Below the pieces are notes generated by a model, which ran no database searches, was not told where the DNA came from, and saw only the letters and a list, made by a program, of their open reading frames with translations. Below are positions 1-54,983 of a DNA stretch of 54,983 nt, piece by piece. Position 1 is the first letter of the stretch, and every line of letters starts with the position of its first letter. The translations under genes and the position numbers were made by a program. Source of the stretch: a virus; IMG/VR virus record IMGVR_UViG_3300027708_000089, positions 1-54,983 of that record; one strand, 5' to 3'.

Positions 1-300
1 ACACCAGTTACGCCACTTGGTCCGCTCGGGCCTTGTGGTCCAGTTACACCAGTTACGCCACTTGGTCCGCTCGGGCCTTGTGGTCCAGTTGCCCCAGTTG
101 CCCCAGTTGGTCCTTGTGGTCCAGTTACCCCGTGCGGGCCTTGTGGTCCAGTTGCCCCAGTTGCCCCAGTTGGTCCTTGTGGTCCAGTTACACCAGTTAC
201 GCCACTTGGTCCGCTCGGGCCTTGTGGTCCAGTTGCCCCAGTTGGTCCTTGTGGTCCAGTTACACCCGAAGGTCCTTGTGGGCCTTGTGGTCCTGCAGCA
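1..300 (-). repeat. Direct repeats encoding Gly-X-Y collagen triplets
   Basis: Imperfect 9- and 18-nt units (core GGGCCTTGTGGTCCAGTT on the plus strand) repeat across the first 300 bases. Read on the minus strand in the fibre frame they give Gly-Pro-Gln/Ser/Thr triplets. They are coding repeats, prone to slippage and length variation. Confidence 0.85.
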
Positions 301-3300
301 CCTAAACCGGGAGTAAATCCTAATGCAGTAGTTACATCTTGACTGGATAATACAACGGCACCGACCCGAGTGTTGAAACTATTAACACTGGCGCTGCCCG
401 GAATGTTATTCCAGTTTGTACCGTCATACAATACCAAATCTCCGACATGATATGTACTGGTTCCGAGACCTAGATTCTGCGTACCTGCGACTTGGACTAG
501 ATATTCCCAACCTGCGTCTGCTCCTACTTGATTTGCTGACAATGTAGGGGTATTAGTGCTAGCATCCCAAACACCTTTTAATGTAATGGATCCTGTAGCT
601 AATTGAACGTGTCTCCATATTCCAGATGCACTATCATATTGTAGAACATCACCGTTAGTCGGAGTAGCTGTGTCAACGTCTATTAAATCATTTAAGATAC
701 CTGTGTAGGCCAAATATTGTGTGGCTGTGTTGTCTCCTGGGAATTTTAATCCACCATCTGTATCAAACTGCCACTGACCAGCTCCTGGTACTGTAAGATT
801 AATTTTTTGAGCAGTTATGGTATAAGGAACATAACCATCTTGTGCATGATTGAGAGCATCGTTGGCAATGCCATATGTGGCATTTCCTGTTCCTATACCA
901 AATACACTGCCAGCACCACCACCATTGGCAATCTTTAAGGTATAGTTAACACCAGTGTTAGTATTTGATAAAGTCTGACCATCAAATGAGGAGTTGTTAG
1001 GGAATTTCAGTTTACCATCTGTGCCAAAGGTCCATGTCTGAGTAGCTGTTGATATACTATCAATAGTGGTAATGTTCACAGAATCTGTTAATTTAACAAT
1101 GCTACTCAAAACACCATCGCCACCTGCTATAACAGTTTGAGTAGTATCGGCAAAAATACCATTAACTGTGTATCCAGTGTTAAGCGTTCCTAATACAGTA
1201 ATCCAATCTTTTGATACTGATGTTCCACCATCCTGTGTAAATCCAATGCTGATCAGTCCAGTAGTTGTACTGACAGAAATAGTATACATACTATCTATAT
1301 GAGGAGTTTGACTGACCATGCCGCTGAAGTTAACATCTCCATACTGGGCATAATTAAATCCTTCTACACCGGCGTAAGTTAATCCAGATGAAGTTGAACC
1401 CACCTTGTTGTATATGCTACGGAATTCACCGTAGCCAGATCCCATGTAGATTTCACTATTAACAACAGTTGATGTTGACAACGTAACTGATGTTCCCAAC
1501 TCTGCACTATTGGCAACGCCAACACCGCCTGAATTTAATTTAGTCTCAAGTGGTAATGTTAAATTACCATCAGTACCAAATGTCCAAGTTGAAGTAGTAA
1601 CATAATCTGGACTGGTTTGAATAACAACCGGTGATTGCCATCCTGTGATAGCACCCGGAAGTTTAAGGGTTCCTGTTTCTTCAAATCTCCAAACATGTTC
1701 GCCGCCACCAGTGTTAGTAGTGACAAGTTGAATTACTTTATCCGCAAATTCAGCCTGATAACCGCCTAGATTAATTCCGCCATCGTCATCATATAGTCTA
1801 GCGCCATCTGGCAATGTTAATGTACCGTCTGTGCCAAATTTCCAAGTTGATGTCGTGCCCAAGTTTTTATTTTCAACAGTAAACCCTGTGGCACTAACAT
1901 AGGCCCAATTATATGCTGCACCACCGTTATCAATGTCCCCAATGGTTACAACCCCGGTATCAGGAACCCACATCAATTGGGCCCAGCGATCGCTAGTTAG
2001 ACTTAATCCATCTCCGGAGTTACCTGTAATACTGGTTACTGGATGGTTGGTGATACCTTCTTGAACTCTTGCGTATTTGAAACTGGCTCCGCCACTGGCT
2101 GTTGTCCAATATAAAACATTAGAATTTGTACTTACAGACAATACCTGTCCTGCTGTGCCCATAGTGTTTGGCAAAGCATATCCTGCTGGGAATGTCAAAG
2201 TTCCAGCGTTGTCAAATGTCCAAACATTGTCCATGCCACTGGAAACACTGACTGTAGCACTGGAATCAACTGTGCCTATAGTTGTGCCATCGACAGTCAA
2301 TCCTTCCAAGTAAGTGCTGATAGGTGGAATAACTGTGGGACTGGCATCAACCCATAGATCCGTGTATCTAATATACATGCGACCTTCTACACTGTTGTAC
2401 CATAAGCGTCCATTAGGAGCACGAGTTGGAGGAGTTTCACTGGCTACTGTATAGATAATACTGTTGCCATCAATATCAACAATATCACCAACATCGGTGC
2501 CAGTGGAAATTTCATGTACGATTGATGTTACCAAATTACCCTTACTGTCAACACTCCAGATACTAAAATTAGCATCAGTGTTGCTGCTGTTTAAGGCACT
2601 GTTGGCCATGTATGGACCGTTGTTATCAACGCCCACATACGCACTCAATACTTCATTTGCTGTATTTTGAACATTTTCTTTGATATAATCTAGTTCGGCA
2701 CCCACTGTTGATCTAATGGCAATTGTACTAGTGCCAGCGTCCAATGTATTGTTAGGGAATTTTGTGGTACCATCTGCGCCAAATGTCCAATCGTAATACG
2801 GGCTACCTTCAATCCCGGTTTGTATACGAACTTCATTATCAGAAGCCATAACATACGACCAATGTCCGGCAATTGCCGCATAAGTCCCGGTGCCTCCTGC
2901 TGATTGTAATACTATTGTTCCATAATTATGATCGGCAAGTAAATCAAATCCTAACTTACCACCATGGGGTATTGTTAAATTACCGTCAGCATCGAACAAC
3001 CATTCTAGGTGGCTTGCGCCATAGGCCTGCTCCGGACTCTTAATCTGTAAATGGGCACGATGATTGGCAGTTGTGTAATCACTACCATCTTTGTCAAAGT
3101 AAAAGTAACTGGTGTTGTTGTCGTTGATCTCACCGTAACTAATACCAATCCAATCAGCACCTGATCCAGTGCGGAACTCTAATCCTGTATATGGTGATGT
3201 TAGTTGTCCTATCTGTCCGTTATTGTTGGGGAAGTTTAATACACCATCGGTGTCAAATCGCCAAACATGATCGGCATTGGTACCAATTTCTACACCATTA

Positions 3301-5060
3301 CCGTTATCTGATTTAGGTAGTTTAACATAGTTGTAATCATCACCAAAGAATAACTCTGTGGTGCTGTTATTCTCTCTCATTATGTGGAAATGTGATCCGC
3401 TAGTAGGAGGAGTACATTGTTCAGGATGATTTCCAAACAATATTGTACCACGGTCTGTAGTCAAAGCAATACCGTCATTACCATTAGTATTACCACCTAT
3501 ACTATATCCGGTTGGCAATGTCAATGTACCAGAATTACTAAATGTCCAATTATTACCATTTGTTAACAGATTTATATTTCCATCGTTGGCAACAGTTATT
3601 TGATTATTAGTGAATACAAAATTTGCTGTATTGGCATTACCGCCCGGAGCACCTTGGTCACCTTTACTACCTACATAGCCAATGTCACCCTGTGATCCTA
3701 CATAGCCAGTATTTCCACGACTACCAGTATAACCTCGATCACCCTGTTCTCCAGTATTACCCTGAACTCCTTGTTCGCCTTGAACTCCCTGAACTCCCTG
3801 ATCACCCTTGGCCCCTTGAACTCCTTGAACTCCTTGTTCGCCTTGAACTCCCTGAACTCCTTGAGCACCGGTATTTCCTCGAAGACCTTGGTCGCCCTTA
3901 ATACCTTGTATACCGGGGTCGCCCTGTGGTCCAACAATGGCTCCAATATCATTCCATGTTTGAGCCACAGTGTTCCAGAACCATAAATTACCAGTATCCG
4001 TAACAATCCATCCATCACCCGGATTACCTGGAATTGGTAATCCTGCACTTGTACTTGTACTACCAATTAATGTAACTGAAATACCTTGAGCACCGGTAAA
4101 TCCTCTAACGCCTTGTGTTCCTGTATTACCTATTGCTCCTTGATCACCTGTTACACCAATAGGACCTTGGATACCCTGTGTTCCTGTGTTTCCTTGAACA
4201 CCCTGTGTTCCTGTATTTCCTTGAACACCTTGGATACCCTGTGTTCCTGTATTTCCTTGAACACCTTGGAAACCTCTACTACCAGTATAACCGTAACCTA
4301 TTTCGATGCCGTTTAAGTTGACAGAACCATTTACATATAAATTTTTCCATTGGCTGCTTGTGCTACCCAAATTTCGTAGATCCGTTTGATCAGGTACTAG
4401 ATCGGTAAAAACACTAATAGAATTAGTCGTAGTAGATAGATTGCTTAATTTATTAATTTTCCAAGTACTAGAACTACTTAATTCTGCGCCAAACGCAAAA
4501 CTTGTACCATTGTCTGTACCAATTTGATATTTTGCAGGGATGTGACCGGGTGTAGTAGGAGTTCCTTCTACAGACACTGTAAACTGTGCAGCAATACTGA
4601 TTCCGTTATTATAACCTCCAAATGCAATGTCAATAATACTGTCGCCAGCAAGTACATTGGTGTTTATTGCCGAAGTACCTCGTGATCTATAATAATTAAA
4701 ATTCGTAGCGCCTGGATTATTGTGATGTTGAGAAAATGTAAATCCTCCAACAGGAGAGTTATTATAACCATTGCTTACAATTACCAATGACGGAGAAGAA
4801 GAATTGTTACCAATTTGCAATACAGGGTATGGTGTAGAGGTAGTATAACTGATCGATGGTATCGAACTTAGTGTTGTACCTGTATTGGCATAATATGCTA
4901 ATCTTCCTTTTAGGCCAGAATTTACAATTCCTATGCCACCTGTGCCAGTAGCTGTACTCAAATATGCAAAATTATTATTAACCTTAATAAATGCAGATCT
5001 TAGACTATCACCATTGCCTGCGTTTGCACTCGATCCTGTGTTGATATATTGAATAGTCAT
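1..5060 (-). CDS. Giant collagen-like tail-fibre/virion protein (3' end outside window)
   Basis: An open minus-strand frame runs from an ATG at 5060 off the left edge, at least 1686 codons. Residues about 1-255 form a Ser/Thr/Asn-rich N-terminal domain. Gly-X-Y tracts follow at about residues 257-330, 387-470 and from about 1587 to the edge ([13 protein letters not shown] type). Between the last two tracts the motif W-x-F-x-x-D/T-G-x-L recurs ten times; the Trp codons end at 773, 1034, 1586, 1691, 1844, 2222, 2789, 3002, 3263 and 3548, all in the same frame. Collagen-like triple helices and such repeats are typical of trimeric phage fibres, so a distal tail or head fibre is likely. A GTGAAGGAC Shine-Dalgarno lies about 8 nt before the ATG. 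The exact role and receptor are unknown. Confidence 0.85.
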
Positions 5061-5185
5061 TGTCTGTCCTTCACTTCTTTAGAATTTTGAGGGTTGGCTG
5101 GATTTACCAGACTGGAATGGATAATAGTAGATTGGCTCATACCACTATTTAGTTTGGATTTTTATAATCCAAACGTAAATACTCA

Positions 5186-5473
5186 ATGTTCTTATCAACA
5201 AAAAAAATTACTGTACAATATATTAGAAAAAGCAATCTAGGGGTTGAACACTCCTACTCGAGAACAAAGACCATAGCTGTATTTGAATGCAACTGTTGTA
5301 AATCTGTTTTTGAAAGAGCTTTAGGAAAAATGGATCATCGTAGAGTTAGCAATGACTACCAACATGTCTGTGCGAATTGTAATCCAAAACAATTCGCACA
5401 GGCAAGAGGTGTAGAGAATAGGAGATTATGGAATATATCTGTGGACAGCGACTTAAAAATAAGCAAGTTATAG
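5186..5473 (+). CDS. Small zinc-ribbon protein, function unknown
   Basis: 95 aa. It has two Cys pairs, CNCC at about residue 36 and CANC at about residue 61, spaced like a zinc ribbon. The N-terminus is basic and no catalytic motif is visible. The ATG lies 6 nt after a TAAATACT element and has no clear Shine-Dalgarno. Just upstream is a TTTGGAT/ATCCAAA hairpin. It sits alone between the fibre gene on the opposite strand and the HNH gene, and could be a remnant DNA-binding module of a mobile nuclease. Confidence 0.55.
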   Translation: MFLSTKKITVQYIRKSNLGVEHSYSRTKTIAVFECNCCKSVFERALGKMDHRRVSNDYQHVCANCNPKQFAQARGVENRRLWNISVDSDLKISKL

Positions 5474-5475
5474 CA

Positions 5476-5504
5476 TTGACTTTACCGGTATTCCATGCTA
5501 TAAT
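5476..5504 (+). promoter_or_regulatory. Sigma-70 promoter of the HNH gene
   Basis: TTGACT, 17-nt spacer, TATAAT; 34 nt before the ATG at 5539. Confidence 0.85.
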
Positions 5505-5538
5505 AAATATTATGGAACAATAACCAAGTAGTAAAATC

Positions 5539-6051
5539 ATGTCCGCAACATTAATCCTTAACGCCGATGCAAGTCCAATCTCCGTACTTCCACTGAGTAC
5601 AATCAGCTGGGAAGAAGCAATTCGTTACCTAGTAACAGATAAAGCTACGGTTTTGGAATGGTATGACGACTGGATTGTTCACAGTGAATACTGGGAAACC
5701 CGTGTTCCTGCAGTTATGATCTTGAAAGAATACCAAAAGAAAAAGACTGGAGTAAGGTTTTCTAAACATAACGTATTCTTACGTGATGAATACAAATGCC
5801 AATACTGCGGTGATGATGTAACTCATAAAGCCGCCACATTGGATCATGTACTGCCAACAAGTCATGGTGGTAAAACTACCTATGAAAATACCTGCTGTGC
5901 ATGTACAGACTGTAATGCTAACAAAGGCAACAATAAAAAAATTGTTCCCAAAGTCAAGCCTTATAAGCCTACGTACTTCCAATTGGTTGACAAGCGTAAG
6001 AAGATGAAATTCCACTTACAACACCCAAGTTGGGAAATGTACTTAACATAA
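5539..6051 (+). CDS. HNH endonuclease
   Basis: 170 aa. The C-terminal half is a classic HNH domain: CQYCG at about residue 92, LDHVLPTSHGG (catalytic His) at about 107-117, then TCCACTDCNANKGN at about 122-135, so two zinc-binding Cys pairs flank the His-Asn-His core. The N-terminal 80 residues (ILNADASPISVLPLS, RVPAVMIL) match the phage/cyanobacterial HNH group found as free-standing genes. It probably makes DNA breaks, either for homing or in DNA packaging and metabolism. It has its own sigma-70 promoter and a terminator directly after the stop, so it is a monocistronic unit. Confidence 0.9.
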   Translation: MSATLILNADASPISVLPLSTISWEEAIRYLVTDKATVLEWYDDWIVHSEYWETRVPAVMILKEYQKKKTGVRFSKHNVFLRDEYKCQYCGDDVTHKAATLDHVLPTSHGGKTTYENTCCACTDCNANKGNNKKIVPKVKPYKPTYFQLVDKRKKMKFHLQHPSWEMYLT

Positions 6052-6076
6052 AAAAAGCGCCCTGGGCGCTTTTTTA
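6051..6076. terminator. Bidirectional intrinsic terminator
   Basis: A-tract, GCGCCC stem, GGGCGC stem and T-tract form a symmetric hairpin. It serves the HNH gene on the plus strand and the ligase/IF-1 operon on the minus strand, whose last stop codon overlaps it. Confidence 0.9.
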
Positions 6077-6286
6077 TTGGCTGTGTTTTAGGACGTCAAA
6101 TAGTGTGCCGTATTCGTATCTAGCCCAATCTTCCATATCAACATATGTGTTTATTTCACGTCGATAGACTGTCTTTAACCAAACTCTTTTATTGTGTATT
6201 TTAACAGGACGCCAAGCAAACCACTTTGCCCAAAGTAATACTTCTATCTTCCTAAAGACAAACGTGTCGCTTGGTCCGGGATGCAT
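6074..6286 (-). CDS. Hypothetical protein, last gene of ligase operon
   Basis: 70 aa, Trp-, Arg- and Lys-rich (e.g. WAKWFAWRPVKI) with an acidic C-terminal third. No family recognised. The ATG is one nucleotide after the IF-1 stop, so it is translationally linked. The stop codon lies in the bidirectional terminator. Confidence 0.6.
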   Translation of the reverse strand: MHPGPSDTFVFRKIEVLLWAKWFAWRPVKIHNKRVWLKTVYRREINTYVDMEDWARYEYGTLFDVLKHSQ

Positions 6287-6287
6287 A

Positions 6288-6506
6288 TCAGCGTTCGCGA
6301 TACACTATTCGGCACTTTGACAAGTCATAAGGACTTAACTCAATACGTACCTTATCACCTGTGAGGATTTGGATTTTATTTTGACGCATCCTGCCACTGA
6401 TGTGTCCCAAGACAATTGGCCCGTGCGCCAACTTTATTCTGAACATTGCATTTGGCAAGACTTCCTCTACTATGCCTTCTGCTGTTATTGCTTCCTCTTT
6501 GCTCAC
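6288..6506 (-). CDS. infA: Translation initiation factor IF-1 homologue
   Basis: 72 aa, the same length as bacterial IF-1. It aligns end to end by eye with the S1/OB fold: [14 protein letters not shown], then [17 protein letters not shown], then [21 protein letters not shown], matching LPNAMFRV..GHISGKMR..ELSPYDLTRGRI of proteobacterial IF-1. IF-1 occupies the ribosomal A site during initiation and favours initiator tRNA selection. The start is GTG, preceded by AAGGAG about 11 nt upstream and one base after the stop of the preceding ORF. It is third in the ligase operon. IF-1 is not a usual phage gene; it may bias host ribosomes toward phage messages (inference). Cys replaces the usual Gly/Lys near the C-terminus. 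Confidence 0.93.
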
Positions 6507-6749
6507 TTAAACAGTTTCTCCTTTTAGGCCTTTGATCACTAGATCTTTGGCACGTTTATTTAACGATCTTTCTTCTTCAGCTAACATCATTTCAACCATT
6601 ATCTTGGTATATTCAGTTATAGCTAGGATACCTTCGTCGGTCCAACGACTATAATCAGATCCTACGGAACTGTGGTAATAATACCTACGATTCTCTGCTA
6701 GGGCATGTATGCCTGCATAAAGTGTATCTTTAAGAGCCAGTTGTTCCAT
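6507..6749 (-). CDS. Conserved small phage protein between ligase and IF-1
   Basis: 80 aa from the ATG at 6749, chosen because it sits next to the ligase stop (6751) rather than deep inside the ligase gene. Sequence features are LYAGIHALAENRRYYYHSS and a charged helical C-terminus. Similar small ORFs occur in T4-like cyanophages as far as I recall; no function is known. It is co-transcribed with ligase and IF-1. Confidence 0.7.
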   Translation of the reverse strand: MEQLALKDTLYAGIHALAENRRYYYHSSVGSDYSRWTDEGILAITEYTKIMVEMMLAEEERSLNKRAKDLVIKGLKGETV

Positions 6750-6750
6750 A

Positions 6751-8046
6751 TTAAATCTTCTCGCCAGCCACGAAGCCGCGGAATCGGAGAAAACGCGGGA
6801 AGCGAAGACTATAAGTTCCGTCTTGATTCTGTGTAATAGCATCTGCTCTCACTTCAACAATTTGACCAGGGAGACTATCACGATTAGCCCAAAACTCAAT
6901 TCGATCACTATCGCTAAAGCCACTACCAACATTGACGACGATAGTCTTTCCGTCGTCCACACCAGAACAGACCAGTGCCCCAAGGCGGCCCTCATTTTTT
7001 CCAGTACCTTCTTCAACATCTGTGACCTCTAAAGACACTTCAATAAACGGCTTCATCTTGAGCCAGCTTGCACTGCGTTTTGATTCGTAGATTGCATCTA
7101 GATCTTTGATCATGATGCCTTCGAAACCTGCTTCGATAGCATCTAGGTTGTATTGTTTAAATTCTAGCTCCCCAACATAGCTGTCTAGATCAATTTCTTT
7201 TTGTGGAATGATGTCAATGCTGCCTACCTTGTCCAGTGTGGTTTTCATACTGCGTAGCAAATTACTACGGCGTTTCTGTCCTAGAACACTTTTGCCAATT
7301 TGGAATTCGCTAAGTGGAAGGATGTCAAATGCCATAAGGCGAGCATCACCCGCATCAGCATTGCTCTTACGATGCACCTGCTTCATCAATGCTTGGAAAC
7401 TGCTACTAACAACTTCTCCATCAATGACAATACTGCGTTCAAACAAATTGATGTTGGCTTCGATAGAGCTAGTGATATGTCCAAAGTTTTCTAGTACTTT
7501 GCCGTTGCGACTGTACATTGTTGCGGTTTTAGCAACGGAGTCGATGATAGTCAGTACACGGACACCGTCCAACTTGGGTTCAAGCAGCTTTTTGCCTACG
7601 ATCTTTTTCTCGTGATTGGCACCATCGTGTGCCAACATGCACTCGAACAAAGGTACCGCGTTCTTTTTAATCTTGTTAACGGTCTTTTCACTAACACCGC
7701 AACGTAGGTCTTTGATAAGGATACGACGATACCAGCCGTTCCATTGTTTCTCTGTGCTGGCAGACAGGGCCAATTCAATTGCTGAACGAGCGTCATCACC
7801 TGTGAGCTGTCGTGTTGACAGTAGGTGGCATAATTCTTTAAAGGCTTCCCAGGGAAGTCCTTGTCCATCTGGACCAGTAAATGTAGGAACTTTCTTGACA
7901 CCAAATGTAATAAATGGGCTAAGTGCTAGATTAAAGCCTTCGAACAATTCTGTATTGTCCATTTGGGCTTCTATGATAGCTTCTTTGTTAAGGCGACTAG
8001 AGTGATCTTCCAAAGAAGAAATAACCAGATAGCAAGGATCGATCAT
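6751..8046 (-). CDS. 30: ATP-dependent DNA ligase (T4 gp30 type)
   Basis: 431 aa. It has an N-terminal helical domain (1-140), then nucleotidyltransferase motifs: KLDG with the lysine nucleophile K158, DGEVV at about 209, EGIMIK at 309-314 and SWLKMK at about 327-332. A C-terminal OB domain contains GRLGALVC and ends FPRFLRFR. It seals nicks during replication, recombination and repair. The length is near the 487 aa of T4 ligase, with a slightly shorter N-terminus. It is the first gene of a four-gene minus operon (ligase, 80-aa ORF, IF-1, 70-aa ORF) driven by the promoter at 8078-8106. Confidence 0.95.
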   Translation of the reverse strand: MIDPCYLVISSLEDHSSRLNKEAIIEAQMDNTELFEGFNLALSPFITFGVKKVPTFTGPDGQGLPWEAFKELCHLLSTRQLTGDDARSAIELALSASTEKQWNGWYRRILIKDLRCGVSEKTVNKIKKNAVPLFECMLAHDGANHEKKIVGKKLLEPKLDGVRVLTIIDSVAKTATMYSRNGKVLENFGHITSSIEANINLFERSIVIDGEVVSSSFQALMKQVHRKSNADAGDARLMAFDILPLSEFQIGKSVLGQKRRSNLLRSMKTTLDKVGSIDIIPQKEIDLDSYVGELEFKQYNLDAIEAGFEGIMIKDLDAIYESKRSASWLKMKPFIEVSLEVTDVEEGTGKNEGRLGALVCSGVDDGKTIVVNVGSGFSDSDRIEFWANRDSLPGQIVEVRADAITQNQDGTYSLRFPRFLRFRGFVAGEKI

Positions 8047-8077
8047 ATTTAGAGTGTGTTTGTGTTAAACATAGCTT

Positions 8078-8106
8078 ATTATACAGCAATTTTAACAGGC
8101 TGTCAA
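8078..8106 (-). promoter_or_regulatory. Sigma-70 promoter of ligase/IF-1 operon
   Basis: On the minus strand TTGACA (8101-8106), 17-nt spacer, TATAAT (8078-8083), 31 nt before the ligase ATG. Confidence 0.9.
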
Positions 8107-8120
8107 GTGATTTTTACCAC

Positions 8121-8450
8121 TTAAATGGAGAAACTACTACCGCAACCGCATGTACTCTCAGCATTTGGGTTATTAATTACAAAACTACTGCCCATCAGTT
8201 CTTCTTTATAATCAATGTTAGCACCTTGTAGGTATTGCATACTCATTGCATCTACCAATACTCTAAAATCTCCAATTGAGAATTCAAAGTCGTCTTCGTT
8301 CTTTTCTTCGTCAAAGGTAAAACCGTAGCTAAATCCACTGCATCCACCGCCCTGTACAAATGTCCGTAATGACAGTTTGGGATTATTTTCCTGCATTAAT
8401 AGGTCAGTTATCTTTTCTTTTGCGGCTGCTGTAATATCGATCATACTCAT
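8121..8450 (-). CDS. erpA: ErpA/IscA-type iron-sulfur carrier (A-type)
   Basis: 109 aa from the ATG at 8450; the longer upstream extension does not match the family. A-type carrier signatures are complete: [13 protein letters not shown] with C37, and the terminus [16 protein letters not shown] with C101 and C103, the three Fe-S ligands. The terminus is essentially that of proteobacterial ErpA. The protein would take a 2Fe-2S or 4Fe-4S cluster from a scaffold and pass it to apoproteins; the two radical SAM proteins at 20.7-23.6 kb are possible local clients (inference). It lies upstream of the ligase promoter on the same strand. Acquisition from a bacterial host is likely. Confidence 0.92.
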
Positions 8451-8458
8451 ATTTACAC

Positions 8459-8466
8459 TATAAATA
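8459..8466 (+). promoter_or_regulatory. T4-type late promoter element TATAAATA
   Basis: Exact TATAAATA on the plus strand, 18 nt before the ATG at 8485 and just before an AGGAG Shine-Dalgarno. T4 late promoters need only this -10 element. Assignment is by consensus match alone. Confidence 0.5.
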
Positions 8467-8484
8467 TCCAAGCAGGAGAAAAAC

Positions 8485-8643
8485 ATGGAAAAATACATGG
8501 ACGACTTTCAGAACTACAAACGATTTACATCTAAATGCAAATGTGGGTGTCCTGCACACTGCAATCATGGCTGTACCAAATGCGAATACTGCCCAGACTG
8601 TGAATGTCCGGTCTGCATCAAACTAGACAAAAGGGGCGATTGA
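8485..8643 (+). CDS. 52-aa cysteine-rich zinc-binding micro-protein
   Basis: Too short for many gene callers. After an acidic N-terminus ([14 protein letters not shown]) the protein carries nine Cys and two His within about 30 residues: [13 protein letters not shown], then [12 protein letters not shown]. Tight zinc binding is likely. An AGGAG Shine-Dalgarno lies 6 nt before the ATG. The stop codon overlaps the next start (TGATG), so it is coupled to the following gene. Function unknown. Confidence 0.7.
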
Positions 8644-8993
8644 TGTCCTACTGGTCCAGAAACGATACCAAAGAATGGATAGCACAGCTCGAACATAGGA
8701 TCGAAGACATTGACTATTACTTAGACAGAACAGTGGCATGGTGTGAAGAATACGGTATATATGACAACAAGGTTGTTTTTATGTGCAGTTTCCTTACCTG
8801 CATCTGGGTAAGTCATATGCGAGATGAACCCATTACATTTACAGAATTAATGGAAATGTTAGGCGTCAAGGAATGGGAAGGTGGGGAAGAAAAAATATAT
8901 GAGCTAGACGACCGTTGGGCCGTATTAGATCATCATGAATTTTTAGAACAGGTTGTGGAAAAGTTCAATGAGGACGATTTTGACAGTTTATGA
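8643..8993 (+). CDS. Hypothetical acidic protein coupled to Cys-rich micro-protein
   Basis: 116 aa. The start ATG at 8643 is inside the preceding stop (TGATG). Acidic and Trp-rich, with predicted helices (EWIAQLEHRIEDIDYYLD) and a central hydrophobic stretch, VVFMCSFLTCIWVSH. No family recognised. Its 3' end overlaps the convergent gene by 6 nt. Confidence 0.65.
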   Translation: MSYWSRNDTKEWIAQLEHRIEDIDYYLDRTVAWCEEYGIYDNKVVFMCSFLTCIWVSHMRDEPITFTELMEMLGVKEWEGGEEKIYELDDRWAVLDHHEFLEQVVEKFNEDDFDSL

Positions 8994-9233
8994 ATAGTCC
9001 TTGACCGGACCGCCATGAACTTCACTCTTGGATTTGCGGCCTTTTAGTGGGTGGCCGCTACCTTTAACACCCTGCTTGCCGGTACCGTCAGTATGTCCAG
9101 TATCATGCTTTAACATTCCGTTGCTTACGCATTGTGCATAACGTACATTGCTTAAACGGCTATGCCCTACAGAGCATTGACTTTGTGTGGGCGTGGCCAA
9201 TTTCTTTTCAGATAGTAGTTCTGTAATTTTCAT
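8988..9233 (-). CDS. Small basic protein with CTS-like N-terminus
   Basis: 81 aa. The start at 9233 is chosen because its ATG overlaps the upstream TGA (ATGA). The N-terminus MKITELLSEKK resembles T4 capsid-targeting sequences (MK..EfI.EA) with a possible prohead-protease site LSE. The rest is basic, with GHSRLSN and GSGHPLKGRKSKSE. It may be an internal head protein (inference); otherwise unknown. Confidence 0.6.
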   Translation of the reverse strand: MKITELLSEKKLATPTQSQCSVGHSRLSNVRYAQCVSNGMLKHDTGHTDGTGKQGVKGSGHPLKGRKSKSEVHGGPVKDYS

Positions 9234-9523
9234 TCGCAATTCCATTTGCGTAAAGCCAAGGCTTTGCGTGTTGGTTCACCGTTGGGTTTCTTCATAGGAC
9301 CATCTACTCCGCCCATTCTAGCACAGAAGCTCTTACGGCGTTTAGCCGCTTTACTTCCTGCTTTTAATTTGCTAGGTTTAGTAGTCACTGCTGTCTGTAG
9401 ATGGCTACCTGGATGTTCTCTACGATAAGAAGCAACTCCTTTGGCGTTTAGGCCGCCGGATTTGCTTTTACCTGCTTTGCGGTGCCAGGCCGCTGATTCG
9501 TCAATAAATTCGTGTGCTCGCAT
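9230..9523 (-). CDS. Basic phage protein, conserved C-terminal domain, CTS-like N-terminus
   Basis: 97 aa, strongly basic. N-terminus MRAHEFIDESAA fits the T4 internal-head-protein targeting pattern with a candidate gp21-type cleavage site at IDE. The C-terminal part (residues about 55-97) is a compact conserved block with KRRKSFCARMGGVDGPMKKP and ALALRKWNC, which I recall from marine phage and environmental proteins (possibly annotated DUF6321; uncertain). Coupled by ATGA to the downstream gene. Confidence 0.7.
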   Translation of the reverse strand: MRAHEFIDESAAWHRKAGKSKSGGLNAKGVASYRREHPGSHLQTAVTTKPSKLKAGSKAAKRRKSFCARMGGVDGPMKKPNGEPTRKALALRKWNCE

Positions 9524-9531
9524 TCATTTAT

Positions 9532-9852
9532 TTATTTGAATACGATCATTCCCAGCATTACTACTTGACCAATAAATCCCATACAGATTGTAGAAACATA
9601 CAGGAAGTTCTTCTCAATCAAACTCTTAAAGAATAGTGTAGTTAGAGCTGCCCAAACAAACAACATAAGATCGTAGGGCGGCAGTTTGTCGCTTTGTGCT
9701 AGGATCATTGCTAATAGGGTAGGAACAGCCGCAAAGTGCAATAGAACAATGGTAATCCAGCCTAGTGTATGAGCACTCAAATGGCCCAAATGGTTCTTAA
9801 AGAACATATAGACAAAGTCGATCGAGCGGACAATAGATCCGAGAAATTTCAT
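9532..9852 (-). CDS. Integral membrane protein, 3-4 TM segments
   Basis: 106 aa. Hydrophobic segments lie at about residues 28-50, 58-75 and 82-104, with only short polar loops (AQSDKLPPYD). No signal motif and no recognised family. It has its own sigma-70 promoter at 9886-9914. It may alter the host inner membrane or act in lysis or superinfection exclusion (speculative), and leads the operon that continues into the two basic proteins. Confidence 0.7.
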   Translation of the reverse strand: MKFLGSIVRSIDFVYMFFKNHLGHLSAHTLGWITIVLLHFAAVPTLLAMILAQSDKLPPYDLMLFVWAALTTLFFKSLIEKNFLYVSTICMGFIGQVVMLGMIVFK

Positions 9853-9885
9853 TTCGAGTCCTTACTTGTAAAAGATGATGAATTA

Positions 9886-9914
9886 ATTATAACATAGATC
9901 AACACAGTTGTCAA
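9886..9914 (-). promoter_or_regulatory. Sigma-70 promoter of the membrane protein operon
   Basis: Minus strand TTGACA (9909-9914), 17-nt spacer, TATAAT (9886-9891). Confidence 0.85.
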
Positions 9915-9986
9915 TCTAATAAATAAAGGTGTAGTTCGCGGGCGTCCACTCCCCAACTACTCTAATGCTAACAAGGAGCAATCAGC

Positions 9987-10688
9987 ATGACTATTTATTG
10001 TACATATTTAACTACCTACTTGGGAAATAAACTACCTCCATTTTATATAGGATCTTCCTCGGTTGAAAAAATACAGAATGGATATAAGGGGTCAGTATCA
10101 TCAAAATTATATAAGACAATATGGGATAGCGAAGTGAAAACTAATCCTCATTTATTTAAAACAATTATAATTTCTATACATAACAGTAGTGAGGATGCTC
10201 GATGTAGAGAATTAAAATTTCATCTGCACTTCAAAGTAGTTAATTCCTGTATGTATGCAAATCGAGCATTAGCAAAACCAAATGGATTTCACGGATCAAA
10301 TGTTCAAAAACAGAATCATCCAAGATGGGGTGACCATCATACTACTGAATCAAAAATTAAAATTGGATTAAAGAATAAAGGAAAAACTCCACATAACAAA
10401 GGAGTACCTATGTCCGAATCAATGAAACAAAGAATTAGTAACACTAAGAAATTAAATCCAAGACCTGCACATAATAAAGGCAAAACAATGAATTATTCAA
10501 AAGATGCCCTTAATAACATGTGTAGGGCAAAGACTTGGTGTATAACTCATCCGACAGGAACTACAGAAATAATAAAGAATCTAAGGAACTTTTGTAAAGA
10601 AAATTCCTTAGATGAAAGAGCAATGAGAAATATTGCTAATGGACGTTGTAAAATATACAACGGATGGCATTGCTCAATTCACTCATAA
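9987..10688 (+). CDS. Free-standing GIY-YIG homing endonuclease with NUMOD3-like motifs
   Basis: 233 aa. The N-terminus (about 1-90) is a GIY-YIG-type domain: CTYLTTYLG...PPFYIGSSS, with a downstream Glu (RCRELKFHLH). From about residue 120 come NUMOD3-like DNA-binding motifs, TTESKIKIGLKNKGKTPHNK and ESMKQRISNTKKL, and a C-terminal helix-turn-helix-like segment (LRNFCKENSLDERAMRNIANG). It is markedly AT-rich compared with its neighbours and lies on the opposite strand, both signs of mobility. Shine-Dalgarno AAGGAG. It overlaps the convergent lysin gene by 10 nt. No interrupted gene is visible around it, so it is free-standing like the T4 seg genes. Confidence 0.88.
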   Translation: MTIYCTYLTTYLGNKLPPFYIGSSSVEKIQNGYKGSVSSKLYKTIWDSEVKTNPHLFKTIIISIHNSSEDARCRELKFHLHFKVVNSCMYANRALAKPNGFHGSNVQKQNHPRWGDHHTTESKIKIGLKNKGKTPHNKGVPMSESMKQRISNTKKLNPRPAHNKGKTMNYSKDALNNMCRAKTWCITHPTGTTEIIKNLRNFCKENSLDERAMRNIANGRCKIYNGWHCSIHS

Positions 10689-11257
10689 AAGATATGCTGT
10701 CCAATTTGTATAATACGTTTACGTTTCCATCCCGGCGATATATACGAGGCATGATAGTACAATGCTTTGTCCAAACTAGGTAAACGGAAGCCTTCTAAGA
10801 GAACTTTCTTAGCCACTTCTTCGCTTTCTCTGTAGCTAGCATTATCGGGTGGCCGCATACCAGAATCTCTATTACATGTCCAAGAAAACTGACATATAAT
10901 CTTTTCATAAAAGATATTGCGTTGATAAATTGTTTTGCAAACATCATCCGGAAACTGTCCGCTGTTCACACGGTTCATTGTTACCTGAGCCACTGCAACT
11001 CTCCCCTCAAATGGCTCGCTACCTGCTTCATAGTAAATATTTTTGGACAAACAACCTAGTTGTCGTTCCCTCATTGCTGTTGTGATTTGAGAACTCTCAG
11101 CGGATTCGTATTTGTCGAGCTTGTCAACTACAACCCATTTGAGCATCAACACTGAAAAAGTCAGTGCCAGCACCATTAGTAGAGCTTTGATTCCTTTTAA
11201 GACCGAACTAGGAATCTCTACTTGTGCCTGTTCCCGATCTAGCGTAATTTCAGTCAT
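10679..11257 (-). CDS. SleB-type cell wall hydrolase with N-terminal membrane anchor (lysin)
   Basis: 192 aa. One hydrophobic segment at about residues 22-44 suggests a signal anchor (possibly SAR type) exporting the enzyme to the periplasm. The catalytic domain starts at about residue 65 with CLSKNIYYEAGSEPFEGRVA (E77 as predicted general acid), followed by VTMNRV, FSWTC and ALYYHASYISPGW, the usual Hydrolase_2/SleB motif order. It would cleave the peptidoglycan glycan backbone at lysis. An excellent AAGGAGGT Shine-Dalgarno and a sigma-70 promoter precede it. Confidence 0.9.
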   Translation of the reverse strand: MTEITLDREQAQVEIPSSVLKGIKALLMVLALTFSVLMLKWVVVDKLDKYESAESSQITTAMRERQLGCLSKNIYYEAGSEPFEGRVAVAQVTMNRVNSGQFPDDVCKTIYQRNIFYEKIICQFSWTCNRDSGMRPPDNASYRESEEVAKKVLLEGFRLPSLDKALYYHASYISPGWKRKRIIQIGQHIFYE

Positions 11258-11307
11258 TTAAGACCTCCTTCTTCGTTAGTGGTAAGTTTAGTTATCAGCG
11301 AAGCACT

Positions 11308-11336
11308 AGTATAGCACTGAAACAGGGCTTTGTCAA
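11308..11336 (-). promoter_or_regulatory. Sigma-70 promoter of the lysin gene
   Basis: Minus strand TTGACA (11331-11336), 17-nt spacer, TATACT (11308-11313). It lies just downstream of the carbamoyltransferase stop. Confidence 0.88.
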
Positions 11337-11352
11337 GCCATTTTGGTAAAAA

Positions 11353-12834
11353 TTAGGAGCAGACTGTGATCTTATACTGTTGTTCAAAGCGATCTGCATC
11401 GGCTCTGTCATTGACCATTGGCTCGCCTCGTATGTTAAGACTGGTGTTTAACAACATTGGACAGCCTGTTAAGGCGTACCACTTTTCCAAGAGCTTTCGT
11501 ATTCCGCTGCCATCGTTTGCAACAGTCTGGACGCGACTAGTCCCATCATAGTGAACGATAGCAGGATATAGGTCAGGATGCCGGCAATGAGCGACTGACT
11601 GCATATACCTACTGCTACTGAAACCAGCAGGCATATCAAAGTAATCGCCAGCCAACTCTTCCAAAATAACGGGCGCAAAGGGTCGGAACTTCTGTCGTCT
11701 TTTGATGTCATTTACTTTATCCTTGATGTCTGGACCTCTGGGGTCTGCTAGTAGGCTGCGGTTGCCTAATGCTCTAGGGCCGAACTCTGCTCGACCGTTA
11801 GCCACCCCTACTATCTTATTAGTGTATAGTTCTTTTATAATCTTGTCAACTGGATAGTTGCCCGGTATATCATGCCCAAGGAACGCATCTGTCCACTGTA
11901 CTTTGCATCGATATCCCAATGCGGCTGCACCTAAACTACTGCCAGCATCACCCGGATTGGGCATGATCCAAATGTTGTCATAGTAGTTGCCCAACAATCT
12001 ATTTGCTGAACAGTTAAGGGCAACACCTCCGCCATAGACTAGATTCTTACTATGGCCTAACCTACGAGCCTTGCCTATTACTGTGGTAATTAGTGTTTCA
12101 ACTAGAGCTTGGCTGCTGGCTGCGATGTCGTATTTGTCAGCGCCTTGTTCAAAGAACGGATCCATACCTTTATGTAGATTATACTTAAAGGTCAATTTGT
12201 TCTCGTCTGCAATTAGATGTTGTTTTAAATCTACAGTGTTAGACCCATATGCTGCCATACCCATTAATATGTATTCTTCATCTAAGGGACGTAGGCCCAC
12301 ACGGTCAGTCATTGCACTATAGAATAATCCTATGCTGTTAGGATACCGTTGAGACCATAACTTCTTATATTCAGCTCGGCCTGTATCACTATCATAGTCT
12401 GCATGCCATATTGTAATTGTATCAAACTCGCCAATGGCATCTATGATTACAACAGTAGCATCATCGAAAGGACTTGTTTGGAATCCTGCGGCTGCATGGC
12501 TCAGATGATGGTTATGTGTATGAACTGTTTTATTATCTAGTAAAGATATTATGTCTTTGCCAATAATGTTCTTGGCCCGCAGATTGCTAACCGATGGCTT
12601 TTGTCCTGCTATTAATTGACGCAGATACTTTAATGTAGGACGTTCGTAATAGTGTACAGAGTAATCTTCTACGGTATATGCCAATGCATCCTTAACGACG
12701 GTCTCACATAGACTATCATCATGCTTGTTTTTGCTGTATCGTTCGCTATGGCCGGCAAATACAATCTCACCGTAGCTGTTAATAACACTTACTGCGGCAT
12801 CATGGAACCCGCAACTTAATCCAATGTAGTTCAT
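11353..12834 (-). CDS. NodU/CmcH/TobZ-family O-carbamoyltransferase
   Basis: 493 aa. The N-terminal Kae1/ASKHA-like domain starts YIGLSCGFHDAAVSVI, with the metal/carbamoyl-adenylate His cluster HTHNHHLSHAAAGF at about residues 105-118 and GGGVALNCSANR at about 266. The C-terminal domain has GRAEFGPRALGNRSLLADPR and RFRPFAPVI, both hallmark motifs. Family members transfer carbamoyl from carbamoyl phosphate, via carbamoyl-AMP, to sugar hydroxyls. Last gene of the long minus cassette, 3 nt after the methyltransferase. The likely substrate is a glycan made by neighbouring enzymes (inference). Confidence 0.93.
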   Translation of the reverse strand: MNYIGLSCGFHDAAVSVINSYGEIVFAGHSERYSKNKHDDSLCETVVKDALAYTVEDYSVHYYERPTLKYLRQLIAGQKPSVSNLRAKNIIGKDIISLLDNKTVHTHNHHLSHAAAGFQTSPFDDATVVIIDAIGEFDTITIWHADYDSDTGRAEYKKLWSQRYPNSIGLFYSAMTDRVGLRPLDEEYILMGMAAYGSNTVDLKQHLIADENKLTFKYNLHKGMDPFFEQGADKYDIAASSQALVETLITTVIGKARRLGHSKNLVYGGGVALNCSANRLLGNYYDNIWIMPNPGDAGSSLGAAALGYRCKVQWTDAFLGHDIPGNYPVDKIIKELYTNKIVGVANGRAEFGPRALGNRSLLADPRGPDIKDKVNDIKRRQKFRPFAPVILEELAGDYFDMPAGFSSSRYMQSVAHCRHPDLYPAIVHYDGTSRVQTVANDGSGIRKLLEKWYALTGCPMLLNTSLNIRGEPMVNDRADADRFEQQYKITVCS

Positions 12835-12837
12835 ATT

Positions 12838-13416
12838 TTATTTAACACCAATCAACATGTACCTTGTAAATCTCCAGTTGGGATATACAAACTCTTTCTC
12901 GCCATTATACAGAATTTCACTGACTGGAAATTGTGCTGTAAATTCTTTTAGAGATGTACTATGTATATGATGATCATCATGTATCATATTGTTGCCTTGT
13001 AGTGCAACTGTTGTACCCTGCGGTATGTTGTTCCACCAATCCATGCTTTCAAAGTGTTCAGTACTTGTGTTAATTATTAGGTCAGGGCCTGTCCAATCTA
13101 TTTCTAATAGGTTGCAGTCTTGTGTTTTAGCTTTAAATTTCCAGTCTTGATATACCCAGTTTTCGTTAATCATGTCAGCAACTTCTGCACAGGCAGGATC
13201 TACATCATAGCTACGAACGTATTCTATCTCTATATTATTCCTGCTTAACAACAGGAATGCAGAAACACCATACCAGCCACCGTAGATCCAAATAGAGTCA
13301 ATACTATCAAAGAGCTTTTCTAATTCTTCACAGAGCCAGATCTTGCTGCCAATTTGGCCGCTACTGAACGCATCTTTATTGACGTTCAATATCTGACTCG
13401 TCGCATTGTAATCCAT
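12838..13416 (-). CDS. Class I SAM-dependent methyltransferase-like protein
   Basis: 192 aa. A Rossmann pattern is visible: IWIYGGWYGVSAFLLL takes the place of motif I (GxGxG is degenerate), then YVRSYDVDPACAEVAD (motif II acidic residue) and PDLIINTSTEHF (motif IV position). The degenerate glycine loop makes SAM binding less certain. Its 5' end overlaps the upstream cytidylyltransferase-cupin gene by 41 nt, so expression is tightly coupled. It probably methylates a small molecule or sugar in the cassette. Confidence 0.75.
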   Translation of the reverse strand: MDYNATSQILNVNKDAFSSGQIGSKIWLCEELEKLFDSIDSIWIYGGWYGVSAFLLLSRNNIEIEYVRSYDVDPACAEVADMINENWVYQDWKFKAKTQDCNLLEIDWTGPDLIINTSTEHFESMDWWNNIPQGTTVALQGNNMIHDDHHIHSTSLKEFTAQFPVSEILYNGEKEFVYPNWRFTRYMLIGVK

Positions 13417-14143
13417 ACTGTATCTCTATAATTTTACACGGTACATCGAACGGGTTAGTCAATTGGTGCCATTCTTTAGCCGGTACCTTATACTCTGCGT
13501 GTTTCTCTAATCTAAGACTAGGCATATTATATCCTCCTGGCATTTTACTATTAACAATAGCAGTTCCTTCACTGACAATCCAATACTCAGCACGGTGATC
13601 GTGCCTTTGCATACTGAGACTTTGTTTAGGATCTACTGTTAGTTCTTTAACCTTCATTCCGGGAACTTCATGCAACACACGATAGTATCCCCATGGGCGG
13701 ATAGTCTTAGGAGATTTCCATTCTTCTAATATCCAACTACTGCTATTGGCTTTGTTGTCGCCACCGATACCAAATACAAATCGTAAATGTAGGTACTCGT
13801 TAAGCAAGTCCATTTCTGGAATGTTCTCTTTGGTGCGATCTCCACCGTTGGCAAATATAATTTCACAGTTGGGATATATTGCTCGTGTCTTGCGGATTGC
13901 ATCTTTTGCAGACCCATCGGTATCATCAAAGTTAATAACCCTATCAACATGATGTATTGCGGCAACAATGGTTGCACGTTCTTCCCAAGGCATAAAAGAT
14001 CTGCCCTTCTTGCGTGTTAGCCAATCGTCTGAGTTAACTCCAACGATGAGAACATCTCCAAGTCCTCGAGCTTCTTTAAAATAGGCAATGTGCCCAGAAT
14101 GGATAGGATCGTATCCTCCAGTACATAGTACAATTTTTCTCAT
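13376..14143 (-). CDS. Fusion: HxGH nucleotidyltransferase + mannose-6-P isomerase-type cupin
   Basis: 255 aa. The N-terminal domain (1-140) is a cytidylyl/adenylyltransferase of the RfaE-C/TagD type: GGYDPIHSGHIAYFKEA carries the HxGH motif, with GVNSDDW and ERATIVAAI further on. Residues about 155-255 are a type II phosphomannose isomerase/ManC C-terminal-like cupin: RPWGYYRVL, SMQRHDHRAEYWIV and EWHQLTNP, the metal-binding set. It may activate a sugar or polyol phosphate and isomerise or bind it. It overlaps the methyltransferase by 41 nt. Confidence 0.88.
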   Translation of the reverse strand: MRKIVLCTGGYDPIHSGHIAYFKEARGLGDVLIVGVNSDDWLTRKKGRSFMPWEERATIVAAIHHVDRVINFDDTDGSAKDAIRKTRAIYPNCEIIFANGGDRTKENIPEMDLLNEYLHLRFVFGIGGDNKANSSSWILEEWKSPKTIRPWGYYRVLHEVPGMKVKELTVDPKQSLSMQRHDHRAEYWIVSEGTAIVNSKMPGGYNMPSLRLEKHAEYKVPAKEWHQLTNPFDVPCKIIEIQYGLQCDESDIERQ

Positions 14144-14162
14144 ACGTTATTATAAAATATCT

Positions 14163-14570
14163 TTATTTGTAAATAAACGGGTCACGATTACGCAATTCTG
14201 CCAATTTCCGTTGCCAAAGAACATCTTCAGGAACTTCTTCAAATTTGTATGCCTCTACTTTTATAATTTTATCTACGTCGTTAAATGTAATTACATCAAG
14301 GACTTTTATCGGTAGCCTGTCAATTATTACGTTAATTTCAGCAAATGCCGTAGTTGGCGATGAAGTTACAGACAAGACTTCTATTTGAATTGTTTCTACA
14401 CTGTTGAACAACATTTTATGATATTCTAATATTGCATCTATACCTTGTATATAAATTTGCCAATCGACAAGATGTATGTCATTGTCAAACATTTCAGTTA
14501 GTGTTGTGATATCTTTATTGCTAAATGCATTAGCATAATCACGTGATAATTTTTCAATATGATCGCTCAT
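14163..14570 (-). CDS. NTF2/SnoaL-like fold protein
   Basis: 135 aa. The pattern of an N-terminal helix pair with AFSNKDITTLTEMFDNDIHLVDW and IQGIDAILEYHKMLF, then alternating beta strands, fits the SnoaL/NTF2-like cone fold; these bind or turn over small molecules. The C-terminus LAELRNRDPFIYK is an add-on found again in the 41-aa protein at 15234-15359. One nt after the preceding gene. Confidence 0.75.
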   Translation of the reverse strand: MSDHIEKLSRDYANAFSNKDITTLTEMFDNDIHLVDWQIYIQGIDAILEYHKMLFNSVETIQIEVLSVTSSPTTAFAEINVIIDRLPIKVLDVITFNDVDKIIKVEAYKFEEVPEDVLWQRKLAELRNRDPFIYK

Positions 14571-14571
14571 T

Positions 14572-15231
14572 TTAGTTTCCTCTTTTTACCATAATACCAC
14601 CAGGAGTTTGATGAATATATGTTCTATTTGATATAAAATAATTAGCTAAATGAGTATGAAAATTATCACCTCTACCTGCTATTATTTCTTCATGGCCTTT
14701 CATTTTCATATACGGAACAGGCAATAATGTATCAATTAACAGTTTAGGATTAGCCATAAAAAATATATCGTTCACTGTTAGCATATTTGGATTTGGCGGT
14801 TCTGTCACATTTATTGCACTTGCACCATAAATCTTAGATTGATCAATTTTATCAATAAATCCATTAAAACTATCTACGTCCGGAATTTCTATGTCTGGTC
14901 TTGTAATTATAGCATAGTCGTAATCTTTTTGCAAATTAATTAAGGTAGTTAATAAATTTTGCCAATGATAAATTTGTTTATTGCCACGATGATCAAAATT
15001 GATTTCTTGTTCTATGTTTAAATAAATTGGAGTCTTGCCAACAACTGACAATATCTTTTCTGCTGTAATCAACTCTTTCGGCCCTTCATATCCTAGTCTA
15101 TCAGTGGTTGGGTTTGATAGATTCCAGGTACTCATAAAGATGTCATAGTCAAACCGATCTAAAAATTTCCATGTTGGAAACTGTTGAGAAAAGTTTCTAT
15201 ATTCTCCGCCGATGAGTAGTGCTATCTTCAT
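14572..15231 (-). CDS. Glycosyltransferase-like protein of the phage GEYR family
   Basis: 219 aa. N-terminus MKIALLIGGEYRNFSQ and DYDIFMSTWN resemble the first 60 residues of the 18.7-kb fusion protein. DYAIITRPDIEIPD contains a DxE/D-like acidic motif after a beta strand, as in GT-A folds, followed by INDIFFMANPKLL-type segments. Likely a glycosyltransferase or nucleotide-sugar-binding protein; the donor is unknown. Its start lies 2 nt after the stop of the 41-aa gene. Confidence 0.65.
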   Translation of the reverse strand: MKIALLIGGEYRNFSQQFPTWKFLDRFDYDIFMSTWNLSNPTTDRLGYEGPKELITAEKILSVVGKTPIYLNIEQEINFDHRGNKQIYHWQNLLTTLINLQKDYDYAIITRPDIEIPDVDSFNGFIDKIDQSKIYGASAINVTEPPNPNMLTVNDIFFMANPKLLIDTLLPVPYMKMKGHEEIIAGRGDNFHTHLANYFISNRTYIHQTPGGIMVKRGN

Positions 15232-15233
15232 TG

Positions 15234-15359
15234 TTATTTGTAGATATAAGGATCTTTAGCTTTAAGCTGTTTTAATCGTCTGCGATATCTTATCTGTCTA
15301 GTAAGTTTACCAAACAGTCGTTCTACAATGTAGAATTTGATTTTTTCTAGTATAGACAT
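15234..15359 (-). CDS. 41-aa basic micro-protein with KDPYIYK tail
   Basis: Too short for most callers. MSILEKIKFYIVERLFGKL forms an amphipathic helix, then RQIRYRRRLKQL, and it ends KAKDPYIYK. The end matches the NTF2-like protein terminus (RDPFIYK). It sits exactly between two genes (1-2 nt gaps), which supports it being translated. It may be an adaptor or peptide tag; function unknown. Confidence 0.6.
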   Translation of the reverse strand: MSILEKIKFYIVERLFGKLTRQIRYRRRLKQLKAKDPYIYK

Positions 15360-15360
15360 T

Positions 15361-16170
15361 TTAAATAAATCTATTTGTTTTAATATGTTCAATTAACCTA
15401 TTTGCTGTATCTTGATGTCCACCGTCTCCGGTGTGCATACTGTTAACTGTGTCAGGCCACAACCGTGTGCAACGACCCCAATCTTGATTATAATAATCTC
15501 TAGGATCTTCAACCAGATCTTTAAAATTAGTATCAGATGAAAATATAATACAGTTTATTCCCTGTTTCTTAATCATCTTATAGGCCATTAATATAACGCC
15601 GCGATCATAGTCTCGCTTAATGCGAGAGTCAAATATATCAAAGTAATAATTTTCCATCAACTCTACTTTTTCTATAGACTCTGTATGTAGTCTTTTGTAA
15701 TAATCATTTTTGTTATTGGCTTTAGCCAACTTCAAGTATTCAGAAAATGCTATTACCTGCTCACTTAGTATCTTAGGAGAATACTCCGGGTTATCTTTAA
15801 AATAAAAATCCATTGGAGCATCATGCAATGGAGGAGTATGATAGTGCGGAGGATATAGATGATAGTTAATATCCAATGCAGTTAACGGTACATTTGTATC
15901 TGTAGTTTTACCTGTAGCAATCCATTCTATCCTATCATTAGATGTTGTACCTAAAATTACCAAGTGCGGTTTAGGAGACATCTTAGCTGCGTATGCTCCT
16001 TGTAGGTATATTGTAAAATTACTAGCACTTCCTCTTGCCAGTCTAACAAGGTTCCAATCAAAGTGTTGAGCAGTCAGTACACCATAAGGCTTTGTATACA
16101 GATCTGTACAGCCAATACCGTAATTAAAACTATCTCCACATACTACTATTAGTTTCTTATCTGTAGTCAT
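15361..16170 (-). CDS. SGNH-fold hydrolase-like protein A (tandem paralogue)
   Basis: 269 aa. Block I GDSFNYGIGC at about residues 12-21 carries the candidate nucleophile Ser14. ARGSASNFTIYLQGAY supplies the Gly/Asn block area, HLVILGTTSNDR the next strand, and TGDGGHQDTANRLIEHI near the C-terminus the Asp-x-x-His pair. SGNH enzymes add or remove acyl groups on sugars. It is a close tandem duplicate of the next gene upstream, separated by one base. Confidence 0.8.
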   Translation of the reverse strand: MTTDKKLIVVCGDSFNYGIGCTDLYTKPYGVLTAQHFDWNLVRLARGSASNFTIYLQGAYAAKMSPKPHLVILGTTSNDRIEWIATGKTTDTNVPLTALDINYHLYPPHYHTPPLHDAPMDFYFKDNPEYSPKILSEQVIAFSEYLKLAKANNKNDYYKRLHTESIEKVELMENYYFDIFDSRIKRDYDRGVILMAYKMIKKQGINCIIFSSDTNFKDLVEDPRDYYNQDWGRCTRLWPDTVNSMHTGDGGHQDTANRLIEHIKTNRFI

Positions 16171-16171
16171 C

Positions 16172-16975
16172 TTAAATAAATCCGTTTGTTTTAATATGTT
16201 CGATTAATCGATCCGCTGTGTCTTGATGCCCACCATCACCTGTATGGAATGATCCAATAGTGTCTGGCCATAGTTGACAGCATCTGTGCCAATCTTGCCT
16301 ACAGTAATCTCTAGGATCATCAACTAAATCTTTAAACATTACATCCACTGAAAATATAATACAGTTTATTCCTTGTTTTTTAATCATATTATATGCCATT
16401 AATATGACTCCGCGGTCGTAATCTTGTTTAATTCGAGAGTCAAATATATCAAAGTAGTAGTCTTCTATAAGTTGTATTTTCTCCGCACCTTCTGTTAACA
16501 TCCTTGTATAATGATTAGGCTGTTTTGATTTCTCTATTTTTAAAAAGTCAGTAAGAGCTAATACTTGTTCGCTTAACATTCTAGGATTGTAATTTGGATC
16601 GTTTTTAAAATGAAAATCCATAGGAGCGTCATGATTTGGTTGTGCCCAGTTATGAGGCGGGTATTCGTGATAGTTAATGTCTAATGCTGTTAACGGGATG
16701 TTTGGATCTGATGTTTTACCAGTAGTGATCCATTCTAATCTATCAATGGACGTTGTGCCTAAAATTACTAGATGCGGTTTAGGGTTCATTTTTGAAGCGT
16801 ACTCTCCTTGAAGATAAACAGTAAAATTACTTGCACTACCTCGGGCAAGTCTTATCAAGTCCCAATCAAAATTTTGAGCAGTTAACACGCCGTAGGGCTT
16901 TGTGTGTAAATCTGTACACCCAATACCATAGTTAAAGCTGTCTCCGCATACAACCATTAGTTTTTTATCTGTCAT
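16172..16975 (-). CDS. SGNH-fold hydrolase-like protein B (tandem paralogue)
   Basis: 267 aa. Same architecture as the downstream copy: GDSFNYGIGC, GSASNFTVYLQGEY, HLVILGTTSIDR and TGDGGHQDTADRLIEHI, with high identity throughout by eye. The copies diverge most in the middle (residues about 110-160), perhaps the substrate-contacting part. The start overlaps the end of the large fusion gene by 11 nt. Confidence 0.8.
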   Translation of the reverse strand: MTDKKLMVVCGDSFNYGIGCTDLHTKPYGVLTAQNFDWDLIRLARGSASNFTVYLQGEYASKMNPKPHLVILGTTSIDRLEWITTGKTSDPNIPLTALDINYHEYPPHNWAQPNHDAPMDFHFKNDPNYNPRMLSEQVLALTDFLKIEKSKQPNHYTRMLTEGAEKIQLIEDYYFDIFDSRIKQDYDRGVILMAYNMIKKQGINCIIFSVDVMFKDLVDDPRDYCRQDWHRCCQLWPDTIGSFHTGDGGHQDTADRLIEHIKTNGFI

Positions 16976-18710
16976 TGCTTTTCCATTTTTCTAAAACATC
17001 CAAAAATTCTTGACGTTCTAATAATTGGTTGAACGCATTTTCGGCAAACTCGTAATGCGAGTTTGGTCCGGGGTGGGCACAATCTCTAGCCCTATTTTGT
17101 TTAAAAGGCTTTAGAACAGGATTAATATCCTTTTCAAAGTAATGCATCATACCAGGGATATAATTAATGTTGAGTTCGGGTGGATAGTCAACTCCCTGAA
17201 GGTCTCCATTCCAACAACTAAAAAAGAAAGGTATATTTTTAGATTTTAAATAATATTTTATAAAAAGAAGAATTTGGTAATATTCATGATATGATTGTCT
17301 TAGGTCTAGATTTTTTTGCATAAAATCAAGAACATTATCATAAAACATACCTGTTAATGGGTTGCCTGGCATAAATCCTGCAGTAATTCCTGTCCCGTCT
17401 GTATTTGTAAATACCAATTCTTTTCTGGTCACAGGGGGTAACAAGATATAAACCAAATCAGGTCTAGCACCCATATGTTCTATAGAAATATATACATTTC
17501 TAATGGCGGAAATAGCACTAATTCCTCCTTTACCAAGATTGAATACGGCTATAGGACCTTTGTTAATTTTTGTAAGAATTCGGTGTTTTAAAAATGTATG
17601 CCATAAGTGATCTACAGGAAGACCTATTCCTTCTGTAAACGAACAACCACTAACCAACATTGTTGGATAATCGTATGCTTGCTCAAATTCTTTAATGAAA
17701 TTGTTTGATCTAAAACCATAAGAATTATAATCATATGTAATATCATATTCACCGTATGTTATATATTTTGTTTCTCGATCCTCCTTTGTTTTGTTATATG
17801 TATACAGATCATCAGGTGATTTCCAGAAGGGACTGGTATTCCTCTCTGGGAATAACTCAAAATTATATTTGTTCCATAAATTATAACTAGTTAAATTTTC
17901 AGGAGGATTGGTACGCACAACTATGTCAGTCTCTGATTTAGGTAAATCTTGTCCCCAGCGGTTTGGCCCCGAATGAAAAAACATTTTCATACGATGTTCC
18001 CACCATTCTTTAGATTTTAATTTAACCCCGTTAAAATCAAGATCAGTCCGATATCTACAGTTGCTTCTCACAATGCTCCATTGTACAGGCATATTCATAA
18101 TTTTATTATATATTATTACAAATTGATCTGCTAGGTATCTATGTGTGTCAACCATATAAATAGTATTGAAGATATCCATTTCTATGTCTAGAATTTTTGA
18201 AATGCTTTGTTGGGTCCCTACATATATCATATCACTCATCTGTCTATATTTGTCTAATGGAAATAATTCGTCCAACCTACCCCCAGTAATTGCATAAAGT
18301 GTGTCATGAGCATCGTTAGGTATATTAGCAAGCCATTCTTTAAAAAATTCTTCGTCGTAATCTAAAGCAACGTCCGGTCTTAACAATATTACTCGATCGT
18401 ATTGAATACCTGAGTTGTTCATAAGGTTGATTGCAGATTTCCATCGGTTGATTAGATATCCCTGATAACAAATTTGATTTTGTGGAGGGTCATCTAAACT
18501 AGCAAGGTCGATTGATATAGGTGTAATAAAATTAAGAATTTTATCTTCAGAGATCTGTTCCATTATCTCCCCTTTGCCTTTCAACAACATTTTACTTGTA
18601 TTCCAAGTAGAGAAATAAGAATCAACATTATCCCATTTTAAAAATGTCCAGAATTTGTGAGCAACAGGAAATTCTCTATATTCTCCTGCTATTAAAACTG
18701 CAATTTTCAT
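16965..18710 (-). CDS. Fusion: glycosyltransferase-like domain + SGNH domain
   Basis: 581 aa. Residues 1 to about 230 repeat the GEYR family pattern (MKIAVLIAGEYREF, YFSTWN, DRVILLRPDVALDYD). After a linker, residues about 340-575 form an SGNH domain with GCSFTEGIG (nucleophile Ser), FNLGKGGISAIS (block II Gly), YILLPPVTR and HPGPNSHYEFAE (catalytic His). One polypeptide thus joins both activities that are separate genes elsewhere in this cassette. It overlaps the gene downstream by 11 nt and the gene upstream by 4. Confidence 0.82.
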   Translation of the reverse strand: MKIAVLIAGEYREFPVAHKFWTFLKWDNVDSYFSTWNTSKMLLKGKGEIMEQISEDKILNFITPISIDLASLDDPPQNQICYQGYLINRWKSAINLMNNSGIQYDRVILLRPDVALDYDEEFFKEWLANIPNDAHDTLYAITGGRLDELFPLDKYRQMSDMIYVGTQQSISKILDIEMDIFNTIYMVDTHRYLADQFVIIYNKIMNMPVQWSIVRSNCRYRTDLDFNGVKLKSKEWWEHRMKMFFHSGPNRWGQDLPKSETDIVVRTNPPENLTSYNLWNKYNFELFPERNTSPFWKSPDDLYTYNKTKEDRETKYITYGEYDITYDYNSYGFRSNNFIKEFEQAYDYPTMLVSGCSFTEGIGLPVDHLWHTFLKHRILTKINKGPIAVFNLGKGGISAISAIRNVYISIEHMGARPDLVYILLPPVTRKELVFTNTDGTGITAGFMPGNPLTGMFYDNVLDFMQKNLDLRQSYHEYYQILLFIKYYLKSKNIPFFFSCWNGDLQGVDYPPELNINYIPGMMHYFEKDINPVLKPFKQNRARDCAHPGPNSHYEFAENAFNQLLERQEFLDVLEKWKSNDR

Positions 18711-19447
18711 AAGTCTGAATTATCCAATAAATTATTTTCGTTAATATGATTTAGTAAATGACTTGCCCAGGCTGCATGACCTTCTTCTAATGGGTGGAGC
18801 ATGGGTCCTATTTTATAATCATTTGCTTTGGCAAAATTGCTAAAAGAAGGATACACATAATATCTATTTTTAACCAACTGATCTAATAATTCAGTTGATA
18901 TAATACTTTCTTGTATACTGTGTTCTATTCCCATCGATGATGTTAATAGATAAGGTATTTTGTTAATTCTTAAGAAATTTTGTATCCCTAGCACTATCAT
19001 CATATCAAATGTAAAATGTCCGTGATTGTAATTAAACTCTTTTACAAGAATCTCCCATAGTTGATGGTGTTTAGGGTTTGCCCTTTTGTTGGGTTCAAAC
19101 GCATTCATATGAATATAATATGCTGGGGGGTCAATACCAAAACAGAATTCTCTACGAGTAGTATGTGTTAGACTTACATTAACAAATATTTCTTCAGGTT
19201 TATATATTTTAAGTTTTTTTGTTACATCAGATATTAACACCCTGTATGCACGTTCATTAGAACCACCTGGACATCCTGTATTCTGATAATCTCCTATACT
19301 CAATGTATCGGACATTATACCGGTATAACAATGTTTTCTTTTATACTGAGTAAAATCAAATAAACTTACATCTTCTTCTGAACCATTTTCGTCAAGTTCG
19401 TGTCCAAATACAAAAGAGTCTCCTGTAGCGTAAAAAAATTTAATCAT
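18707..19447 (-). CDS. SGNH-fold hydrolase-like protein C
   Basis: 246 aa. FFYATGDSFVFGHEL is block I; GCPGGSNERAYRV block II; IFVNVSLTHTTRREF occupies block III; MLHPLEEGHAAWASHLL near the C-terminus provides the catalytic His. Much more divergent than the tandem pair at 15.4-17.0 kb, so not part of the same duplication. It overlaps both neighbours by ATGA-type junctions. Confidence 0.75.
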   Translation of the reverse strand: MIKFFYATGDSFVFGHELDENGSEEDVSLFDFTQYKRKHCYTGIMSDTLSIGDYQNTGCPGGSNERAYRVLISDVTKKLKIYKPEEIFVNVSLTHTTRREFCFGIDPPAYYIHMNAFEPNKRANPKHHQLWEILVKEFNYNHGHFTFDMMIVLGIQNFLRINKIPYLLTSSMGIEHSIQESIISTELLDQLVKNRYYVYPSFSNFAKANDYKIGPMLHPLEEGHAAWASHLLNHINENNLLDNSDL

Positions 19448-20232
19448 AATTTGTAAAAAGTTTGAGAATAATTGTTTATCTGTTGATAACCAAGTTGAGT
19501 TAAAGAATCAATATCAGCAACTTCTGGTCTAAAAACAGTTGACTGAATATTACTCCAGTCAGTGTGTACTTTTAAATTTCGTTCTTCGGTATGATCTGAT
19601 ATAAATGCACCAGGTCCTATTAGATCATAGTCGTCTTGTCTAACTTGATGTTTTTGTATTTTTCTATACAGATCTGAAATCAAATCCATAGCAGTCGACG
19701 ATCCGTAGAAAAACTGATCAGAAACATTTACTCTATTAAACTCGTAGGTCATTCTGCCTGCATGTACACATACAATATCTAAATATTGAGGCTTCATAAC
19801 CAATGGGATTGCGTAAAAATTATGTGTAGGTTCAAATATTATATCGTACCTGCTTCTAACAACCAAATCATATCTAAAATTATTTTCAATTTCATACCGT
19901 TTTTTTAAATGATTAGCCATCATTAAAGAGTAGGTTAAAGATGCCCATGAGAATCCTGCACCAATTACTTCTGCCGAATCAATAATATAGTGTTTAGGAG
20001 AAAATCGCTTTACCTGTTCATGCAACCAATTACGATCAACAGGTACATCGCCTTCCCAATACACAGGTTGTTCATTATTAGCTGCATTTTTGTTTCTTCT
20101 TTTATATGTATTATAATCCCAGGTATGGCAAAAGAAATCGTATTCGTGCTCTCCTGAAAAGTATTTCAAGATGTTAGGTATGGCGGCCTCTATTGTCCTA
20201 GGTTGTCCACTTAAACAAACTGCTATTCTCAT
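19444..20232 (-). CDS. Glycosyltransferase-like protein
   Basis: 262 aa. N-terminus MRIAVCLSGQPRTIEAAIPNI, then YDFFCHTWDYN, then YDLVVRSRYDIIFEP (acidic D-x-D-like position), the same order as in the GEYR proteins but with SGQPR in place of AGEYR. Similar proteins sit in capsule/LPS clusters as predicted glycosyltransferases. It overlaps both neighbouring genes by 4 nt. Confidence 0.7.
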   Translation of the reverse strand: MRIAVCLSGQPRTIEAAIPNILKYFSGEHEYDFFCHTWDYNTYKRRNKNAANNEQPVYWEGDVPVDRNWLHEQVKRFSPKHYIIDSAEVIGAGFSWASLTYSLMMANHLKKRYEIENNFRYDLVVRSRYDIIFEPTHNFYAIPLVMKPQYLDIVCVHAGRMTYEFNRVNVSDQFFYGSSTAMDLISDLYRKIQKHQVRQDDYDLIGPGAFISDHTEERNLKVHTDWSNIQSTVFRPEVADIDSLTQLGYQQINNYSQTFYKL

Positions 20233-20759
20233 ATTATTTCAAATAATTCAGTATTTTCAAAATTTATACATTCGGTTTTTATTTTTAAAGTTTTTAAAAA
20301 ATAATAAAAATCAGTACCAATACCGCCCTGTTTTCTATCTATTGGCAGAGTTTTATATTCTGTTCCAAAATTGCAGGCAAAATCAAACGTAAGTGAGTTT
20401 GAAAAGAATATCTGGGGAGATACATTAGTAGAGCCCTGACCCTGAACAAAGGATCCTCGAACAAAATATATTTTATTATCTTTATAAGAACTTATATTTA
20501 ACAATAGATTGTTATGCCTTGCAAACAACTCGAGTGTCTTATTACTAGAATCTACTGCTAGACAAATATCAAATTCTTGTCTTTTGTCTAATTCTTGCTG
20601 ACGTTTTTTAAATGCTGATACCCAGAGGCTTCTGTATATGTCATCTTCGTAGTGTTCAAAGTAGGTTATATCATACCCTAGTGCATTTAGATAATTCTGG
20701 ATACCAAGAACATTACTGTTTGACGATCCATAGAGGCATACAGCTATTTTAGGGTTCAT
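20229..20759 (-). CDS. Short glycosyltransferase-like protein, related N-terminus
   Basis: 176 aa from the ATG at 20759 (an ATG 15 nt upstream would overlap the radical SAM gene further). PKIAVCLYGSSNSNVLGIQNYL parallels the SGQPR/GEYR N-termini; YDITYFEHYEDD and FDICLAVDSSNKTLELF follow. Shorter than its relatives and lacking a clear DxD, so it may be a partner or degenerate copy. Confidence 0.6.
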   Translation of the reverse strand: MNPKIAVCLYGSSNSNVLGIQNYLNALGYDITYFEHYEDDIYRSLWVSAFKKRQQELDKRQEFDICLAVDSSNKTLELFARHNNLLLNISSYKDNKIYFVRGSFVQGQGSTNVSPQIFFSNSLTFDFACNFGTEYKTLPIDRKQGGIGTDFYYFLKTLKIKTECINFENTELFEII

Positions 20760-22179
20760 ATACACCCGTTTCATAGTTAGATATTCCGTGCTTATTCAGT
20801 TCCATAATAGGAAACACCTTAGGCAGTTCTATTGAATTATACCAGGAAGCGATCTCTGGAAAAGTTTCTAGTATGTTCTTATTTCGTCTTTGATCATATT
20901 GTGTAAAGAAACTTTTAAAATCAACAAGCAATGACTTCTTATCATCGGGCATAAACACATGCCCCTTGTCTAGCACTTCTATGTAGTCGAGTAGACGTTT
21001 AATCTGTGCCATTTCGCCATCAACAAATAGTTTAGAGTTTTTATTTTTATCATACCAAACTTTTAATTTAGCATGTAATTCTCGTTTGACTTCATCCGGC
21101 AAAGCAAGAGGACTCATAAAGCTCGGCCATCTTAACATGTTTAATGACAAGTTGGGCCTATGATGTCCATACTTTGATTTTAACTCAATGATATCATCTA
21201 AGAACTCCGTTATACTAAACAGGCAAAGATTATTAATAGTCATCATTATAGTCACTGCCCTAAAATTGGCATTTTCTATAAAAGTTGAAAGATTATCACG
21301 CCATTGTTTATATACTAAACCGTCTCTAATATACTCGGCGTGTGCTCCGAAGCTTTCATTACTGGTATATAAATCAAATTCTTTAATTGGTAATGTCTTG
21401 GTAATGCCTATCAGCTTTTCAAGAGCCTTATCACTCATACCTAAATTACTGTTAACGGCAAATCTTAAATTACTAGCGTCGGTGGTATGCAGTATATCTA
21501 CAAATCGCCAAAAGTTCTGACTCACTGTTGCTTCGCCGCCGGTGATTCGTATTTCTTGCAGTGTCTGTGATAATTCAGGCCACCATTGAAAGAAAGCATC
21601 TATATAAGGATTGTTTTCTAAATGACGTCCGTTAGTTTCAGACCAGCTACCGTCTGACTGGTATGCTCCGCCGCCGCCGTGTGCTGAAAAGTTTTGATAG
21701 GCACCGTTCTTCTTTAGATCTTCTGACCATGTAGAACTATAACCGGCATTGCAATAACTACAGGCAAAATTACATTGTCTGTCAAAACTTATTTCTAATG
21801 TTTTAAGTATAGAGTCAGCGTCCCAAGGTAGGTCTCTTAATTGTTGTATGTCTTCATTCTTGTAGATTTCACTTTTATAGATCCTATCACTTGGATTATC
21901 TCTACCAATGCCTTCTATCTTCCAACAGTAAGAACACTCTGCAGGCTTTGCTCCTTCCAACATCATTTTACGCATCTGCTTTTTATGATCAGTGTTGTGG
22001 ATAGCAGATGGATTAGTTTTAATCTGTTCTAGATCAATGGGATGTGGCAACGGTAGATGACAACTGGTTGTTTGACCGCTACCTAGGTGTATGCTGGCAT
22101 TATACCATTTAGCTGCACAGAAGCTAGGGCTTATTGAATTCAGGTGTACATTGCGCCAATGTATTAGGTGTTCGCTCAT
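20749..22179 (-). CDS. Twitch-type radical SAM protein 1
   Basis: 476 aa. The radical SAM motif CNFACSYC gives the CxxxCxxC ligands C136, C140 and C143 for the SAM-binding 4Fe-4S cluster; IRITGGEATVSQNF is the SAM-binding GGE motif. Extra conserved Cys precede it: C21, C40 and the pair in ECSYCW (82, 85), suggesting an auxiliary cluster or metal site. The substrate is unknown. It is a paralogue of the next gene upstream; both share the opening layout SPxFCxAKW, CH and ECxYCW. Confidence 0.9.
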   Translation of the reverse strand: MSEHLIHWRNVHLNSISPSFCAAKWYNASIHLGSGQTTSCHLPLPHPIDLEQIKTNPSAIHNTDHKKQMRKMMLEGAKPAECSYCWKIEGIGRDNPSDRIYKSEIYKNEDIQQLRDLPWDADSILKTLEISFDRQCNFACSYCNAGYSSTWSEDLKKNGAYQNFSAHGGGGAYQSDGSWSETNGRHLENNPYIDAFFQWWPELSQTLQEIRITGGEATVSQNFWRFVDILHTTDASNLRFAVNSNLGMSDKALEKLIGITKTLPIKEFDLYTSNESFGAHAEYIRDGLVYKQWRDNLSTFIENANFRAVTIMMTINNLCLFSITEFLDDIIELKSKYGHHRPNLSLNMLRWPSFMSPLALPDEVKRELHAKLKVWYDKNKNSKLFVDGEMAQIKRLLDYIEVLDKGHVFMPDDKKSLLVDFKSFFTQYDQRRNKNILETFPEIASWYNSIELPKVFPIMELNKHGISNYETGVYEP

Positions 22180-22180
22180 A

Positions 22181-23635
22181 TTAGAAAGGGCCTTTCGTTT
22201 GCCATCTTACAGTGTACATTTTAGCTTCTTGATAGAAGTCTGCTAGTTCGGGAAATGTTTCTACGAAGTTAGTACCTCTTCGAAGATCGTACTCAGTGAT
22301 ATATTCTGCAAATTGTGCCCGCAAAGGACCAATCACATTGGGATCCTTGTGACTACGCATCATCTCATCTCTTACAGTAAAGTACAGTCTTTCAATCCTG
22401 TTTACTTCAAAGTCGAAGAACCCTTTTCCACATAAAGGAGGCCAATTCAATTGGTGCAAGTTTTGAAACATATGAGTAACAGCATCTTCAACCATAGGAA
22501 GGAATCTAGAATCCGCAACCCATGGTGCTAAGAATTCGGGCCAGCGAATATAGGGTATGTCTAATGATACAGGGTTCTTTCTAACAGGTTGTAAAGTATA
22601 CTTTCTTTTCATGTCTAGTATATCATCCATTAGTAATTTAAAACTAGGCATGCTCAATATATTGTAAGCTGCCATTACAGTAAGATGACTGTCGGGAATT
22701 TCAGCTAAAACCCTATGACAATTTACCAACCAACGATTGTAATTTAATCCAAATCTAATGTATTCTGCTTGTTTCCCGTGTGCTTCGTTACTGGTAAACA
22801 ATTTGAAACTCTTAACAGCTTTCTTTTCTTGAATAGTCTGCATCTTCTCAATAAATTGATTGATGAGATTTTTAGGAACATCAAGATTAGAGTTAATACT
22901 AAATTCCATTTGCGGTTGCGGGTTCTCTATCAAGAAGTCCAACACTCTAAAGACCTGCTTACTCATCAACGGTTCGCCACCTGTGATTCTAAAAGTATGC
23001 AAGTCGCCTACAACATCGGGCCACCATTTCCAGAATGCATCAATGTATGGATTTGGTTTTGTTATAGGTAACGGCATTTGGCCTGTCTCTTTTAGATAAT
23101 CTAAACTGTGTAAGGTTATATCTTGTAGATTGTAAGGACCGTACTGTTCTATCTCTTGTTTCCATGTAGATGAATAACCAGGACTACAGTATGCACATTT
23201 AAAATTGCAGGCAGTGTCAAACGAAACTTCTAAATAAGTAGGATTAACATCCGCATCCCAAGGCAGAGACTTGATTTTGTCTATATGAGGCAATGCCCAA
23301 GCATCTGCACTTTTTGTAATTCGTTCGCTGAAAATGTTGCTTTCATTTTCATTTATTACTGCATCCTCGGCTCGCCAACAGTAATCACATTCACTAGGAC
23401 GTTTACCTTCTAACATTAATTTTCGTTGTTCTTTCTTATAAGATGTATTATGTAAGGCGGAAGGGTTTATTTTAATTTCGTCAATAGAGATTTTGTGTGG
23501 GGCAGGATGATGACAACTATGATTCAACCCTGTTCCTAAGTGGAGACTGAGCTGGTTCCATTTTGCAACACAGAAAGTAGGACTCACTGCATCTAACTGT
23601 TCTTTTGTTGTTTGAAATATTTTTTGATGATCCAT
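22181..23635 (-). CDS. Twitch-type radical SAM protein 2
   Basis: 484 aa. CNFKCAYC gives C143, C147 and C150; FRITGGEPLMSKQVFRV is the GGE motif. The N-terminal Cys pattern (C22, C41, ECDYCW at about 82-87) matches its neighbour, and the two proteins align along the whole length with moderate identity, so they arose by duplication and then diverged. The genes are separated by one base. They may act as a heteromeric pair on a peptide or sugar. Confidence 0.9.
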   Translation of the reverse strand: MDHQKIFQTTKEQLDAVSPTFCVAKWNQLSLHLGTGLNHSCHHPAPHKISIDEIKINPSALHNTSYKKEQRKLMLEGKRPSECDYCWRAEDAVINENESNIFSERITKSADAWALPHIDKIKSLPWDADVNPTYLEVSFDTACNFKCAYCSPGYSSTWKQEIEQYGPYNLQDITLHSLDYLKETGQMPLPITKPNPYIDAFWKWWPDVVGDLHTFRITGGEPLMSKQVFRVLDFLIENPQPQMEFSINSNLDVPKNLINQFIEKMQTIQEKKAVKSFKLFTSNEAHGKQAEYIRFGLNYNRWLVNCHRVLAEIPDSHLTVMAAYNILSMPSFKLLMDDILDMKRKYTLQPVRKNPVSLDIPYIRWPEFLAPWVADSRFLPMVEDAVTHMFQNLHQLNWPPLCGKGFFDFEVNRIERLYFTVRDEMMRSHKDPNVIGPLRAQFAEYITEYDLRRGTNFVETFPELADFYQEAKMYTVRWQTKGPF

Positions 23636-23642
23636 TTTGTAC

Positions 23643-25445
23643 TTAATTATCTATAGCTTTAATATATTTATTAAAAGTTTTTTCTAGCCAGTTGTAGTCG
23701 TTTACTTTAGTAATGTCTTCATTAGAATTAGCAAATGCTACTCCTTGCTCTGCTCCCAGCTTTGCCCATTTTGCAAAGTCGGCAAATTTGATTGGATCGA
23801 GCCATTCTCTTAATCTTTCTTTAGATTCAGCATCATTATTTTTAGACAATTTTGCACATTCTCTAAAGGCAGCTTTCCAAGTGTTGTACTCTGATGTGTT
23901 AAATTGTGTAACATTGCTAACACTATCCATAACCGTTAATTTCTTACCGACGCTCTGTGTTAGATCAGTGTCCCATGATTTAAGGGATCGCATCTTAGAC
24001 GTATTAAACAGTTTAACACCTCCGTAACCGTATGTCAAGTTGTTTACAGGATTTTTACTTTTCCAAACATAGGTGCAATCTCTATCAAATATGCCTGGTT
24101 GAAAATTAAATTTCCAATCAAACATTAGATAAGCATCACCGTCTACAACAAAAAACATATCAGTCTTTGCCAACTTAGCTGCGGCCTTATGTGCTTCAAA
24201 TATACCCTTAACCCCATCGACTCGTTTAGCATCAGGTGCTTTCTGTAGAACACGTTTCCAATTTTGTTCTGCATTTAGTTCGTGATAACTTATAAAAATA
24301 ACATCCATTTGATCTGCCCATAGAGGAGTCAATGTGCCAACTTGTTTTTCACCTGTTGTGTTGTCGGTCAATCTATATCGAGAGATCCAAATATTATCTT
24401 GAGAGACTGATGGGTCATCTAGGTACCAAACATGTTCAAATTCAAAGTCATACCAAGGGATATCGTAGTCTATATCATTGCATATTTTAGGAAGTTTTGA
24501 ATTGTGTTTTAGTTTAATGTTAGGACTAACGTAATCAATTATCTTAGAGCCTTCTGGTTCATCAGCAATCTGGATAGTGAATGCCCATATATCATCTTCT
24601 CCGTGTTGCAAATGCTTTCTATCCAGCATCCAAACATGTTCAAACTTAAGGTCGTACCAAGGTGCGACATAATCTATACTATAATCTAATTTAGGCAATA
24701 ATGGATTATATATTATGTGGTACTGGGGACTTATTACTCCGTACCATTTCCATTCCTTAGGTTTACGCCAGTTTGGTCTAAACTTAACAACCCACATACG
24801 TTCAGTTAACTCAGATGTTTGATGTATAGGATCTAATTCGTATGCACATTCATTAGACAGATCCCAAAACGGTGGGCAACATTCATCTACGTTAATTCCT
24901 AAGTCAGGTAAGTGTTCATTAAAGTCTATAGACACATCTGGAGTAAGGTATCCCATGTCCTTTGTACCTAGTATTTCCTTACCTTCAATTTGAACAGACA
25001 TTGCCCAAACTTTATCTTCTGAGGGGACAAACTTAGGATCCATATACCAAACTAATTTATAATCTCTTTCCCATTTGTCTAGTTCATGTACGGCAAATGG
25101 ATCATCAACGAACTGCATTAATTTGTCTATTTCTGGATTCTTTGTCCAAATGGGTTTAGGTTTAATAATCTCTATTGTTTCGTATCCTTTTACAGGATTC
25201 CAACGATCAGTGAATAATTTGGCGATCCATTCACCTTCATAGGTGTAGACCACACATTTTTCTGAATAGGGAATGTCATCGATAAAACGGCGAACATCTG
25301 TATGTGGTGTCCAAGGATTAAAAGCAATGAATTGAGAGTGGCCGTTATTGAGATTAAACAGATTTACATCGTAATAGATGTTATTGCCATCCCATTCAAC
25401 GGCTGCTACTTCTTCATAGGGTATTTGATATATATCGTCTAGCAT
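23643..25445 (-). CDS. Large glycosyltransferase-like protein with four tandem WYxxFEHVW modules
   Basis: 600 aa. Residues about 100-390 hold about four imperfect 70-80 aa modules, each with VW-x-LD/MDP at the start, a W-x-x-x-Q/R strand, then GY/V-x-(S/T)P and a closing DY-x-x-PWYDxxFEHVW. Residues about 395-520 form a GT-A-like domain: MDVIFISYHELNAEQNW, GIFEAHKAAAKLAKT, and FFVVDGDAYL with a DGD acidic motif. The last 80 residues are charged and helical. It is first in the cassette order and adjacent to the fibre genes, which fits a fibre- or surface-glycosylating role (inference). Confidence 0.7.
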   Translation of the reverse strand: MLDDIYQIPYEEVAAVEWDGNNIYYDVNLFNLNNGHSQFIAFNPWTPHTDVRRFIDDIPYSEKCVVYTYEGEWIAKLFTDRWNPVKGYETIEIIKPKPIWTKNPEIDKLMQFVDDPFAVHELDKWERDYKLVWYMDPKFVPSEDKVWAMSVQIEGKEILGTKDMGYLTPDVSIDFNEHLPDLGINVDECCPPFWDLSNECAYELDPIHQTSELTERMWVVKFRPNWRKPKEWKWYGVISPQYHIIYNPLLPKLDYSIDYVAPWYDLKFEHVWMLDRKHLQHGEDDIWAFTIQIADEPEGSKIIDYVSPNIKLKHNSKLPKICNDIDYDIPWYDFEFEHVWYLDDPSVSQDNIWISRYRLTDNTTGEKQVGTLTPLWADQMDVIFISYHELNAEQNWKRVLQKAPDAKRVDGVKGIFEAHKAAAKLAKTDMFFVVDGDAYLMFDWKFNFQPGIFDRDCTYVWKSKNPVNNLTYGYGGVKLFNTSKMRSLKSWDTDLTQSVGKKLTVMDSVSNVTQFNTSEYNTWKAAFRECAKLSKNNDAESKERLREWLDPIKFADFAKWAKLGAEQGVAFANSNEDITKVNDYNWLEKTFNKYIKAIDN

Positions 25446-25484
25446 ATGTACTAATTATCTTAGTACAGAATGGTAAAGAATATA

Positions 25485-26954
25485 TTAAGTTGGTAAATTT
25501 ACCAGGCTCACTTCGGTGGACCAGCTCCATGCGGATGTAGCAGTTGAGTATGACGTAGTAAAACCTCTAAATAGATAACCGACCGTACCATCCTGAACAG
25601 GGGCACCTAATTGATAATATCTAATGGTATTGTCCACGTCTGAATAGTAGTGGAATGCTCTAGTTAAATTTTCTAATGTAGCATCAAATGCAGGGTCGCC
25701 GGATAATTCTCGCAAATTGTTAATCTCTACAGTAATATTCCCCACACTATCGTGATCTACAATAAACATAGACCTGTATCCAGGGCTTTGTTCATAGCCA
25801 AAGTAATCAGAATAGTTAAGGCCTTCGGTAACTTTCTTTTCGTACAGAGGTAAGCCATTGATATCTAACTGTCCGCTTAGATATGTCCCCACAGACTCTA
25901 AGGGAATTCTATAACCAATTGCCCAGTATGGGTATGGTGTTTTTAATGGACCTGCATCGAAAGCAATGTTTCTTAGGCTGACAAATTCATTGCCACCGTC
26001 AGCATATACTGGTGTGCCATCACCTCCTGCGCCAACTCCAATTGTAATGGTCTTGACGCTATTGATATAGTCAAGACTTATACCAATAATGCTGTTATTA
26101 TAAGCTGCTGGACTTATCCAGGTGGCAATGTTTTTATATTTGGTATAATCGATATTGACCACAGCAGTATTGTAAATTAAAACAGGAGCGGCCGTTTCCG
26201 CCGTGATTGTCAGTACAGAGTTATATGTGCCATTGATATTATTAACTTGGTTTGGGTCCCACGTTAGATAAATGGTGTTGATTGCATCAGATCCCGTTGA
26301 CACAGACCATCCGTCGCTTCCAGATATTGAAGTAGTAAACGGTAATGCAAAATCTAAAATTTCAATACCGTTAGTAATAGGAATAAGATGTATTGTTTCA
26401 GTTTCAGATTTACCTATTTCAGTAGTTGATACAGAAAATACCGTAGGTGTTGCTGTAAACCTAGAGTCATTACTTACTGTTTGACGTGTAATAACCTTGT
26501 ATTTTCTAGAATAATGATTAGAATTGATTATAAAATAGTTGACATATTCGCCTATATCGTTGCTGCTATAGGATAATGCAACTGTAGAAGAACTCAATGG
26601 GGCAATGCTAATTGGAAAAGTAGCTGATAGATTCGGAGTTACACTTTCAGAAGTAAAAGAAATGTCACTAGCTGAATTAATTACCAAGGCAAGGTTGCCT
26701 CGATTGTGGATAACTACATTCTGAACAGCACTTGTTCCACCTGGATAGATATAGAAAGTATCTAATGGATCGATATCTAAAATAGCGCTATTGGCTTCTA
26801 TAAACGGATATGTATTGCCTTCTAGGTCTCGAAGGGTCTGAACAATTGGGTACGGTCCAATAATTGCTCCGTTCGAGGCTCCTCCGCCCACTTGGCGAAA
26901 GCCGATACTGCTACCTATGGTTAAGTTTACGTCAAATTCTGTTAATGCTGGCAT
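25485..26954 (-). CDS. Beta-rich virion/fibre protein
   Basis: 489 aa, rich in Ser, Thr, Asn and Ile and low in Lys and Cys. Residues about 55-290 look like two to three Ig/Big-like beta sandwiches (VQNVVIHNRGNLALVI resembles choice-of-anchor/ASPM-type repeats). The C-terminal 180 residues contain GVGAGGDGTPVYADGGNEF and end STATSAWSWSTEVSLVNLP. It belongs to a three-gene structural block on the minus strand. Likely a fibre or baseplate-attached protein. Confidence 0.65.
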   Translation of the reverse strand: MPALTEFDVNLTIGSSIGFRQVGGGASNGAIIGPYPIVQTLRDLEGNTYPFIEANSAILDIDPLDTFYIYPGGTSAVQNVVIHNRGNLALVINSASDISFTSESVTPNLSATFPISIAPLSSSTVALSYSSNDIGEYVNYFIINSNHYSRKYKVITRQTVSNDSRFTATPTVFSVSTTEIGKSETETIHLIPITNGIEILDFALPFTTSISGSDGWSVSTGSDAINTIYLTWDPNQVNNINGTYNSVLTITAETAAPVLIYNTAVVNIDYTKYKNIATWISPAAYNNSIIGISLDYINSVKTITIGVGAGGDGTPVYADGGNEFVSLRNIAFDAGPLKTPYPYWAIGYRIPLESVGTYLSGQLDINGLPLYEKKVTEGLNYSDYFGYEQSPGYRSMFIVDHDSVGNITVEINNLRELSGDPAFDATLENLTRAFHYYSDVDNTIRYYQLGAPVQDGTVGYLFRGFTTSYSTATSAWSWSTEVSLVNLPT

Positions 26955-26959
26955 AATTG

Positions 26960-28330
26960 TTAATTAGTTCTATAATCTACTGGCATTAGCATTCCGTCAA
27001 TACAGATACTGCTAGCGAAATATTCGGAGATTCCGTCTACATACATTGTATAAACAATTGTCGTTGGACTAAAATACTTTGCTCGGATTGTTGTAAATTC
27101 TTCAGTTCCATTTTCAGTTATTAGAATATCACCAATGTTTATTTTGTCATATTGCACTTGATGTGGAGCAAGACCATTGGCCTTGCGGTTCAAATAAGAA
27201 TCAGGTTCAACACATTTCCATCCTGCCGTGGTCTTGATCAAATGATCGCCAGTGATTTCGAGATGTTCGTTAATTACCCAAATCCATCTATGTTCCAGAA
27301 CTGACCTTCTTAATTTTACCACATTAGAAATGCCATTTGTAGTGAGTACAGTATCACCTACTACTATATCTTCTACAACTTTTAATGTACCATCACCCAT
27401 TCTGATCAATGTTCCAGCAGTAACACACACTGCCGCACCACAACTGCCGCCATCGCCGCCGGTGCCACAACCTCCTCCAGGGCCGCCATCGCCGCCGGTG
27501 CCACCCCAATCATAGCTTGGATTATACACATCAAAAACTGGGGCACTATTAATTGCATATAAATTAGTGATATTTTTAACTACGCTACTACCGCCCAACG
27601 TAAAATGTAAAGATACTGCTGAAGTGTAGGTCCCAATTGCCGAAGTCACATTGTTGTAGTCCATCGAAAATACCTGTGTTCCTCCGCCCGGAGTCACAGT
27701 GATCATTTGGTCTAAATTAGAAGTGAATAATATGCTTCCGGTAGGAGTAGTGCTCGGAGGCCCACTCATTACCAAAATACTTTCGTTTTTAACAGAAATG
27801 ATTGTTTGCCCAGAATATCCATTGCCAGATGCCGTCCAGCCTGCTGACAAACCCAGCGTGTTTTCTAATATCAACAATTGTTCGGGAGGTGTGAACGTAA
27901 TATTAGACGAACCAATTACCAATGGTATACTCGGAACCGGATCTGTACTCAGCTGAACCCATGTAGTGCCACTGGTAGCGACTACCGTAGGACCAGTAAA
28001 ATTTTCTCCAGATACTGCATACCCTGCTGAAATATCTGTATTGTTGCTCAATTTCATATAGTAGATGCCAGATGAAACAACGTTACCTTGGTAGGTTTTG
28101 ATCACATCTGTTACTAGCCCTACATAAGGTTTGGAGCTAGTTCTAATAGTGGAAGAGCCTTGAAAGTCGTCATAGGGTGCAGAGCTCCATGGAATTTGCC
28201 AATTTGGCCAATCAGATAACTGTAAATGATGCTGTATTTGAGTAAGATTGGTAGCAATCGTTATGTAATTAAGGACCGCAGGAAGAACAGGGTCGTTATT
28301 GATGATGGTGTAGGTGAAAATGCTGGCCAT
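26960..28330 (-). CDS. Fibre-like protein ending in a Hint (hedgehog/intein) domain
   Basis: 456 aa from the ATG at 28330; the upstream in-frame TTG lies inside the preceding gene. Residues about 1-275 are beta-rich structural sequence. A Gly-rich hinge (about 276-298) leads to CVTAGTLIRMGDGTLKVVED, whose Cys (about residue 302) is the Hint block A nucleophile. GDHLIKTTAGWK is the block B His motif, and the protein ends within YFASSICIDGMLMP, without the usual terminal Asn/C-extein. An autoprocessing domain that cleaves or transfers the fibre part at its C-terminus, hedgehog-like, is expected from the family. Confidence 0.85.
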   Translation of the reverse strand: MASIFTYTIINNDPVLPAVLNYITIATNLTQIQHHLQLSDWPNWQIPWSSAPYDDFQGSSTIRTSSKPYVGLVTDVIKTYQGNVVSSGIYYMKLSNNTDISAGYAVSGENFTGPTVVATSGTTWVQLSTDPVPSIPLVIGSSNITFTPPEQLLILENTLGLSAGWTASGNGYSGQTIISVKNESILVMSGPPSTTPTGSILFTSNLDQMITVTPGGGTQVFSMDYNNVTSAIGTYTSAVSLHFTLGGSSVVKNITNLYAINSAPVFDVYNPSYDWGGTGGDGGPGGGCGTGGDGGSCGAAVCVTAGTLIRMGDGTLKVVEDIVVGDTVLTTNGISNVVKLRRSVLEHRWIWVINEHLEITGDHLIKTTAGWKCVEPDSYLNRKANGLAPHQVQYDKINIGDILITENGTEEFTTIRAKYFSPTTIVYTMYVDGISEYFASSICIDGMLMPVDYRTN

Positions 28331-28334
28331 TATA

Positions 28335-29168
28335 TTATACCAAGGTTGTCCAAATTCTTGTTGAGGGGTCAATTACAATGGCTGCAATATCGTTATTTCG
28401 ATAGGCAACTGTAAAGTCTAGGTATTTTCCATTTAGACTTTTGGTCACTGATACATCAATACTGATACCCGAGGTAGAAGTAGTGGCATTGTATATGTTG
28501 TTGATCGTACTGCCTGGATTATGCACTATACTGTGGCTTCTATCATAGTGCAGCACAGGCACAGCCGGATCTCCGGAACGTAGCCAATTGATAAAAGTAA
28601 ACCATTCATAGTCCGCACTGTTCAGCCCTGCACCCACACGAAATGGCAAAAAGGTAATATAACTGCCCAGGTTAAAGAAGTAGACCATGGTATCTGCTGT
28701 GGGAAACCCAACACGAACCACGTGTGTTATGTATGATTCCTGTATGCCCCACACTGTAGTTCGTGTACTGACACCCCCAGTATAGTTAATGGTGTTGGAC
28801 GTCACAGGGTCCACATAATATTCACTTTCAGCACAGGTAAATCTCCTAGATGCATCACCATTGCCGGAGTCCAGTAGAAAGTTAGATAAGTCTGTGTAAG
28901 AAGCTGGGATATCCGAAGTGATTGGCTGGCTTCGAGTACCGGTAGTGAGCTGCGTGTAGCTGCCGGTCACATGCTTGTTTATCATGTTGAGATCAGATTG
29001 GAGATTCTTCCAATCTGAAGCTCGAACCTTGTCCGATCTAGACACAGGGCGACTGGCCACATAGGGTAGTCCATAACCTTGAGGATTTAATCCCAGTATG
29101 TTAGATACGGTGGTTTGAATACTGTTGTAGTCCGAAACAAGTAGGGTGGATCCTGTGGTGGCTGTCAT
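28335..29168 (-). CDS. Phage structural protein, first of the fibre block
   Basis: 277 aa. Helical N-terminus (LLVSDYNSIQTTVSNILG, ASDWKNLQSDLNMINKHV) followed by a beta-rich body with FNLGSYITFLPFRVG and NINNIYNATTS-type strands. Such short helical heads with a sandwich body occur in neck or fibre-adaptor proteins of myoviruses; no exact family recognised. The ATG follows a CTAAATACT late-promoter-like element by 6 nt. Four bases separate it from the Hint-bearing gene. Confidence 0.65.
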   Translation of the reverse strand: MTATTGSTLLVSDYNSIQTTVSNILGLNPQGYGLPYVASRPVSRSDKVRASDWKNLQSDLNMINKHVTGSYTQLTTGTRSQPITSDIPASYTDLSNFLLDSGNGDASRRFTCAESEYYVDPVTSNTINYTGGVSTRTTVWGIQESYITHVVRVGFPTADTMVYFFNLGSYITFLPFRVGAGLNSADYEWFTFINWLRSGDPAVPVLHYDRSHSIVHNPGSTINNIYNATTSTSGISIDVSVTKSLNGKYLDFTVAYRNNDIAAIVIDPSTRIWTTLV

Positions 29169-29203
29169 AATTGAGTATTTAGCTTTTTTTATGGGTCAGT
29201 TGA

Positions 29204-29212
29204 TGCTATAAT
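29204..29212 (+). promoter_or_regulatory. Extended -10 promoter
   Basis: TG-C-TATAAT (extended -10) 32 nt before the ATG at 29245. The -35 position is only a T-tract. Confidence 0.5.
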
Positions 29213-29244
29213 TAAATACATACATAATAGGAAACATACAAACT

Positions 29245-30006
29245 ATGACCAAACGATTAGGTATTATACAGACCCGAGGCCTGGGAGACATCATGATCGC
29301 CTTGCCCATAGCCCTACACTATCATGAGCAGGGCTATCATGTACACTGGCCCATACAGGACAATTGGCTAGAGCAGTTGACCCGCCATGCGCCCTGGGTC
29401 AAATGGATTCCAGTGACCCCCGATGCTGGAGCGTTTTTCTACGACGAGCCTATGAAGCGTCTCAAGAACTTCAAGTGCGATGAGATCATATGCCTTTACC
29501 AAGCCTTGACAGGTCACCCGGAGTTCAGCGCCGAGCCCTGGTTCCAACACACGGGCTTTGACCAATACAAGTATATACGTGCAGGGGTACCCTTCAAAGA
29601 CAAGCTGCGCTTGGCTGAATGTATCACCCGAGACCACCAAAGAGAACAGGAGTTCTACGATCGTTATGCACCTCGAGATGGTCAGCCCTATGTGATCACA
29701 CACCTTGAGTCAAGCCAACAGACCGTGAGCATTGATCCGGCCCTGATACCCGCTGAGTACGCCCGTGTGGACATCACCAATGAGGGCACTGTATTTGATT
29801 GGCTAAAGCTGATCGAACACAGTGATGCAGCGATCATGACTGACAGTGTTTTTGCCAATTTGGTAGACGGTTGGGACTTCCCCAAACCAGAACGCTACTT
29901 TATTCCACAGCATCATATACAATTGACACCCACATTCCTGGGCGCTTGGACATGGTTGGAAAACAGCCAGATAAACCCTCGCAGCCGTATCTTCTCCGCG
30001 GGATAA
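29245..30006 (+). CDS. GT9-like (heptosyltransferase-type) glycosyltransferase
   Basis: 253 aa. Starts RLGIIQTRGLGDIMIALPIALHYHEQG, the Rossmann opening of ADP-heptose:LPS heptosyltransferase-type GT-B enzymes, and has VFDWLKLIEHSDAAIMTDSVFANL matching the second-domain D-S-x-x-x-H/N region. Shorter than the 320-350 aa of bacterial WaaC/WaaF. More GC-rich than the minus-strand cassette. Paired with a DUF6165 gene 6 nt downstream, a partnership also seen in bacterial glycan clusters. The heptose enzymes at 53.3-54.4 kb could make its donor (inference). Confidence 0.75.
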   Translation: MTKRLGIIQTRGLGDIMIALPIALHYHEQGYHVHWPIQDNWLEQLTRHAPWVKWIPVTPDAGAFFYDEPMKRLKNFKCDEIICLYQALTGHPEFSAEPWFQHTGFDQYKYIRAGVPFKDKLRLAECITRDHQREQEFYDRYAPRDGQPYVITHLESSQQTVSIDPALIPAEYARVDITNEGTVFDWLKLIEHSDAAIMTDSVFANLVDGWDFPKPERYFIPQHHIQLTPTFLGAWTWLENSQINPRSRIFSAG

Positions 30007-30012
30007 TAAACA

Positions 30013-30384
30013 ATGATAGTATCTGCACCAATATCAGTAGGTGAACTGATTGACAAGATCACTATACTGAAGATCAAACGAGAACGAATCCTCAGCCCTG
30101 CTAAACTAAAGAACATAGAACAGGAACTGCAATTACTTGAAGAAATACGAACAAGTTCAGGTGTGCCCAGTCTAGAAGCAGAAGAAGAACAGCTATACCT
30201 AGTCAATAATGAACTTTGGGATATAGAGAACTACAAACGTGCCTGTGAACAGGATCGGCGATTTGACTTCCTGTTCATAGAAGCTGCTCGCAATGTATAC
30301 CTAAAGAACGACCGCCGTGCTGAAATCAAACGAGAGATCAATCTCTTAACTGGTTCGACGATCCAAGAAGAAAAGAGCTATTGA
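30013..30384 (+). CDS. DUF6165 family protein
   Basis: 123 aa. N-terminus SAPISVGELIDKITILKIKRERI and the helical body NELWDIENYKRACEQDRRFDFLFIEAARNVYLKND are typical of the DUF6165 family, small all-alpha proteins found beside glycosyltransferases. Biochemical role unknown. It overlaps the convergent SGNH gene by 47 nt. Confidence 0.8.
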   Translation: MIVSAPISVGELIDKITILKIKRERILSPAKLKNIEQELQLLEEIRTSSGVPSLEAEEEQLYLVNNELWDIENYKRACEQDRRFDFLFIEAARNVYLKNDRRAEIKREINLLTGSTIQEEKSY

Positions 30385-31111
30385 GCTCTCCCAGGTCCCG
30401 AGCTATGTTACCGGCCCATATTCCAGCAGTCTCAGGTCCCGGGTGCATACGATCTCGAGCACGGTCTATTGGTGCAGTCAGCCGAGGCACGCTCCAGTTT
30501 GGATCAACCTGGGGACTCCAGGTATAGTGCAGTTGGGGGCAAGACCACAGTGCTCGCACACAGGCCAAGATCTCTCCGCTGATGGCCTGTGCATGATCAG
30601 TGTCCTTTAGGTATTCCAGTCCCAGACCTTGAGCACTCCAAGAACCTGTGTGCCGTGCAAGTTTCGAATCCAGCATACGAGTGTATCTAGAAACGTCGGG
30701 CCATATATAAACAACAGCACGAGGACGAATCCCAGCGGCAACTAGTCTAACTGTATTGATCCACTGAAATGTCCAAGAACTACCTCCCTGTCCGAGATTT
30801 ACTACAGGAATTCCCCCTAGATAAGAACTTAGATGACTACTGATGGTATCACTGTCATCAAGACCCACACCAAATGTAACACTACAGCCCAGCATGAGTA
30901 TGCTGTCATTCCAAACTATATCCTCCCACTCTGGACAACGATAATGATCACTATTGGTAGTATAAGTGATTGGACGAGCTTTCCATTGCGCACGGAAATC
31001 ACTGAGTGATGTGAAATTTTTTATGTATAATTCTCTCGTGTCAGTATCCATAAACTTTTGCACTAAAGGTTGATTTTGATAATTGCCGGTTAATAGTAGA
31101 TTAGGATTCAT
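30338..31111 (-). CDS. SGNH-fold hydrolase-like protein D
   Basis: 257 aa. SILMLGCSVTFGVGLDDSDTI is block I; VVNLGQGGSSWTFQWI block II; AVVYIWPDVSRYTRM block III area; DRMHPGPETAGIWAGNIA the catalytic His block. Closest in pattern to the SGNH half of the 18.7-kb fusion (HPGP). The 3' end overlaps the convergent DUF6165 gene by 47 nt. Confidence 0.78.
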   Translation of the reverse strand: MNPNLLLTGNYQNQPLVQKFMDTDTRELYIKNFTSLSDFRAQWKARPITYTTNSDHYRCPEWEDIVWNDSILMLGCSVTFGVGLDDSDTISSHLSSYLGGIPVVNLGQGGSSWTFQWINTVRLVAAGIRPRAVVYIWPDVSRYTRMLDSKLARHTGSWSAQGLGLEYLKDTDHAQAISGEILACVRALWSCPQLHYTWSPQVDPNWSVPRLTAPIDRARDRMHPGPETAGIWAGNIARDLGELNSSFLLGSSNQLRD

Positions 31112-31223
31112 ATATAGTATATATCATATTAGACATGGGGCAAATCAACAAATAATGGTGCGGATCGCGATATTACCAGTATCCATCCACTCTAACAGTC
31201 AACATTTGAAAGGAACTATCAGC

Positions 31224-31817
31224 ATGACTATTTACTACGTATACGCATACCTGCGTGAAGATCAATCTCCCTACTATATAGGCAAAGGTAAAGGCTATCG
31301 AGCTTGGGATAAGTCTGGACATGTCAAACGAGGAATACAACTTCCTCCAGATCGCTCTCGTATAATAATACTACAAGAAAGTCTTACTAATGAACAAGCT
31401 ATGGATTTGGAAACAGAGCTTATTAAACATTACGGACGTAAAGATCTAGGCACGGGCATACTACATAACAAAACAGACGGCGGAGTCAATCCTATACTAT
31501 ACGGAGAGGCCAATGGTATGACTGGTAAAAAGCATAGTGAAGAAACACTCTCTGCTATTAGTAATAGTCTTAAAGGGCGTAAGCATACAAAGAGTATATG
31601 TGTGTTGTGTGCCAAAGAGTATGCTCCTCAGTATATGAGTAAACATATACGTAAAGATCATCCAGAAAGCACCCTACTAGAAGACACCAGGAAATACAAG
31701 TGTGTTAGCTGTAGTGGGCTATTTGTAAGTGAGAATAGTTTACGATCACACACTGTTAGAGTTCATATACGTAAGAAAACCCCGCTAGAGACGATCAATG
31801 ATCGGTGTGCAGCGTAG
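31224..31817 (+). CDS. GIY-YIG endonuclease with C-terminal zinc fingers
   Basis: 197 aa. TIYYVYAYLREDQSPYYIGKGKGYRAW is the GIY-YIG core, with RSRIIILQESLTNEQAMDLETELIKHYGR giving the catalytic Glu region. A NUMOD3-like KKHSEETLSAISNSLKGRKH follows at about residues 100-119, then two C2H2-like fingers: CVLCAKEYAPQYMSKHIRKDH and CVSCSGLFVSENSLRSHTVRVH. Shine-Dalgarno AAAGGA. The 5' leader and first codons resemble those of the nuclease at 9987. The 3' end of the ORF runs into the first copy of a direct repeat. Confidence 0.88.
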   Translation: MTIYYVYAYLREDQSPYYIGKGKGYRAWDKSGHVKRGIQLPPDRSRIIILQESLTNEQAMDLETELIKHYGRKDLGTGILHNKTDGGVNPILYGEANGMTGKKHSEETLSAISNSLKGRKHTKSICVLCAKEYAPQYMSKHIRKDHPESTLLEDTRKYKCVSCSGLFVSENSLRSHTVRVHIRKKTPLETINDRCAA

Positions 31818-31904
31818 TACACTCGATACAACAAAACCCCGCTGGAGCCCTACTTGGTATATTGTATATACTACTGTACCCTATATAAGAAAACCCCGCT
31901 AGAG
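31773..31904 (+). repeat. Three direct repeats, core AAAACCCCGCTRGAG
   Basis: Copies at 31773-31790, 31831-31847 and 31887-31904, about 57 nt apart. The first lies inside the endonuclease C-terminal codons. Possible protein-binding sites or nuclease target remnants. Confidence 0.7.
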
Positions 31905-32103
31905 TGGTGAGAGAATGGTGGGGCCTTTTGAAAAACCATTTGAGCATTACCCCTCCACCCCACCCTGACCCCACGATACTACACTATAAAATCACGCTGA
32001 ATCCACCGTAAAACCGTGCCAAAAAGCCACAGAATCCACCGAAAATCCACAATATTTCCACCGTTTTGACACCGTTTTTGAACCTTTTCCACGGTGATCT
32101 CAC
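31905..32103. repeat. Noncoding tract with TCCAC(C)G cluster
   Basis: No ORF of substance. TCCAC motifs at about 32002, 32035, 32046, 32057 and 32088, several as TCCACCG, in an AT-rich context with interspersed CCGTTTT runs. They look like iterons or accessory-protein boxes; a replication origin is possible but unproven. Confidence 0.45.
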
Positions 32104-32132
32104 TTGCTCAAACCCTAGATCCGTGCTATAAT
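32104..32132 (+). promoter_or_regulatory. Promoter of the tRNA-Ile/Met gene
   Basis: TTGCTC, 17-nt spacer, TATAAT with TGC just before (extended -10). The stretch GATCCGTGCTATAAT is identical to the promoter of the second tRNA. Confidence 0.8.
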
Positions 32133-32164
32133 AAGTACATACACTGTATAACATATAGACTATG

Positions 32165-32264
<100 letters not shown>

Positions 32265-32289
32265 TATACACTATACATATACACACTAT

Positions 32290-32660
32290 ACACACTATAC
32301 AAACCGTAGGCTAAGAGATATATACTGTACAACGAGATCAGGAGCTATGAGTCTGGGAGATCTCTGAAGGCAGGTGAGGCAAGTTATAGACAAACCGCAG
32401 TCTGGCCGAATCCAAAACCATTAACTCATAGTGGTAAGGGCTCATTATCGAGAGATAATAGGAATAATTGGAGCGGGATCCAATACTGACACCTGCGTAT
32501 ATTGGATACTGATTATAGGGATAATGTTTTTGGGCATTATCCCTATTATCTTTAGACCTTTTACTACGTAGAATCGACTTTATTAAAGCATAATGCGTTT
32601 GCGGCCTCTATGCGCATTATGGGATAATATTATCGGTCGGTTTCTCTGTAGTAAAAGGTT
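32290..32660 (+). ncRNA. Candidate structured noncoding RNA downstream of tRNA
   Basis: About 370 nt with no plausible ORF but many perfect inverted repeats: CTATGAGT/ACTCATAG (32344/32424), ATTATC-GAGA-GATAAT with a GNRA-type loop (about 32451), ATCCAATA/TATTGGAT, a 12-bp hairpin at 32515-32546, CATAATGCG/CGCATTATG (32589/32613), and a 12-bp enclosing pair ACCTTTTACTAC/GTAGTAAAAGGT (32556/32648). It lies between the tRNA and a convergent gene. It could be a regulatory RNA, a complex terminator or a replication element. No match to tmRNA or RNase P motifs was seen. Confidence 0.45.
32515..32546. terminator. 12-bp hairpin, probable terminator
   Basis: ATAGGGATAATG and CATTATCCCTAT pair perfectly around an 8-nt loop. 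It is followed by TATCTTT, a weak U-tract. Confidence 0.5.
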
Positions 32661-32665
32661 CGTGT

Positions 32666-32962
32666 TTAACTGCAAGTAAACATATTAGCGGGGATTAACC
32701 GATTATCCTCTATATACTTTAACACAGTATAAAAGTGCTCTCTGGGGCAAGTATCCTGTCGCATAATGCTCTCGTGTAATACTGCTGCATCTAGTGTGCT
32801 ATTAAACACTTGTAGTGCTGCGACATTATGTGCAATGTCATCTGCACACATTTTAAACATAATAAAGTCCGTTTCATTCTCATCATAAAACGCTACAGTA
32901 TTAACAAGTGGGAGCATTAACTTATTAATAGCTACTGCATGTGTTTTAGTTACTCGTGCCAT
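32666..32962 (-). CDS. Small hypothetical protein
   Basis: 98 aa from the ATG at 32962, chosen for its AAGGAAATTAAA ribosome site. MARVTKTHAVAINKLMLP with a helical body (MCADDIAHNVAALQVFNSTLDAAVLHESIM). No family recognised. Second gene of a two-gene minus operon with the next entry. Confidence 0.65.
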   Translation of the reverse strand: MARVTKTHAVAINKLMLPLVNTVAFYDENETDFIMFKMCADDIAHNVAALQVFNSTLDAAVLHESIMRQDTCPREHFYTVLKYIEDNRLIPANMFTCS

Positions 32963-32975
32963 TTTAATTTCCTTT

Positions 32976-33236
32976 TTAAACAAACTCTACATAATCGGTA
33001 CGCATTACCTGTTTAGCTTGTGCTATAATGCGTAGTTTATCTTGTTGTAATGTCTCATATGCAATATCTCCACTTACATAAGCACATTTTGCTTGTGTAG
33101 GAAATACGTGTACAATATCTCCATTATCTTTTTCTTTTATGTGTACATTAAATGCAAATATAATCTTATATGTTTCTTTATCTTTATAATAAATTACTTT
33201 TGCTTTTGCAATATTGGCAGTTTTAATATTACTCAT
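32976..33236 (-). CDS. Small hypothetical protein
   Basis: 86 aa, Lys-rich with alternating strands (KVIYYKDKETYKIIFAFNVHIKEKDNGDIVHVF). AAAGGAAGC Shine-Dalgarno. Driven by the minus promoter at 33262-33290, which is divergent from the array on the plus strand. No function assigned. Confidence 0.65.
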   Translation of the reverse strand: MSNIKTANIAKAKVIYYKDKETYKIIFAFNVHIKEKDNGDIVHVFPTQAKCAYVSGDIAYETLQQDKLRIIAQAKQVMRTDYVEFV

Positions 33237-33261
33237 TACGCTTCCTTTTTAGTGTAAGCGT

Positions 33262-33290
33262 ATTATAACACCGTTTTGCAGTGCCGTCAA
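33262..33290 (-). promoter_or_regulatory. Sigma-70 promoter, leftward
   Basis: Minus strand TTGACG (33285-33290), 17-nt spacer ending GTGT, TATAAT (33262-33267). Same style as the rightward array. Confidence 0.85.
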
Positions 33291-33326
33291 GTGTGGCTTT
33301 TTATACACGGCCTGTGTGTAGGGGTA

Positions 33327-33355
33327 TTGACAAAGTGGCAAAAGTGTTGTATAAT
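33327..33355 (+). promoter_or_regulatory. Array promoter 1
   Basis: TTGACA, 17-nt spacer with GTGGCAAAAGTG, TATAAT. Drives the 54-aa gene. Confidence 0.9.
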
Positions 33356-33379
33356 ACAGTTACACTAAAAGGAGCTTAG

Positions 33380-33544
33380 ATGAAGACATTTTACTACACA
33401 CAAACAGTTGTTTATAGCTTGCAAATAGAGGCAGAGTCCGCTGAGGCAGCAGACGCTATTGCCTACGCTACAGAGGTAGATAGTGTGGGCGTAGTAGGAC
33501 AGCATAGCGAGTGGCAAGAGGACGGCTACGCAGAGACCGAGTAA
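33380..33544 (+). CDS. 54-aa acidic micro-protein
   Basis: Below many length cut-offs. MKTFYYTQTVVYSLQIEAESA followed by an Ala/Glu-rich helix and HSEWQEDGYAETE. AAAGGAGC Shine-Dalgarno and an immediately upstream sigma-70 promoter support it. Similar in style to phage proteins with a beta-strand then DAIAYA-type helix. Function unknown. Confidence 0.7.
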   Translation: MKTFYYTQTVVYSLQIEAESAEAADAIAYATEVDSVGVVGQHSEWQEDGYAETE

Positions 33545-33560
33545 AGTGTAGGGTCTTTGG

Positions 33561-33589
33561 TTGACACACTGGTAAAACCATGTTATAAT
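33561..33589 (+). promoter_or_regulatory. Array promoter 2 (TGGTAAAACCA dyad)
   Basis: TTGACA, spacer containing TGGTAAAACCA, TATAAT. The next gene's ATG falls 6 nt after the -10, at the expected start of transcription. Confidence 0.92.
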
Positions 33590-33594
33590 ACACT

Positions 33595-33933
33595 ATGACA
33601 CAGACAAACACACTACGCAAAAAGAGAGCGGACCGCAACCACATCATCTATGAGCTTGTGGTCAATGGGCTCAACTACATAGGTGTCACAGCCAAGACTG
33701 AAAGCACTGTGAACAAGAGTGTATTGGCTCGAGCTGCCAAGCACTTCTACCGTGCCAAGACTGAAGACAAGAACTGGCTTCTGTGTGCTGAGTTGCGTAA
33801 GCTGAACGACAAGAGCGAGATAGAGGTCTACGTACACGAGGTGATCCGTGGCAAGGCGGCTGCTCATCGTCGTGAGGTTGAGATCCGTAGAATGGTTAAG
33901 CCTGTTCTGAATACTGATGTCCGTGGAGATTGA
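33595..33933 (+). CDS. GIY-YIG-like small protein, apparently leaderless
   Basis: 112 aa, basic. HIIYELVVNGLNYIGVTAKTES at about residues 16-37 matches the GIY-YIG core pattern; ELRKLNDKSEIEVYVHEVIRG and RREVEIRRMVKPVLNTD follow, with Glu in the catalytic position. No separate DNA-binding domain. No Shine-Dalgarno and no later in-frame start near the N-terminus, so translation from a leaderless mRNA is implied. Confidence 0.75.
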   Translation: MTQTNTLRKKRADRNHIIYELVVNGLNYIGVTAKTESTVNKSVLARAAKHFYRAKTEDKNWLLCAELRKLNDKSEIEVYVHEVIRGKAAAHRREVEIRRMVKPVLNTDVRGD

Positions 33934-33944
33934 ACGGGCTTTGG

Positions 33945-33973
33945 TTGACAAACTGGTAAAACCATGTTATAAT
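33945..33973 (+). promoter_or_regulatory. Array promoter 3 (TGGTAAAACCA dyad)
   Basis: TTGACA, 17-nt spacer with TGGTAAAACCA, TATAAT. Confidence 0.92.
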
Positions 33974-34001
33974 ACTCACATACACTAACAAGGAGCGTAC
34001 T

Positions 34002-34496
34002 ATGAATGCATCACTGAACATCAACACTTATACCGCAGACGGGTTTGTCAAGGTATGTGATGTGGCTAGGGATACTGAGAACCGTTGGTTCTACGAGAAC
34101 ATCAACGAGGCCATGATGTTCAGTGATCACCGCAGTTGGGTCTACTTCGTTGTAGTAGATGACGAGATTGTCAAAGTGGGCGAGACTGGCAATCCGTTGG
34201 GTGTACGCATGAAGACCAGCAATCAGCCCAAGTATGGTACTGAAGGACGCTTTGGACGCTATCGTGCAGGAGATGCCACTGACTGGTTCATTCGCGATGA
34301 ACTGCGGAGAGAAGTGCGCGAAGGTCGTGTCACACTGTGGGCCCGGCGTTGCGAAATGGTGTCGTTGACTGTGTCTGTAGCTGGGTGCGAAGACTCCACA
34401 ATGACCAGCTTCCACAAAGATCTTGAGATGAGGTACCTGGACTATATCTTTAGCCAAACGGGCAATCTGCCTCGTTTGAACAAAGCCCGCAAATAA
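34002..34496 (+). CDS. GIY-YIG/T5orf172-like protein
   Basis: 164 aa. WVYFVVVDDEIVKVGETGNPLGVRM at about residues 47-71 has the shape of a T5orf172/GIY-YIG nuclease core (Y-F ... VKVGET), then GRYRAGDATDWFIRDELRREV and FHKDLEMRYLDYIF with a possible catalytic Glu. AAGGAGC Shine-Dalgarno. Could be an endonuclease acting on host DNA or a degenerate relative. Confidence 0.65.
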   Translation: MNASLNINTYTADGFVKVCDVARDTENRWFYENINEAMMFSDHRSWVYFVVVDDEIVKVGETGNPLGVRMKTSNQPKYGTEGRFGRYRAGDATDWFIRDELRREVREGRVTLWARRCEMVSLTVSVAGCEDSTMTSFHKDLEMRYLDYIFSQTGNLPRLNKARK

Positions 34497-34504
34497 CCCA
34501 TCGG

Positions 34505-34534
34505 TTGACAAGGTCATTGAATTCGTGTTATAAT
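34505..34534 (+). promoter_or_regulatory. Array promoter 4 (18-nt spacer)
   Basis: TTGACA, 18-nt spacer, TATAAT. No TGGTAAAACC core. Confidence 0.85.
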
Positions 34535-34573
34535 ACACACATGAACAAAACACAAACACAAAAAGGAACAACC

Positions 34574-34852
34574 ATGCAACAATACACCCTGTACGTCTAC
34601 AAGCAGGATCGCCGTTGCCGGTCAGGCGAGCGGCTGGTTCATACCAGTGTATGGCGTGACCATACGTCACAGCGCTCGGAGCGAGAGATGCGAGAGATCG
34701 CACTCGATGCCTACTCAGGACCTGTTGCAAGGTTCGAGTTCGTGCCCACCATCAAGCGGGTACGCAACCTGATGAGCGGGGAGATGGTGGAGATCCCACA
34801 TGATACACCACGTGCATGTGATCCATCAAGTGAATTGTTTTGGTCAATGTGA
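34574..34852 (+). CDS. Hypothetical basic/acidic small protein
   Basis: 92 aa from the ATG at 34574, preceded by AAAGGAAC. An in-frame ATG at 34541, exactly at the expected transcript start, would add 11 residues (MNKTQTQKGTT). The body has YTLYVYKQDRRCRSGERLVH and ends DPSSELFWSM. No family recognised. Confidence 0.65.
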   Translation: MQQYTLYVYKQDRRCRSGERLVHTSVWRDHTSQRSEREMREIALDAYSGPVARFEFVPTIKRVRNLMSGEMVEIPHDTPRACDPSSELFWSM

Positions 34853-34854
34853 GG

Positions 34855-34883
34855 TTGACAACATGGTAAAACCATGTTATAAT
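34855..34883 (+). promoter_or_regulatory. Array promoter 5 (perfect 8-bp dyad)
   Basis: TTGACA, 17-nt spacer, TATAAT. AACATGGT-AAA-ACCATGTT is an exact inverted repeat filling the spacer and touching both hexamers. Confidence 0.93.
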
Positions 34884-34908
34884 TGTTCTACACTAACTAG
34901 GAGCTGAT

Positions 34909-35181
34909 ATGAGTATTCAAACAGTCAACGCAGAGATCCTCGCAGGCAACTTCACTAACGATCAACTGACTTCGATCATCGATGCAGTCAAGTTCGCCCG
35001 AGCACGGCTTACAGATCAGAACAAGCGAAACCTGCGCATAGGCGGAACTGTCAAGTTCACATCGTCAAAGTCAGGATTGATCCATATGGGTTCTGTGGAT
35101 AAGATCGCTATCAAATTCGTCACAGTGCGCACAGGAAGTGGTCTGTGGAAAGTGCCTGCTAACATGCTGGAAGTCGTATAA
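34909..35181 (+). CDS. Conserved small phage protein with SH3/KOW-like C-terminus
   Basis: 90 aa. Helical N-terminus (NAEILAGNFTNDQLTSIIDAVKFARARL) followed by a small beta-barrel-like stretch, IGGTVKFTSSKSGLIHMGSV and KFVTVRTGSGLWKVPANML, reminiscent of SH3/KOW modules. Similar ORFs occur in cyanophage-type genomes as I recall. TAGGAGC Shine-Dalgarno. Confidence 0.7.
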   Translation: MSIQTVNAEILAGNFTNDQLTSIIDAVKFARARLTDQNKRNLRIGGTVKFTSSKSGLIHMGSVDKIAIKFVTVRTGSGLWKVPANMLEVV

Positions 35182-35205
35182 CCCAGGGCCCGCAAGGGTC
35201 TTTGG

Positions 35206-35234
35206 TTGACAGGTTGGTAAAACCATGTTATAAT
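35206..35234 (+). promoter_or_regulatory. Array promoter 6 (TGGTAAAACCA dyad)
   Basis: TTGACA, 17-nt spacer with TTGGTAAAACCATGT, TATAAT. Confidence 0.92.
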
Positions 35235-35261
35235 TGTTCTATACACACTAAGGAGCACACT

Positions 35262-35441
35262 ATGAATCCAATTCCATTCTCCGGCATGTTTGCCACTAAG
35301 ACGCTTGCAGAGTTGCAAGAGTACATTGAGATGATGACGGGCAAAGAAAAGGCACAGGCCTATCTCATCATGCAGATGACAATGAATGCTTGCCACGCAC
35401 TGGTGGAAGACGAATTTGTTGACACAATGAGCCGCCCTTAA
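35262..35441 (+). CDS. 59-aa hypothetical protein
   Basis: Starts MNPIPFSGMFATKTLAELQE and continues as a Met-rich helix (YLIMQMTMNACHALVEDEF). AAGGAGC Shine-Dalgarno. Heads a polycistronic unit with the next three ORFs, since no promoter intervenes. Confidence 0.65.
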   Translation: MNPIPFSGMFATKTLAELQEYIEMMTGKEKAQAYLIMQMTMNACHALVEDEFVDTMSRP

Positions 35442-35466
35442 TATTAATACGCAACAAGGAGCTGAT

Positions 35467-35613
35467 ATGAAAGCATGGGATGTTATACGCAACGGTCGAG
35501 TCATTGACACTGTATTCTATGACGTAGACTGTGAGCTGTGGTACGTGCGCAAGGGCCTGATCGAACATGACGGCTACCCTTCGGACATCATTGTTAAACC
35601 CGCAACACGATAA
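35467..35613 (+). CDS. 48-aa hypothetical protein
   Basis: MKAWDVIRNGRVIDTVFYD, then CELWYVRKGLIEHDGYP and IIVKPATR. AAGGAGC Shine-Dalgarno 6 nt before the ATG. The pattern of two beta strands around a short helix resembles small phage proteins that begin WDV..NG..IDTVFF. Function unknown. Confidence 0.65.
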   Translation: MKAWDVIRNGRVIDTVFYDVDCELWYVRKGLIEHDGYPSDIIVKPATR

Positions 35614-35622
35614 GGAACTAGT

Positions 35623-36003
35623 ATGACACGCTATTACGATGAGATCGCCAGCTTTGAACGCGATGGTTTCTTTATTATTGTAGACAAGACCTATGAAGAC
35701 CTCAGTCCACATGACTGTTTCGACGACTCGATCACTGATATCAAACAACTCTGTGAAGACATCAATGATTGCAAACTCGATTGGTTCATGCTACGTGTAC
35801 GGGTGCTGGTCGACGGACACGAGATGGGCAGTTCCTACCTCGGCGGATGCCTATACGAGAATGCCAAAGACGTGCTTACTGACGGGACTGCCGAGGACCT
35901 CATCAGTGAAGCTTTGATCGAAGCCAAACGTGATGTCTATCGCATGTACAAGCGGTTCCAAGAGTTGAGCTTTAATATTGATCGTGAAGGCATTGATGCG
36001 TAA
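35623..36003 (+). CDS. Acidic hypothetical protein
   Basis: 126 aa, rich in Asp/Glu; YLGGCLYENAKDVLTDGTAEDLI lies in the C-terminal half after a VRVLVDGHEMGSS strand pair. AAGGAAC Shine-Dalgarno. The next start (35996) lies inside its last codons. Confidence 0.65.
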   Translation: MTRYYDEIASFERDGFFIIVDKTYEDLSPHDCFDDSITDIKQLCEDINDCKLDWFMLRVRVLVDGHEMGSSYLGGCLYENAKDVLTDGTAEDLISEALIEAKRDVYRMYKRFQELSFNIDREGIDA

Positions 36004-36226
36004 TATTAACGAAGTACTACAGTGGGCAGGCACCGTTTGTTTCATGGTCATGTATGTGACCATGAGTTTCTTCAAAGAACTGCATACCCTGCAATTAATT
36101 GCCGGATGCATGGGCGGTGCCCTGTTTCTCGTATGGTCATTGCGTGTGGCTAATAGACAACAGATGATCGTTAACGTTGTGGGAGTAGCCATAACGCTTC
36201 TAGGGTTATACAACGAACTAGGTTGA
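35996..36226 (+). CDS. Two-TM membrane protein
   Basis: 76 aa from the ATG at 35996 overlapping the previous stop. Hydrophobic segments lie at about residues 10-25 and 29-46, with a third weak one near the C-terminus (VVGVAITLLGLY). May act at the host inner membrane. Confidence 0.65.
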   Translation: MRNINEVLQWAGTVCFMVMYVTMSFFKELHTLQLIAGCMGGALFLVWSLRVANRQQMIVNVVGVAITLLGLYNELG

Positions 36227-36251
36227 CATCTTGGTAAAACCACTGTATAAT
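36223..36251 (+). promoter_or_regulatory. Array promoter 7 (TGGTAAAACCA dyad)
   Basis: TTGACA overlaps the stop of the preceding gene; 17-nt spacer with TTGGTAAAACCACTG; TATAAT. Confidence 0.92.
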
Positions 36252-36283
36252 TAAGACTTAGACACAGCAACTAAGGAGCAGAG

Positions 36284-36484
36284 ATGTTTACTACACAGGC
36301 CCAACAGGAGTTCAAGCAGTCACTGCAAGCATTCGCCGCCGTCAAAGAAGCAGAGTATTCCTACGCATACACTGCTGGCTACTATGAGAGCATGGTCGTT
36401 GAGATGTTTGGTCTGCTGACAAAGAAGCAACAGAAATTATTTGCACAGCAGATACAAAAAGAGCTTGACAAGGTAGCGGTTTGA
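36284..36484 (+). CDS. 66-aa helical hypothetical protein
   Basis: Gln/Ala/Tyr-rich helices (QAQQEFKQSLQAFAAVKEAE, GLLTKKQQKLFAQQIQKEL). AAGGAGC Shine-Dalgarno. Its last codons contain the next promoter. Confidence 0.65.
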   Translation: MFTTQAQQEFKQSLQAFAAVKEAEYSYAYTAGYYESMVVEMFGLLTKKQQKLFAQQIQKELDKVAV

Positions 36485-36493
36485 TTGTATAAT
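36465..36493 (+). promoter_or_regulatory. Array promoter 8
   Basis: TTGACA inside the preceding gene, 17-nt spacer, TATAAT. ACAA/TTGT flank the spacer. Confidence 0.9.
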
Positions 36494-36521
36494 ACATACT
36501 TACACACACTAAGGAGCAGAG

Positions 36522-36788
36522 ATGAAAGCATTGCAAGCATACGTGGATCAGAAGAACAAGTGGAACGCGATCTTCAACGGGAAGCAGTATGAGATCGTGA
36601 GCAAGTTTGGTCGCCTGGAAGTGGCTGGTATGTTGGACGCAGACTTGAGTCCAGAGAACTTGACCTGCGATGGCGAACTGCCCCGTGCAGAGGTTGCTCG
36701 TCGCTACAAGACATTGACCAAAGCGGCACAGGAGTTGGTGCAGTTGGACCCCAGCGTTAAGATCTACGAATTCTACACAGGAGAATAA
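36522..36788 (+). CDS. 88-aa hypothetical protein
   Basis: LQAYVDQKNKWNAIFNGKQY then GRLEVAGMLDADLSPENLTCDGE and a helical C-terminus. AAGGAGC Shine-Dalgarno. One nt before the next ATG. No family recognised. Confidence 0.65.
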   Translation: MKALQAYVDQKNKWNAIFNGKQYEIVSKFGRLEVAGMLDADLSPENLTCDGELPRAEVARRYKTLTKAAQELVQLDPSVKIYEFYTGE

Positions 36789-36789
36789 G

Positions 36790-37002
36790 ATGAAAGCCTA
36801 TGTGACCACTATTATCCGGCAAGAGCTGGAAGTGCCAGACAGTTGGGAGCGAGAAGATGTCTTGGACTTCCTGTCAGAGGTGCAATCATTCCGCACTGCC
36901 TTCCAGGGTGTGAGCAATGAAGATCAGACTGCCCGTATCGTTGATCTGGGTGTTGTGGAAGAAGAGATTACTGAACTTGGTGAGGAGAGCTTCGATGCCT
37001 AA
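36790..37002 (+). CDS. 70-aa acidic hypothetical protein
   Basis: KAYVTTIIRQELEVPDSWER, then DVLDFLSEVQSFRTAFQGVS; C-terminus very acidic (VVEEEITELGEESF). One of many acidic small proteins here, a composition common in phage anti-host factors. Overlaps the next start by 8 nt. Confidence 0.65.
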   Translation: MKAYVTTIIRQELEVPDSWEREDVLDFLSEVQSFRTAFQGVSNEDQTARIVDLGVVEEEITELGEESFDA

Positions 37003-37564
37003 TTGGTGCAACAACACAGTGACGCTGGAACACACAGATCCAGCAATGATCGAGCGTGCCAAGACTGCATTTGCCGCTGGTACATTCCTTAATGAGTTCA
37101 TTCCTTGCCCGCAGGCGTTGATTGACACTGTGAGCGGCTTTGGTCCTGAGCAAGAGAAGCTGGAAGCCCAGCAAGCAGCCAACCGTGAGCGGTATGGTTA
37201 TAGCACTTGGTATGAACACAATGTGTCCAAGTGGGGAACCAAATGGGACGTGGGCGGTGAGGATGGTAGTGTTCAGGACATTGAAGGCGGTGTGATCATT
37301 ACCTTTGACAGTGCCTGGTCGCCACCGATTGCAGCCTATGCACTGTTGCAAGAGCAAGGCTTCGAGATCCTGGCCATGTACTACGAGCCTGGTATGTGCT
37401 TTGCTGGTCGGTGGTACAACGGTGATGACGACTACTATGAGTATGGTGGTATGACAGCAGATGAGATTGAAGACACCCTGCCCCCAGAGCTGGACGAGGC
37501 GTTTGGTATCAGTCAAGCAGTCAGTGAGTGGGAACAAGAGCAGGCAGAAGAGAACGAAGAGTGA
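36995..37564 (+). CDS. YubB/Api92-like ferredoxin-fold protein (DUF1281 type)
   Basis: 189 aa. MPNWCNNTVTLEHTDPAM is the diagnostic N-terminus; NEFIPCPQALID, STWYEHNVSKWGTKWDV and FDSAWSPPIAAYALLQEQGF follow in the family order, then an acidic YNGDDDYYEYGG tail. Such proteins are common in phages and plasmids; function unknown. Third gene of its unit, overlapping the preceding stop. Confidence 0.9.
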   Translation: MPNWCNNTVTLEHTDPAMIERAKTAFAAGTFLNEFIPCPQALIDTVSGFGPEQEKLEAQQAANRERYGYSTWYEHNVSKWGTKWDVGGEDGSVQDIEGGVIITFDSAWSPPIAAYALLQEQGFEILAMYYEPGMCFAGRWYNGDDDYYEYGGMTADEIEDTLPPELDEAFGISQAVSEWEQEQAEENEE

Positions 37565-37608
37565 TGTTGTATTAAAGCCACAATCGACCCTACAGCGAAT
37601 AGGGTTGG

Positions 37609-37637
37609 TTGACAGATTGGTAAAAGTGCGTTATAAT
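37609..37637 (+). promoter_or_regulatory. Array promoter 9
   Basis: TTGACA, 17-nt spacer with TTGGTAAAAGTG, TATAAT; a variant with a broken right arm. Confidence 0.9.
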
Positions 37638-37667
37638 ACACTTACACTGAAACACTAAGGAGCTGAT

Positions 37668-37889
37668 ATGACACGTTACTACACAAACATGCTGTTGGAA
37701 ATGATCGACGATGGCCTGCTGGATCGCGACACTGTGATCAAAGCCTGCCTCGGTGCAATGAGCGAACAAGAGGTGCAGGACATGATGGAAGCTAACGAGT
37801 TCATCGAAGAGCAGTTCGAGGATGAAGATGAGGAAGACGGTCAGCCCGACGAAGCCCAAGAGTGGGAATCCTTTGACCCTGATTGCTAA
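37668..37889 (+). CDS. 73-aa strongly acidic protein
   Basis: RYYTNMLLEMIDDGLLDRDTV then EVQDMMEANEFIEEQFEDED and a C-terminal acidic tail. More than a third of residues are Asp/Glu: a DNA-mimic-like composition, though nothing more specific can be claimed. AAGGAGC Shine-Dalgarno. Confidence 0.7.
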   Translation: MTRYYTNMLLEMIDDGLLDRDTVIKACLGAMSEQEVQDMMEANEFIEEQFEDEDEEDGQPDEAQEWESFDPDC

Positions 37890-37900
37890 AGAGTTATTGG

Positions 37901-37929
37901 TTGACACTCACCCAAAAGAGTGTTATAAT
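37901..37929 (+). promoter_or_regulatory. Array promoter 10 (different dyad ACACTC/GAGTGT)
   Basis: TTGACA, 17-nt spacer, TATAAT. ACACTC at 37904 pairs with GAGTGT at 37918: same position as the usual dyad, unrelated sequence. Confidence 0.92.
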
Positions 37930-37954
37930 ACACTTACACTAAACAGGGGCTGAC

Positions 37955-38140
37955 ATGCTGACAAACGCAGAAAAGAGTGCTTTGCTTAATCAAGTTGTAG
38001 ACATGCTTAACGAGGCAGACCGCTTACAGCAACTAGCACTAGGGGACAGCGATGTAACGTGGGATAACCACATGCGTATCCAGGACATTGCAGACGACAT
38101 TGTCTGCGACATTACTTTGCTTGATGAGGGGACTGTATGA
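37955..38140 (+). CDS. 61-aa acidic helical protein
   Basis: LTNAEKSALLNQVVDMLNEA, then MRIQDIADDIVCDITLLDEG. CAGGGGC Shine-Dalgarno. Stop overlaps the next start (ATGA). Confidence 0.65.
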   Translation: MLTNAEKSALLNQVVDMLNEADRLQQLALGDSDVTWDNHMRIQDIADDIVCDITLLDEGTV

Positions 38141-38367
38141 TCACAGCAAAGAATGTTCGCTACATGATCGACATCCCTGTCGAACATCTCAAAGCTATTG
38201 CTCTCAACAACAAGATCAAGGGTCTTGTGTTTGACAAAGCAGAGTTCCTGGGCATGACTAACGGCAGTGAGTTCTGCTACAGAGTAGCAGACATTGAGGG
38301 AATTGAGAGCAAATTGTTCCTGCGTTATGACCCTACAGCGGATAGGGTTACTGCAAGTATCGGTTGA
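38137..38367 (+). CDS. 76-aa hypothetical protein
   Basis: AKNVRYMIDIPVEHLKAIAL, then FDKAEFLGMTNGSEFCYRVA and FLRYDPTADRVTASIG. Alternating strand/helix pattern. Coupled to the preceding gene by a 4-nt overlap. No family recognised. Confidence 0.65.
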   Translation: MITAKNVRYMIDIPVEHLKAIALNNKIKGLVFDKAEFLGMTNGSEFCYRVADIEGIESKLFLRYDPTADRVTASIG

Positions 38368-38392
38368 CAGTCTGGTAAAACCGTGTTATAAT
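38364..38392 (+). promoter_or_regulatory. Array promoter 11 (TGGTAAAACC core)
   Basis: TTGACA, 17-nt spacer GTCTGGTAAAACCGTGT, TATAAT; identical spacer to the next promoter. Confidence 0.92.
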
Positions 38393-38418
38393 ACACACAT
38401 AGCAACAAAGGAGCAACC

Positions 38419-38685
38419 ATGTTAGATGTTAGCAAAGTTTTCAAAGTCTACAACGGCAAGCTCAATCGCTGTTGCTGTGGCTGTTCAGGCAAGTACCATA
38501 TTGCCTCTGCACACAAAGAGTTTGCAGACCAGGACAGGGGATATGCCTACGACGATGGCGATGTCAATGACGTTACGGTGCGTAAGGTTGTGGGCAAGAT
38601 CCTAAGTGCCAACAACCCAATTGACGAGGGCGGGCACGTCTACGCAACTGTAGGCAAGAGAATGTATATTGCCTACTACAAATAA
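38419..38685 (+). CDS. Small Cys-rich conserved phage protein
   Basis: 88 aa. LDVSKVFKVYNGKLNRCCCGCSGKY contains a CCCGC cluster that resembles phage proteins with a (C)MCGC-GKY motif; the rest is strand-rich and ends KRMYIAYYK. Likely metal-binding; role unknown. AAGGAGC Shine-Dalgarno. Confidence 0.72.
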   Translation: MLDVSKVFKVYNGKLNRCCCGCSGKYHIASAHKEFADQDRGYAYDDGDVNDVTVRKVVGKILSANNPIDEGGHVYATVGKRMYIAYYK

Positions 38686-38688
38686 TGG

Positions 38689-38717
38689 TTGACAGTCTGG
38701 TAAAACCGTGTTATAAT
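38689..38717 (+). promoter_or_regulatory. Array promoter 12 (TGGTAAAACC core)
   Basis: TTGACA, same 17-nt spacer as promoter 11, TATAAT. Confidence 0.92.
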
Positions 38718-38751
38718 TAACACATAGACAGCAACACACTAGGAGCACTAA

Positions 38752-39222
38752 ATGGGAACACGAAGCACTATCGCATTGGAATTCGCAGACGGCACAGTCC
38801 AGCAAGTATATTGCCACTGGGACGGCTACTTGGAAAACAACGGCAAGATCCTGTTGGAACACTACAGCGATCCGTTCAAACTGCGCGACTTGATTGACTT
38901 GGGCGACATCAGCTCGCTGGGCAAAGAAGTTGGCAGCAAGCACCCTTTCAGCCCACACAGTAGCCCAGAAGATGAAGCCGCTTTCCACGAAGCAGTTGAT
39001 TTGGCAGGTGCAACTACATTCTACGGACGCGATCGCGGCGAGGCAGGCATTACTGCCAAGAAGTTCGTTAGCTTCTCAAGCTATATGGCTAACCACCAAT
39101 ATGAGGAATACGAATACATCTTGCGCAACATAGACGGCAAGGCTGTTTGGTTTGTAGCGGACCACAGCGACCGTTATGTGCCGTTGGTCGAAGCATTTAA
39201 AAACATCAAGGAAGAAGCATAA
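38752..39222 (+). CDS. Conserved phage protein (MGTRSTIALE family)
   Basis: 156 aa. MGTRSTIALEFADGTVQQVY, then CHWDGYLENNGKILLEHY, matches a widespread phage/environmental family of unknown function with the MGTRS opening and a YCHWDGYP-like motif. TTFYGRDRGE and KAVWFVADHSDRYVPL lie toward the end. Stop overlaps the next start (TAATG). Confidence 0.82.
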   Translation: MGTRSTIALEFADGTVQQVYCHWDGYLENNGKILLEHYSDPFKLRDLIDLGDISSLGKEVGSKHPFSPHSSPEDEAAFHEAVDLAGATTFYGRDRGEAGITAKKFVSFSSYMANHQYEEYEYILRNIDGKAVWFVADHSDRYVPLVEAFKNIKEEA

Positions 39223-39413
39223 TGAGCACACTTAAAGATCTAGCATACGATATCGAGCAACTGTATATCGACGGCTTCAACTCGCGAGCTATTGCAAACG
39301 AATTGAACTGCCCGATTGAGATTGTCCTGGGTGCCTTGGAGGCGATGAATGTGGCAGATGTTGCGGAAACGCCACAGGAGGATTACAATCCGTTCGAAAC
39401 AATCAACTCCTAA
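39222..39413 (+). CDS. 63-aa HTH-like acidic protein
   Basis: LKDLAYDIEQLYIDGFNSRAIANELNCPIEIVLGALEAM has the helix-turn-helix spacing of small RNA-polymerase or DNA-binding domains (G-F-x-x-x-x-I-A-x-x-L). The tail is acidic. Could bind DNA or host RNA polymerase (inference). Confidence 0.65.
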   Translation: MSTLKDLAYDIEQLYIDGFNSRAIANELNCPIEIVLGALEAMNVADVAETPQEDYNPFETINS

Positions 39414-39426
39414 AGCCAGATAATGG

Positions 39427-39455
39427 TTGACAACGAACCAAAATCGTTGTATAAT
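39427..39455 (+). promoter_or_regulatory. Array promoter 13 (different dyad ACAACGA/TCGTTGT)
   Basis: TTGACA, 17-nt spacer, TATAAT. The 7-bp arms at 39430 and 39444 differ entirely from TGGTAAAACCA. Confidence 0.92.
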
Positions 39456-39513
39456 TAAGGTATGGACAGCGCGGTGCTGCTCATATTACACACAGACTCA
39501 CAAAGGAAATTTT

Positions 39514-39921
39514 ATGTCTAAATCTTTTACCCATGCAGGCGTTTCTAAACAAGACGGTCAGTTCAAAGTTCGCTTCGCCAATGACGCGATGCGTACCAAG
39601 GTTCTGATCAAGAACGGTCACACTGATATTGATATCATCGAACTCAAGCACGCCATGACCAAAGAGGATGCTGTTGCATTCCTTATGGAGATCGACTTTG
39701 CTACCAAAGACGGCGTGACCAATGCCTTGGTGCAAGAAGCACTGGCCAATGAGTTGGACAAGCGTTCAGAAGTTGCCAAGGTCACTGCTACTAAAGCAGC
39801 TCCTAAGGCCAAGGCTCCTAAGGCTGCTAAGCCTACACTGGACTCCATCCGTGCCAAGGCACCGAAGACCACTGTGACCAAAGCTGAAGTCGACGCCCAG
39901 TTGGAAGACGCTCCTTACTGA
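39514..39921 (+). CDS. Conserved phage protein with histone-like Ala/Lys/Pro tail
   Basis: 135 aa from the ATG at 39514 (AAAGGAAAT before it). Folded part: FTHAGVSKQDGQFKVRFAND, LIKNGHTDIDIIELKHAMTKE and a helical pair. Residues about 88-120 are a basic low-complexity linker (KAAPKAKAPKAAKP) like H1/AlgP tails, so nucleic-acid contact is possible. Longer leader (about 50 nt) than other array genes. Confidence 0.7.
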   Translation: MSKSFTHAGVSKQDGQFKVRFANDAMRTKVLIKNGHTDIDIIELKHAMTKEDAVAFLMEIDFATKDGVTNALVQEALANELDKRSEVAKVTATKAAPKAKAPKAAKPTLDSIRAKAPKTTVTKAEVDAQLEDAPY

Positions 39922-40003
39922 TCAACCCCTGCAGTGTGCGTAGAGGCAGTGCCAATAAGTCCTCTTCGATAACCCACAACGGGGTATTTGGACAAATGAG
40001 TTC

Positions 40004-40032
40004 TTGATCTAGATTACAGATGTGTGTATACT
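40004..40032 (+). promoter_or_regulatory. Promoter of the winged-helix gene, not of array type
   Basis: TTGATC, 17-nt spacer, TATACT; no ACA...TGT dyad. Confidence 0.7.
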
Positions 40033-40072
40033 TGTAGATAACTGCACAGCAGTATCTAATAAGGAAAACAAA

Positions 40073-40342
40073 ATGAAACATTTCAATCCAGAAACCAAGA
40101 CATTTAAACTCTTCAACGCCCTGTATCAAGGTGAGAAGATGACAGCAAGCGCCGCTTCTAAGCGTTTCGGTATCAAGAACATCAGTGCCGAAGTAAGCCG
40201 CATCCGTCAGAACGGTTATGCAGTCTACGCCAACACTCGTGTCGCTGGCAATCACGTCCAGGTCACTGAGTACGCAATCGGCCGTCCAAGCCGCAAATTG
40301 ATTGCAGCCGGCTACAAAGCCATGCAATTGGGTCTAGTCTAA
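40073..40342 (+). CDS. Winged-helix/HTH DNA-binding protein
   Basis: 89 aa. TKTFKLFNALYQGEKMTASAASKRFGIKNISAEVSRIRQ is a helix-turn-helix (recognition helix about residues 40-52), followed by a wing NGYAVYANTRV and HVQVTEYAIG. Its own promoter lacks the array operator. As the clearest repressor-like protein in the array it is a candidate regulator of it (inference only). AAGGAAA Shine-Dalgarno. Confidence 0.75.
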   Translation: MKHFNPETKTFKLFNALYQGEKMTASAASKRFGIKNISAEVSRIRQNGYAVYANTRVAGNHVQVTEYAIGRPSRKLIAAGYKAMQLGLV

Positions 40343-40384
40343 TAGATCGCTCCGAAGTCCGGGGGTAGTGTCCCGGCAACAATA

Positions 40385-40419
40385 GGACCCCTCCACGCTG
40401 TGAAGCTGTTGAGGGGTCC
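40385..40419 (+). terminator. Hairpin terminator after the winged-helix gene
   Basis: GGACCCCTC pairs with GAGGGGTCC (9 bp) around a 17-nt loop; only a weak T stretch follows. Confidence 0.6.
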
Positions 40420-40428
40420 GCCTTATCT

Positions 40429-40444
40429 GTTGTAAAAATACAAC
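40429..40444. repeat. Hairpin repeat GTTGTAAAAATACAAC, copy 1
   Basis: 6-bp stem GTTGTA/TACAAC; an identical copy occurs at 41462-41477. Both directly precede an array promoter. Confidence 0.7.
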
Positions 40445-40454
40445 AAACAAATGG

Positions 40455-40483
40455 TTGACAACCTGGTAAAACCGTGTTATAAT
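40455..40483 (+). promoter_or_regulatory. Array promoter 14 (TGGTAAAACC core)
   Basis: TTGACA, 17-nt spacer ACCTGGTAAAACCGTGT, TATAAT. Confidence 0.92.
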
Positions 40484-40509
40484 ACATACATCGCAACAAG
40501 GAGTGAAGA

Positions 40510-40698
40510 ATGAAAACAGAAATTGAACGCATCCAGGAACTCCTGCCCACAGACCTGTTCGAGGGTAGCAAGGACTGGCGTGAGGGTAGTCTAGCCGAGC
40601 GAGTTGAGTGGTTGCTGAGTATGTACGAATCATCCAATCAGGAAGTTGAGCGTTTGGAGGTTTTGGTTTATCAATTGACCGCCGATGAGGATGAATAA
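40510..40698 (+). CDS. 62-aa acidic coiled-coil-like protein
   Basis: KTEIERIQELLPTDLFEG, then LAERVEWLLSMYESSNQEVE and a heptad-like RLEVLVYQL. Acidic end. AAGGAGTG Shine-Dalgarno. Confidence 0.62.
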   Translation: MKTEIERIQELLPTDLFEGSKDWREGSLAERVEWLLSMYESSNQEVERLEVLVYQLTADEDE

Positions 40699-40707
40699 CC
40701 CTACTGG

Positions 40708-40736
40708 TTGACAGGTTGCCAATTTGGTGTTATAAT
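40708..40736 (+). promoter_or_regulatory. Array promoter 15
   Basis: TTGACA, 17-nt spacer with CCAATTTGG, TATAAT. Confidence 0.9.
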
Positions 40737-40762
40737 ACATACATCGCAACAAGGAGTGGAAC

Positions 40763-40984
40763 ATGGGATACAAAGTAATTGCTGGTAAGGACGAGATGGA
40801 CATGATGCGTGTCAAGTACGGCCCACGCAAGGGACTTGAAGGCCCGTTCAACTTCTCAGGTCGTGTTCTGTACTACGATCCTGTTGAAGGCGCCTACTAC
40901 GATCCAACCACTGACTTCTATGTGGAGCGTGATGAGATGGATATCATCAACAACCGCTTGATGGAGGTCTTGGCTCGTGCTTAG
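40763..40984 (+). CDS. 73-aa hypothetical protein
   Basis: GYKVIAGKDEMDMMRVKYGP, then VLYYDPVEGAYYDPTTDFYV with paired YYDP units, then a helix. AAGGAGTG Shine-Dalgarno. Overlaps the next gene by 8 nt. Confidence 0.65.
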   Translation: MGYKVIAGKDEMDMMRVKYGPRKGLEGPFNFSGRVLYYDPVEGAYYDPTTDFYVERDEMDIINNRLMEVLARA

Positions 40985-41162
40985 GATCCATCCAGAACTG
41001 AATCCTCTAGAGGTCATGCTGGTCGAAGAGGATATGGCCCGTAGAGGAGTCACAACCTACACAATGACCAAGGGCAAGGACTGCATCTGGGTCTATTATG
41101 GTTCTATGAACCTCTACTATATCTTCAAGGAAGGCAGGATCCATGACATCCAAATCGACTAA
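40977..41162 (+). CDS. 61-aa hypothetical protein (GTG start)
   Basis: GTG start at 40977 preceded by GGAGG about 11 nt upstream; an ATG at 41016 is the alternative. VMLVEEDMARRGVTTYTMTK then WVYYGSMNLYYIFKEGRIHD. Nested overlaps with both neighbours indicate translational coupling. Confidence 0.58.
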   Translation: MLRIHPELNPLEVMLVEEDMARRGVTTYTMTKGKDCIWVYYGSMNLYYIFKEGRIHDIQID

Positions 41163-41355
41163 TTACATCTACGTTGAGACCACTGTGTGGCAGGAACCAA
41201 CTCAGGCCAATCATGTCTACGTGTTCAGCGAGAAACCAAACACACGAACAGCCAAAGCCATCGGATATGTGAGAGCAGGCACCAAGGAGCTGTTCCGCTT
41301 CAAGAAGCCCATGACCTTGGATCTCAAGGGTCGGACCTTTGCGGCATTGACCTAA
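41143..41355 (+). CDS. 70-aa hypothetical protein
   Basis: YIYVETTVWQEPTQANHVYV, then AKAIGYVRAGTKELFRFKKP, strand-rich. Overlaps the previous gene by 20 nt. Its 3' end contains the tRNA-Arg promoter -35. Confidence 0.62.
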   Translation: MTSKSTNYIYVETTVWQEPTQANHVYVFSEKPNTRTAKAIGYVRAGTKELFRFKKPMTLDLKGRTFAALT

Positions 41356-41375
41356 CGGTTGATCCGTGCTATAAT
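41347..41375 (+). promoter_or_regulatory. Promoter of tRNA-Arg
   Basis: TTGACC, 17-nt spacer, TATAAT preceded by GATCCGTGC, as at the first tRNA. Confidence 0.8.
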
Positions 41376-41382
41376 TAAGTGA

Positions 41383-41457
41383 CTGGCGTTCGTTCAACGG
41401 ATAGGACATGATTCTTCTAAAGTCATTATAGAGGTTCGATTCCTCTACGCCGGACCA
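41383..41457 (+). tRNA. tRNA-Arg (anticodon UCU)
   Basis: 75 nt with encoded CCA. Acceptor CTGGCGT/ACGCCGG (one T-G pair), D stem GTTC/GGAC, anticodon stem TGATT/AGTCA with loop CTTCTAA (anticodon TCT), T arm AGAGG-TTCGATT-CCTCT. It reads AGA/AGG codons, a frequent phage-borne tRNA. Confidence 0.9.
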
Positions 41458-41461
41458 TCTT

Positions 41462-41477
41462 GTTGTAAAAATACAAC
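41462..41477. repeat. Hairpin repeat GTTGTAAAAATACAAC, copy 2
   Basis: Identical to 40429-40444; lies between the tRNA-Arg 3' end and the next promoter. Possibly a short terminator. Confidence 0.7.
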
Positions 41478-41488
41478 ACCAAAAGTGG

Positions 41489-41517
41489 TTGACAGTTTGG
41501 TAAAACCATGTTATAAT
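41489..41517 (+). promoter_or_regulatory. Array promoter 16 (TGGTAAAACCA dyad)
   Basis: TTGACA, 17-nt spacer GTTTGGTAAAACCATGT, TATAAT. Confidence 0.92.
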
Positions 41518-41551
41518 ACATACATAGACAGCAACACACTAGGAGCAACAA

Positions 41552-41869
41552 ATGGCTAAGATCTTAATCACTACACAGACTCAAGAGAACTACGGTGCCC
41601 ACGATTGGGACGGTATAGGCGAGTGCCCACAGTACTGGAAGTTCAAAGGCGGTAGTGACTACGTGATCAAGAAGTTCAAAGGTAGCCATGCTGATGCTAC
41701 CATGGCGGTCATGGCCCTCCGTAGCCAGATTGAGTGCGACAATGTAGGCTTCCGTGAGAACATCATCGACTTCCGCATTGTCAAAGACAACTACCTCACA
41801 GAGTTCGAAAAGAGCCAGTTGGAGTACGAGGGCAAGGTCACATACGGTCCTAAAGAGTTGGTTTGGTAA
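41552..41869 (+). CDS. Conserved phage hypothetical protein
   Basis: 105 aa. AKILITTQTQENYGAHDWDG then ECPQYWKFKGGSDYVIKKFK: a Q-E-N-Y-(G/A)-A-H motif near the N-terminus recurs in similar phage proteins as I recall. Basic middle, acidic end. TAGGAGC Shine-Dalgarno. Function unknown. Confidence 0.72.
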   Translation: MAKILITTQTQENYGAHDWDGIGECPQYWKFKGGSDYVIKKFKGSHADATMAVMALRSQIECDNVGFRENIIDFRIVKDNYLTEFEKSQLEYEGKVTYGPKELVW

Positions 41870-41881
41870 AGACCCTAGTGG

Positions 41882-41910
41882 TTGACAGGGTATCAAAATC
41901 CTGTTATAAT
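41882..41910 (+). promoter_or_regulatory. Array promoter 17 (ACAGG/CCTGT dyad)
   Basis: TTGACA, 17-nt spacer, TATAAT; ACAGG at 41885 pairs with CCTGT at 41900. Confidence 0.92.
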
Positions 41911-41936
41911 ACACTTATAGACACTAAGGAGCAAAG

Positions 41937-42167
41937 ATGATTAAAGAAGCAATCTACACTAGATTCTACGATGAACGACACGGTGGACCATACGATCGCG
42001 GTCAAGCCGACAGCTGGTACGGACGCGAATACAATCCCCACTACTTTGTCGGTGACAGCTATTCCAGCCCTCGCATTGAGTTGGCACAGATGACACCCGA
42101 TGAGATCGTGGCCTATACCGCAGGCTATACAGACAACGAAGCCAACGGCCTTCACAAGGAATATTGA
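41937..42167 (+). CDS. 76-aa hypothetical protein
   Basis: Tyr/Asp/Gly-rich: YTRFYDERHGGPYDRGQADS, WYGREYNPHYFVGDSY, then an acidic helix. First of a four-ORF unit (41937-42653). AAGGAGC Shine-Dalgarno. Confidence 0.65.
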   Translation: MIKEAIYTRFYDERHGGPYDRGQADSWYGREYNPHYFVGDSYSSPRIELAQMTPDEIVAYTAGYTDNEANGLHKEY

Positions 42168-42168
42168 T

Positions 42169-42264
42169 ATGACAGCACTGATCAACCTCGCATTGGTCCT
42201 GGGATTGCCCTTGTTGGCACTGGGATTGTCCATCCTCATCGCACCTTACTTTGGAGCTGAATAA
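42169..42264 (+). CDS. 31-aa single-TM micro-protein
   Basis: TALINLALVLGLPLLALGLS then ILIAPYFGAE: a single hydrophobic helix with almost no soluble part. Its ATG follows the previous stop by one base and its stop overlaps the next ATG (TAATG), which supports translation. Possibly a membrane-perturbing peptide. Confidence 0.6.
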   Translation: MTALINLALVLGLPLLALGLSILIAPYFGAE

Positions 42265-42470
42265 TGAACGAATACGATAAGAACAACCTCTTGTTCCTGA
42301 TGAACATGAGCAGCTCTGCACTAGAGGATTGGTTCCTGCAGGCATCAGACGATGACCGCAACTACGCAGAAGAACTCATGGCAGAAGCACACCTGATCGC
42401 CATCGACGACCGTGTGGCACGGATGCGTCAGTTCAAAGAAGCAGAACAAGTTCTCAGCAAATTCATCTAA
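42264..42470 (+). CDS. 68-aa acidic helical protein
   Basis: NEYDKNNLLFLMNMSSSALE then WFLQASDDDRNYAEELMAEA and MRQFKEAEQVLSKF. Similar short helical ORFs with D-x-W-x-x-Q-A-S-x-D-D are common in T4-like phages as I recall. Start overlaps the preceding stop. Confidence 0.65.
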   Translation: MNEYDKNNLLFLMNMSSSALEDWFLQASDDDRNYAEELMAEAHLIAIDDRVARMRQFKEAEQVLSKFI

Positions 42471-42479
42471 GGAAACACC

Positions 42480-42653
42480 ATGGCAGGCAAAGCAAAATCC
42501 ATCTACCTAACCGTACTGCCCAAAGGCAAGCATGTGAGTGTTCTCAAGAAGGTATTCTTCGAAGCCAAGAGCTACAACGAATATGTCAAGACTGAGGAGT
42601 TCAAGGCCCAATACCCTGCCGATCAGTTCGATATCGTCAAAGAAACCTATTAA
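42480..42653 (+). CDS. 57-aa basic hypothetical protein
   Basis: AGKAKSIYLTVLPKGKHVSV then KKVFFEAKSYNEYVKTEEFK. Lys-rich, unlike most array proteins. AAGGAAAC Shine-Dalgarno. Confidence 0.62.
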   Translation: MAGKAKSIYLTVLPKGKHVSVLKKVFFEAKSYNEYVKTEEFKAQYPADQFDIVKETY

Positions 42654-42662
42654 CCCTAGTGG

Positions 42663-42691
42663 TTGACAGGGTATCAGTTTGGTGTTATAAT
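42663..42691 (+). promoter_or_regulatory. Array promoter 18
   Basis: TTGACA, 17-nt spacer AGGGTATCAGTTTGGTGT region, TATAAT. The upstream flank CCCTAGTGG is shared with promoters 17 and 19. Confidence 0.9.
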
Positions 42692-42717
42692 ACATATATC
42701 GCAACAAGGAGCACTAC

Positions 42718-43104
42718 ATGGCTAAAACACTCAAAGACATCGACAGCAACCGATTAGGCGATTATTTGGAGGACTACTGCAACTCAGCACTGAACAAGCG
42801 TCTGCACAAGTTCATGGTGTTGGATGATCCAGCCAACATCGAACTGATCTTGGAACAGGCTGGTTTGACTGAAACCGAAGAAGTCACCAACGATGATATC
42901 TTGGTAGGTATTGCAGTGGCAGAAGCCACCCTGGTCCAAGTGAACAAGGTGCTCAAAGCACAGGGCATAGACTTCCAGTTCTGCCGCTTTGATGCAGTAG
43001 ACTACGATGCCTATATGCTGGTACATCGTAAGGAAAACCTCAAGGCCACAGCAGAACGAGTGCGGGGCACTCGACGCATGTACGGGCAATCAGCACCTTT
43101 CTAA
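42718..43104 (+). CDS. 128-aa hypothetical protein
   Basis: DYLEDYCNSALNKRLHKFMV, then a helical acidic centre, then ILVGIAVAEATLVQVNKVLK and a basic C-terminus (RKENLKATAERVRGTRRMYG). No family recognised. AAGGAGC Shine-Dalgarno. Confidence 0.65.
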   Translation: MAKTLKDIDSNRLGDYLEDYCNSALNKRLHKFMVLDDPANIELILEQAGLTETEEVTNDDILVGIAVAEATLVQVNKVLKAQGIDFQFCRFDAVDYDAYMLVHRKENLKATAERVRGTRRMYGQSAPF

Positions 43105-43116
43105 AGACCCTAGTGG

Positions 43117-43145
43117 TTGACAGGGCTTTGAAAAGACGTTATAAT
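43117..43145 (+). promoter_or_regulatory. Array promoter 19
   Basis: TTGACA, 17-nt spacer, TATAAT. Confidence 0.9.
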
Positions 43146-43171
43146 ACATACTTAAACAACAAAGGAACAAG

Positions 43172-43306
43172 ATGACTACACTAGCTAAACCAATCGCATC
43201 CAGCACCGGCGGCGTTATTACCTACACCAAGACCGGACTGATCCATACCGCAGGCAAGGCATACAGCGGCAAGATCGCCGCTCAAGAAGCCAAGGCAGGC
43301 AAGTAA
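43172..43306 (+). CDS. 44-aa basic micro-protein
   Basis: TTLAKPIASSTGGVITYTKT then GLIHTAGKAYSGKIAAQEAK. AAAGGAAC Shine-Dalgarno. Stop overlaps the next ATG (TAATG). Confidence 0.62.
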   Translation: MTTLAKPIASSTGGVITYTKTGLIHTAGKAYSGKIAAQEAKAGK

Positions 43307-43515
43307 TGGACAAGTTCATTACAGCCATTGGAGCCACGGTGGTGGTTGTTGGCGGCTTTGTCCTGATCAGCTTCGTAATGAGCTGGCCCGTGTTCATGCT
43401 GTGGAACGGCGCCCTTGTTGGTGCAGTAGACGGTGTGCATACTATCGAATGGACTACAGCCTGGGGAATTAGCCTGCTGTGCGGCCTGTTGTTTAAAAAC
43501 CACACCAGCAAATAA
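43306..43515 (+). CDS. Two-TM membrane protein
   Basis: 69 aa. Hydrophobic segments at about residues 5-32 (ATVVVVGGFVLISFVMSW) and 48-62 (WGISLLCGLLF), with a short polar loop. Coupled to the micro-protein upstream. Confidence 0.65.
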   Translation: MDKFITAIGATVVVVGGFVLISFVMSWPVFMLWNGALVGAVDGVHTIEWTTAWGISLLCGLLFKNHTSK

Positions 43516-43518
43516 CAG

Positions 43519-43547
43519 TTGACAAACTGGTAAAACCTTGTTATAAT
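43519..43547 (+). promoter_or_regulatory. Array promoter 20 (TGGTAAAACC core)
   Basis: TTGACA, 17-nt spacer AACTGGTAAAACCTTGT, TATAAT. An in-frame ATG lies at the expected transcript start, 43554. Confidence 0.92.
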
Positions 43548-43577
43548 ACATACATGTTAAACAAAAAGGAAACCGAA

Positions 43578-43925
43578 ATGACAGCACTAGCATTTAACCT
43601 GGAAGCCGTCCAAGACGCCTGCAACGAAGCCGCCATGGCTGCTCGTACAGCCGCTAAGGAAGCCCTTCAACGCTACGGCGATCGTGACGCTTGCGGCTTT
43701 GCTTGGGTCAACGTCTACGGTGTCCGTAGCAACTCAAAGTTGGGCAAGGCCCTGCAGGCAGCTGGCTTCCGCAAGGACTATACCGGCAGTCTCCAGCTGT
43801 GGAATCCCAGCAAGGCAGGTGTGCAGAGCATGGGCATCCTGGAAGCAGGCGCCTACGCCTACGCAGAGGTGCTCAAAGCCAAGCTGGGCTTGGAAAAGGT
43901 CTACGCTGGAAGCCGAATGGACTGA
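43578..43925 (+). CDS. 115-aa Ala-rich hypothetical protein
   Basis: Start chosen at 43578 for its AAAAAGGAAAC site; an in-frame leaderless start at 43554 would add MLNKKETE. Ala-rich helices (EAVQDACNEAAMAARTAAKE), then FAWVNVYGVRSNSKLGKALQ and AAGFRKDYTGSLQLWNPS. A conserved phage protein by style; function unknown. Confidence 0.7.
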   Translation: MTALAFNLEAVQDACNEAAMAARTAAKEALQRYGDRDACGFAWVNVYGVRSNSKLGKALQAAGFRKDYTGSLQLWNPSKAGVQSMGILEAGAYAYAEVLKAKLGLEKVYAGSRMD

Positions 43926-43938
43926 TAAGTAAGACTGA

Positions 43939-43964
43939 AAGAGCTTGACAACAGGCTCTTTTGG
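43939..43964 (+). terminator. Hairpin overlapping array promoter 21
   Basis: AAAGAGC pairs with GCTCTTT around a 10-nt loop that contains the -35 TTGACA; a T-run follows. It could terminate the previous transcript while carrying the next promoter. Confidence 0.5.
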
Positions 43965-43973
43965 TGTTATAAT
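43945..43973 (+). promoter_or_regulatory. Array promoter 21
   Basis: TTGACA, 17-nt spacer, TATAAT. Drives the AAA ATPase gene. Confidence 0.9.
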
Positions 43974-44004
43974 ACATACTTCGCAACACACTAAAGGAAA
44001 CAAA

Positions 44005-44877
44005 ATGGCCGCAGCAAAAAGCAAAGCACCCAGCAAGGGCACCACTGTATTGGAATTCGATACCGATGCTATCAAGCGTCGTGAGAAAGAAGTTGCCCTG
44101 GAGACAGATCAAAGCATTCTGGATCGTTTGGCAGAACGCTTTGAGATCTTGGACGAGATGACCAAGGCAGTCAAGCAAGGTGATGTCCGTGCTATGATCG
44201 TCAGCGGCCCTCCAGGCGTTGGTAAATCCTTTGGTGTTGAGCGAGTGCTACAGAAAGCAGATCTGTTCAATACGCTAGCAGAGAAGAAGCCCAAGTTCGA
44301 AGTGGTAAAAGGTGCTATGAGCTCAATCGGCTTGTACGCTAAACTCTACGAGTTTGCCGAAAAAGGCAATGTGGTGGTGTTTGATGACTGTGACAGTATC
44401 CTTATGGAAGACCTGAGCCTGAACATTCTCAAGGGTGCCTTGGATAGCAGTGAGCGCCGATTCATCAGCTGGAACACAGACAGCCGGATCCTACGTAGTG
44501 AAGGCATTCCAGATCGCTTTGAGTTCAAAGGTGCAGCCATCTTCATTACCAACATCAAGTTCGAGCACGTTCGTAGCAAACGACTGCGTGATCACCTGGA
44601 CGCCCTGGAAAGCCGTTGCCACTACATTGATTTGGCCATTGACACCAACCGTGAGAAGATCTTGCGTATCAAGCAGGTGGTCAAAGACAACGACATGCTG
44701 GCCCGCTTTGACTTTGAGCAGGTGCAGAAGGACGAGATCGTTGAGTTCGTAGTAGAGAACCAAGACCGACTGCGTGAGCTGAGCCTGCGTATGGTGCTGA
44801 AACTGGCAGACCTGCGTAAATCCTTTCCAAAGACTTGGAAGGCCATGGCCAAGACTACCTGCATGAAGCGGGTATGA
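44005..44877 (+). CDS. AAA+ ATPase
   Basis: 290 aa from the ATG at 44005 (AAAGGAAAC before it). Walker A GPPGVGKS at 68-75, Walker B VVVFDDCD at about 117-124, sensor I AAIFITNIKF at about 178, arginine-rich VRSKRLRDHLDALESRC after it. Lys/Ala/Pro-rich N-terminal tail. Found in T4-like cyanophage-type genomes as an uncharacterised AAA protein as I recall; it may remodel protein or DNA complexes. Largest gene of the array. The stop overlaps the next start. Confidence 0.92.
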   Translation: MAAAKSKAPSKGTTVLEFDTDAIKRREKEVALETDQSILDRLAERFEILDEMTKAVKQGDVRAMIVSGPPGVGKSFGVERVLQKADLFNTLAEKKPKFEVVKGAMSSIGLYAKLYEFAEKGNVVVFDDCDSILMEDLSLNILKGALDSSERRFISWNTDSRILRSEGIPDRFEFKGAAIFITNIKFEHVRSKRLRDHLDALESRCHYIDLAIDTNREKILRIKQVVKDNDMLARFDFEQVQKDEIVEFVVENQDRLRELSLRMVLKLADLRKSFPKTWKAMAKTTCMKRV

Positions 44878-45101
44878 CCAGGCTAGTAGTATATGCAACT
44901 CTAGGGCTCCTACTGGATGCTCTAGAGTGCCGCTGGGACACATGGGGATTCTGGTGCATACTGGCCTTGTTCATGTGCAGTGATTACCTAGCCCGCCGAG
45001 ACGGATACGAACAAGGATTGGTGCACGGTATGAGTGCCTACATCAATGCCAATGAACAACAACGCCAAGAACTTGACCGGATCGTGAAAGACAATGACTA
45101 A
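44874..45101 (+). CDS. Small membrane protein
   Basis: 75 aa, starting in the ATGA overlap with the ATPase gene. LVVYATLGLLLDALECRWDT and WGFWCILALFMCSDYLA give one or two TM segments; the soluble tail is YINANEQQRQELDRIVKD. A membrane partner of the ATPase is possible (inference). Confidence 0.65.
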   Translation: MTRLVVYATLGLLLDALECRWDTWGFWCILALFMCSDYLARRDGYEQGLVHGMSAYINANEQQRQELDRIVKDND

Positions 45102-45390
45102 TACCTTTACAACAACAGCAGCCGCATTAGACTCCTGTACCTATATGGGCAACGCACTAGTGGCCTGCGGCTGTGCCACTGTACTGGGCAAGAGCTACTG
45201 CCAAGAGCATGTGTTCCTAGTCTACAAGCAGGGTACAGCACGGGCACGCCGCGTGAAAGATCAGCGTGTTGCGGCAGCAGTGTGGGACTTGGAAGCAGAG
45301 TTCAACGCCGCTGTAGAAGAACTGGTGGCAGAAGGCTACAACTTTGATGAACCTACTTGGGACTGTGCAGAGGAACTGGAGGCAGGTTGA
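45094..45390 (+). CDS. Cys-containing small protein, last of the array
   Basis: 98 aa. CTYMGNALVACGCATVLGKS then YCQEHVFLVYKQGTARARRV: Cys at 15, 25, 27 and 36 plus His39 could bind zinc (C-x9-C-x-C...C-x2-H). Acidic C-terminus. Overlaps the previous gene by 8 nt. Confidence 0.65.
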   Translation: MTNTFTTTAAALDSCTYMGNALVACGCATVLGKSYCQEHVFLVYKQGTARARRVKDQRVAAAVWDLEAEFNAAVEELVAEGYNFDEPTWDCAEELEAG

Positions 45391-45649
45391 GGGGTGTGGG
45401 GGGTGGCCGGCCCGGGTGGGACATGGTGGGGGGTGGTCAGGTTGCACACGCTGTTGCACTGTTGCAGTGTGCAGCTTGCATGCCAAACCTTTCCCCAATC
45501 TCCAAATTCATCCCCCACTCCCCAAATCATTCCCCACAGTTTTTACCACCATGGTTAGACTAGATCACCAGGGGCCGAGATCTCTTGACCTATTTTTAAC
45601 TGCGCGGCAAATTTTTTTGCCCGCACTCGACCTCGGTCTGATCAATTCT
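45391..45649. other. Noncoding junction with G-runs, C-runs and hairpins
   Basis: Begins with seven G-runs (45391-45437), then a TGCACAC/GTGTGCA hairpin, then a C-rich tract. GGGGTGTGGGGG at 45391 can pair with CCCCCACTCCCC at 45512 (11 of 12). It separates the rightward array from convergent leftward genes. No ORF supported. Possibly a G-quadruplex or terminator zone. Confidence 0.55.
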
Positions 45650-45859
45650 TTAGACTTTGTTCAACTGGCTCAACACTTGATCAAAAGTCTCGCTCACTTC
45701 CCAAGTGCCGTGTGGCGGGCAGAACAAGAATGTCACCATTTCCGTTAATCCATCGTCTCTAGTCACTTGACTACTGTGTGCAGTCACTACTAGATCGCGG
45801 TCTATGGCTAATTTGGTGCCTCTGTGCTGTGGGCTAGCGTTGGTTAATTTTAAGTACAT
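45650..45859 (-). CDS. Small FlbD-like/strand-rich phage protein
   Basis: 69 aa from the ATG at 45859 (an upstream ATG at 45910 has no better ribosome site). YLKLTNASPQHRGTKLAIDR and VTFLFCPPHGTWEVSETFDQ then VLSQL: the order of an LT motif, a mid strand and V-x-E-S/T-F-x-x-V at the end resembles the FlbD fold. Role unknown. Confidence 0.6.
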   Translation of the reverse strand: MYLKLTNASPQHRGTKLAIDRDLVVTAHSSQVTRDDGLTEMVTFLFCPPHGTWEVSETFDQVLSQLNKV

Positions 45860-45934
45860 AGTTCTTACAGTGTACAGTGTAAAACTCTCACTGTCAACAC
45901 ATTTTGGCATCTAAAATTTTTTTGCGCTGTTTTT

Positions 45935-46144
45935 TTACTCTACTATATAGAATTCACCGTGATCCCACTGTAGAGCAAACTGTGTATAGTGTTGTTCTAA
46001 TGGCAATGTCACTATAAGTCCACGTGGATCGTCCAGTCTGAAATCATGCTTGATGCCAGTACGTTGACTCCACAGTACTAGATAAACTCTCAACATTAGC
46101 AATGCTGGGCTACTGTCTGCTGCTTCCGGGAATATTAGGTGCAT
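45935..46144 (-). CDS. 69-aa hypothetical protein
   Basis: HLIFPEAADSSPALLMLRVY then KHDFRLDDPRGLIVTLPLEQ, with closing strand QFALQWDHGEFYIVE. Divergent from the GNAT-like gene with a 45-bp gap. No function recognised. Confidence 0.6.
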   Translation of the reverse strand: MHLIFPEAADSSPALLMLRVYLVLWSQRTGIKHDFRLDDPRGLIVTLPLEQHYTQFALQWDHGEFYIVE

Positions 46145-46146
46145 TT

Positions 46147-46175
46147 TTGTTATTTTGTATAAGTACGTATATAAT
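46147..46175 (+). promoter_or_regulatory. Sigma-70 promoter of the GNAT-like/nucleotidase pair
   Basis: TTGTTA, 17-nt spacer, TATAAT. A TTG codon in frame lies at the expected +1, the ATG 9 nt further. Confidence 0.7.
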
Positions 46176-46189
46176 ACTTATTGCTCTGT

Positions 46190-46642
46190 ATGCCCCTACA
46201 CATTATTACCACACTGTCAGACCCACTGTTAGAACTCATTAGAGATGATCCAGTACGCCCAGAAATACCACGTGAGTTTAGAGTTTCTGAGTCATGTGCT
46301 GTGTTTGTACTGTTGGATGAACAGTATTTGAAGCCACAAGCTGTGGTCTGTGCTGCTTATAAAGATTCAGTGCCCAAAGATGTGCTTGAGTTAGCTGTGC
46401 CTAACGAGGGTACCCCCACTGTAGCAGTATTCTATACCATTTGGAGTTATGCACCCGGTGCTGGCCGTAGACTTATACGTGAAGCCTGTGCTAATATAAG
46501 AGCTACACGTAAGAATATCACTCAATACGTCACACTATCGCCACCCACTGATATGGCTCGCTCATTTCATACACGCAATGGTGCAGACGTACTCAGCGTC
46601 AACAGCAATACAGTCAACTACATATATACCTTCAATGACTAA
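46190..46642 (+). CDS. GNAT-like acetyltransferase
   Basis: 150 aa. Opens PLHIITTLSDPLLELIRDDPVRPEIP, then CAVFVLLDEQYLKPQAVVCAAY (central strands), VAVFYTIWSYAPGAGRRLIREACANI (the position of the acetyl-CoA-binding R/Q-x-x-G-x-G/A loop: APGAGRRLI) and MARSFHTRNGADVL, the F-x-x-N-G end typical of GNATs. The substrate is unknown. The leader is very short (about 8 nt) without a Shine-Dalgarno. Overlaps the next gene by 8 nt. Confidence 0.7.
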   Translation: MPLHIITTLSDPLLELIRDDPVRPEIPREFRVSESCAVFVLLDEQYLKPQAVVCAAYKDSVPKDVLELAVPNEGTPTVAVFYTIWSYAPGAGRRLIREACANIRATRKNITQYVTLSPPTDMARSFHTRNGADVLSVNSNTVNYIYTFND

Positions 46643-47177
46643 TACATTTTATCTAGATATGGACGGCGTCGTAGCCGATTGGGATGCGGGTGCTGCCCGT
46701 GTATTGGGGAGACCATTACGAGAAAAGTTTGTAAATGGGCACTATAAAAACACCGACCAAGAGTGGCTAAAGCTACGTAACGAACATCGCATGTATCGTG
46801 ATTTGCCCTTGATGCCCCATGCTCTAGTCTTAGTAGATTTGGCTAGAGGGTATCGTGATCGGCTGGGTTGGGAGTTAAGGTTTCTCACTGCTGTGCCTCA
46901 TAACGATGACATGCCCTGGGTCTTTTATGACAAAGTACTTTGGGCCCAGGAACGTTTCCCCGATATACCTGTATTTTTTGGGCCGCATAGTACAGACAAA
47001 CACAAGCATTGCGGGCCCGGAGATATCCTAGTAGATGATCGATCGGACAACTGTGCAGCATGGACTGCTGCTGGTGGGTTGGCTGTACATGTCAAGTCGC
47101 ATGATCTACGTGACGCGATTGAGCAAGTAAGGCAGGATTTGGCTCGTAGACAGTTGAGTTCACACGCTGTTGATTAA
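46635..47177 (+). CDS. HAD-family 5'(3')-deoxyribonucleotidase-like protein
   Basis: 180 aa. FYLDMDGVVADWDAG is HAD motif I (DxDGV with both Asp); FLTAVPHNDDMPW takes the motif II area (Thr), DKHKHCGPGDILVDDRSDNC provides Lys (III) and the acidic pair (IV). This matches NT5C/deoxyribonucleotidase proteins that remove phosphate from dNMPs and are found in many phages for nucleotide-pool control. Start overlaps the GNAT-like gene. Confidence 0.88.
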   Translation: MTNTFYLDMDGVVADWDAGAARVLGRPLREKFVNGHYKNTDQEWLKLRNEHRMYRDLPLMPHALVLVDLARGYRDRLGWELRFLTAVPHNDDMPWVFYDKVLWAQERFPDIPVFFGPHSTDKHKHCGPGDILVDDRSDNCAAWTAAGGLAVHVKSHDLRDAIEQVRQDLARRQLSSHAVD

Positions 47178-47266
47178 TTATCAGGGTAGATAATAGAGTG
47201 GAAAAATCGTTTTTACCGCTTGGCGCTTCGCGCTGTGGGGCTCGGGCTCCTGAATCTGGGCCCGCA

Positions 47267-47293
47267 AAAAAAGGACTAGTTAGGTCCTTTTTT
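47267..47293. terminator. Bidirectional intrinsic terminator
   Basis: A-tract-GGAC, 7-nt loop, GTCC-T-tract; serves the nucleotidase on the plus strand and the 47.3-47.7 kb genes on the minus strand. Confidence 0.9.
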
Positions 47294-47468
47294 CACGATA
47301 GGCCTTGAGAGCCAGTTCTCGAATTTCAGCCAGTCTGCCTAGTATATGATCGGGTAATGGGCTGTTGTCATCCCATGGTTCGATCAATTGGGGACGAACT
47401 CTTCCGACATGTGCATCTAGTACTTCGTCGTAGGTGTCATCCCCTTCTTCTAGATCACTTCTTAGCTG
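47280..47468 (-). pseudogene. Coding-like frame without a start: +1 frameshift extension of the secreted protein, or broken gene
   Basis: About 60 codons on the minus strand read RSDLEEGDDTYDEVLDAHVG, then RVRPQLIEPWDDNSPLPDHI and LAEIRELALKAYREKRT, natural-looking protein ending at the terminator. No good ATG/GTG/Shine-Dalgarno opens it. Its frame is +1 relative to the signal-peptide ORF, whose stop TGA (AAG AAG TGA) lies exactly at the junction. Either ribosomes shift +1 there, or a single base was lost, or it is a separate gene with a rare start. Confidence 0.5.
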
Positions 47469-47676
47469 TAGCTGCGTCAGCAGGCTTTTTGTCGTCCTTT
47501 TTAGCGGGAGCGGCTTTGGCTTCACTTTTGGTAGGAGCCTTAACTGGAGCACTGGCTGTTGGAGCAGGAGCTGCCACTGTGGGTGTGGCAGGTTTGGCTT
47601 CTTCTTTCTTGGCAGGTTCTGCGGCGAAAGCGGTAACAGCAAATGCTGAAGCGATTAAAGTTGCGACTAATTTCAT
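47455..47676 (-). CDS. Exported Ala/Lys/Pro-rich small protein
   Basis: 73 aa. MKLVATLIASAFAVTAFAAEP is a clear signal peptide with an AFA-A cleavage site; the mature part is a low-complexity KKEEAKPATPTVAAPAPTAS tail ending in Lys-rich repeats (PAKKDDKKPADAATAKK). This style is very common for small periplasmic proteins of Burkholderiales, hinting at the host. AAAGGAAAC Shine-Dalgarno. May be continued by a +1 frameshift into the frame at 47280-47468. Confidence 0.75.
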   Translation of the reverse strand: MKLVATLIASAFAVTAFAAEPAKKEEAKPATPTVAAPAPTASAPVKAPTKSEAKAAPAKKDDKKPADAATAKK

Positions 47677-47766
47677 GATAAAGTTTCCTTTTGGTTAAAT
47701 TATGCAGAATTATCCCTGCATACATATATAACGCGGTAGCCCGGAAATTAGTTTACAAGATTTAGA

Positions 47767-48456
47767 TTATTTTAAGCTCAAAGAGCGATCATGCTCTTGA
47801 TCGATGAAATCTTGGAGTTTTTCCACTAGATTGCTGTTGCGTAGTGTTTTGTATACCAAGTTAGCTACGCCATATTCACCGGAGTGTTTTAGGCCTAATT
47901 TGCGATATTTCCGCAACATTCCCATAGTTTTTTTAGCGGTTTCCAAGTCGTTTGACGTCAAAACGGCCTGGATTATTTTGTGCCATTGCTCTGACATTCT
48001 ATTGACTTCTTCCAGATCTAGTTCAGCTGGACTGCGTTCTGGATGCTTGATCCACCTGTCTTTTAGTATGCTGTAGCTGGCACTGACTGCTGGAAAATCT
48101 TTATCCTCTACATAGAGCTCAACCGGAATACCTTTTACCGTTACAGTGTATTTCTTTTTGTAGAGCATACGTTTGGTATCAAACAATTCGGCTGCTTCTC
48201 TATCGCAGGGCGTATTATTCATATCTACAACCAGGTGTAGATCCAAATCGCTTTGGTCTGTGTAGTAATAGCTGACTTGGCCACCTGTTATGGTTAGATC
48301 TAGTACTTCAAAAGGTATGTCTACGAATTTTTTAAAGTCTTGGGCAATTTTAATCAGCGCTGATTTAACATCAAGCATAAGCTCGTTATTCTTCCACAGT
48401 TTGGGATTCAGGTCGGGATTTTCGTTAACACCTAGATTAAATTCAAGTAATCGCAT
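47767..48456 (-). CDS. Nucleotidyltransferase-fold protein
   Basis: 229 aa. TGGQVSYYYTDQSDLDLHLVVD at about residues 57-78 is a pol-beta-type NTase motif (hG-G/S...D-x-D), with a third acidic candidate in GIPVELYVEDKD. Helical C-terminus (RKYRKLGLKHSGEYGVANLVY). Similar proteins occur in T4-like marine phages. N-terminus MRLLEFNLGVNE resembles the CTS-like starts at 9.2-9.5 kb. TAAATA lies 7 nt before the ATG. Divergent from YqgE with a 29-bp gap. Confidence 0.75.
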   Translation of the reverse strand: MRLLEFNLGVNENPDLNPKLWKNNELMLDVKSALIKIAQDFKKFVDIPFEVLDLTITGGQVSYYYTDQSDLDLHLVVDMNNTPCDREAAELFDTKRMLYKKKYTVTVKGIPVELYVEDKDFPAVSASYSILKDRWIKHPERSPAELDLEEVNRMSEQWHKIIQAVLTSNDLETAKKTMGMLRKYRKLGLKHSGEYGVANLVYKTLRNSNLVEKLQDFIDQEHDRSLSLK

Positions 48457-48485
48457 ATTAAAATATTTATCGATTAAATATCGTT

Positions 48486-49046
48486 ATGATTGAACAAAAC
48501 TATAGAGGCTATCTACTAGCCGCTCATCCTAAAAGACCAGACCCGTATTCTCGTAGGGGCGTAATGCTGATATTAGATCATGACAGCACAGGTGCTATAG
48601 GCTTACAAATTAATAAACCATTTAGTAATGATGTCAGCTTTGATATTGTTATGCAGAACGTGGGATTACATACCGACCGTGATCAACCGCTTTACAATGG
48701 TGGTCCAGAAGCTACTAATCGTATACATGTCATACACAGTATGGATTGGTTCAGCCCCACGACTATTAAACTGAGCGACACCATTGGTGTTAGCAATGAT
48801 ATGAGTGTGCTGGCTGCTATCAGCGAAAATGCGGGTCCTGAGAACTTCCGTGTAGTAGCAGGTTATACCAAATGGTTGCCGGGACACCTGGAAGGCGAGA
48901 TTGCTGGAGAAGCGCCATGGAGTATCAATCACATATGGACTTTCATACCCCCAGATCCTGAGATCCTTTTTGGCTTAGACGACATCGACCAGTGGCATAA
49001 GATCATTGCCGAAAGTGGTCGTCTTCAGATAGCCAACTGGTTTTAA
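48486..49046 (+). CDS. YqgE/AlgH family protein (DUF179)
   Basis: 186 aa, the full family length. GYLLAAHPKRPDPYSRRGVM and LILDHDSTGAIGLQINKPF at the start, YNGGPEATNRIHVIHS in the middle, FRVVAGYTKWLPGHLEGEIA and PWSINHIWTFIPPDPEILF near the end all follow bacterial YqgE. The family function is unsettled (in bacteria it is encoded beside a RuvX resolvase and is linked to alginate regulation in Pseudomonas). Its 3' end overlaps the convergent helicase gene by 4 nt. Confidence 0.92.
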   Translation: MIEQNYRGYLLAAHPKRPDPYSRRGVMLILDHDSTGAIGLQINKPFSNDVSFDIVMQNVGLHTDRDQPLYNGGPEATNRIHVIHSMDWFSPTTIKLSDTIGVSNDMSVLAAISENAGPENFRVVAGYTKWLPGHLEGEIAGEAPWSINHIWTFIPPDPEILFGLDDIDQWHKIIAESGRLQIANWF

Positions 49047-50509
49047 TCTTTTTCGCTGTTCATTGTGGCCAGTATGTTTCGAATACCGGCTGCATGATTA
49101 GCTGCCTTGCTCTTGGGAAAGTTTGAGCCCACTGTGGGATTGATCTCTCCGTTCTCGTCAACTTGTTCTGTAACTGAACTAGTACGTTTCAATCCTGCAT
49201 AAACACTGCTACCGCCGCCTTGCGTCTTTTGTTGACTGAAGCTACTACCGCTATCTTCATCCTCACCTAGATCACTGATGCGTAGTGTTTCTACATTAAA
49301 CTCTAGATCAACTTTCTGTCCAACACCACTACTAGACCTTGTTTTCATAAACTGGATTTGATAACGTCCACGTTCCTTCATTGCACGACTTGTAAAGATA
49401 CCAATCACGTTATCTGCTGTCATAATCTTACTCAGGCCACCTGAGATGTGACTATGATCAAATTCAATTTCTTCAACAGCACTACGGTTTAACTGGCTAG
49501 CTGTGACTGTAATACATTGTGTTTCCATCGCCAAATTACGGATCTCTTCTGATACATATTTGTCCTTAACAAACAAATCACTTGGGCTAACTTTGACACT
49601 CAACGGCATCATCAAGTCCAAATAGTCAATTAGAATAACATCAGGCTTGCAGCCTTTCTTAACTTGATACTCTTTCAAGTATGCTCGAATATCATTACAG
49701 TTCTTGCCCGATGGCATATACTTGACCTGGAGATTACCTGCCTTCTTGCCCAACATCTTAACTTTGAGTTCAACGTCATCGATGCTCTTAAACACTTCAC
49801 GAGTTGAGATACCTGTCATCATACTGTCTAAACGCATAGACACCAGGCCTTCACTCAATTCAAATGTTAAGTACAGCACGTTGAGCCCTTGGAGCGCCCA
49901 GTTAACACCCATATTAGCCAGAAACAAACTCTTGCCACCACCGGAGCCAGCGCAAAATATATTAAGCTCACCTCTATTGAAACCTCCATACAGTTTCTTA
50001 TCAATGCTAGGCCATCCTGTAGATATTTGTCCATTGCCGTCCTTTAGTTTACTCAATCGAGCTCTAGGGTCTTCAAAGTAATCAGTACCCATGTCTTTAT
50101 TTAGACTGATCTGAATAGCATCCTTGATCAGCTTCTCAACTGGACCATAATCGCCTGCTTCCAACAAATCACTTGAGTTGATAATTGCTCGCTCTAGTCC
50201 TTTATGTCGACTGAAGTTTTCAAACTCATTCATCAGCCAGTCGTAGTTTTCTTTGGGAAGTTGTACAGGATTTAGATCCGCACCTGTGCTGGCATTAACA
50301 ATCGTAGCTTCGGGCATGACCTTGTATTCATCTACATACTTGGTAATAAATGAAGCAATGTCTTGCAGTCGTTGGTCAAAGTTTAATGGATCAAAAATAT
50401 TTTGGCAGCGGACAAATGTCTCTGCATCACTCATAAACATTTCGAGATACAGTTTTTGAATGTCGTAGTTGTAGTTTGGTTTAGGTTGTTTTTCTTTTTT
50501 ATTCATCAT
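49043..50509 (-). CDS. 41: DnaB-family replicative helicase (T4 gp41 type)
   Basis: 488 aa. Helical N-terminal domain (1-140), then the RecA-like core: STGWPSIDKKLYGGFNRGEL, Walker A GSGGGKS at 188-194, LTFELSEGLVSMRL, Walker B VILIDYLDLM, and TASQLNRSAVEE (motif 3). The C-terminal 90 residues are Ser/Gly-rich and flexible. It unwinds DNA 5' to 3' at the fork as a hexamer. Overlaps the primase gene by 11 nt, giving a helicase-primase unit. Confidence 0.95.
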   Translation of the reverse strand: MMNKKEKQPKPNYNYDIQKLYLEMFMSDAETFVRCQNIFDPLNFDQRLQDIASFITKYVDEYKVMPEATIVNASTGADLNPVQLPKENYDWLMNEFENFSRHKGLERAIINSSDLLEAGDYGPVEKLIKDAIQISLNKDMGTDYFEDPRARLSKLKDGNGQISTGWPSIDKKLYGGFNRGELNIFCAGSGGGKSLFLANMGVNWALQGLNVLYLTFELSEGLVSMRLDSMMTGISTREVFKSIDDVELKVKMLGKKAGNLQVKYMPSGKNCNDIRAYLKEYQVKKGCKPDVILIDYLDLMMPLSVKVSPSDLFVKDKYVSEEIRNLAMETQCITVTASQLNRSAVEEIEFDHSHISGGLSKIMTADNVIGIFTSRAMKERGRYQIQFMKTRSSSGVGQKVDLEFNVETLRISDLGEDEDSGSSFSQQKTQGGGSSVYAGLKRTSSVTEQVDENGEINPTVGSNFPKSKAANHAAGIRNILATMNSEKD

Positions 50510-51506
50510 CTTTAATTGCTTCTAGTTTCTTCTTCAGTAGATTTATTTTTATCTCTCCCGTGACCTTGTAGTGTAAGATTGTGGCTAACACATACAAGCG
50601 TCCATATTTCTTTACAGCTTCAGCAATGTCTTTGACATCATCACCCCAAGGCGGCAAACTGGCAGTCCAGTTATTCTGTATGGCGTGCTTCAACATTTTT
50701 GCACCAGGACGATCTCTGTCCGGCACTACAATAACTTCTCTACCTAGTGCAGTTAATCTAGCAATCTGAGCATCATTGGGCTCATTGGTCATTATGGCAA
50801 CACCATCCACTGCAATAGCGTCAAACTGTCCTTCTGATACAATTACAAACTTTCTAGTGTAGTCCTGGGCATCTATATTAAACACATAGCCACTTTGACT
50901 ATCAGTTAGATACTTGGGCTTACCTTCTGTAATCTTACGTCCTGTATATCCTACAACTTTTCCGTCTTGATAAAAAGGAATGAACACGCGATCTTTGTAG
51001 CCTGGATTTGCACACCACATCCAGTTATACCATTCCATCTTCATTCCGCGACCTAAAATATATTCTATTATTTTACCAATGTCTTCAGAAATATCGGGTA
51101 AATGTGCAGTATCGATCCAATCCGTTATAGACATTGTTCCGTCAGGCAAGGGTCTTTCTAGCAGTGTTAGATTAAATGCTTTTTTGAATACTGGCTGATC
51201 ATCTTTGATCTTCATAGTGGCCAGATTCAGTTTACCTATCTCAAACTCGCTCATACCTACCCATTTGAATAAGTCTTTGGTATTTTTACTTAACAGTTTG
51301 CCCGGAGTCCAACCTGCGGCAAATCCGCAATTAAAGCAATGATAGACAAATCCATCATTTTCTACTTTGATGCCGCCACGAAGTCTATCATCTCTGCCTT
51401 CATTTCTATGATGACAGCAGGGCGCATTAAAACTTGTCCATCCACCGGATGTCAGTTTTCTTTTTGGAGGCAGTAATGCTAATAATGCAGATTGTATATC
51501 ATTCAC
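50499..51506 (-). CDS. 61: DNA primase (T4 gp61 type)
   Basis: 335 aa with a GTG start. Zinc-binding domain with CCHH at 30-33 and CFNC at 57-60, then a linker with the RNA-polymerase-basic region, the TOPRIM segment FVIVSEGQFDAIAVDGVA (Glu) and EVIVVPDRDRPG (DxD). It makes RNA primers for the lagging strand; by T4 precedent it functions with the helicase encoded just downstream. Confidence 0.92.
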   Translation of the reverse strand: MNDIQSALLALLPPKRKLTSGGWTSFNAPCCHHRNEGRDDRLRGGIKVENDGFVYHCFNCGFAAGWTPGKLLSKNTKDLFKWVGMSEFEIGKLNLATMKIKDDQPVFKKAFNLTLLERPLPDGTMSITDWIDTAHLPDISEDIGKIIEYILGRGMKMEWYNWMWCANPGYKDRVFIPFYQDGKVVGYTGRKITEGKPKYLTDSQSGYVFNIDAQDYTRKFVIVSEGQFDAIAVDGVAIMTNEPNDAQIARLTALGREVIVVPDRDRPGAKMLKHAIQNNWTASLPPWGDDVKDIAEAVKKYGRLYVLATILHYKVTGEIKINLLKKKLEAIKDDE

Positions 51507-51515
51507 ATATACAGT

Positions 51516-52352
51516 TTAGCTTCGATAGAGAATTTTATCAACTGTTCCGGCATAAGTAGTGTCTCTATTATCTCCACCTGTAGGAGCTTGAGCCGGTACA
51601 TACCGAAATCTTACATATGAATAGACACCGTTAAAATTAACATAATCAATTCCGGTAAAACTGTTATAGCCTAGAGTATTGATGATGCTGTAGTTATTAT
51701 TTGCACCAGGATCGTTGTCTAGTGTTCCTTCAATATATACTGTGCCTTTAAATCTTGACATATAGATAGCCAAAGTATGCAAGGCGCCATTTCCGTTAAA
51801 TTCTGGACTAGCATATATATTCCCTGTAGAAAATTCATACAATCTAGTAGCATCGTTCCAAACTGATTCAAAATTTACCACACTGGTGCTGTCCTTAAGA
51901 ACTGGCATCACATCGTTCTGTAGGTGCAGTGTGCCCGACACATTGTAATAGGTATTGGAATATGTAGGAGTATAGCTACCGTCAGTGTCTAATAATTTTA
52001 CGCTATACTGATAGCTGGTTCTATCTAGGTCAAGAGTATCACTTTCAGTAAGGGTCAGTAATGCAAGACCACGAGTGGTAATAGTTCCTACATCTAATAC
52101 ATCTAACGGTTTTTCAATTATCAGTCGCTGATTAATAGCGTCAAACATACTAAAAACAAATGTTTGCGTGTTAAAAATTGGAACCCTTTTCTGATCGCTA
52201 TTCTTAAACTGGACTTGAATCAAGTTTTTAATCCCTTTTTGTACTTTTAAGTCTCGTTGATACATAACTTGATTAATTCCCTTAGTAGATGCGTCCATAT
52301 CTAATATAACGTCAAGAGTGTTTGGGTATAAATAGATTGGTAAATTTTGCAT
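51516..52352 (-). CDS. Phage structural protein (beta-rich)
   Basis: 278 aa from the ATG at 52352; the longer upstream reading is unlikely. Opening NLPIYLYPNTLDVILDMDAS, then FVFSMFDAINQRLIIEKPLD and LLTLTESDTLDLDRTSYQYS, resembles baseplate/fibre-attachment beta-sandwich proteins in T4-like environmental phages. AATAAATACT lies 4 nt before the ATG. Isolated among replication genes. Confidence 0.65.
   Translation of the reverse strand: MQNLPIYLYPNTLDVILDMDASTKGINQVMYQRDLKVQKGIKNLIQVQFKNSDQKRVPIFNTQTFVFSMFDAINQRLIIEKPLDVLDVGTITTRGLALLTLTESDTLDLDRTSYQYSVKLLDTDGSYTPTYSNTYYNVSGTLHLQNDVMPVLKDSTSVVNFESVWNDATRLYEFSTGNIYASPEFNGNGALHTLAIYMSRFKGTVYIEGTLDNDPGANNNYSIINTLGYNSFTGIDYVNFNGVYSYVRFRYVPAQAPTGGDNRDTTYAGTVDKILYRS
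52327..52334 (+). promoter_or_regulatory. T4-type late promoter element TATAAATA
   Basis: Exact TATAAATA on the plus strand, 40 nt before the ATG at 52374. Confidence 0.5.
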
Positions 52353-52373
52353 ATAAGTATTTATTTTAACTAG

Positions 52374-52751
52374 ATGAAAGAACAAATTCAAGACAACTTC
52401 CCCTTTATTTCCTGCGTCAAGTCCAATGATAAGGAATATGTAGGTATCGTTATAAATTTCGACGACTATGTTGCCAGCATATATGACATATCAATGATTA
52501 CAGGCGAAACAGAACGTCAATTGTTTTTAGAAATGGGTGAAGTTTGGTGGTGGGAAAGCAATAGAAAAATACCAATTAATATTTTTCTAAAGAAAGAAAT
52601 GCAAATATTTAGACCCTTTATAAAAACGTTTAACTCCAAAGATGCAGAGTTAATGTTTGGTCCGTTGGTAAATCTTAGTGAAATTGCAGAAAAGCGTGTT
52701 AAACGCAAATCGATTCAGTTAGTTAGATCGGTTAAGAAAAACCATAACTAA
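52374..52751 (+). CDS. Conserved T4-like phage protein (GExWWWESNRxIPINIF)
   Basis: 125 aa. IQDNFPFISCVKSNDKEYVG, IVINFDDYVASIYDISMI, then MGEVWWWESNRKIPINIFLK, a sequence I recall from small proteins of cyanophage-type T4-likes. Basic end (KRKSIQLVRSVKKNHN). Function unknown. Overlaps the convergent DnaE-like gene by 20 nt. Confidence 0.78.
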   Translation: MKEQIQDNFPFISCVKSNDKEYVGIVINFDDYVASIYDISMITGETERQLFLEMGEVWWWESNRKIPINIFLKKEMQIFRPFIKTFNSKDAELMFGPLVNLSEIAEKRVKRKSIQLVRSVKKNHN

Positions 52752-53310
52752 TACCTTCGCAGATAAGATTCATATGTATGACTACTAATGCTGCGTAGCT
52801 ATGGGCGTGACTCTTCTTAAAATAATATTCATCGCTGTTGGGTTTCTGCCAAACTTCGTTCTTCACGACGGACCAATCTTGCCCAATCAGATATCGTTTT
52901 GCCGGGCGGATAATAGCCAATACAGCGGCTAACTCCTCGATACTCGTCGGCTTCATCATCCTCAAAATTGCCCCATGTCCGTTCACATGAAATAACAGAT
53001 TCACGAATTCGTCTTGCAATAATAAATCCCATAATGGTTCCGTATTGAGTAATCTAGTTAGGTGAGCTTCATCTCGAATGTCTTTATAGACACTGACATT
53101 TAAGAAATCGATCTTAAAGTAGCCGCGATCCTCTGCTTGTTTGTAGTCTATACTGGCAGTTTCGGTTAGGGGATTGTAAGGAATAGAATGACAATATACA
53201 CCAGTGTTGTGCTTTTTAAAAGTTCCATTATCTGACATAGCCGCAGGGATGTGTTTGATAACATCAAGTGCCCGTGTCCTATCTGGAAAATCTAAATCAA
53301 TATCCGGCAT
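52732..53310 (-). CDS. Minimal DnaE (Pol III alpha)-like protein
   Basis: 192 aa from the ATG at 53310 (the upstream TTG is not needed). MPDIDLDFPDRTRALDVIKH matches the PDxDxDF motif holding the two catalytic Asp of bacterial Pol III alpha; EDRGYFKIDFLNVSVYKDI matches the third-Asp motif (KFDFLGL); FKKSHAHSYAALVVIHM matches the conserved NKSHSAAY block. PHP, most fingers and the tail of the about 1100-aa DnaE are missing. Probably not a full polymerase; perhaps a regulator, primer-related enzyme or decoy. Its start overlaps the heptose kinase gene by 14 nt. Confidence 0.75.
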   Translation of the reverse strand: MPDIDLDFPDRTRALDVIKHIPAAMSDNGTFKKHNTGVYCHSIPYNPLTETASIDYKQAEDRGYFKIDFLNVSVYKDIRDEAHLTRLLNTEPLWDLLLQDEFVNLLFHVNGHGAILRMMKPTSIEELAAVLAIIRPAKRYLIGQDWSVVKNEVWQKPNSDEYYFKKSHAHSYAALVVIHMNLICEGISYGFS

Positions 53311-54079
53311 TTCTAATCTCGTCAAGTGTAGGTGCGTAGTTTCCGCGGTGTTGCACAGTTATACCTGCCGCCACGTTAGCAAATATTATAGCAGCTTCTA
53401 TGTCTTTTGTAAAGAGATATTGAGCAGCCAATGCAGACATAAATGTATCACCGCATCCACATACGTCCATAACTTCTACTTGTGTAGTTGAATACATCTT
53501 ACCGTTAAATTGGGCGCCTTTGTCTCCAAGAGTGACAATTAAATGTTTTGGAATACTATACCGATTCTTGTATTCTGATTCGTTGATTTTTATATATGTC
53601 CAAGCGGCACTAAATCTAGATAAGTCTTGTTTCTTTGTATCAATGAATATAGGACAATTAGCAGAACGAATAACTTGTTCTACACTTTCATATGTTAGAA
53701 AACCCTTGTTGTAATCTGATATTAAAATAGCATCATATGATTTAATATGGTTAGGAGTCTTACCATCCCAAGGAACAACTGCGGGTTCAGTATCTACTCT
53801 TAATAGATGCTGTCCAGATTTTTGATCAATGTATCTTGTTTTCTTAATTTCACTATCGTTAGTGACAAAGTCTGGATTGATGTCTAAGTTCTGTAGGTTC
53901 CTTAGAACATTTGCAGACATACCCGGTAGTGAATATTCATTTGTTAATTTTATAATGGGGACAGGAGCCTCGGGACTTAATCTATCTACAGTTCCGATCT
54001 TGTATTCATCAGTGCAACTATCACCGATCAGTAATACGTTGAATGAGGTTAGTTGTTGAGTATTGTTCGACGAGTTCAT
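53297..54079 (-). CDS. PfkB/RfaE1-type heptose-7-phosphate kinase
   Basis: 260 aa. FNVLLIGDSCTDEYKIGTVDRLSPEAPVPI is the HldE kinase-domain opening; ILISDYNKGFLT, KINESEYKN and VMDVCGCGDTFMSALAAQYL (GxGD anion-hole/catalytic Asp, here GCGDT instead of GAGDT) follow. It would phosphorylate D-glycero-D-manno-heptose 7-phosphate at O1. About 50 aa shorter than the bacterial kinase domain. Overlaps the adenylyltransferase gene by 59 nt. Confidence 0.88.
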   Translation of the reverse strand: MNSSNNTQQLTSFNVLLIGDSCTDEYKIGTVDRLSPEAPVPIIKLTNEYSLPGMSANVLRNLQNLDINPDFVTNDSEIKKTRYIDQKSGQHLLRVDTEPAVVPWDGKTPNHIKSYDAILISDYNKGFLTYESVEQVIRSANCPIFIDTKKQDLSRFSAAWTYIKINESEYKNRYSIPKHLIVTLGDKGAQFNGKMYSTTQVEVMDVCGCGDTFMSALAAQYLFTKDIEAAIIFANVAAGITVQHRGNYAPTLDEIRNAGY

Positions 54080-54416
54080 AAAATTTAATTTTTTTGCAAA
54101 GCTGTTCTCCTACAATACGTTTGTGTTCGTAGTCGCTACCTTTGACCATAACGTCTGGTTGATAAGTTTCTAGAATATATTCTAATTCGGCTTCATTGGC
54201 GAACATCCAAACTGCATCTACACATTTTAATGCATTGAGCATGAATGCCCTATCAGCCTGATTGTTAATCGGACGGTCTGATCCTTTGAGTTCCTTAACT
54301 CGGCTATCAGTATCGATGCAAACCAGTAAATGGTCTCCAAGACTTTTTGCATATTCTAACATTTCAATATGTCCGCGATGCAGAATATCAAAAGTACCAT
54401 TGACGACTATTTTCAT
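54021..54416 (-). CDS. RfaE2/HldE-C-type heptose-1-phosphate adenylyltransferase
   Basis: 131 aa. VVNGTFDILHRGHIEMLEYAKSLGD carries the HxGH nucleotidyltransferase motif; CIDTDSRVKELKGSDRPINN, the RAFMLNAL helix, MVKGSDYEHKRIVG and the terminal EQYSTTNLIQRI match the HldE C-domain. It would make ADP-heptose. In bacteria kinase and transferase are often one protein with the kinase first; here they are separate genes with the transferase first. Confidence 0.9.
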   Translation of the reverse strand: MKIVVNGTFDILHRGHIEMLEYAKSLGDHLLVCIDTDSRVKELKGSDRPINNQADRAFMLNALKCVDAVWMFANEAELEYILETYQPDVMVKGSDYEHKRIVGEQLCKKIKFYELVEQYSTTNLIQRITDR

Positions 54417-54769
54417 TTTTGGCTATCGCCTTTGGCTACTCTGTAGTTGTCCTCAACGCTATCAGGTGTGCTAACTTCAATAATAGTACCTTCTTCAATA
54501 CAGATAACTTGATGAGGTAATAATGGAGGATTATGCCAAGTCATTCCTCCGACTAATTCATATTCCGTTTGACTGGCATTAGCAGTATTGATTACGATAA
54601 CTTTAAACTTGCCATCAAGAACATACCATGATTCATCCTTTACACTATGGAAGTGCATACTAAATTTTGCACCAGTATTGAACTTTAAAAGTTTTCCGCA
54701 GTACTTGTCATTAGTTGCAAATATGAATTCGCTACCCCAACCTTTTTCTACAAATCCATCTAATCTCAT
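54413..54769 (-). CDS. Cupin-domain protein (sugar-phosphate isomerase/epimerase-like)
   Basis: 118 aa. EKGWGSEFIFATNDKYCGKLLKF, then KFSMHFHSVKDESWYVLDGK (metal-binding H-x-H...E) and MTWHNPPLLPHQVICIEEGT (second His motif) define a single cupin barrel, close in style to the ManC-like cupin in the 13.4-kb fusion. Overlaps both neighbours by 4 nt. Confidence 0.8.
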   Translation of the reverse strand: MRLDGFVEKGWGSEFIFATNDKYCGKLLKFNTGAKFSMHFHSVKDESWYVLDGKFKVIVINTANASQTEYELVGGMTWHNPPLLPHQVICIEEGTIIEVSTPDSVEDNYRVAKGDSQK

Positions 54770-54945
54770 ACTAGTTCCTCACTAAATCTTTCTAGAAAAC
54801 TTTCTAGATAACAACTATATTCTCGATCAGTTCCATACTCTCCATAATAGACCCATGTATGCCCTTCTAGTTCTACTACTGCTTTAACATAAAAATGTTT
54901 AAAATTTCCAGACCGCCATTTACTTCCAACTTTAGGTAATTTCAT
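54766..54945 (-). CDS. 59-aa small phage protein
   Basis: Found by reading the minus strand between ATGA junctions. LPKVGSKWRSGNFKHFYVKA, then VELEGHTWVYYGEYGTDREY and a helical end. The W-x-S-G...F-Y-V-x-x-V...W-V-x-Y pattern resembles small DUF1653-like strands. ATGA overlaps with both neighbours argue that it is translated. Confidence 0.65.
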   Translation of the reverse strand: MKLPKVGSKWRSGNFKHFYVKAVVELEGHTWVYYGEYGTDREYSCYLESFLERFSEELV

Positions 54946-54983
54946 AATTCTCCACTTTCAGCCAATTTCAACATTAGGCTGTA
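54942..54983 (-). CDS. 3' end of a further gene of the heptose operon (partial)
   Basis: Thirteen codons read YSLMLKLAESGEL and stop with a TGA inside the next ATG (ATGA), the same junction style as the following genes. Too little to identify; a sugar-metabolism gene would fit the context. Confidence 0.5.
   Translation of the reverse strand, partial: YSLMLKLAESGEL

Follow-up and report, generated by a model that had tools for sequence, protein, structure and literature searches.

Short hairpins between phage genes have been described in T4, in which C(UUCG)G hairpins are intercistronic, as reported in PMC3972237 (citing Tuerk et al. 1988). In the 0–50 kb region of the T4 genome we found several TTCG hairpins with stems of at least 7 bp, and three of them were directly followed by TGCTTTA or AGCTTTA, which resembles the MotA box. 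The strong early promoters of the T4 type are composed of UP, −35, TGn, and −10 elements, and the available part of their description does not mention a spacer hairpin (PMC2988021). In the open-access literature we found no paper on hairpins in phage promoter spacers or on phage terminators overlapping promoters.

The DNA analyzed here, called the window, is a 54,983-nt stretch of the virus record IMGVR_UViG_3300027708_000089. It contains on the plus strand, at 33327–43973, an array of 21 exact TTGACA-N17/18-TATAAT promoters, mostly with an extended −10 TGT. Near-consensus −35, TGn, and −10 elements are also present in many T4-type early promoters, while the T4 genome itself contains no exact TTGACA-N17/18-TATAAT sequence. 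The hairpins found at promoters of this type are, like the C(UUCG)G hairpins, short, capped by tetraloops, and located between phage genes. However, the T4 hairpin adjoins the upstream element of the next promoter, whereas here the hairpin is superimposed on the −35, the spacer, and the −10, and its stem is made from promoter bases. The hairpins also resemble intrinsic (Rho-independent) terminators, because they are GC-rich, follow a stop codon, have tetraloops, and in some layouts have A-tract/U-tract arms (AAAGGGC...GCCCUUU), but the spacer hairpins usually lack a U-tract.

The promoter array and its spacer motif

The array, which an earlier note on this DNA had described, proved genuine, and its spacers have the lengths given there, 17 nt in 20 of 21 promoters and 18 nt only at 34505. 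One to a few small genes follow each promoter, and TG precedes the −10 in most of them, as in sigma70 extended −10 promoters. The sigma70 hexamers argue for transcription by the host polymerase rather than by an N4-type virion RNA polymerase. The motif TGGTAAAACC is present in 10 of the 21 spacers, as had been counted, usually at spacer positions 4–13. The first copy is located at 33570–33579, and the other nine, also on the plus strand, start at 33954, 34864, 35215, 36232, 38373, 38698, 40464, 41498, and 43528. A search for the exact motif promoter in the genomes of 84,980 bacterial and archaeal species gave no match, and hence it does not seem to be a host promoter type. A simple terminator scan of the window was uninformative (10 matches versus 12.2 in shuffled sequences), and an Rfam search of 30001–54983 returned only two tRNAs.

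The earlier note had joined two unlike things, the TGGTAAAACC motif and the varied compensated dyads, and its observation was confirmed in part: the array and the listed dyads stood, while the motif dyad and the fixed placement of the arms did not. The arms had been said to lie always at the same place, but TGGTAAAACCA is centered on spacer position 9 and the other dyads on 7.5 or 8.0. The inverted repeat TGGTAAAACCA is complete in only six of the ten motif spacers, and in 105 spacers of relatives the position after ACC was not coupled to its partner (p = 0.13), which together indicate that TGGTAAAACC is not a dyad under selection. It is instead a directional sequence motif, found 127 times in forward and seven times in reverse orientation, which occurs in many uncultured phages. 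The perfect palindrome of promoter 34855, with 8-bp arms (AACATGGT[AAA]ACCATGTT, 34860–34878, plus strand), was found where it had been reported, and it is a copy of this motif in which the flanks complete a hairpin; its fold z is only −2.3, and there is no separate upstream hairpin. TGGTAAAACC is an element separate from the dyads, with a possible role in protein binding or polymerase contact.

Dyads and hairpins at the promoters

The other listed arms, ACACTC/GAGTGT, ACAACGA/TCGTTGT, and ACAGG/CCTGT, were all located as claimed, and all belong to plus-strand hairpins. The hairpin of promoter 37901, UGACACUC[8-nt loop]GAGUGUUA (37902–37925; −9.6 kcal/mol, z −6.2), is built from TGACA of the −35 and TGTTA on the −10 side, and a stop codon lies 11 nt ahead of this −35. 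Promoter 39427 contains ACAACGA[ACCAAAA]UCGUUGU (39430–39450, z −4.3), and promoter 41882 contains UGACAGGGU[AUCAAA]AUCCUGUUA, with G.U pairs included (41883–41906; −10.3 kcal/mol, z −5.1). A further dyad, absent from the earlier note, forms a 14-bp hairpin at promoter 43945 with the core CUGAAAGAGCUUG[ACAA]CAGGCUCUUUUGG (43934–43965; −19.2 kcal/mol, z −6.4). Its stem spans the −35 itself, which is located in the upper stem and loop, and the hairpin resembles a terminator in that its 3′ arm contains a U-run; four other phages have the same layout, but their arms differ. Thus, the fold z values at these four promoters range from −4.3 to −6.4. Other plus-strand hairpins are located upstream of promoters: AGGGCCC[GCAA]GGGUCUU, also folded, at 35185–35202, after a stop codon at 35181 and adjoining the −35 of promoter 35206; ACCCUA[CAGCGAA]UAGGGU at 37587–37605, directly 5′ of the −35 of promoter 37609; and a strong GGACCCC...GGGGUCC hairpin at 40385–40419, upstream of promoter 40455.

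Since ACA at the end of the −35 and TGT of the extended −10 provide three base pairs for free, short dyads carry little weight. In the window alone the excess was modest, with stems of at least 5 bp in three of nine non-motif spacers versus 0.6–0.8 expected (p = 0.013–0.03), unlike the overwhelming excess in the spacers of relatives. In a non-redundant set of 288 spacers lacking the motif, perfect stems of 7 bp or more were found 15 times versus 0.5 in column shuffles, and those of 8 bp or more eight times versus 0.1 expected in these position-preserving shuffles. A minimum free energy of −10 or lower was observed 19 times versus 0.3 expected. Because the registers differ, covariation of single column pairs was weak, and maximum-stem and fixed-register tests were used instead. 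The latter gave 18 versus 5.1 expected at center 7.5, with 15 distinct arms, and 20 versus 8.3 expected at center 8.0, with 18 distinct arms. Spacer dyads recurred in related phages with arms that had changed and still paired. The orthologous promoters of gene 44005 (n = 29) included about 12 spacer hairpins and five long hairpins with the −35 in the loop, with compensated arms, while those of gene 39514 (compare 39427) had the compensated pairs ACAACCG/CGGTTGT, ACAGCGG/CCGTTGT, and ACACC/GGTGT. The spacer hairpin occurs in only a minority of promoters.

RNA signatures and rival explanations

The imperfect stems and the loops point to RNA. In stems of at least 7 bp, additional interruptions were G.U in seven cases (1.2 expected), A.C in two, G.A in two, and T.C in one. 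Among 19 four-nucleotide loops, six were GNRA (0.15 expected) and four UNCG (0.08 expected) on the sense strand, while none of the same 19 was either when read antisense. Sense tetraloop hairpins peaked in the spacer (18 of 50), with the loop mostly exactly central, and formed a second cluster directly 5′ of the −35, whereas antisense tetraloop hairpins had no positional peak. The sense strand was the more stable one in only 28 of 43 cases. An upstream stop codon was located between −4 and +20 of the −35 in 50 of 56 hairpin promoters versus 165 of 307 others (p = 2e-7). The tolerance of G.U, the sense-only GNRA and UNCG loops, and the adjacency to stop codons together suggest hairpins of transcripts that read through over the promoter. 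We therefore consider it likely, with a probability of roughly 70% as judged from the sequence, that the varied dyads are RNA hairpins written over the promoter, each the 3′-end hairpin of the preceding transcript. The dyad symmetry would then apparently be mostly that of an RNA hairpin and not that of a protein-binding site.

The selection for dyad geometry that the earlier note had proposed is supported by the stem excess, the fixed registers, and the orthologous promoters, while the causes offered there, which were a shared repressor or activator, DNA extrusion, or a recombination cassette, agree less well with the sense-strand RNA signatures. If the dyads were operators of dimeric repressors or activators, TGGTAAAACCA would represent a site of the GntR/FadR type (TNGTNNNACNA), and the remaining arms would serve other regulators. 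This would be consistent with the conservation of the sequence and position of TGGTAAAACC across many phages, its retention at some orthologous promoters, for example that of gene 33595, and the winged-helix protein encoded inside the array (40073–40342, PF14090). It is nevertheless unlikely, because the non-motif arms have no common sequence in either register, and because neither the G.U bias nor the sense-only tetraloops would be expected of duplex-DNA sites. In GntR/FadR-type operators both half-sites are constrained, in contrast to the uncoupled flanks and the orientation bias of TGGTAAAACC, and a symmetric operator TGGTAAAACCA was rejected because flank coupling was absent. Among the scanned proteins of the window, which is a fragment, no regulator and no GntR domain were identified.

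The location of the dyads inside the promoter, on its conserved ends, could also reflect a DNA hairpin, in which cruciform or single-strand extrusion controls the promoter, as in N4 virion-polymerase or conjugative-plasmid single-strand promoters. GNRA-like loops can be stable in DNA too, which counts in favor of this explanation, but UNCG loops and the one-strand excess of G.U over A.C better match RNA, a DNA mechanism does not predict the link to the upstream stop codon, and the long hairpins reach upstream beyond the promoter, which together make it quite improbable. The least probable explanation is a mutational by-product, in which the built-in complementary ACA and TGT anchors allow quasi-palindrome template switching, a described process (PMC7202029), to make the arms reverse complements without selection. 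Even though the anchors belong to registers 7.5 and 8.0, such a process predicts no G.U bias, tetraloop preference, or stop-codon link, all three of which were observed, and the anchors are not required for hairpins at the same junctions that use another register or have the −35 in their loop.

A putative 3′-end hairpin within the promoter

The preferred reading, an RNA hairpin at the 3′ end of the upstream transcript, was compared with intrinsic terminators. The two have in common a stable RNA hairpin, rich in GC, on the transcribed strand and a position downstream of the stop codon of a co-directional gene, but not a U-tract right after the stem. The spacer hairpins are mostly followed by UAUAAU or UUAUAAU, with T-tail scores of 0.9–2.3, against a threshold of about 2.9, and they were thus kept out of the intrinsic terminator class; only the 43945 type has such a tract, with a score of 3.6 for the 43945 hairpin. 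None of 11 divergent promoters, a small sample, had a hairpin. Mutual exclusion of spacer and upstream hairpins was weak (1/59 versus 35/358, p = 0.04), and two further cut-offs gave no significant difference.

As DNA, the element of about 25–29 bp would be a near-consensus sigma70 promoter with an extended −10. In transcripts reading through from the upstream unit, these bases would fold into a short stable hairpin directly after the upstream stop codon. The consensus promoter supplies the stem base, since TGACA of the −35 is complementary to TGTTA, which belongs to the extended −10 and the −10; UGACA would pair there with UGUUA, and the top would consist of 3–5 base pairs that vary with compensation and carry a GNRA, UNCG, or A-rich loop. 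A second layout has a longer stem whose loop contains the −35, and in a third the hairpin lies directly 5′ of the −35. We infer that RNA of the upstream message is made here and then terminated or stabilized: the hairpin would mark and protect the 3′ end, either because it acts as a weak intrinsic terminator or because it blocks 3′ exonucleases, and tandem small-gene units would thereby be insulated in a compact genome. It is possible, although we would put it just short of an even chance, that in large environmental phages belonging to a widespread clade one element combines a consensus sigma70 promoter in DNA with a tetraloop 3′-end or terminator hairpin in RNA, many early-array junctions being terminator–promoter fusions made through the TGACA/TGTTA complementarity. 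If so, phages would repeatedly use a compact two-in-one regulatory element, in which half of an RNA hairpin is already present in the consensus promoter and has been completed many times in evolution with different arms. It would insulate tandem phage genes in nearly no space, which is a concrete and testable proposal, and provide a ready part for synthetic transcription units. It would also caution that inverted repeats in promoter spacers are not necessarily operators.

Among cultured phages, the replicative helicase is 53% (PA5oct) to 39% (CBB) identical to those of the jumbo phages PA5oct, SCTP-2, and CBB, which like the array here have several exact promoters. By eye, the 46 exact promoters listed in these three phages contained neither GGTAAAACC nor a tetraloop hairpin, and exact promoters were absent from T4, Atu_ph07, Phosso, XaC1, and Vibrio 2.275; these cultured phages were therefore dropped as comparators. 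CBB carries a repeated spacer of its own, GTTAGAGTACTT.

Promoter array and shared spacer motif

The array comprises 21 plus-strand promoters at 33327-43973 with exact TTGACA and TATAAT hexamers, separated by 17 nt in 20 cases and by 18 nt in one, and most have TG ahead of the −10. Small genes follow them in runs, and only a few of these genes matched known families. The presence of TGGTAAAACC in ten array spacers was confirmed, with sites spanning 33570-43537. The exact promoter TTGACANNNTGGTAAAACCNTGTTATAAT was found in 83 stretches in IMG/VR and had no match in GTDB species genomes, and the motif is common to many uncultured phages. Of 127 occurrences of the core GGTAAAACC in relatives, 105 were located at spacer position 5; its inverted form was rare (7). 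The earlier note had described the motif spacers as mostly inverted repeats; the A that completes the dyad is present at just six of the ten window sites, and the flanks in 105 spacers of relatives did not covary at any of four Watson–Crick pairs (p 0.13 to 0.76). Given this partial completion and the uncoupled flanks, TGGTAAAACC is read as a directional motif and not as a selected palindrome. The exact palindrome noticed at promoter 34855 is indeed present, but it is an exception among the motif spacers, one that happens to complete the dyad.

A reversed motif, GGTTTTACC, is located nearer the −10 in some relatives, including some with 18-nt spacers. The array also encodes a small winged-helix protein (PF14090 HTH_39, 40073-40342), which is a candidate reader of the motif. 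The jumbo phage Pectobacterium phage CBB (KU574722) offers an independent example of spacer conservation, with tandem exact promoters at 6000-13155 and 361923-369078 that share another spacer motif, GTTAGAGTACTT.

Dyads with varied arms

In the window on its own, dyads were found in 3/9 non-motif spacers (p 0.013 to 0.03), which is only suggestive of an excess. The earlier note had proposed a comparison with shuffled spacers, and this was run on relatives. The promoters came from three sources: the 83 stretches with the motif, segments of at most 20 kb from the contigs of these stretches, and a further scan with no selection on spacer sequence. The first contig set had been picked for TGGTAAAACC, and the spacers tested were the other ones on those contigs; all contigs sampled were uncultured. 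At least 900 distinct TTGACA-N17-TATAAT promoters were collected, and 288 spacers were kept after motif spacers and near-duplicates were dropped (at least 6 differences required). The data showed that dyads were far more frequent than in shuffles preserving the composition of each column: at minimum lengths of 5, 6, 7, and 8 bp, perfect stems numbered 49, 27, 15, and 8 versus 17.8, 3.6, 0.5, and 0.1, respectively. When the register was fixed, 18 dyads were centered at spacer position 7.5 (5.1 expected; 15 different 4-nt arms) and 20 at position 8.0 (8.3 expected; 18 different 4-nt arms).

The proposed compensation of the arms was borne out at the orthologous promoters of genes 44005 and 39514, where the arms differ and still pair. 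At the promoter of gene 44005, which encodes an AAA-type ATPase, about 12 of 29 distinct relatives have a spacer hairpin, with arms including ACAGGGC/GCCCTGT, AGCGCC/GGCGCT, GACAGGGAG/CTCCCTGTT, and TGACACGGAG/CTCCGTGTTA. Five others, the window among them, have a 10-14 bp hairpin enclosing the −35 (fold energy −19 to −23 kcal/mol, z −4.9 to −8.0), and in several hairpin-less promoters of this gene the upstream coding frame appears to enter the promoter. The arms at gene 39514 are ACAACGA/TCGTTGT, ACAACCG/CGGTTGT, ACAGCGG/CCGTTGT, and ACACC/GGTGT, the first three pairs with an ACCAAAA-like loop.

A 353-kb phage contig (IMGVR_UViG_3300020045_006153) also has about 30 exact promoters densely arrayed on its minus strand at 324185-347470, with GCGA, GCAA, or GAAA hairpins in many spacers.

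RNA signatures and possible function of the hairpins

Interruptions by G·T and A·C are alike in duplex DNA, while they are distinguishable in a single RNA strand. Among stems of at least 7 bp, allowing one extra G·U gave 7 stems with G·U (about 1.2 expected), while allowing one A·C instead gave 2 (about 1.2 expected). The sense-strand four-base loops included 6/19 GNRA and 4/19 UNCG, versus 0.2 in all in shuffles, and none of either type was found on the antisense reading of the same 19 stems. When 480 promoters were scanned with 300 bp of context, 18 of 50 sense tetraloop hairpins were located in the spacer, the loop being exactly central in most of them, and a second cluster was directly upstream of the −35; the five antisense ones showed no peak. 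Spacer stems often reach 10 bp, since the −35 contributes UGACA, which pairs (one G·U included) with the UGUUA formed from TGT and the TA of the −10.

A co-directional upstream stop codon was located within −4 to +20 of the −35 at 50/56 hairpin promoters versus 165/307 others (p 2e-7), and an upstream reading frame entered the promoter in 3/56 versus 55/307 (p 0.017). A further upstream hairpin accompanied 1/59 spacer-hairpin promoters versus 35/358 others (p 0.04), a difference not significant at two other cut-offs. Since the start site is downstream of the −10, the hairpin is missing from the promoter's own RNA and would be present only in read-through RNA.

We consider it about 70% probable that the varied-arm dyads are RNA 3′-hairpins of the preceding message. 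Most economically, one element would serve as the promoter for the next unit and as the 3′ hairpin for the previous message. Given this RNA reading, the chances for and against termination proper are about evenly balanced. The usual tail-score threshold is about 2.9; the spacer hairpins, at 0.9 to 2.3, fall below it, while the 43945 hairpin, at 3.6, passes. The hairpins could alternatively form a barrier to 3′-exonucleases, or the RNA ends could result from cleavage in the AU-rich leader, neither of which would need a U-tract.

Known phages and genome setting

According to PMC3972237, which cites Tuerk et al. 1988, C(UUCG)G hairpins occur between genes of T4. In the first 50 kb of T4, several UUCG hairpins directly precede a sequence resembling the MotA box. 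In T4 the hairpin adjoins a promoter-like box, while in the window phage and its relatives hairpin and promoter use the same bases. Minus-strand examples in this part of T4 (AF158101), with UUCG hairpins followed by TGCTTTA or AGCTTTA, are at reverse-complement offsets 11274, 13382, and 44609. No such spacers were seen by eye in cultured helicase relatives, and the literature searched yielded no paper on hairpin-promoter overlap.

The window, a virus record of 54,983 bases, probably represents part of a large phage, because its helicase (49043-50509) has its best cultured-phage match in jumbo phage PA5oct (53% identity). A divergent promoter faces away from the array at 33290-33262 (minus), and two further exact TTGACA-N17-TATAAT promoters outside the array are at 9914-9886 and 8106-8078 (both minus), the latter with an ACAGC/GCTGT dyad. 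A tRNA-Arg (TCT) at 41347-41457 has its own promoter-like TTGACC-N17-TATAAT, and a tRNA (Met) is located at 32178-32255. Host-like genes encode an iron-sulphur cluster assembly protein (PF01521; 8121-8498, minus), a carbamoyltransferase (PF02543/PF16861; 11353-12834, minus), and an AlgH-like DUF179 protein (PF02622; 48486-49046, plus).
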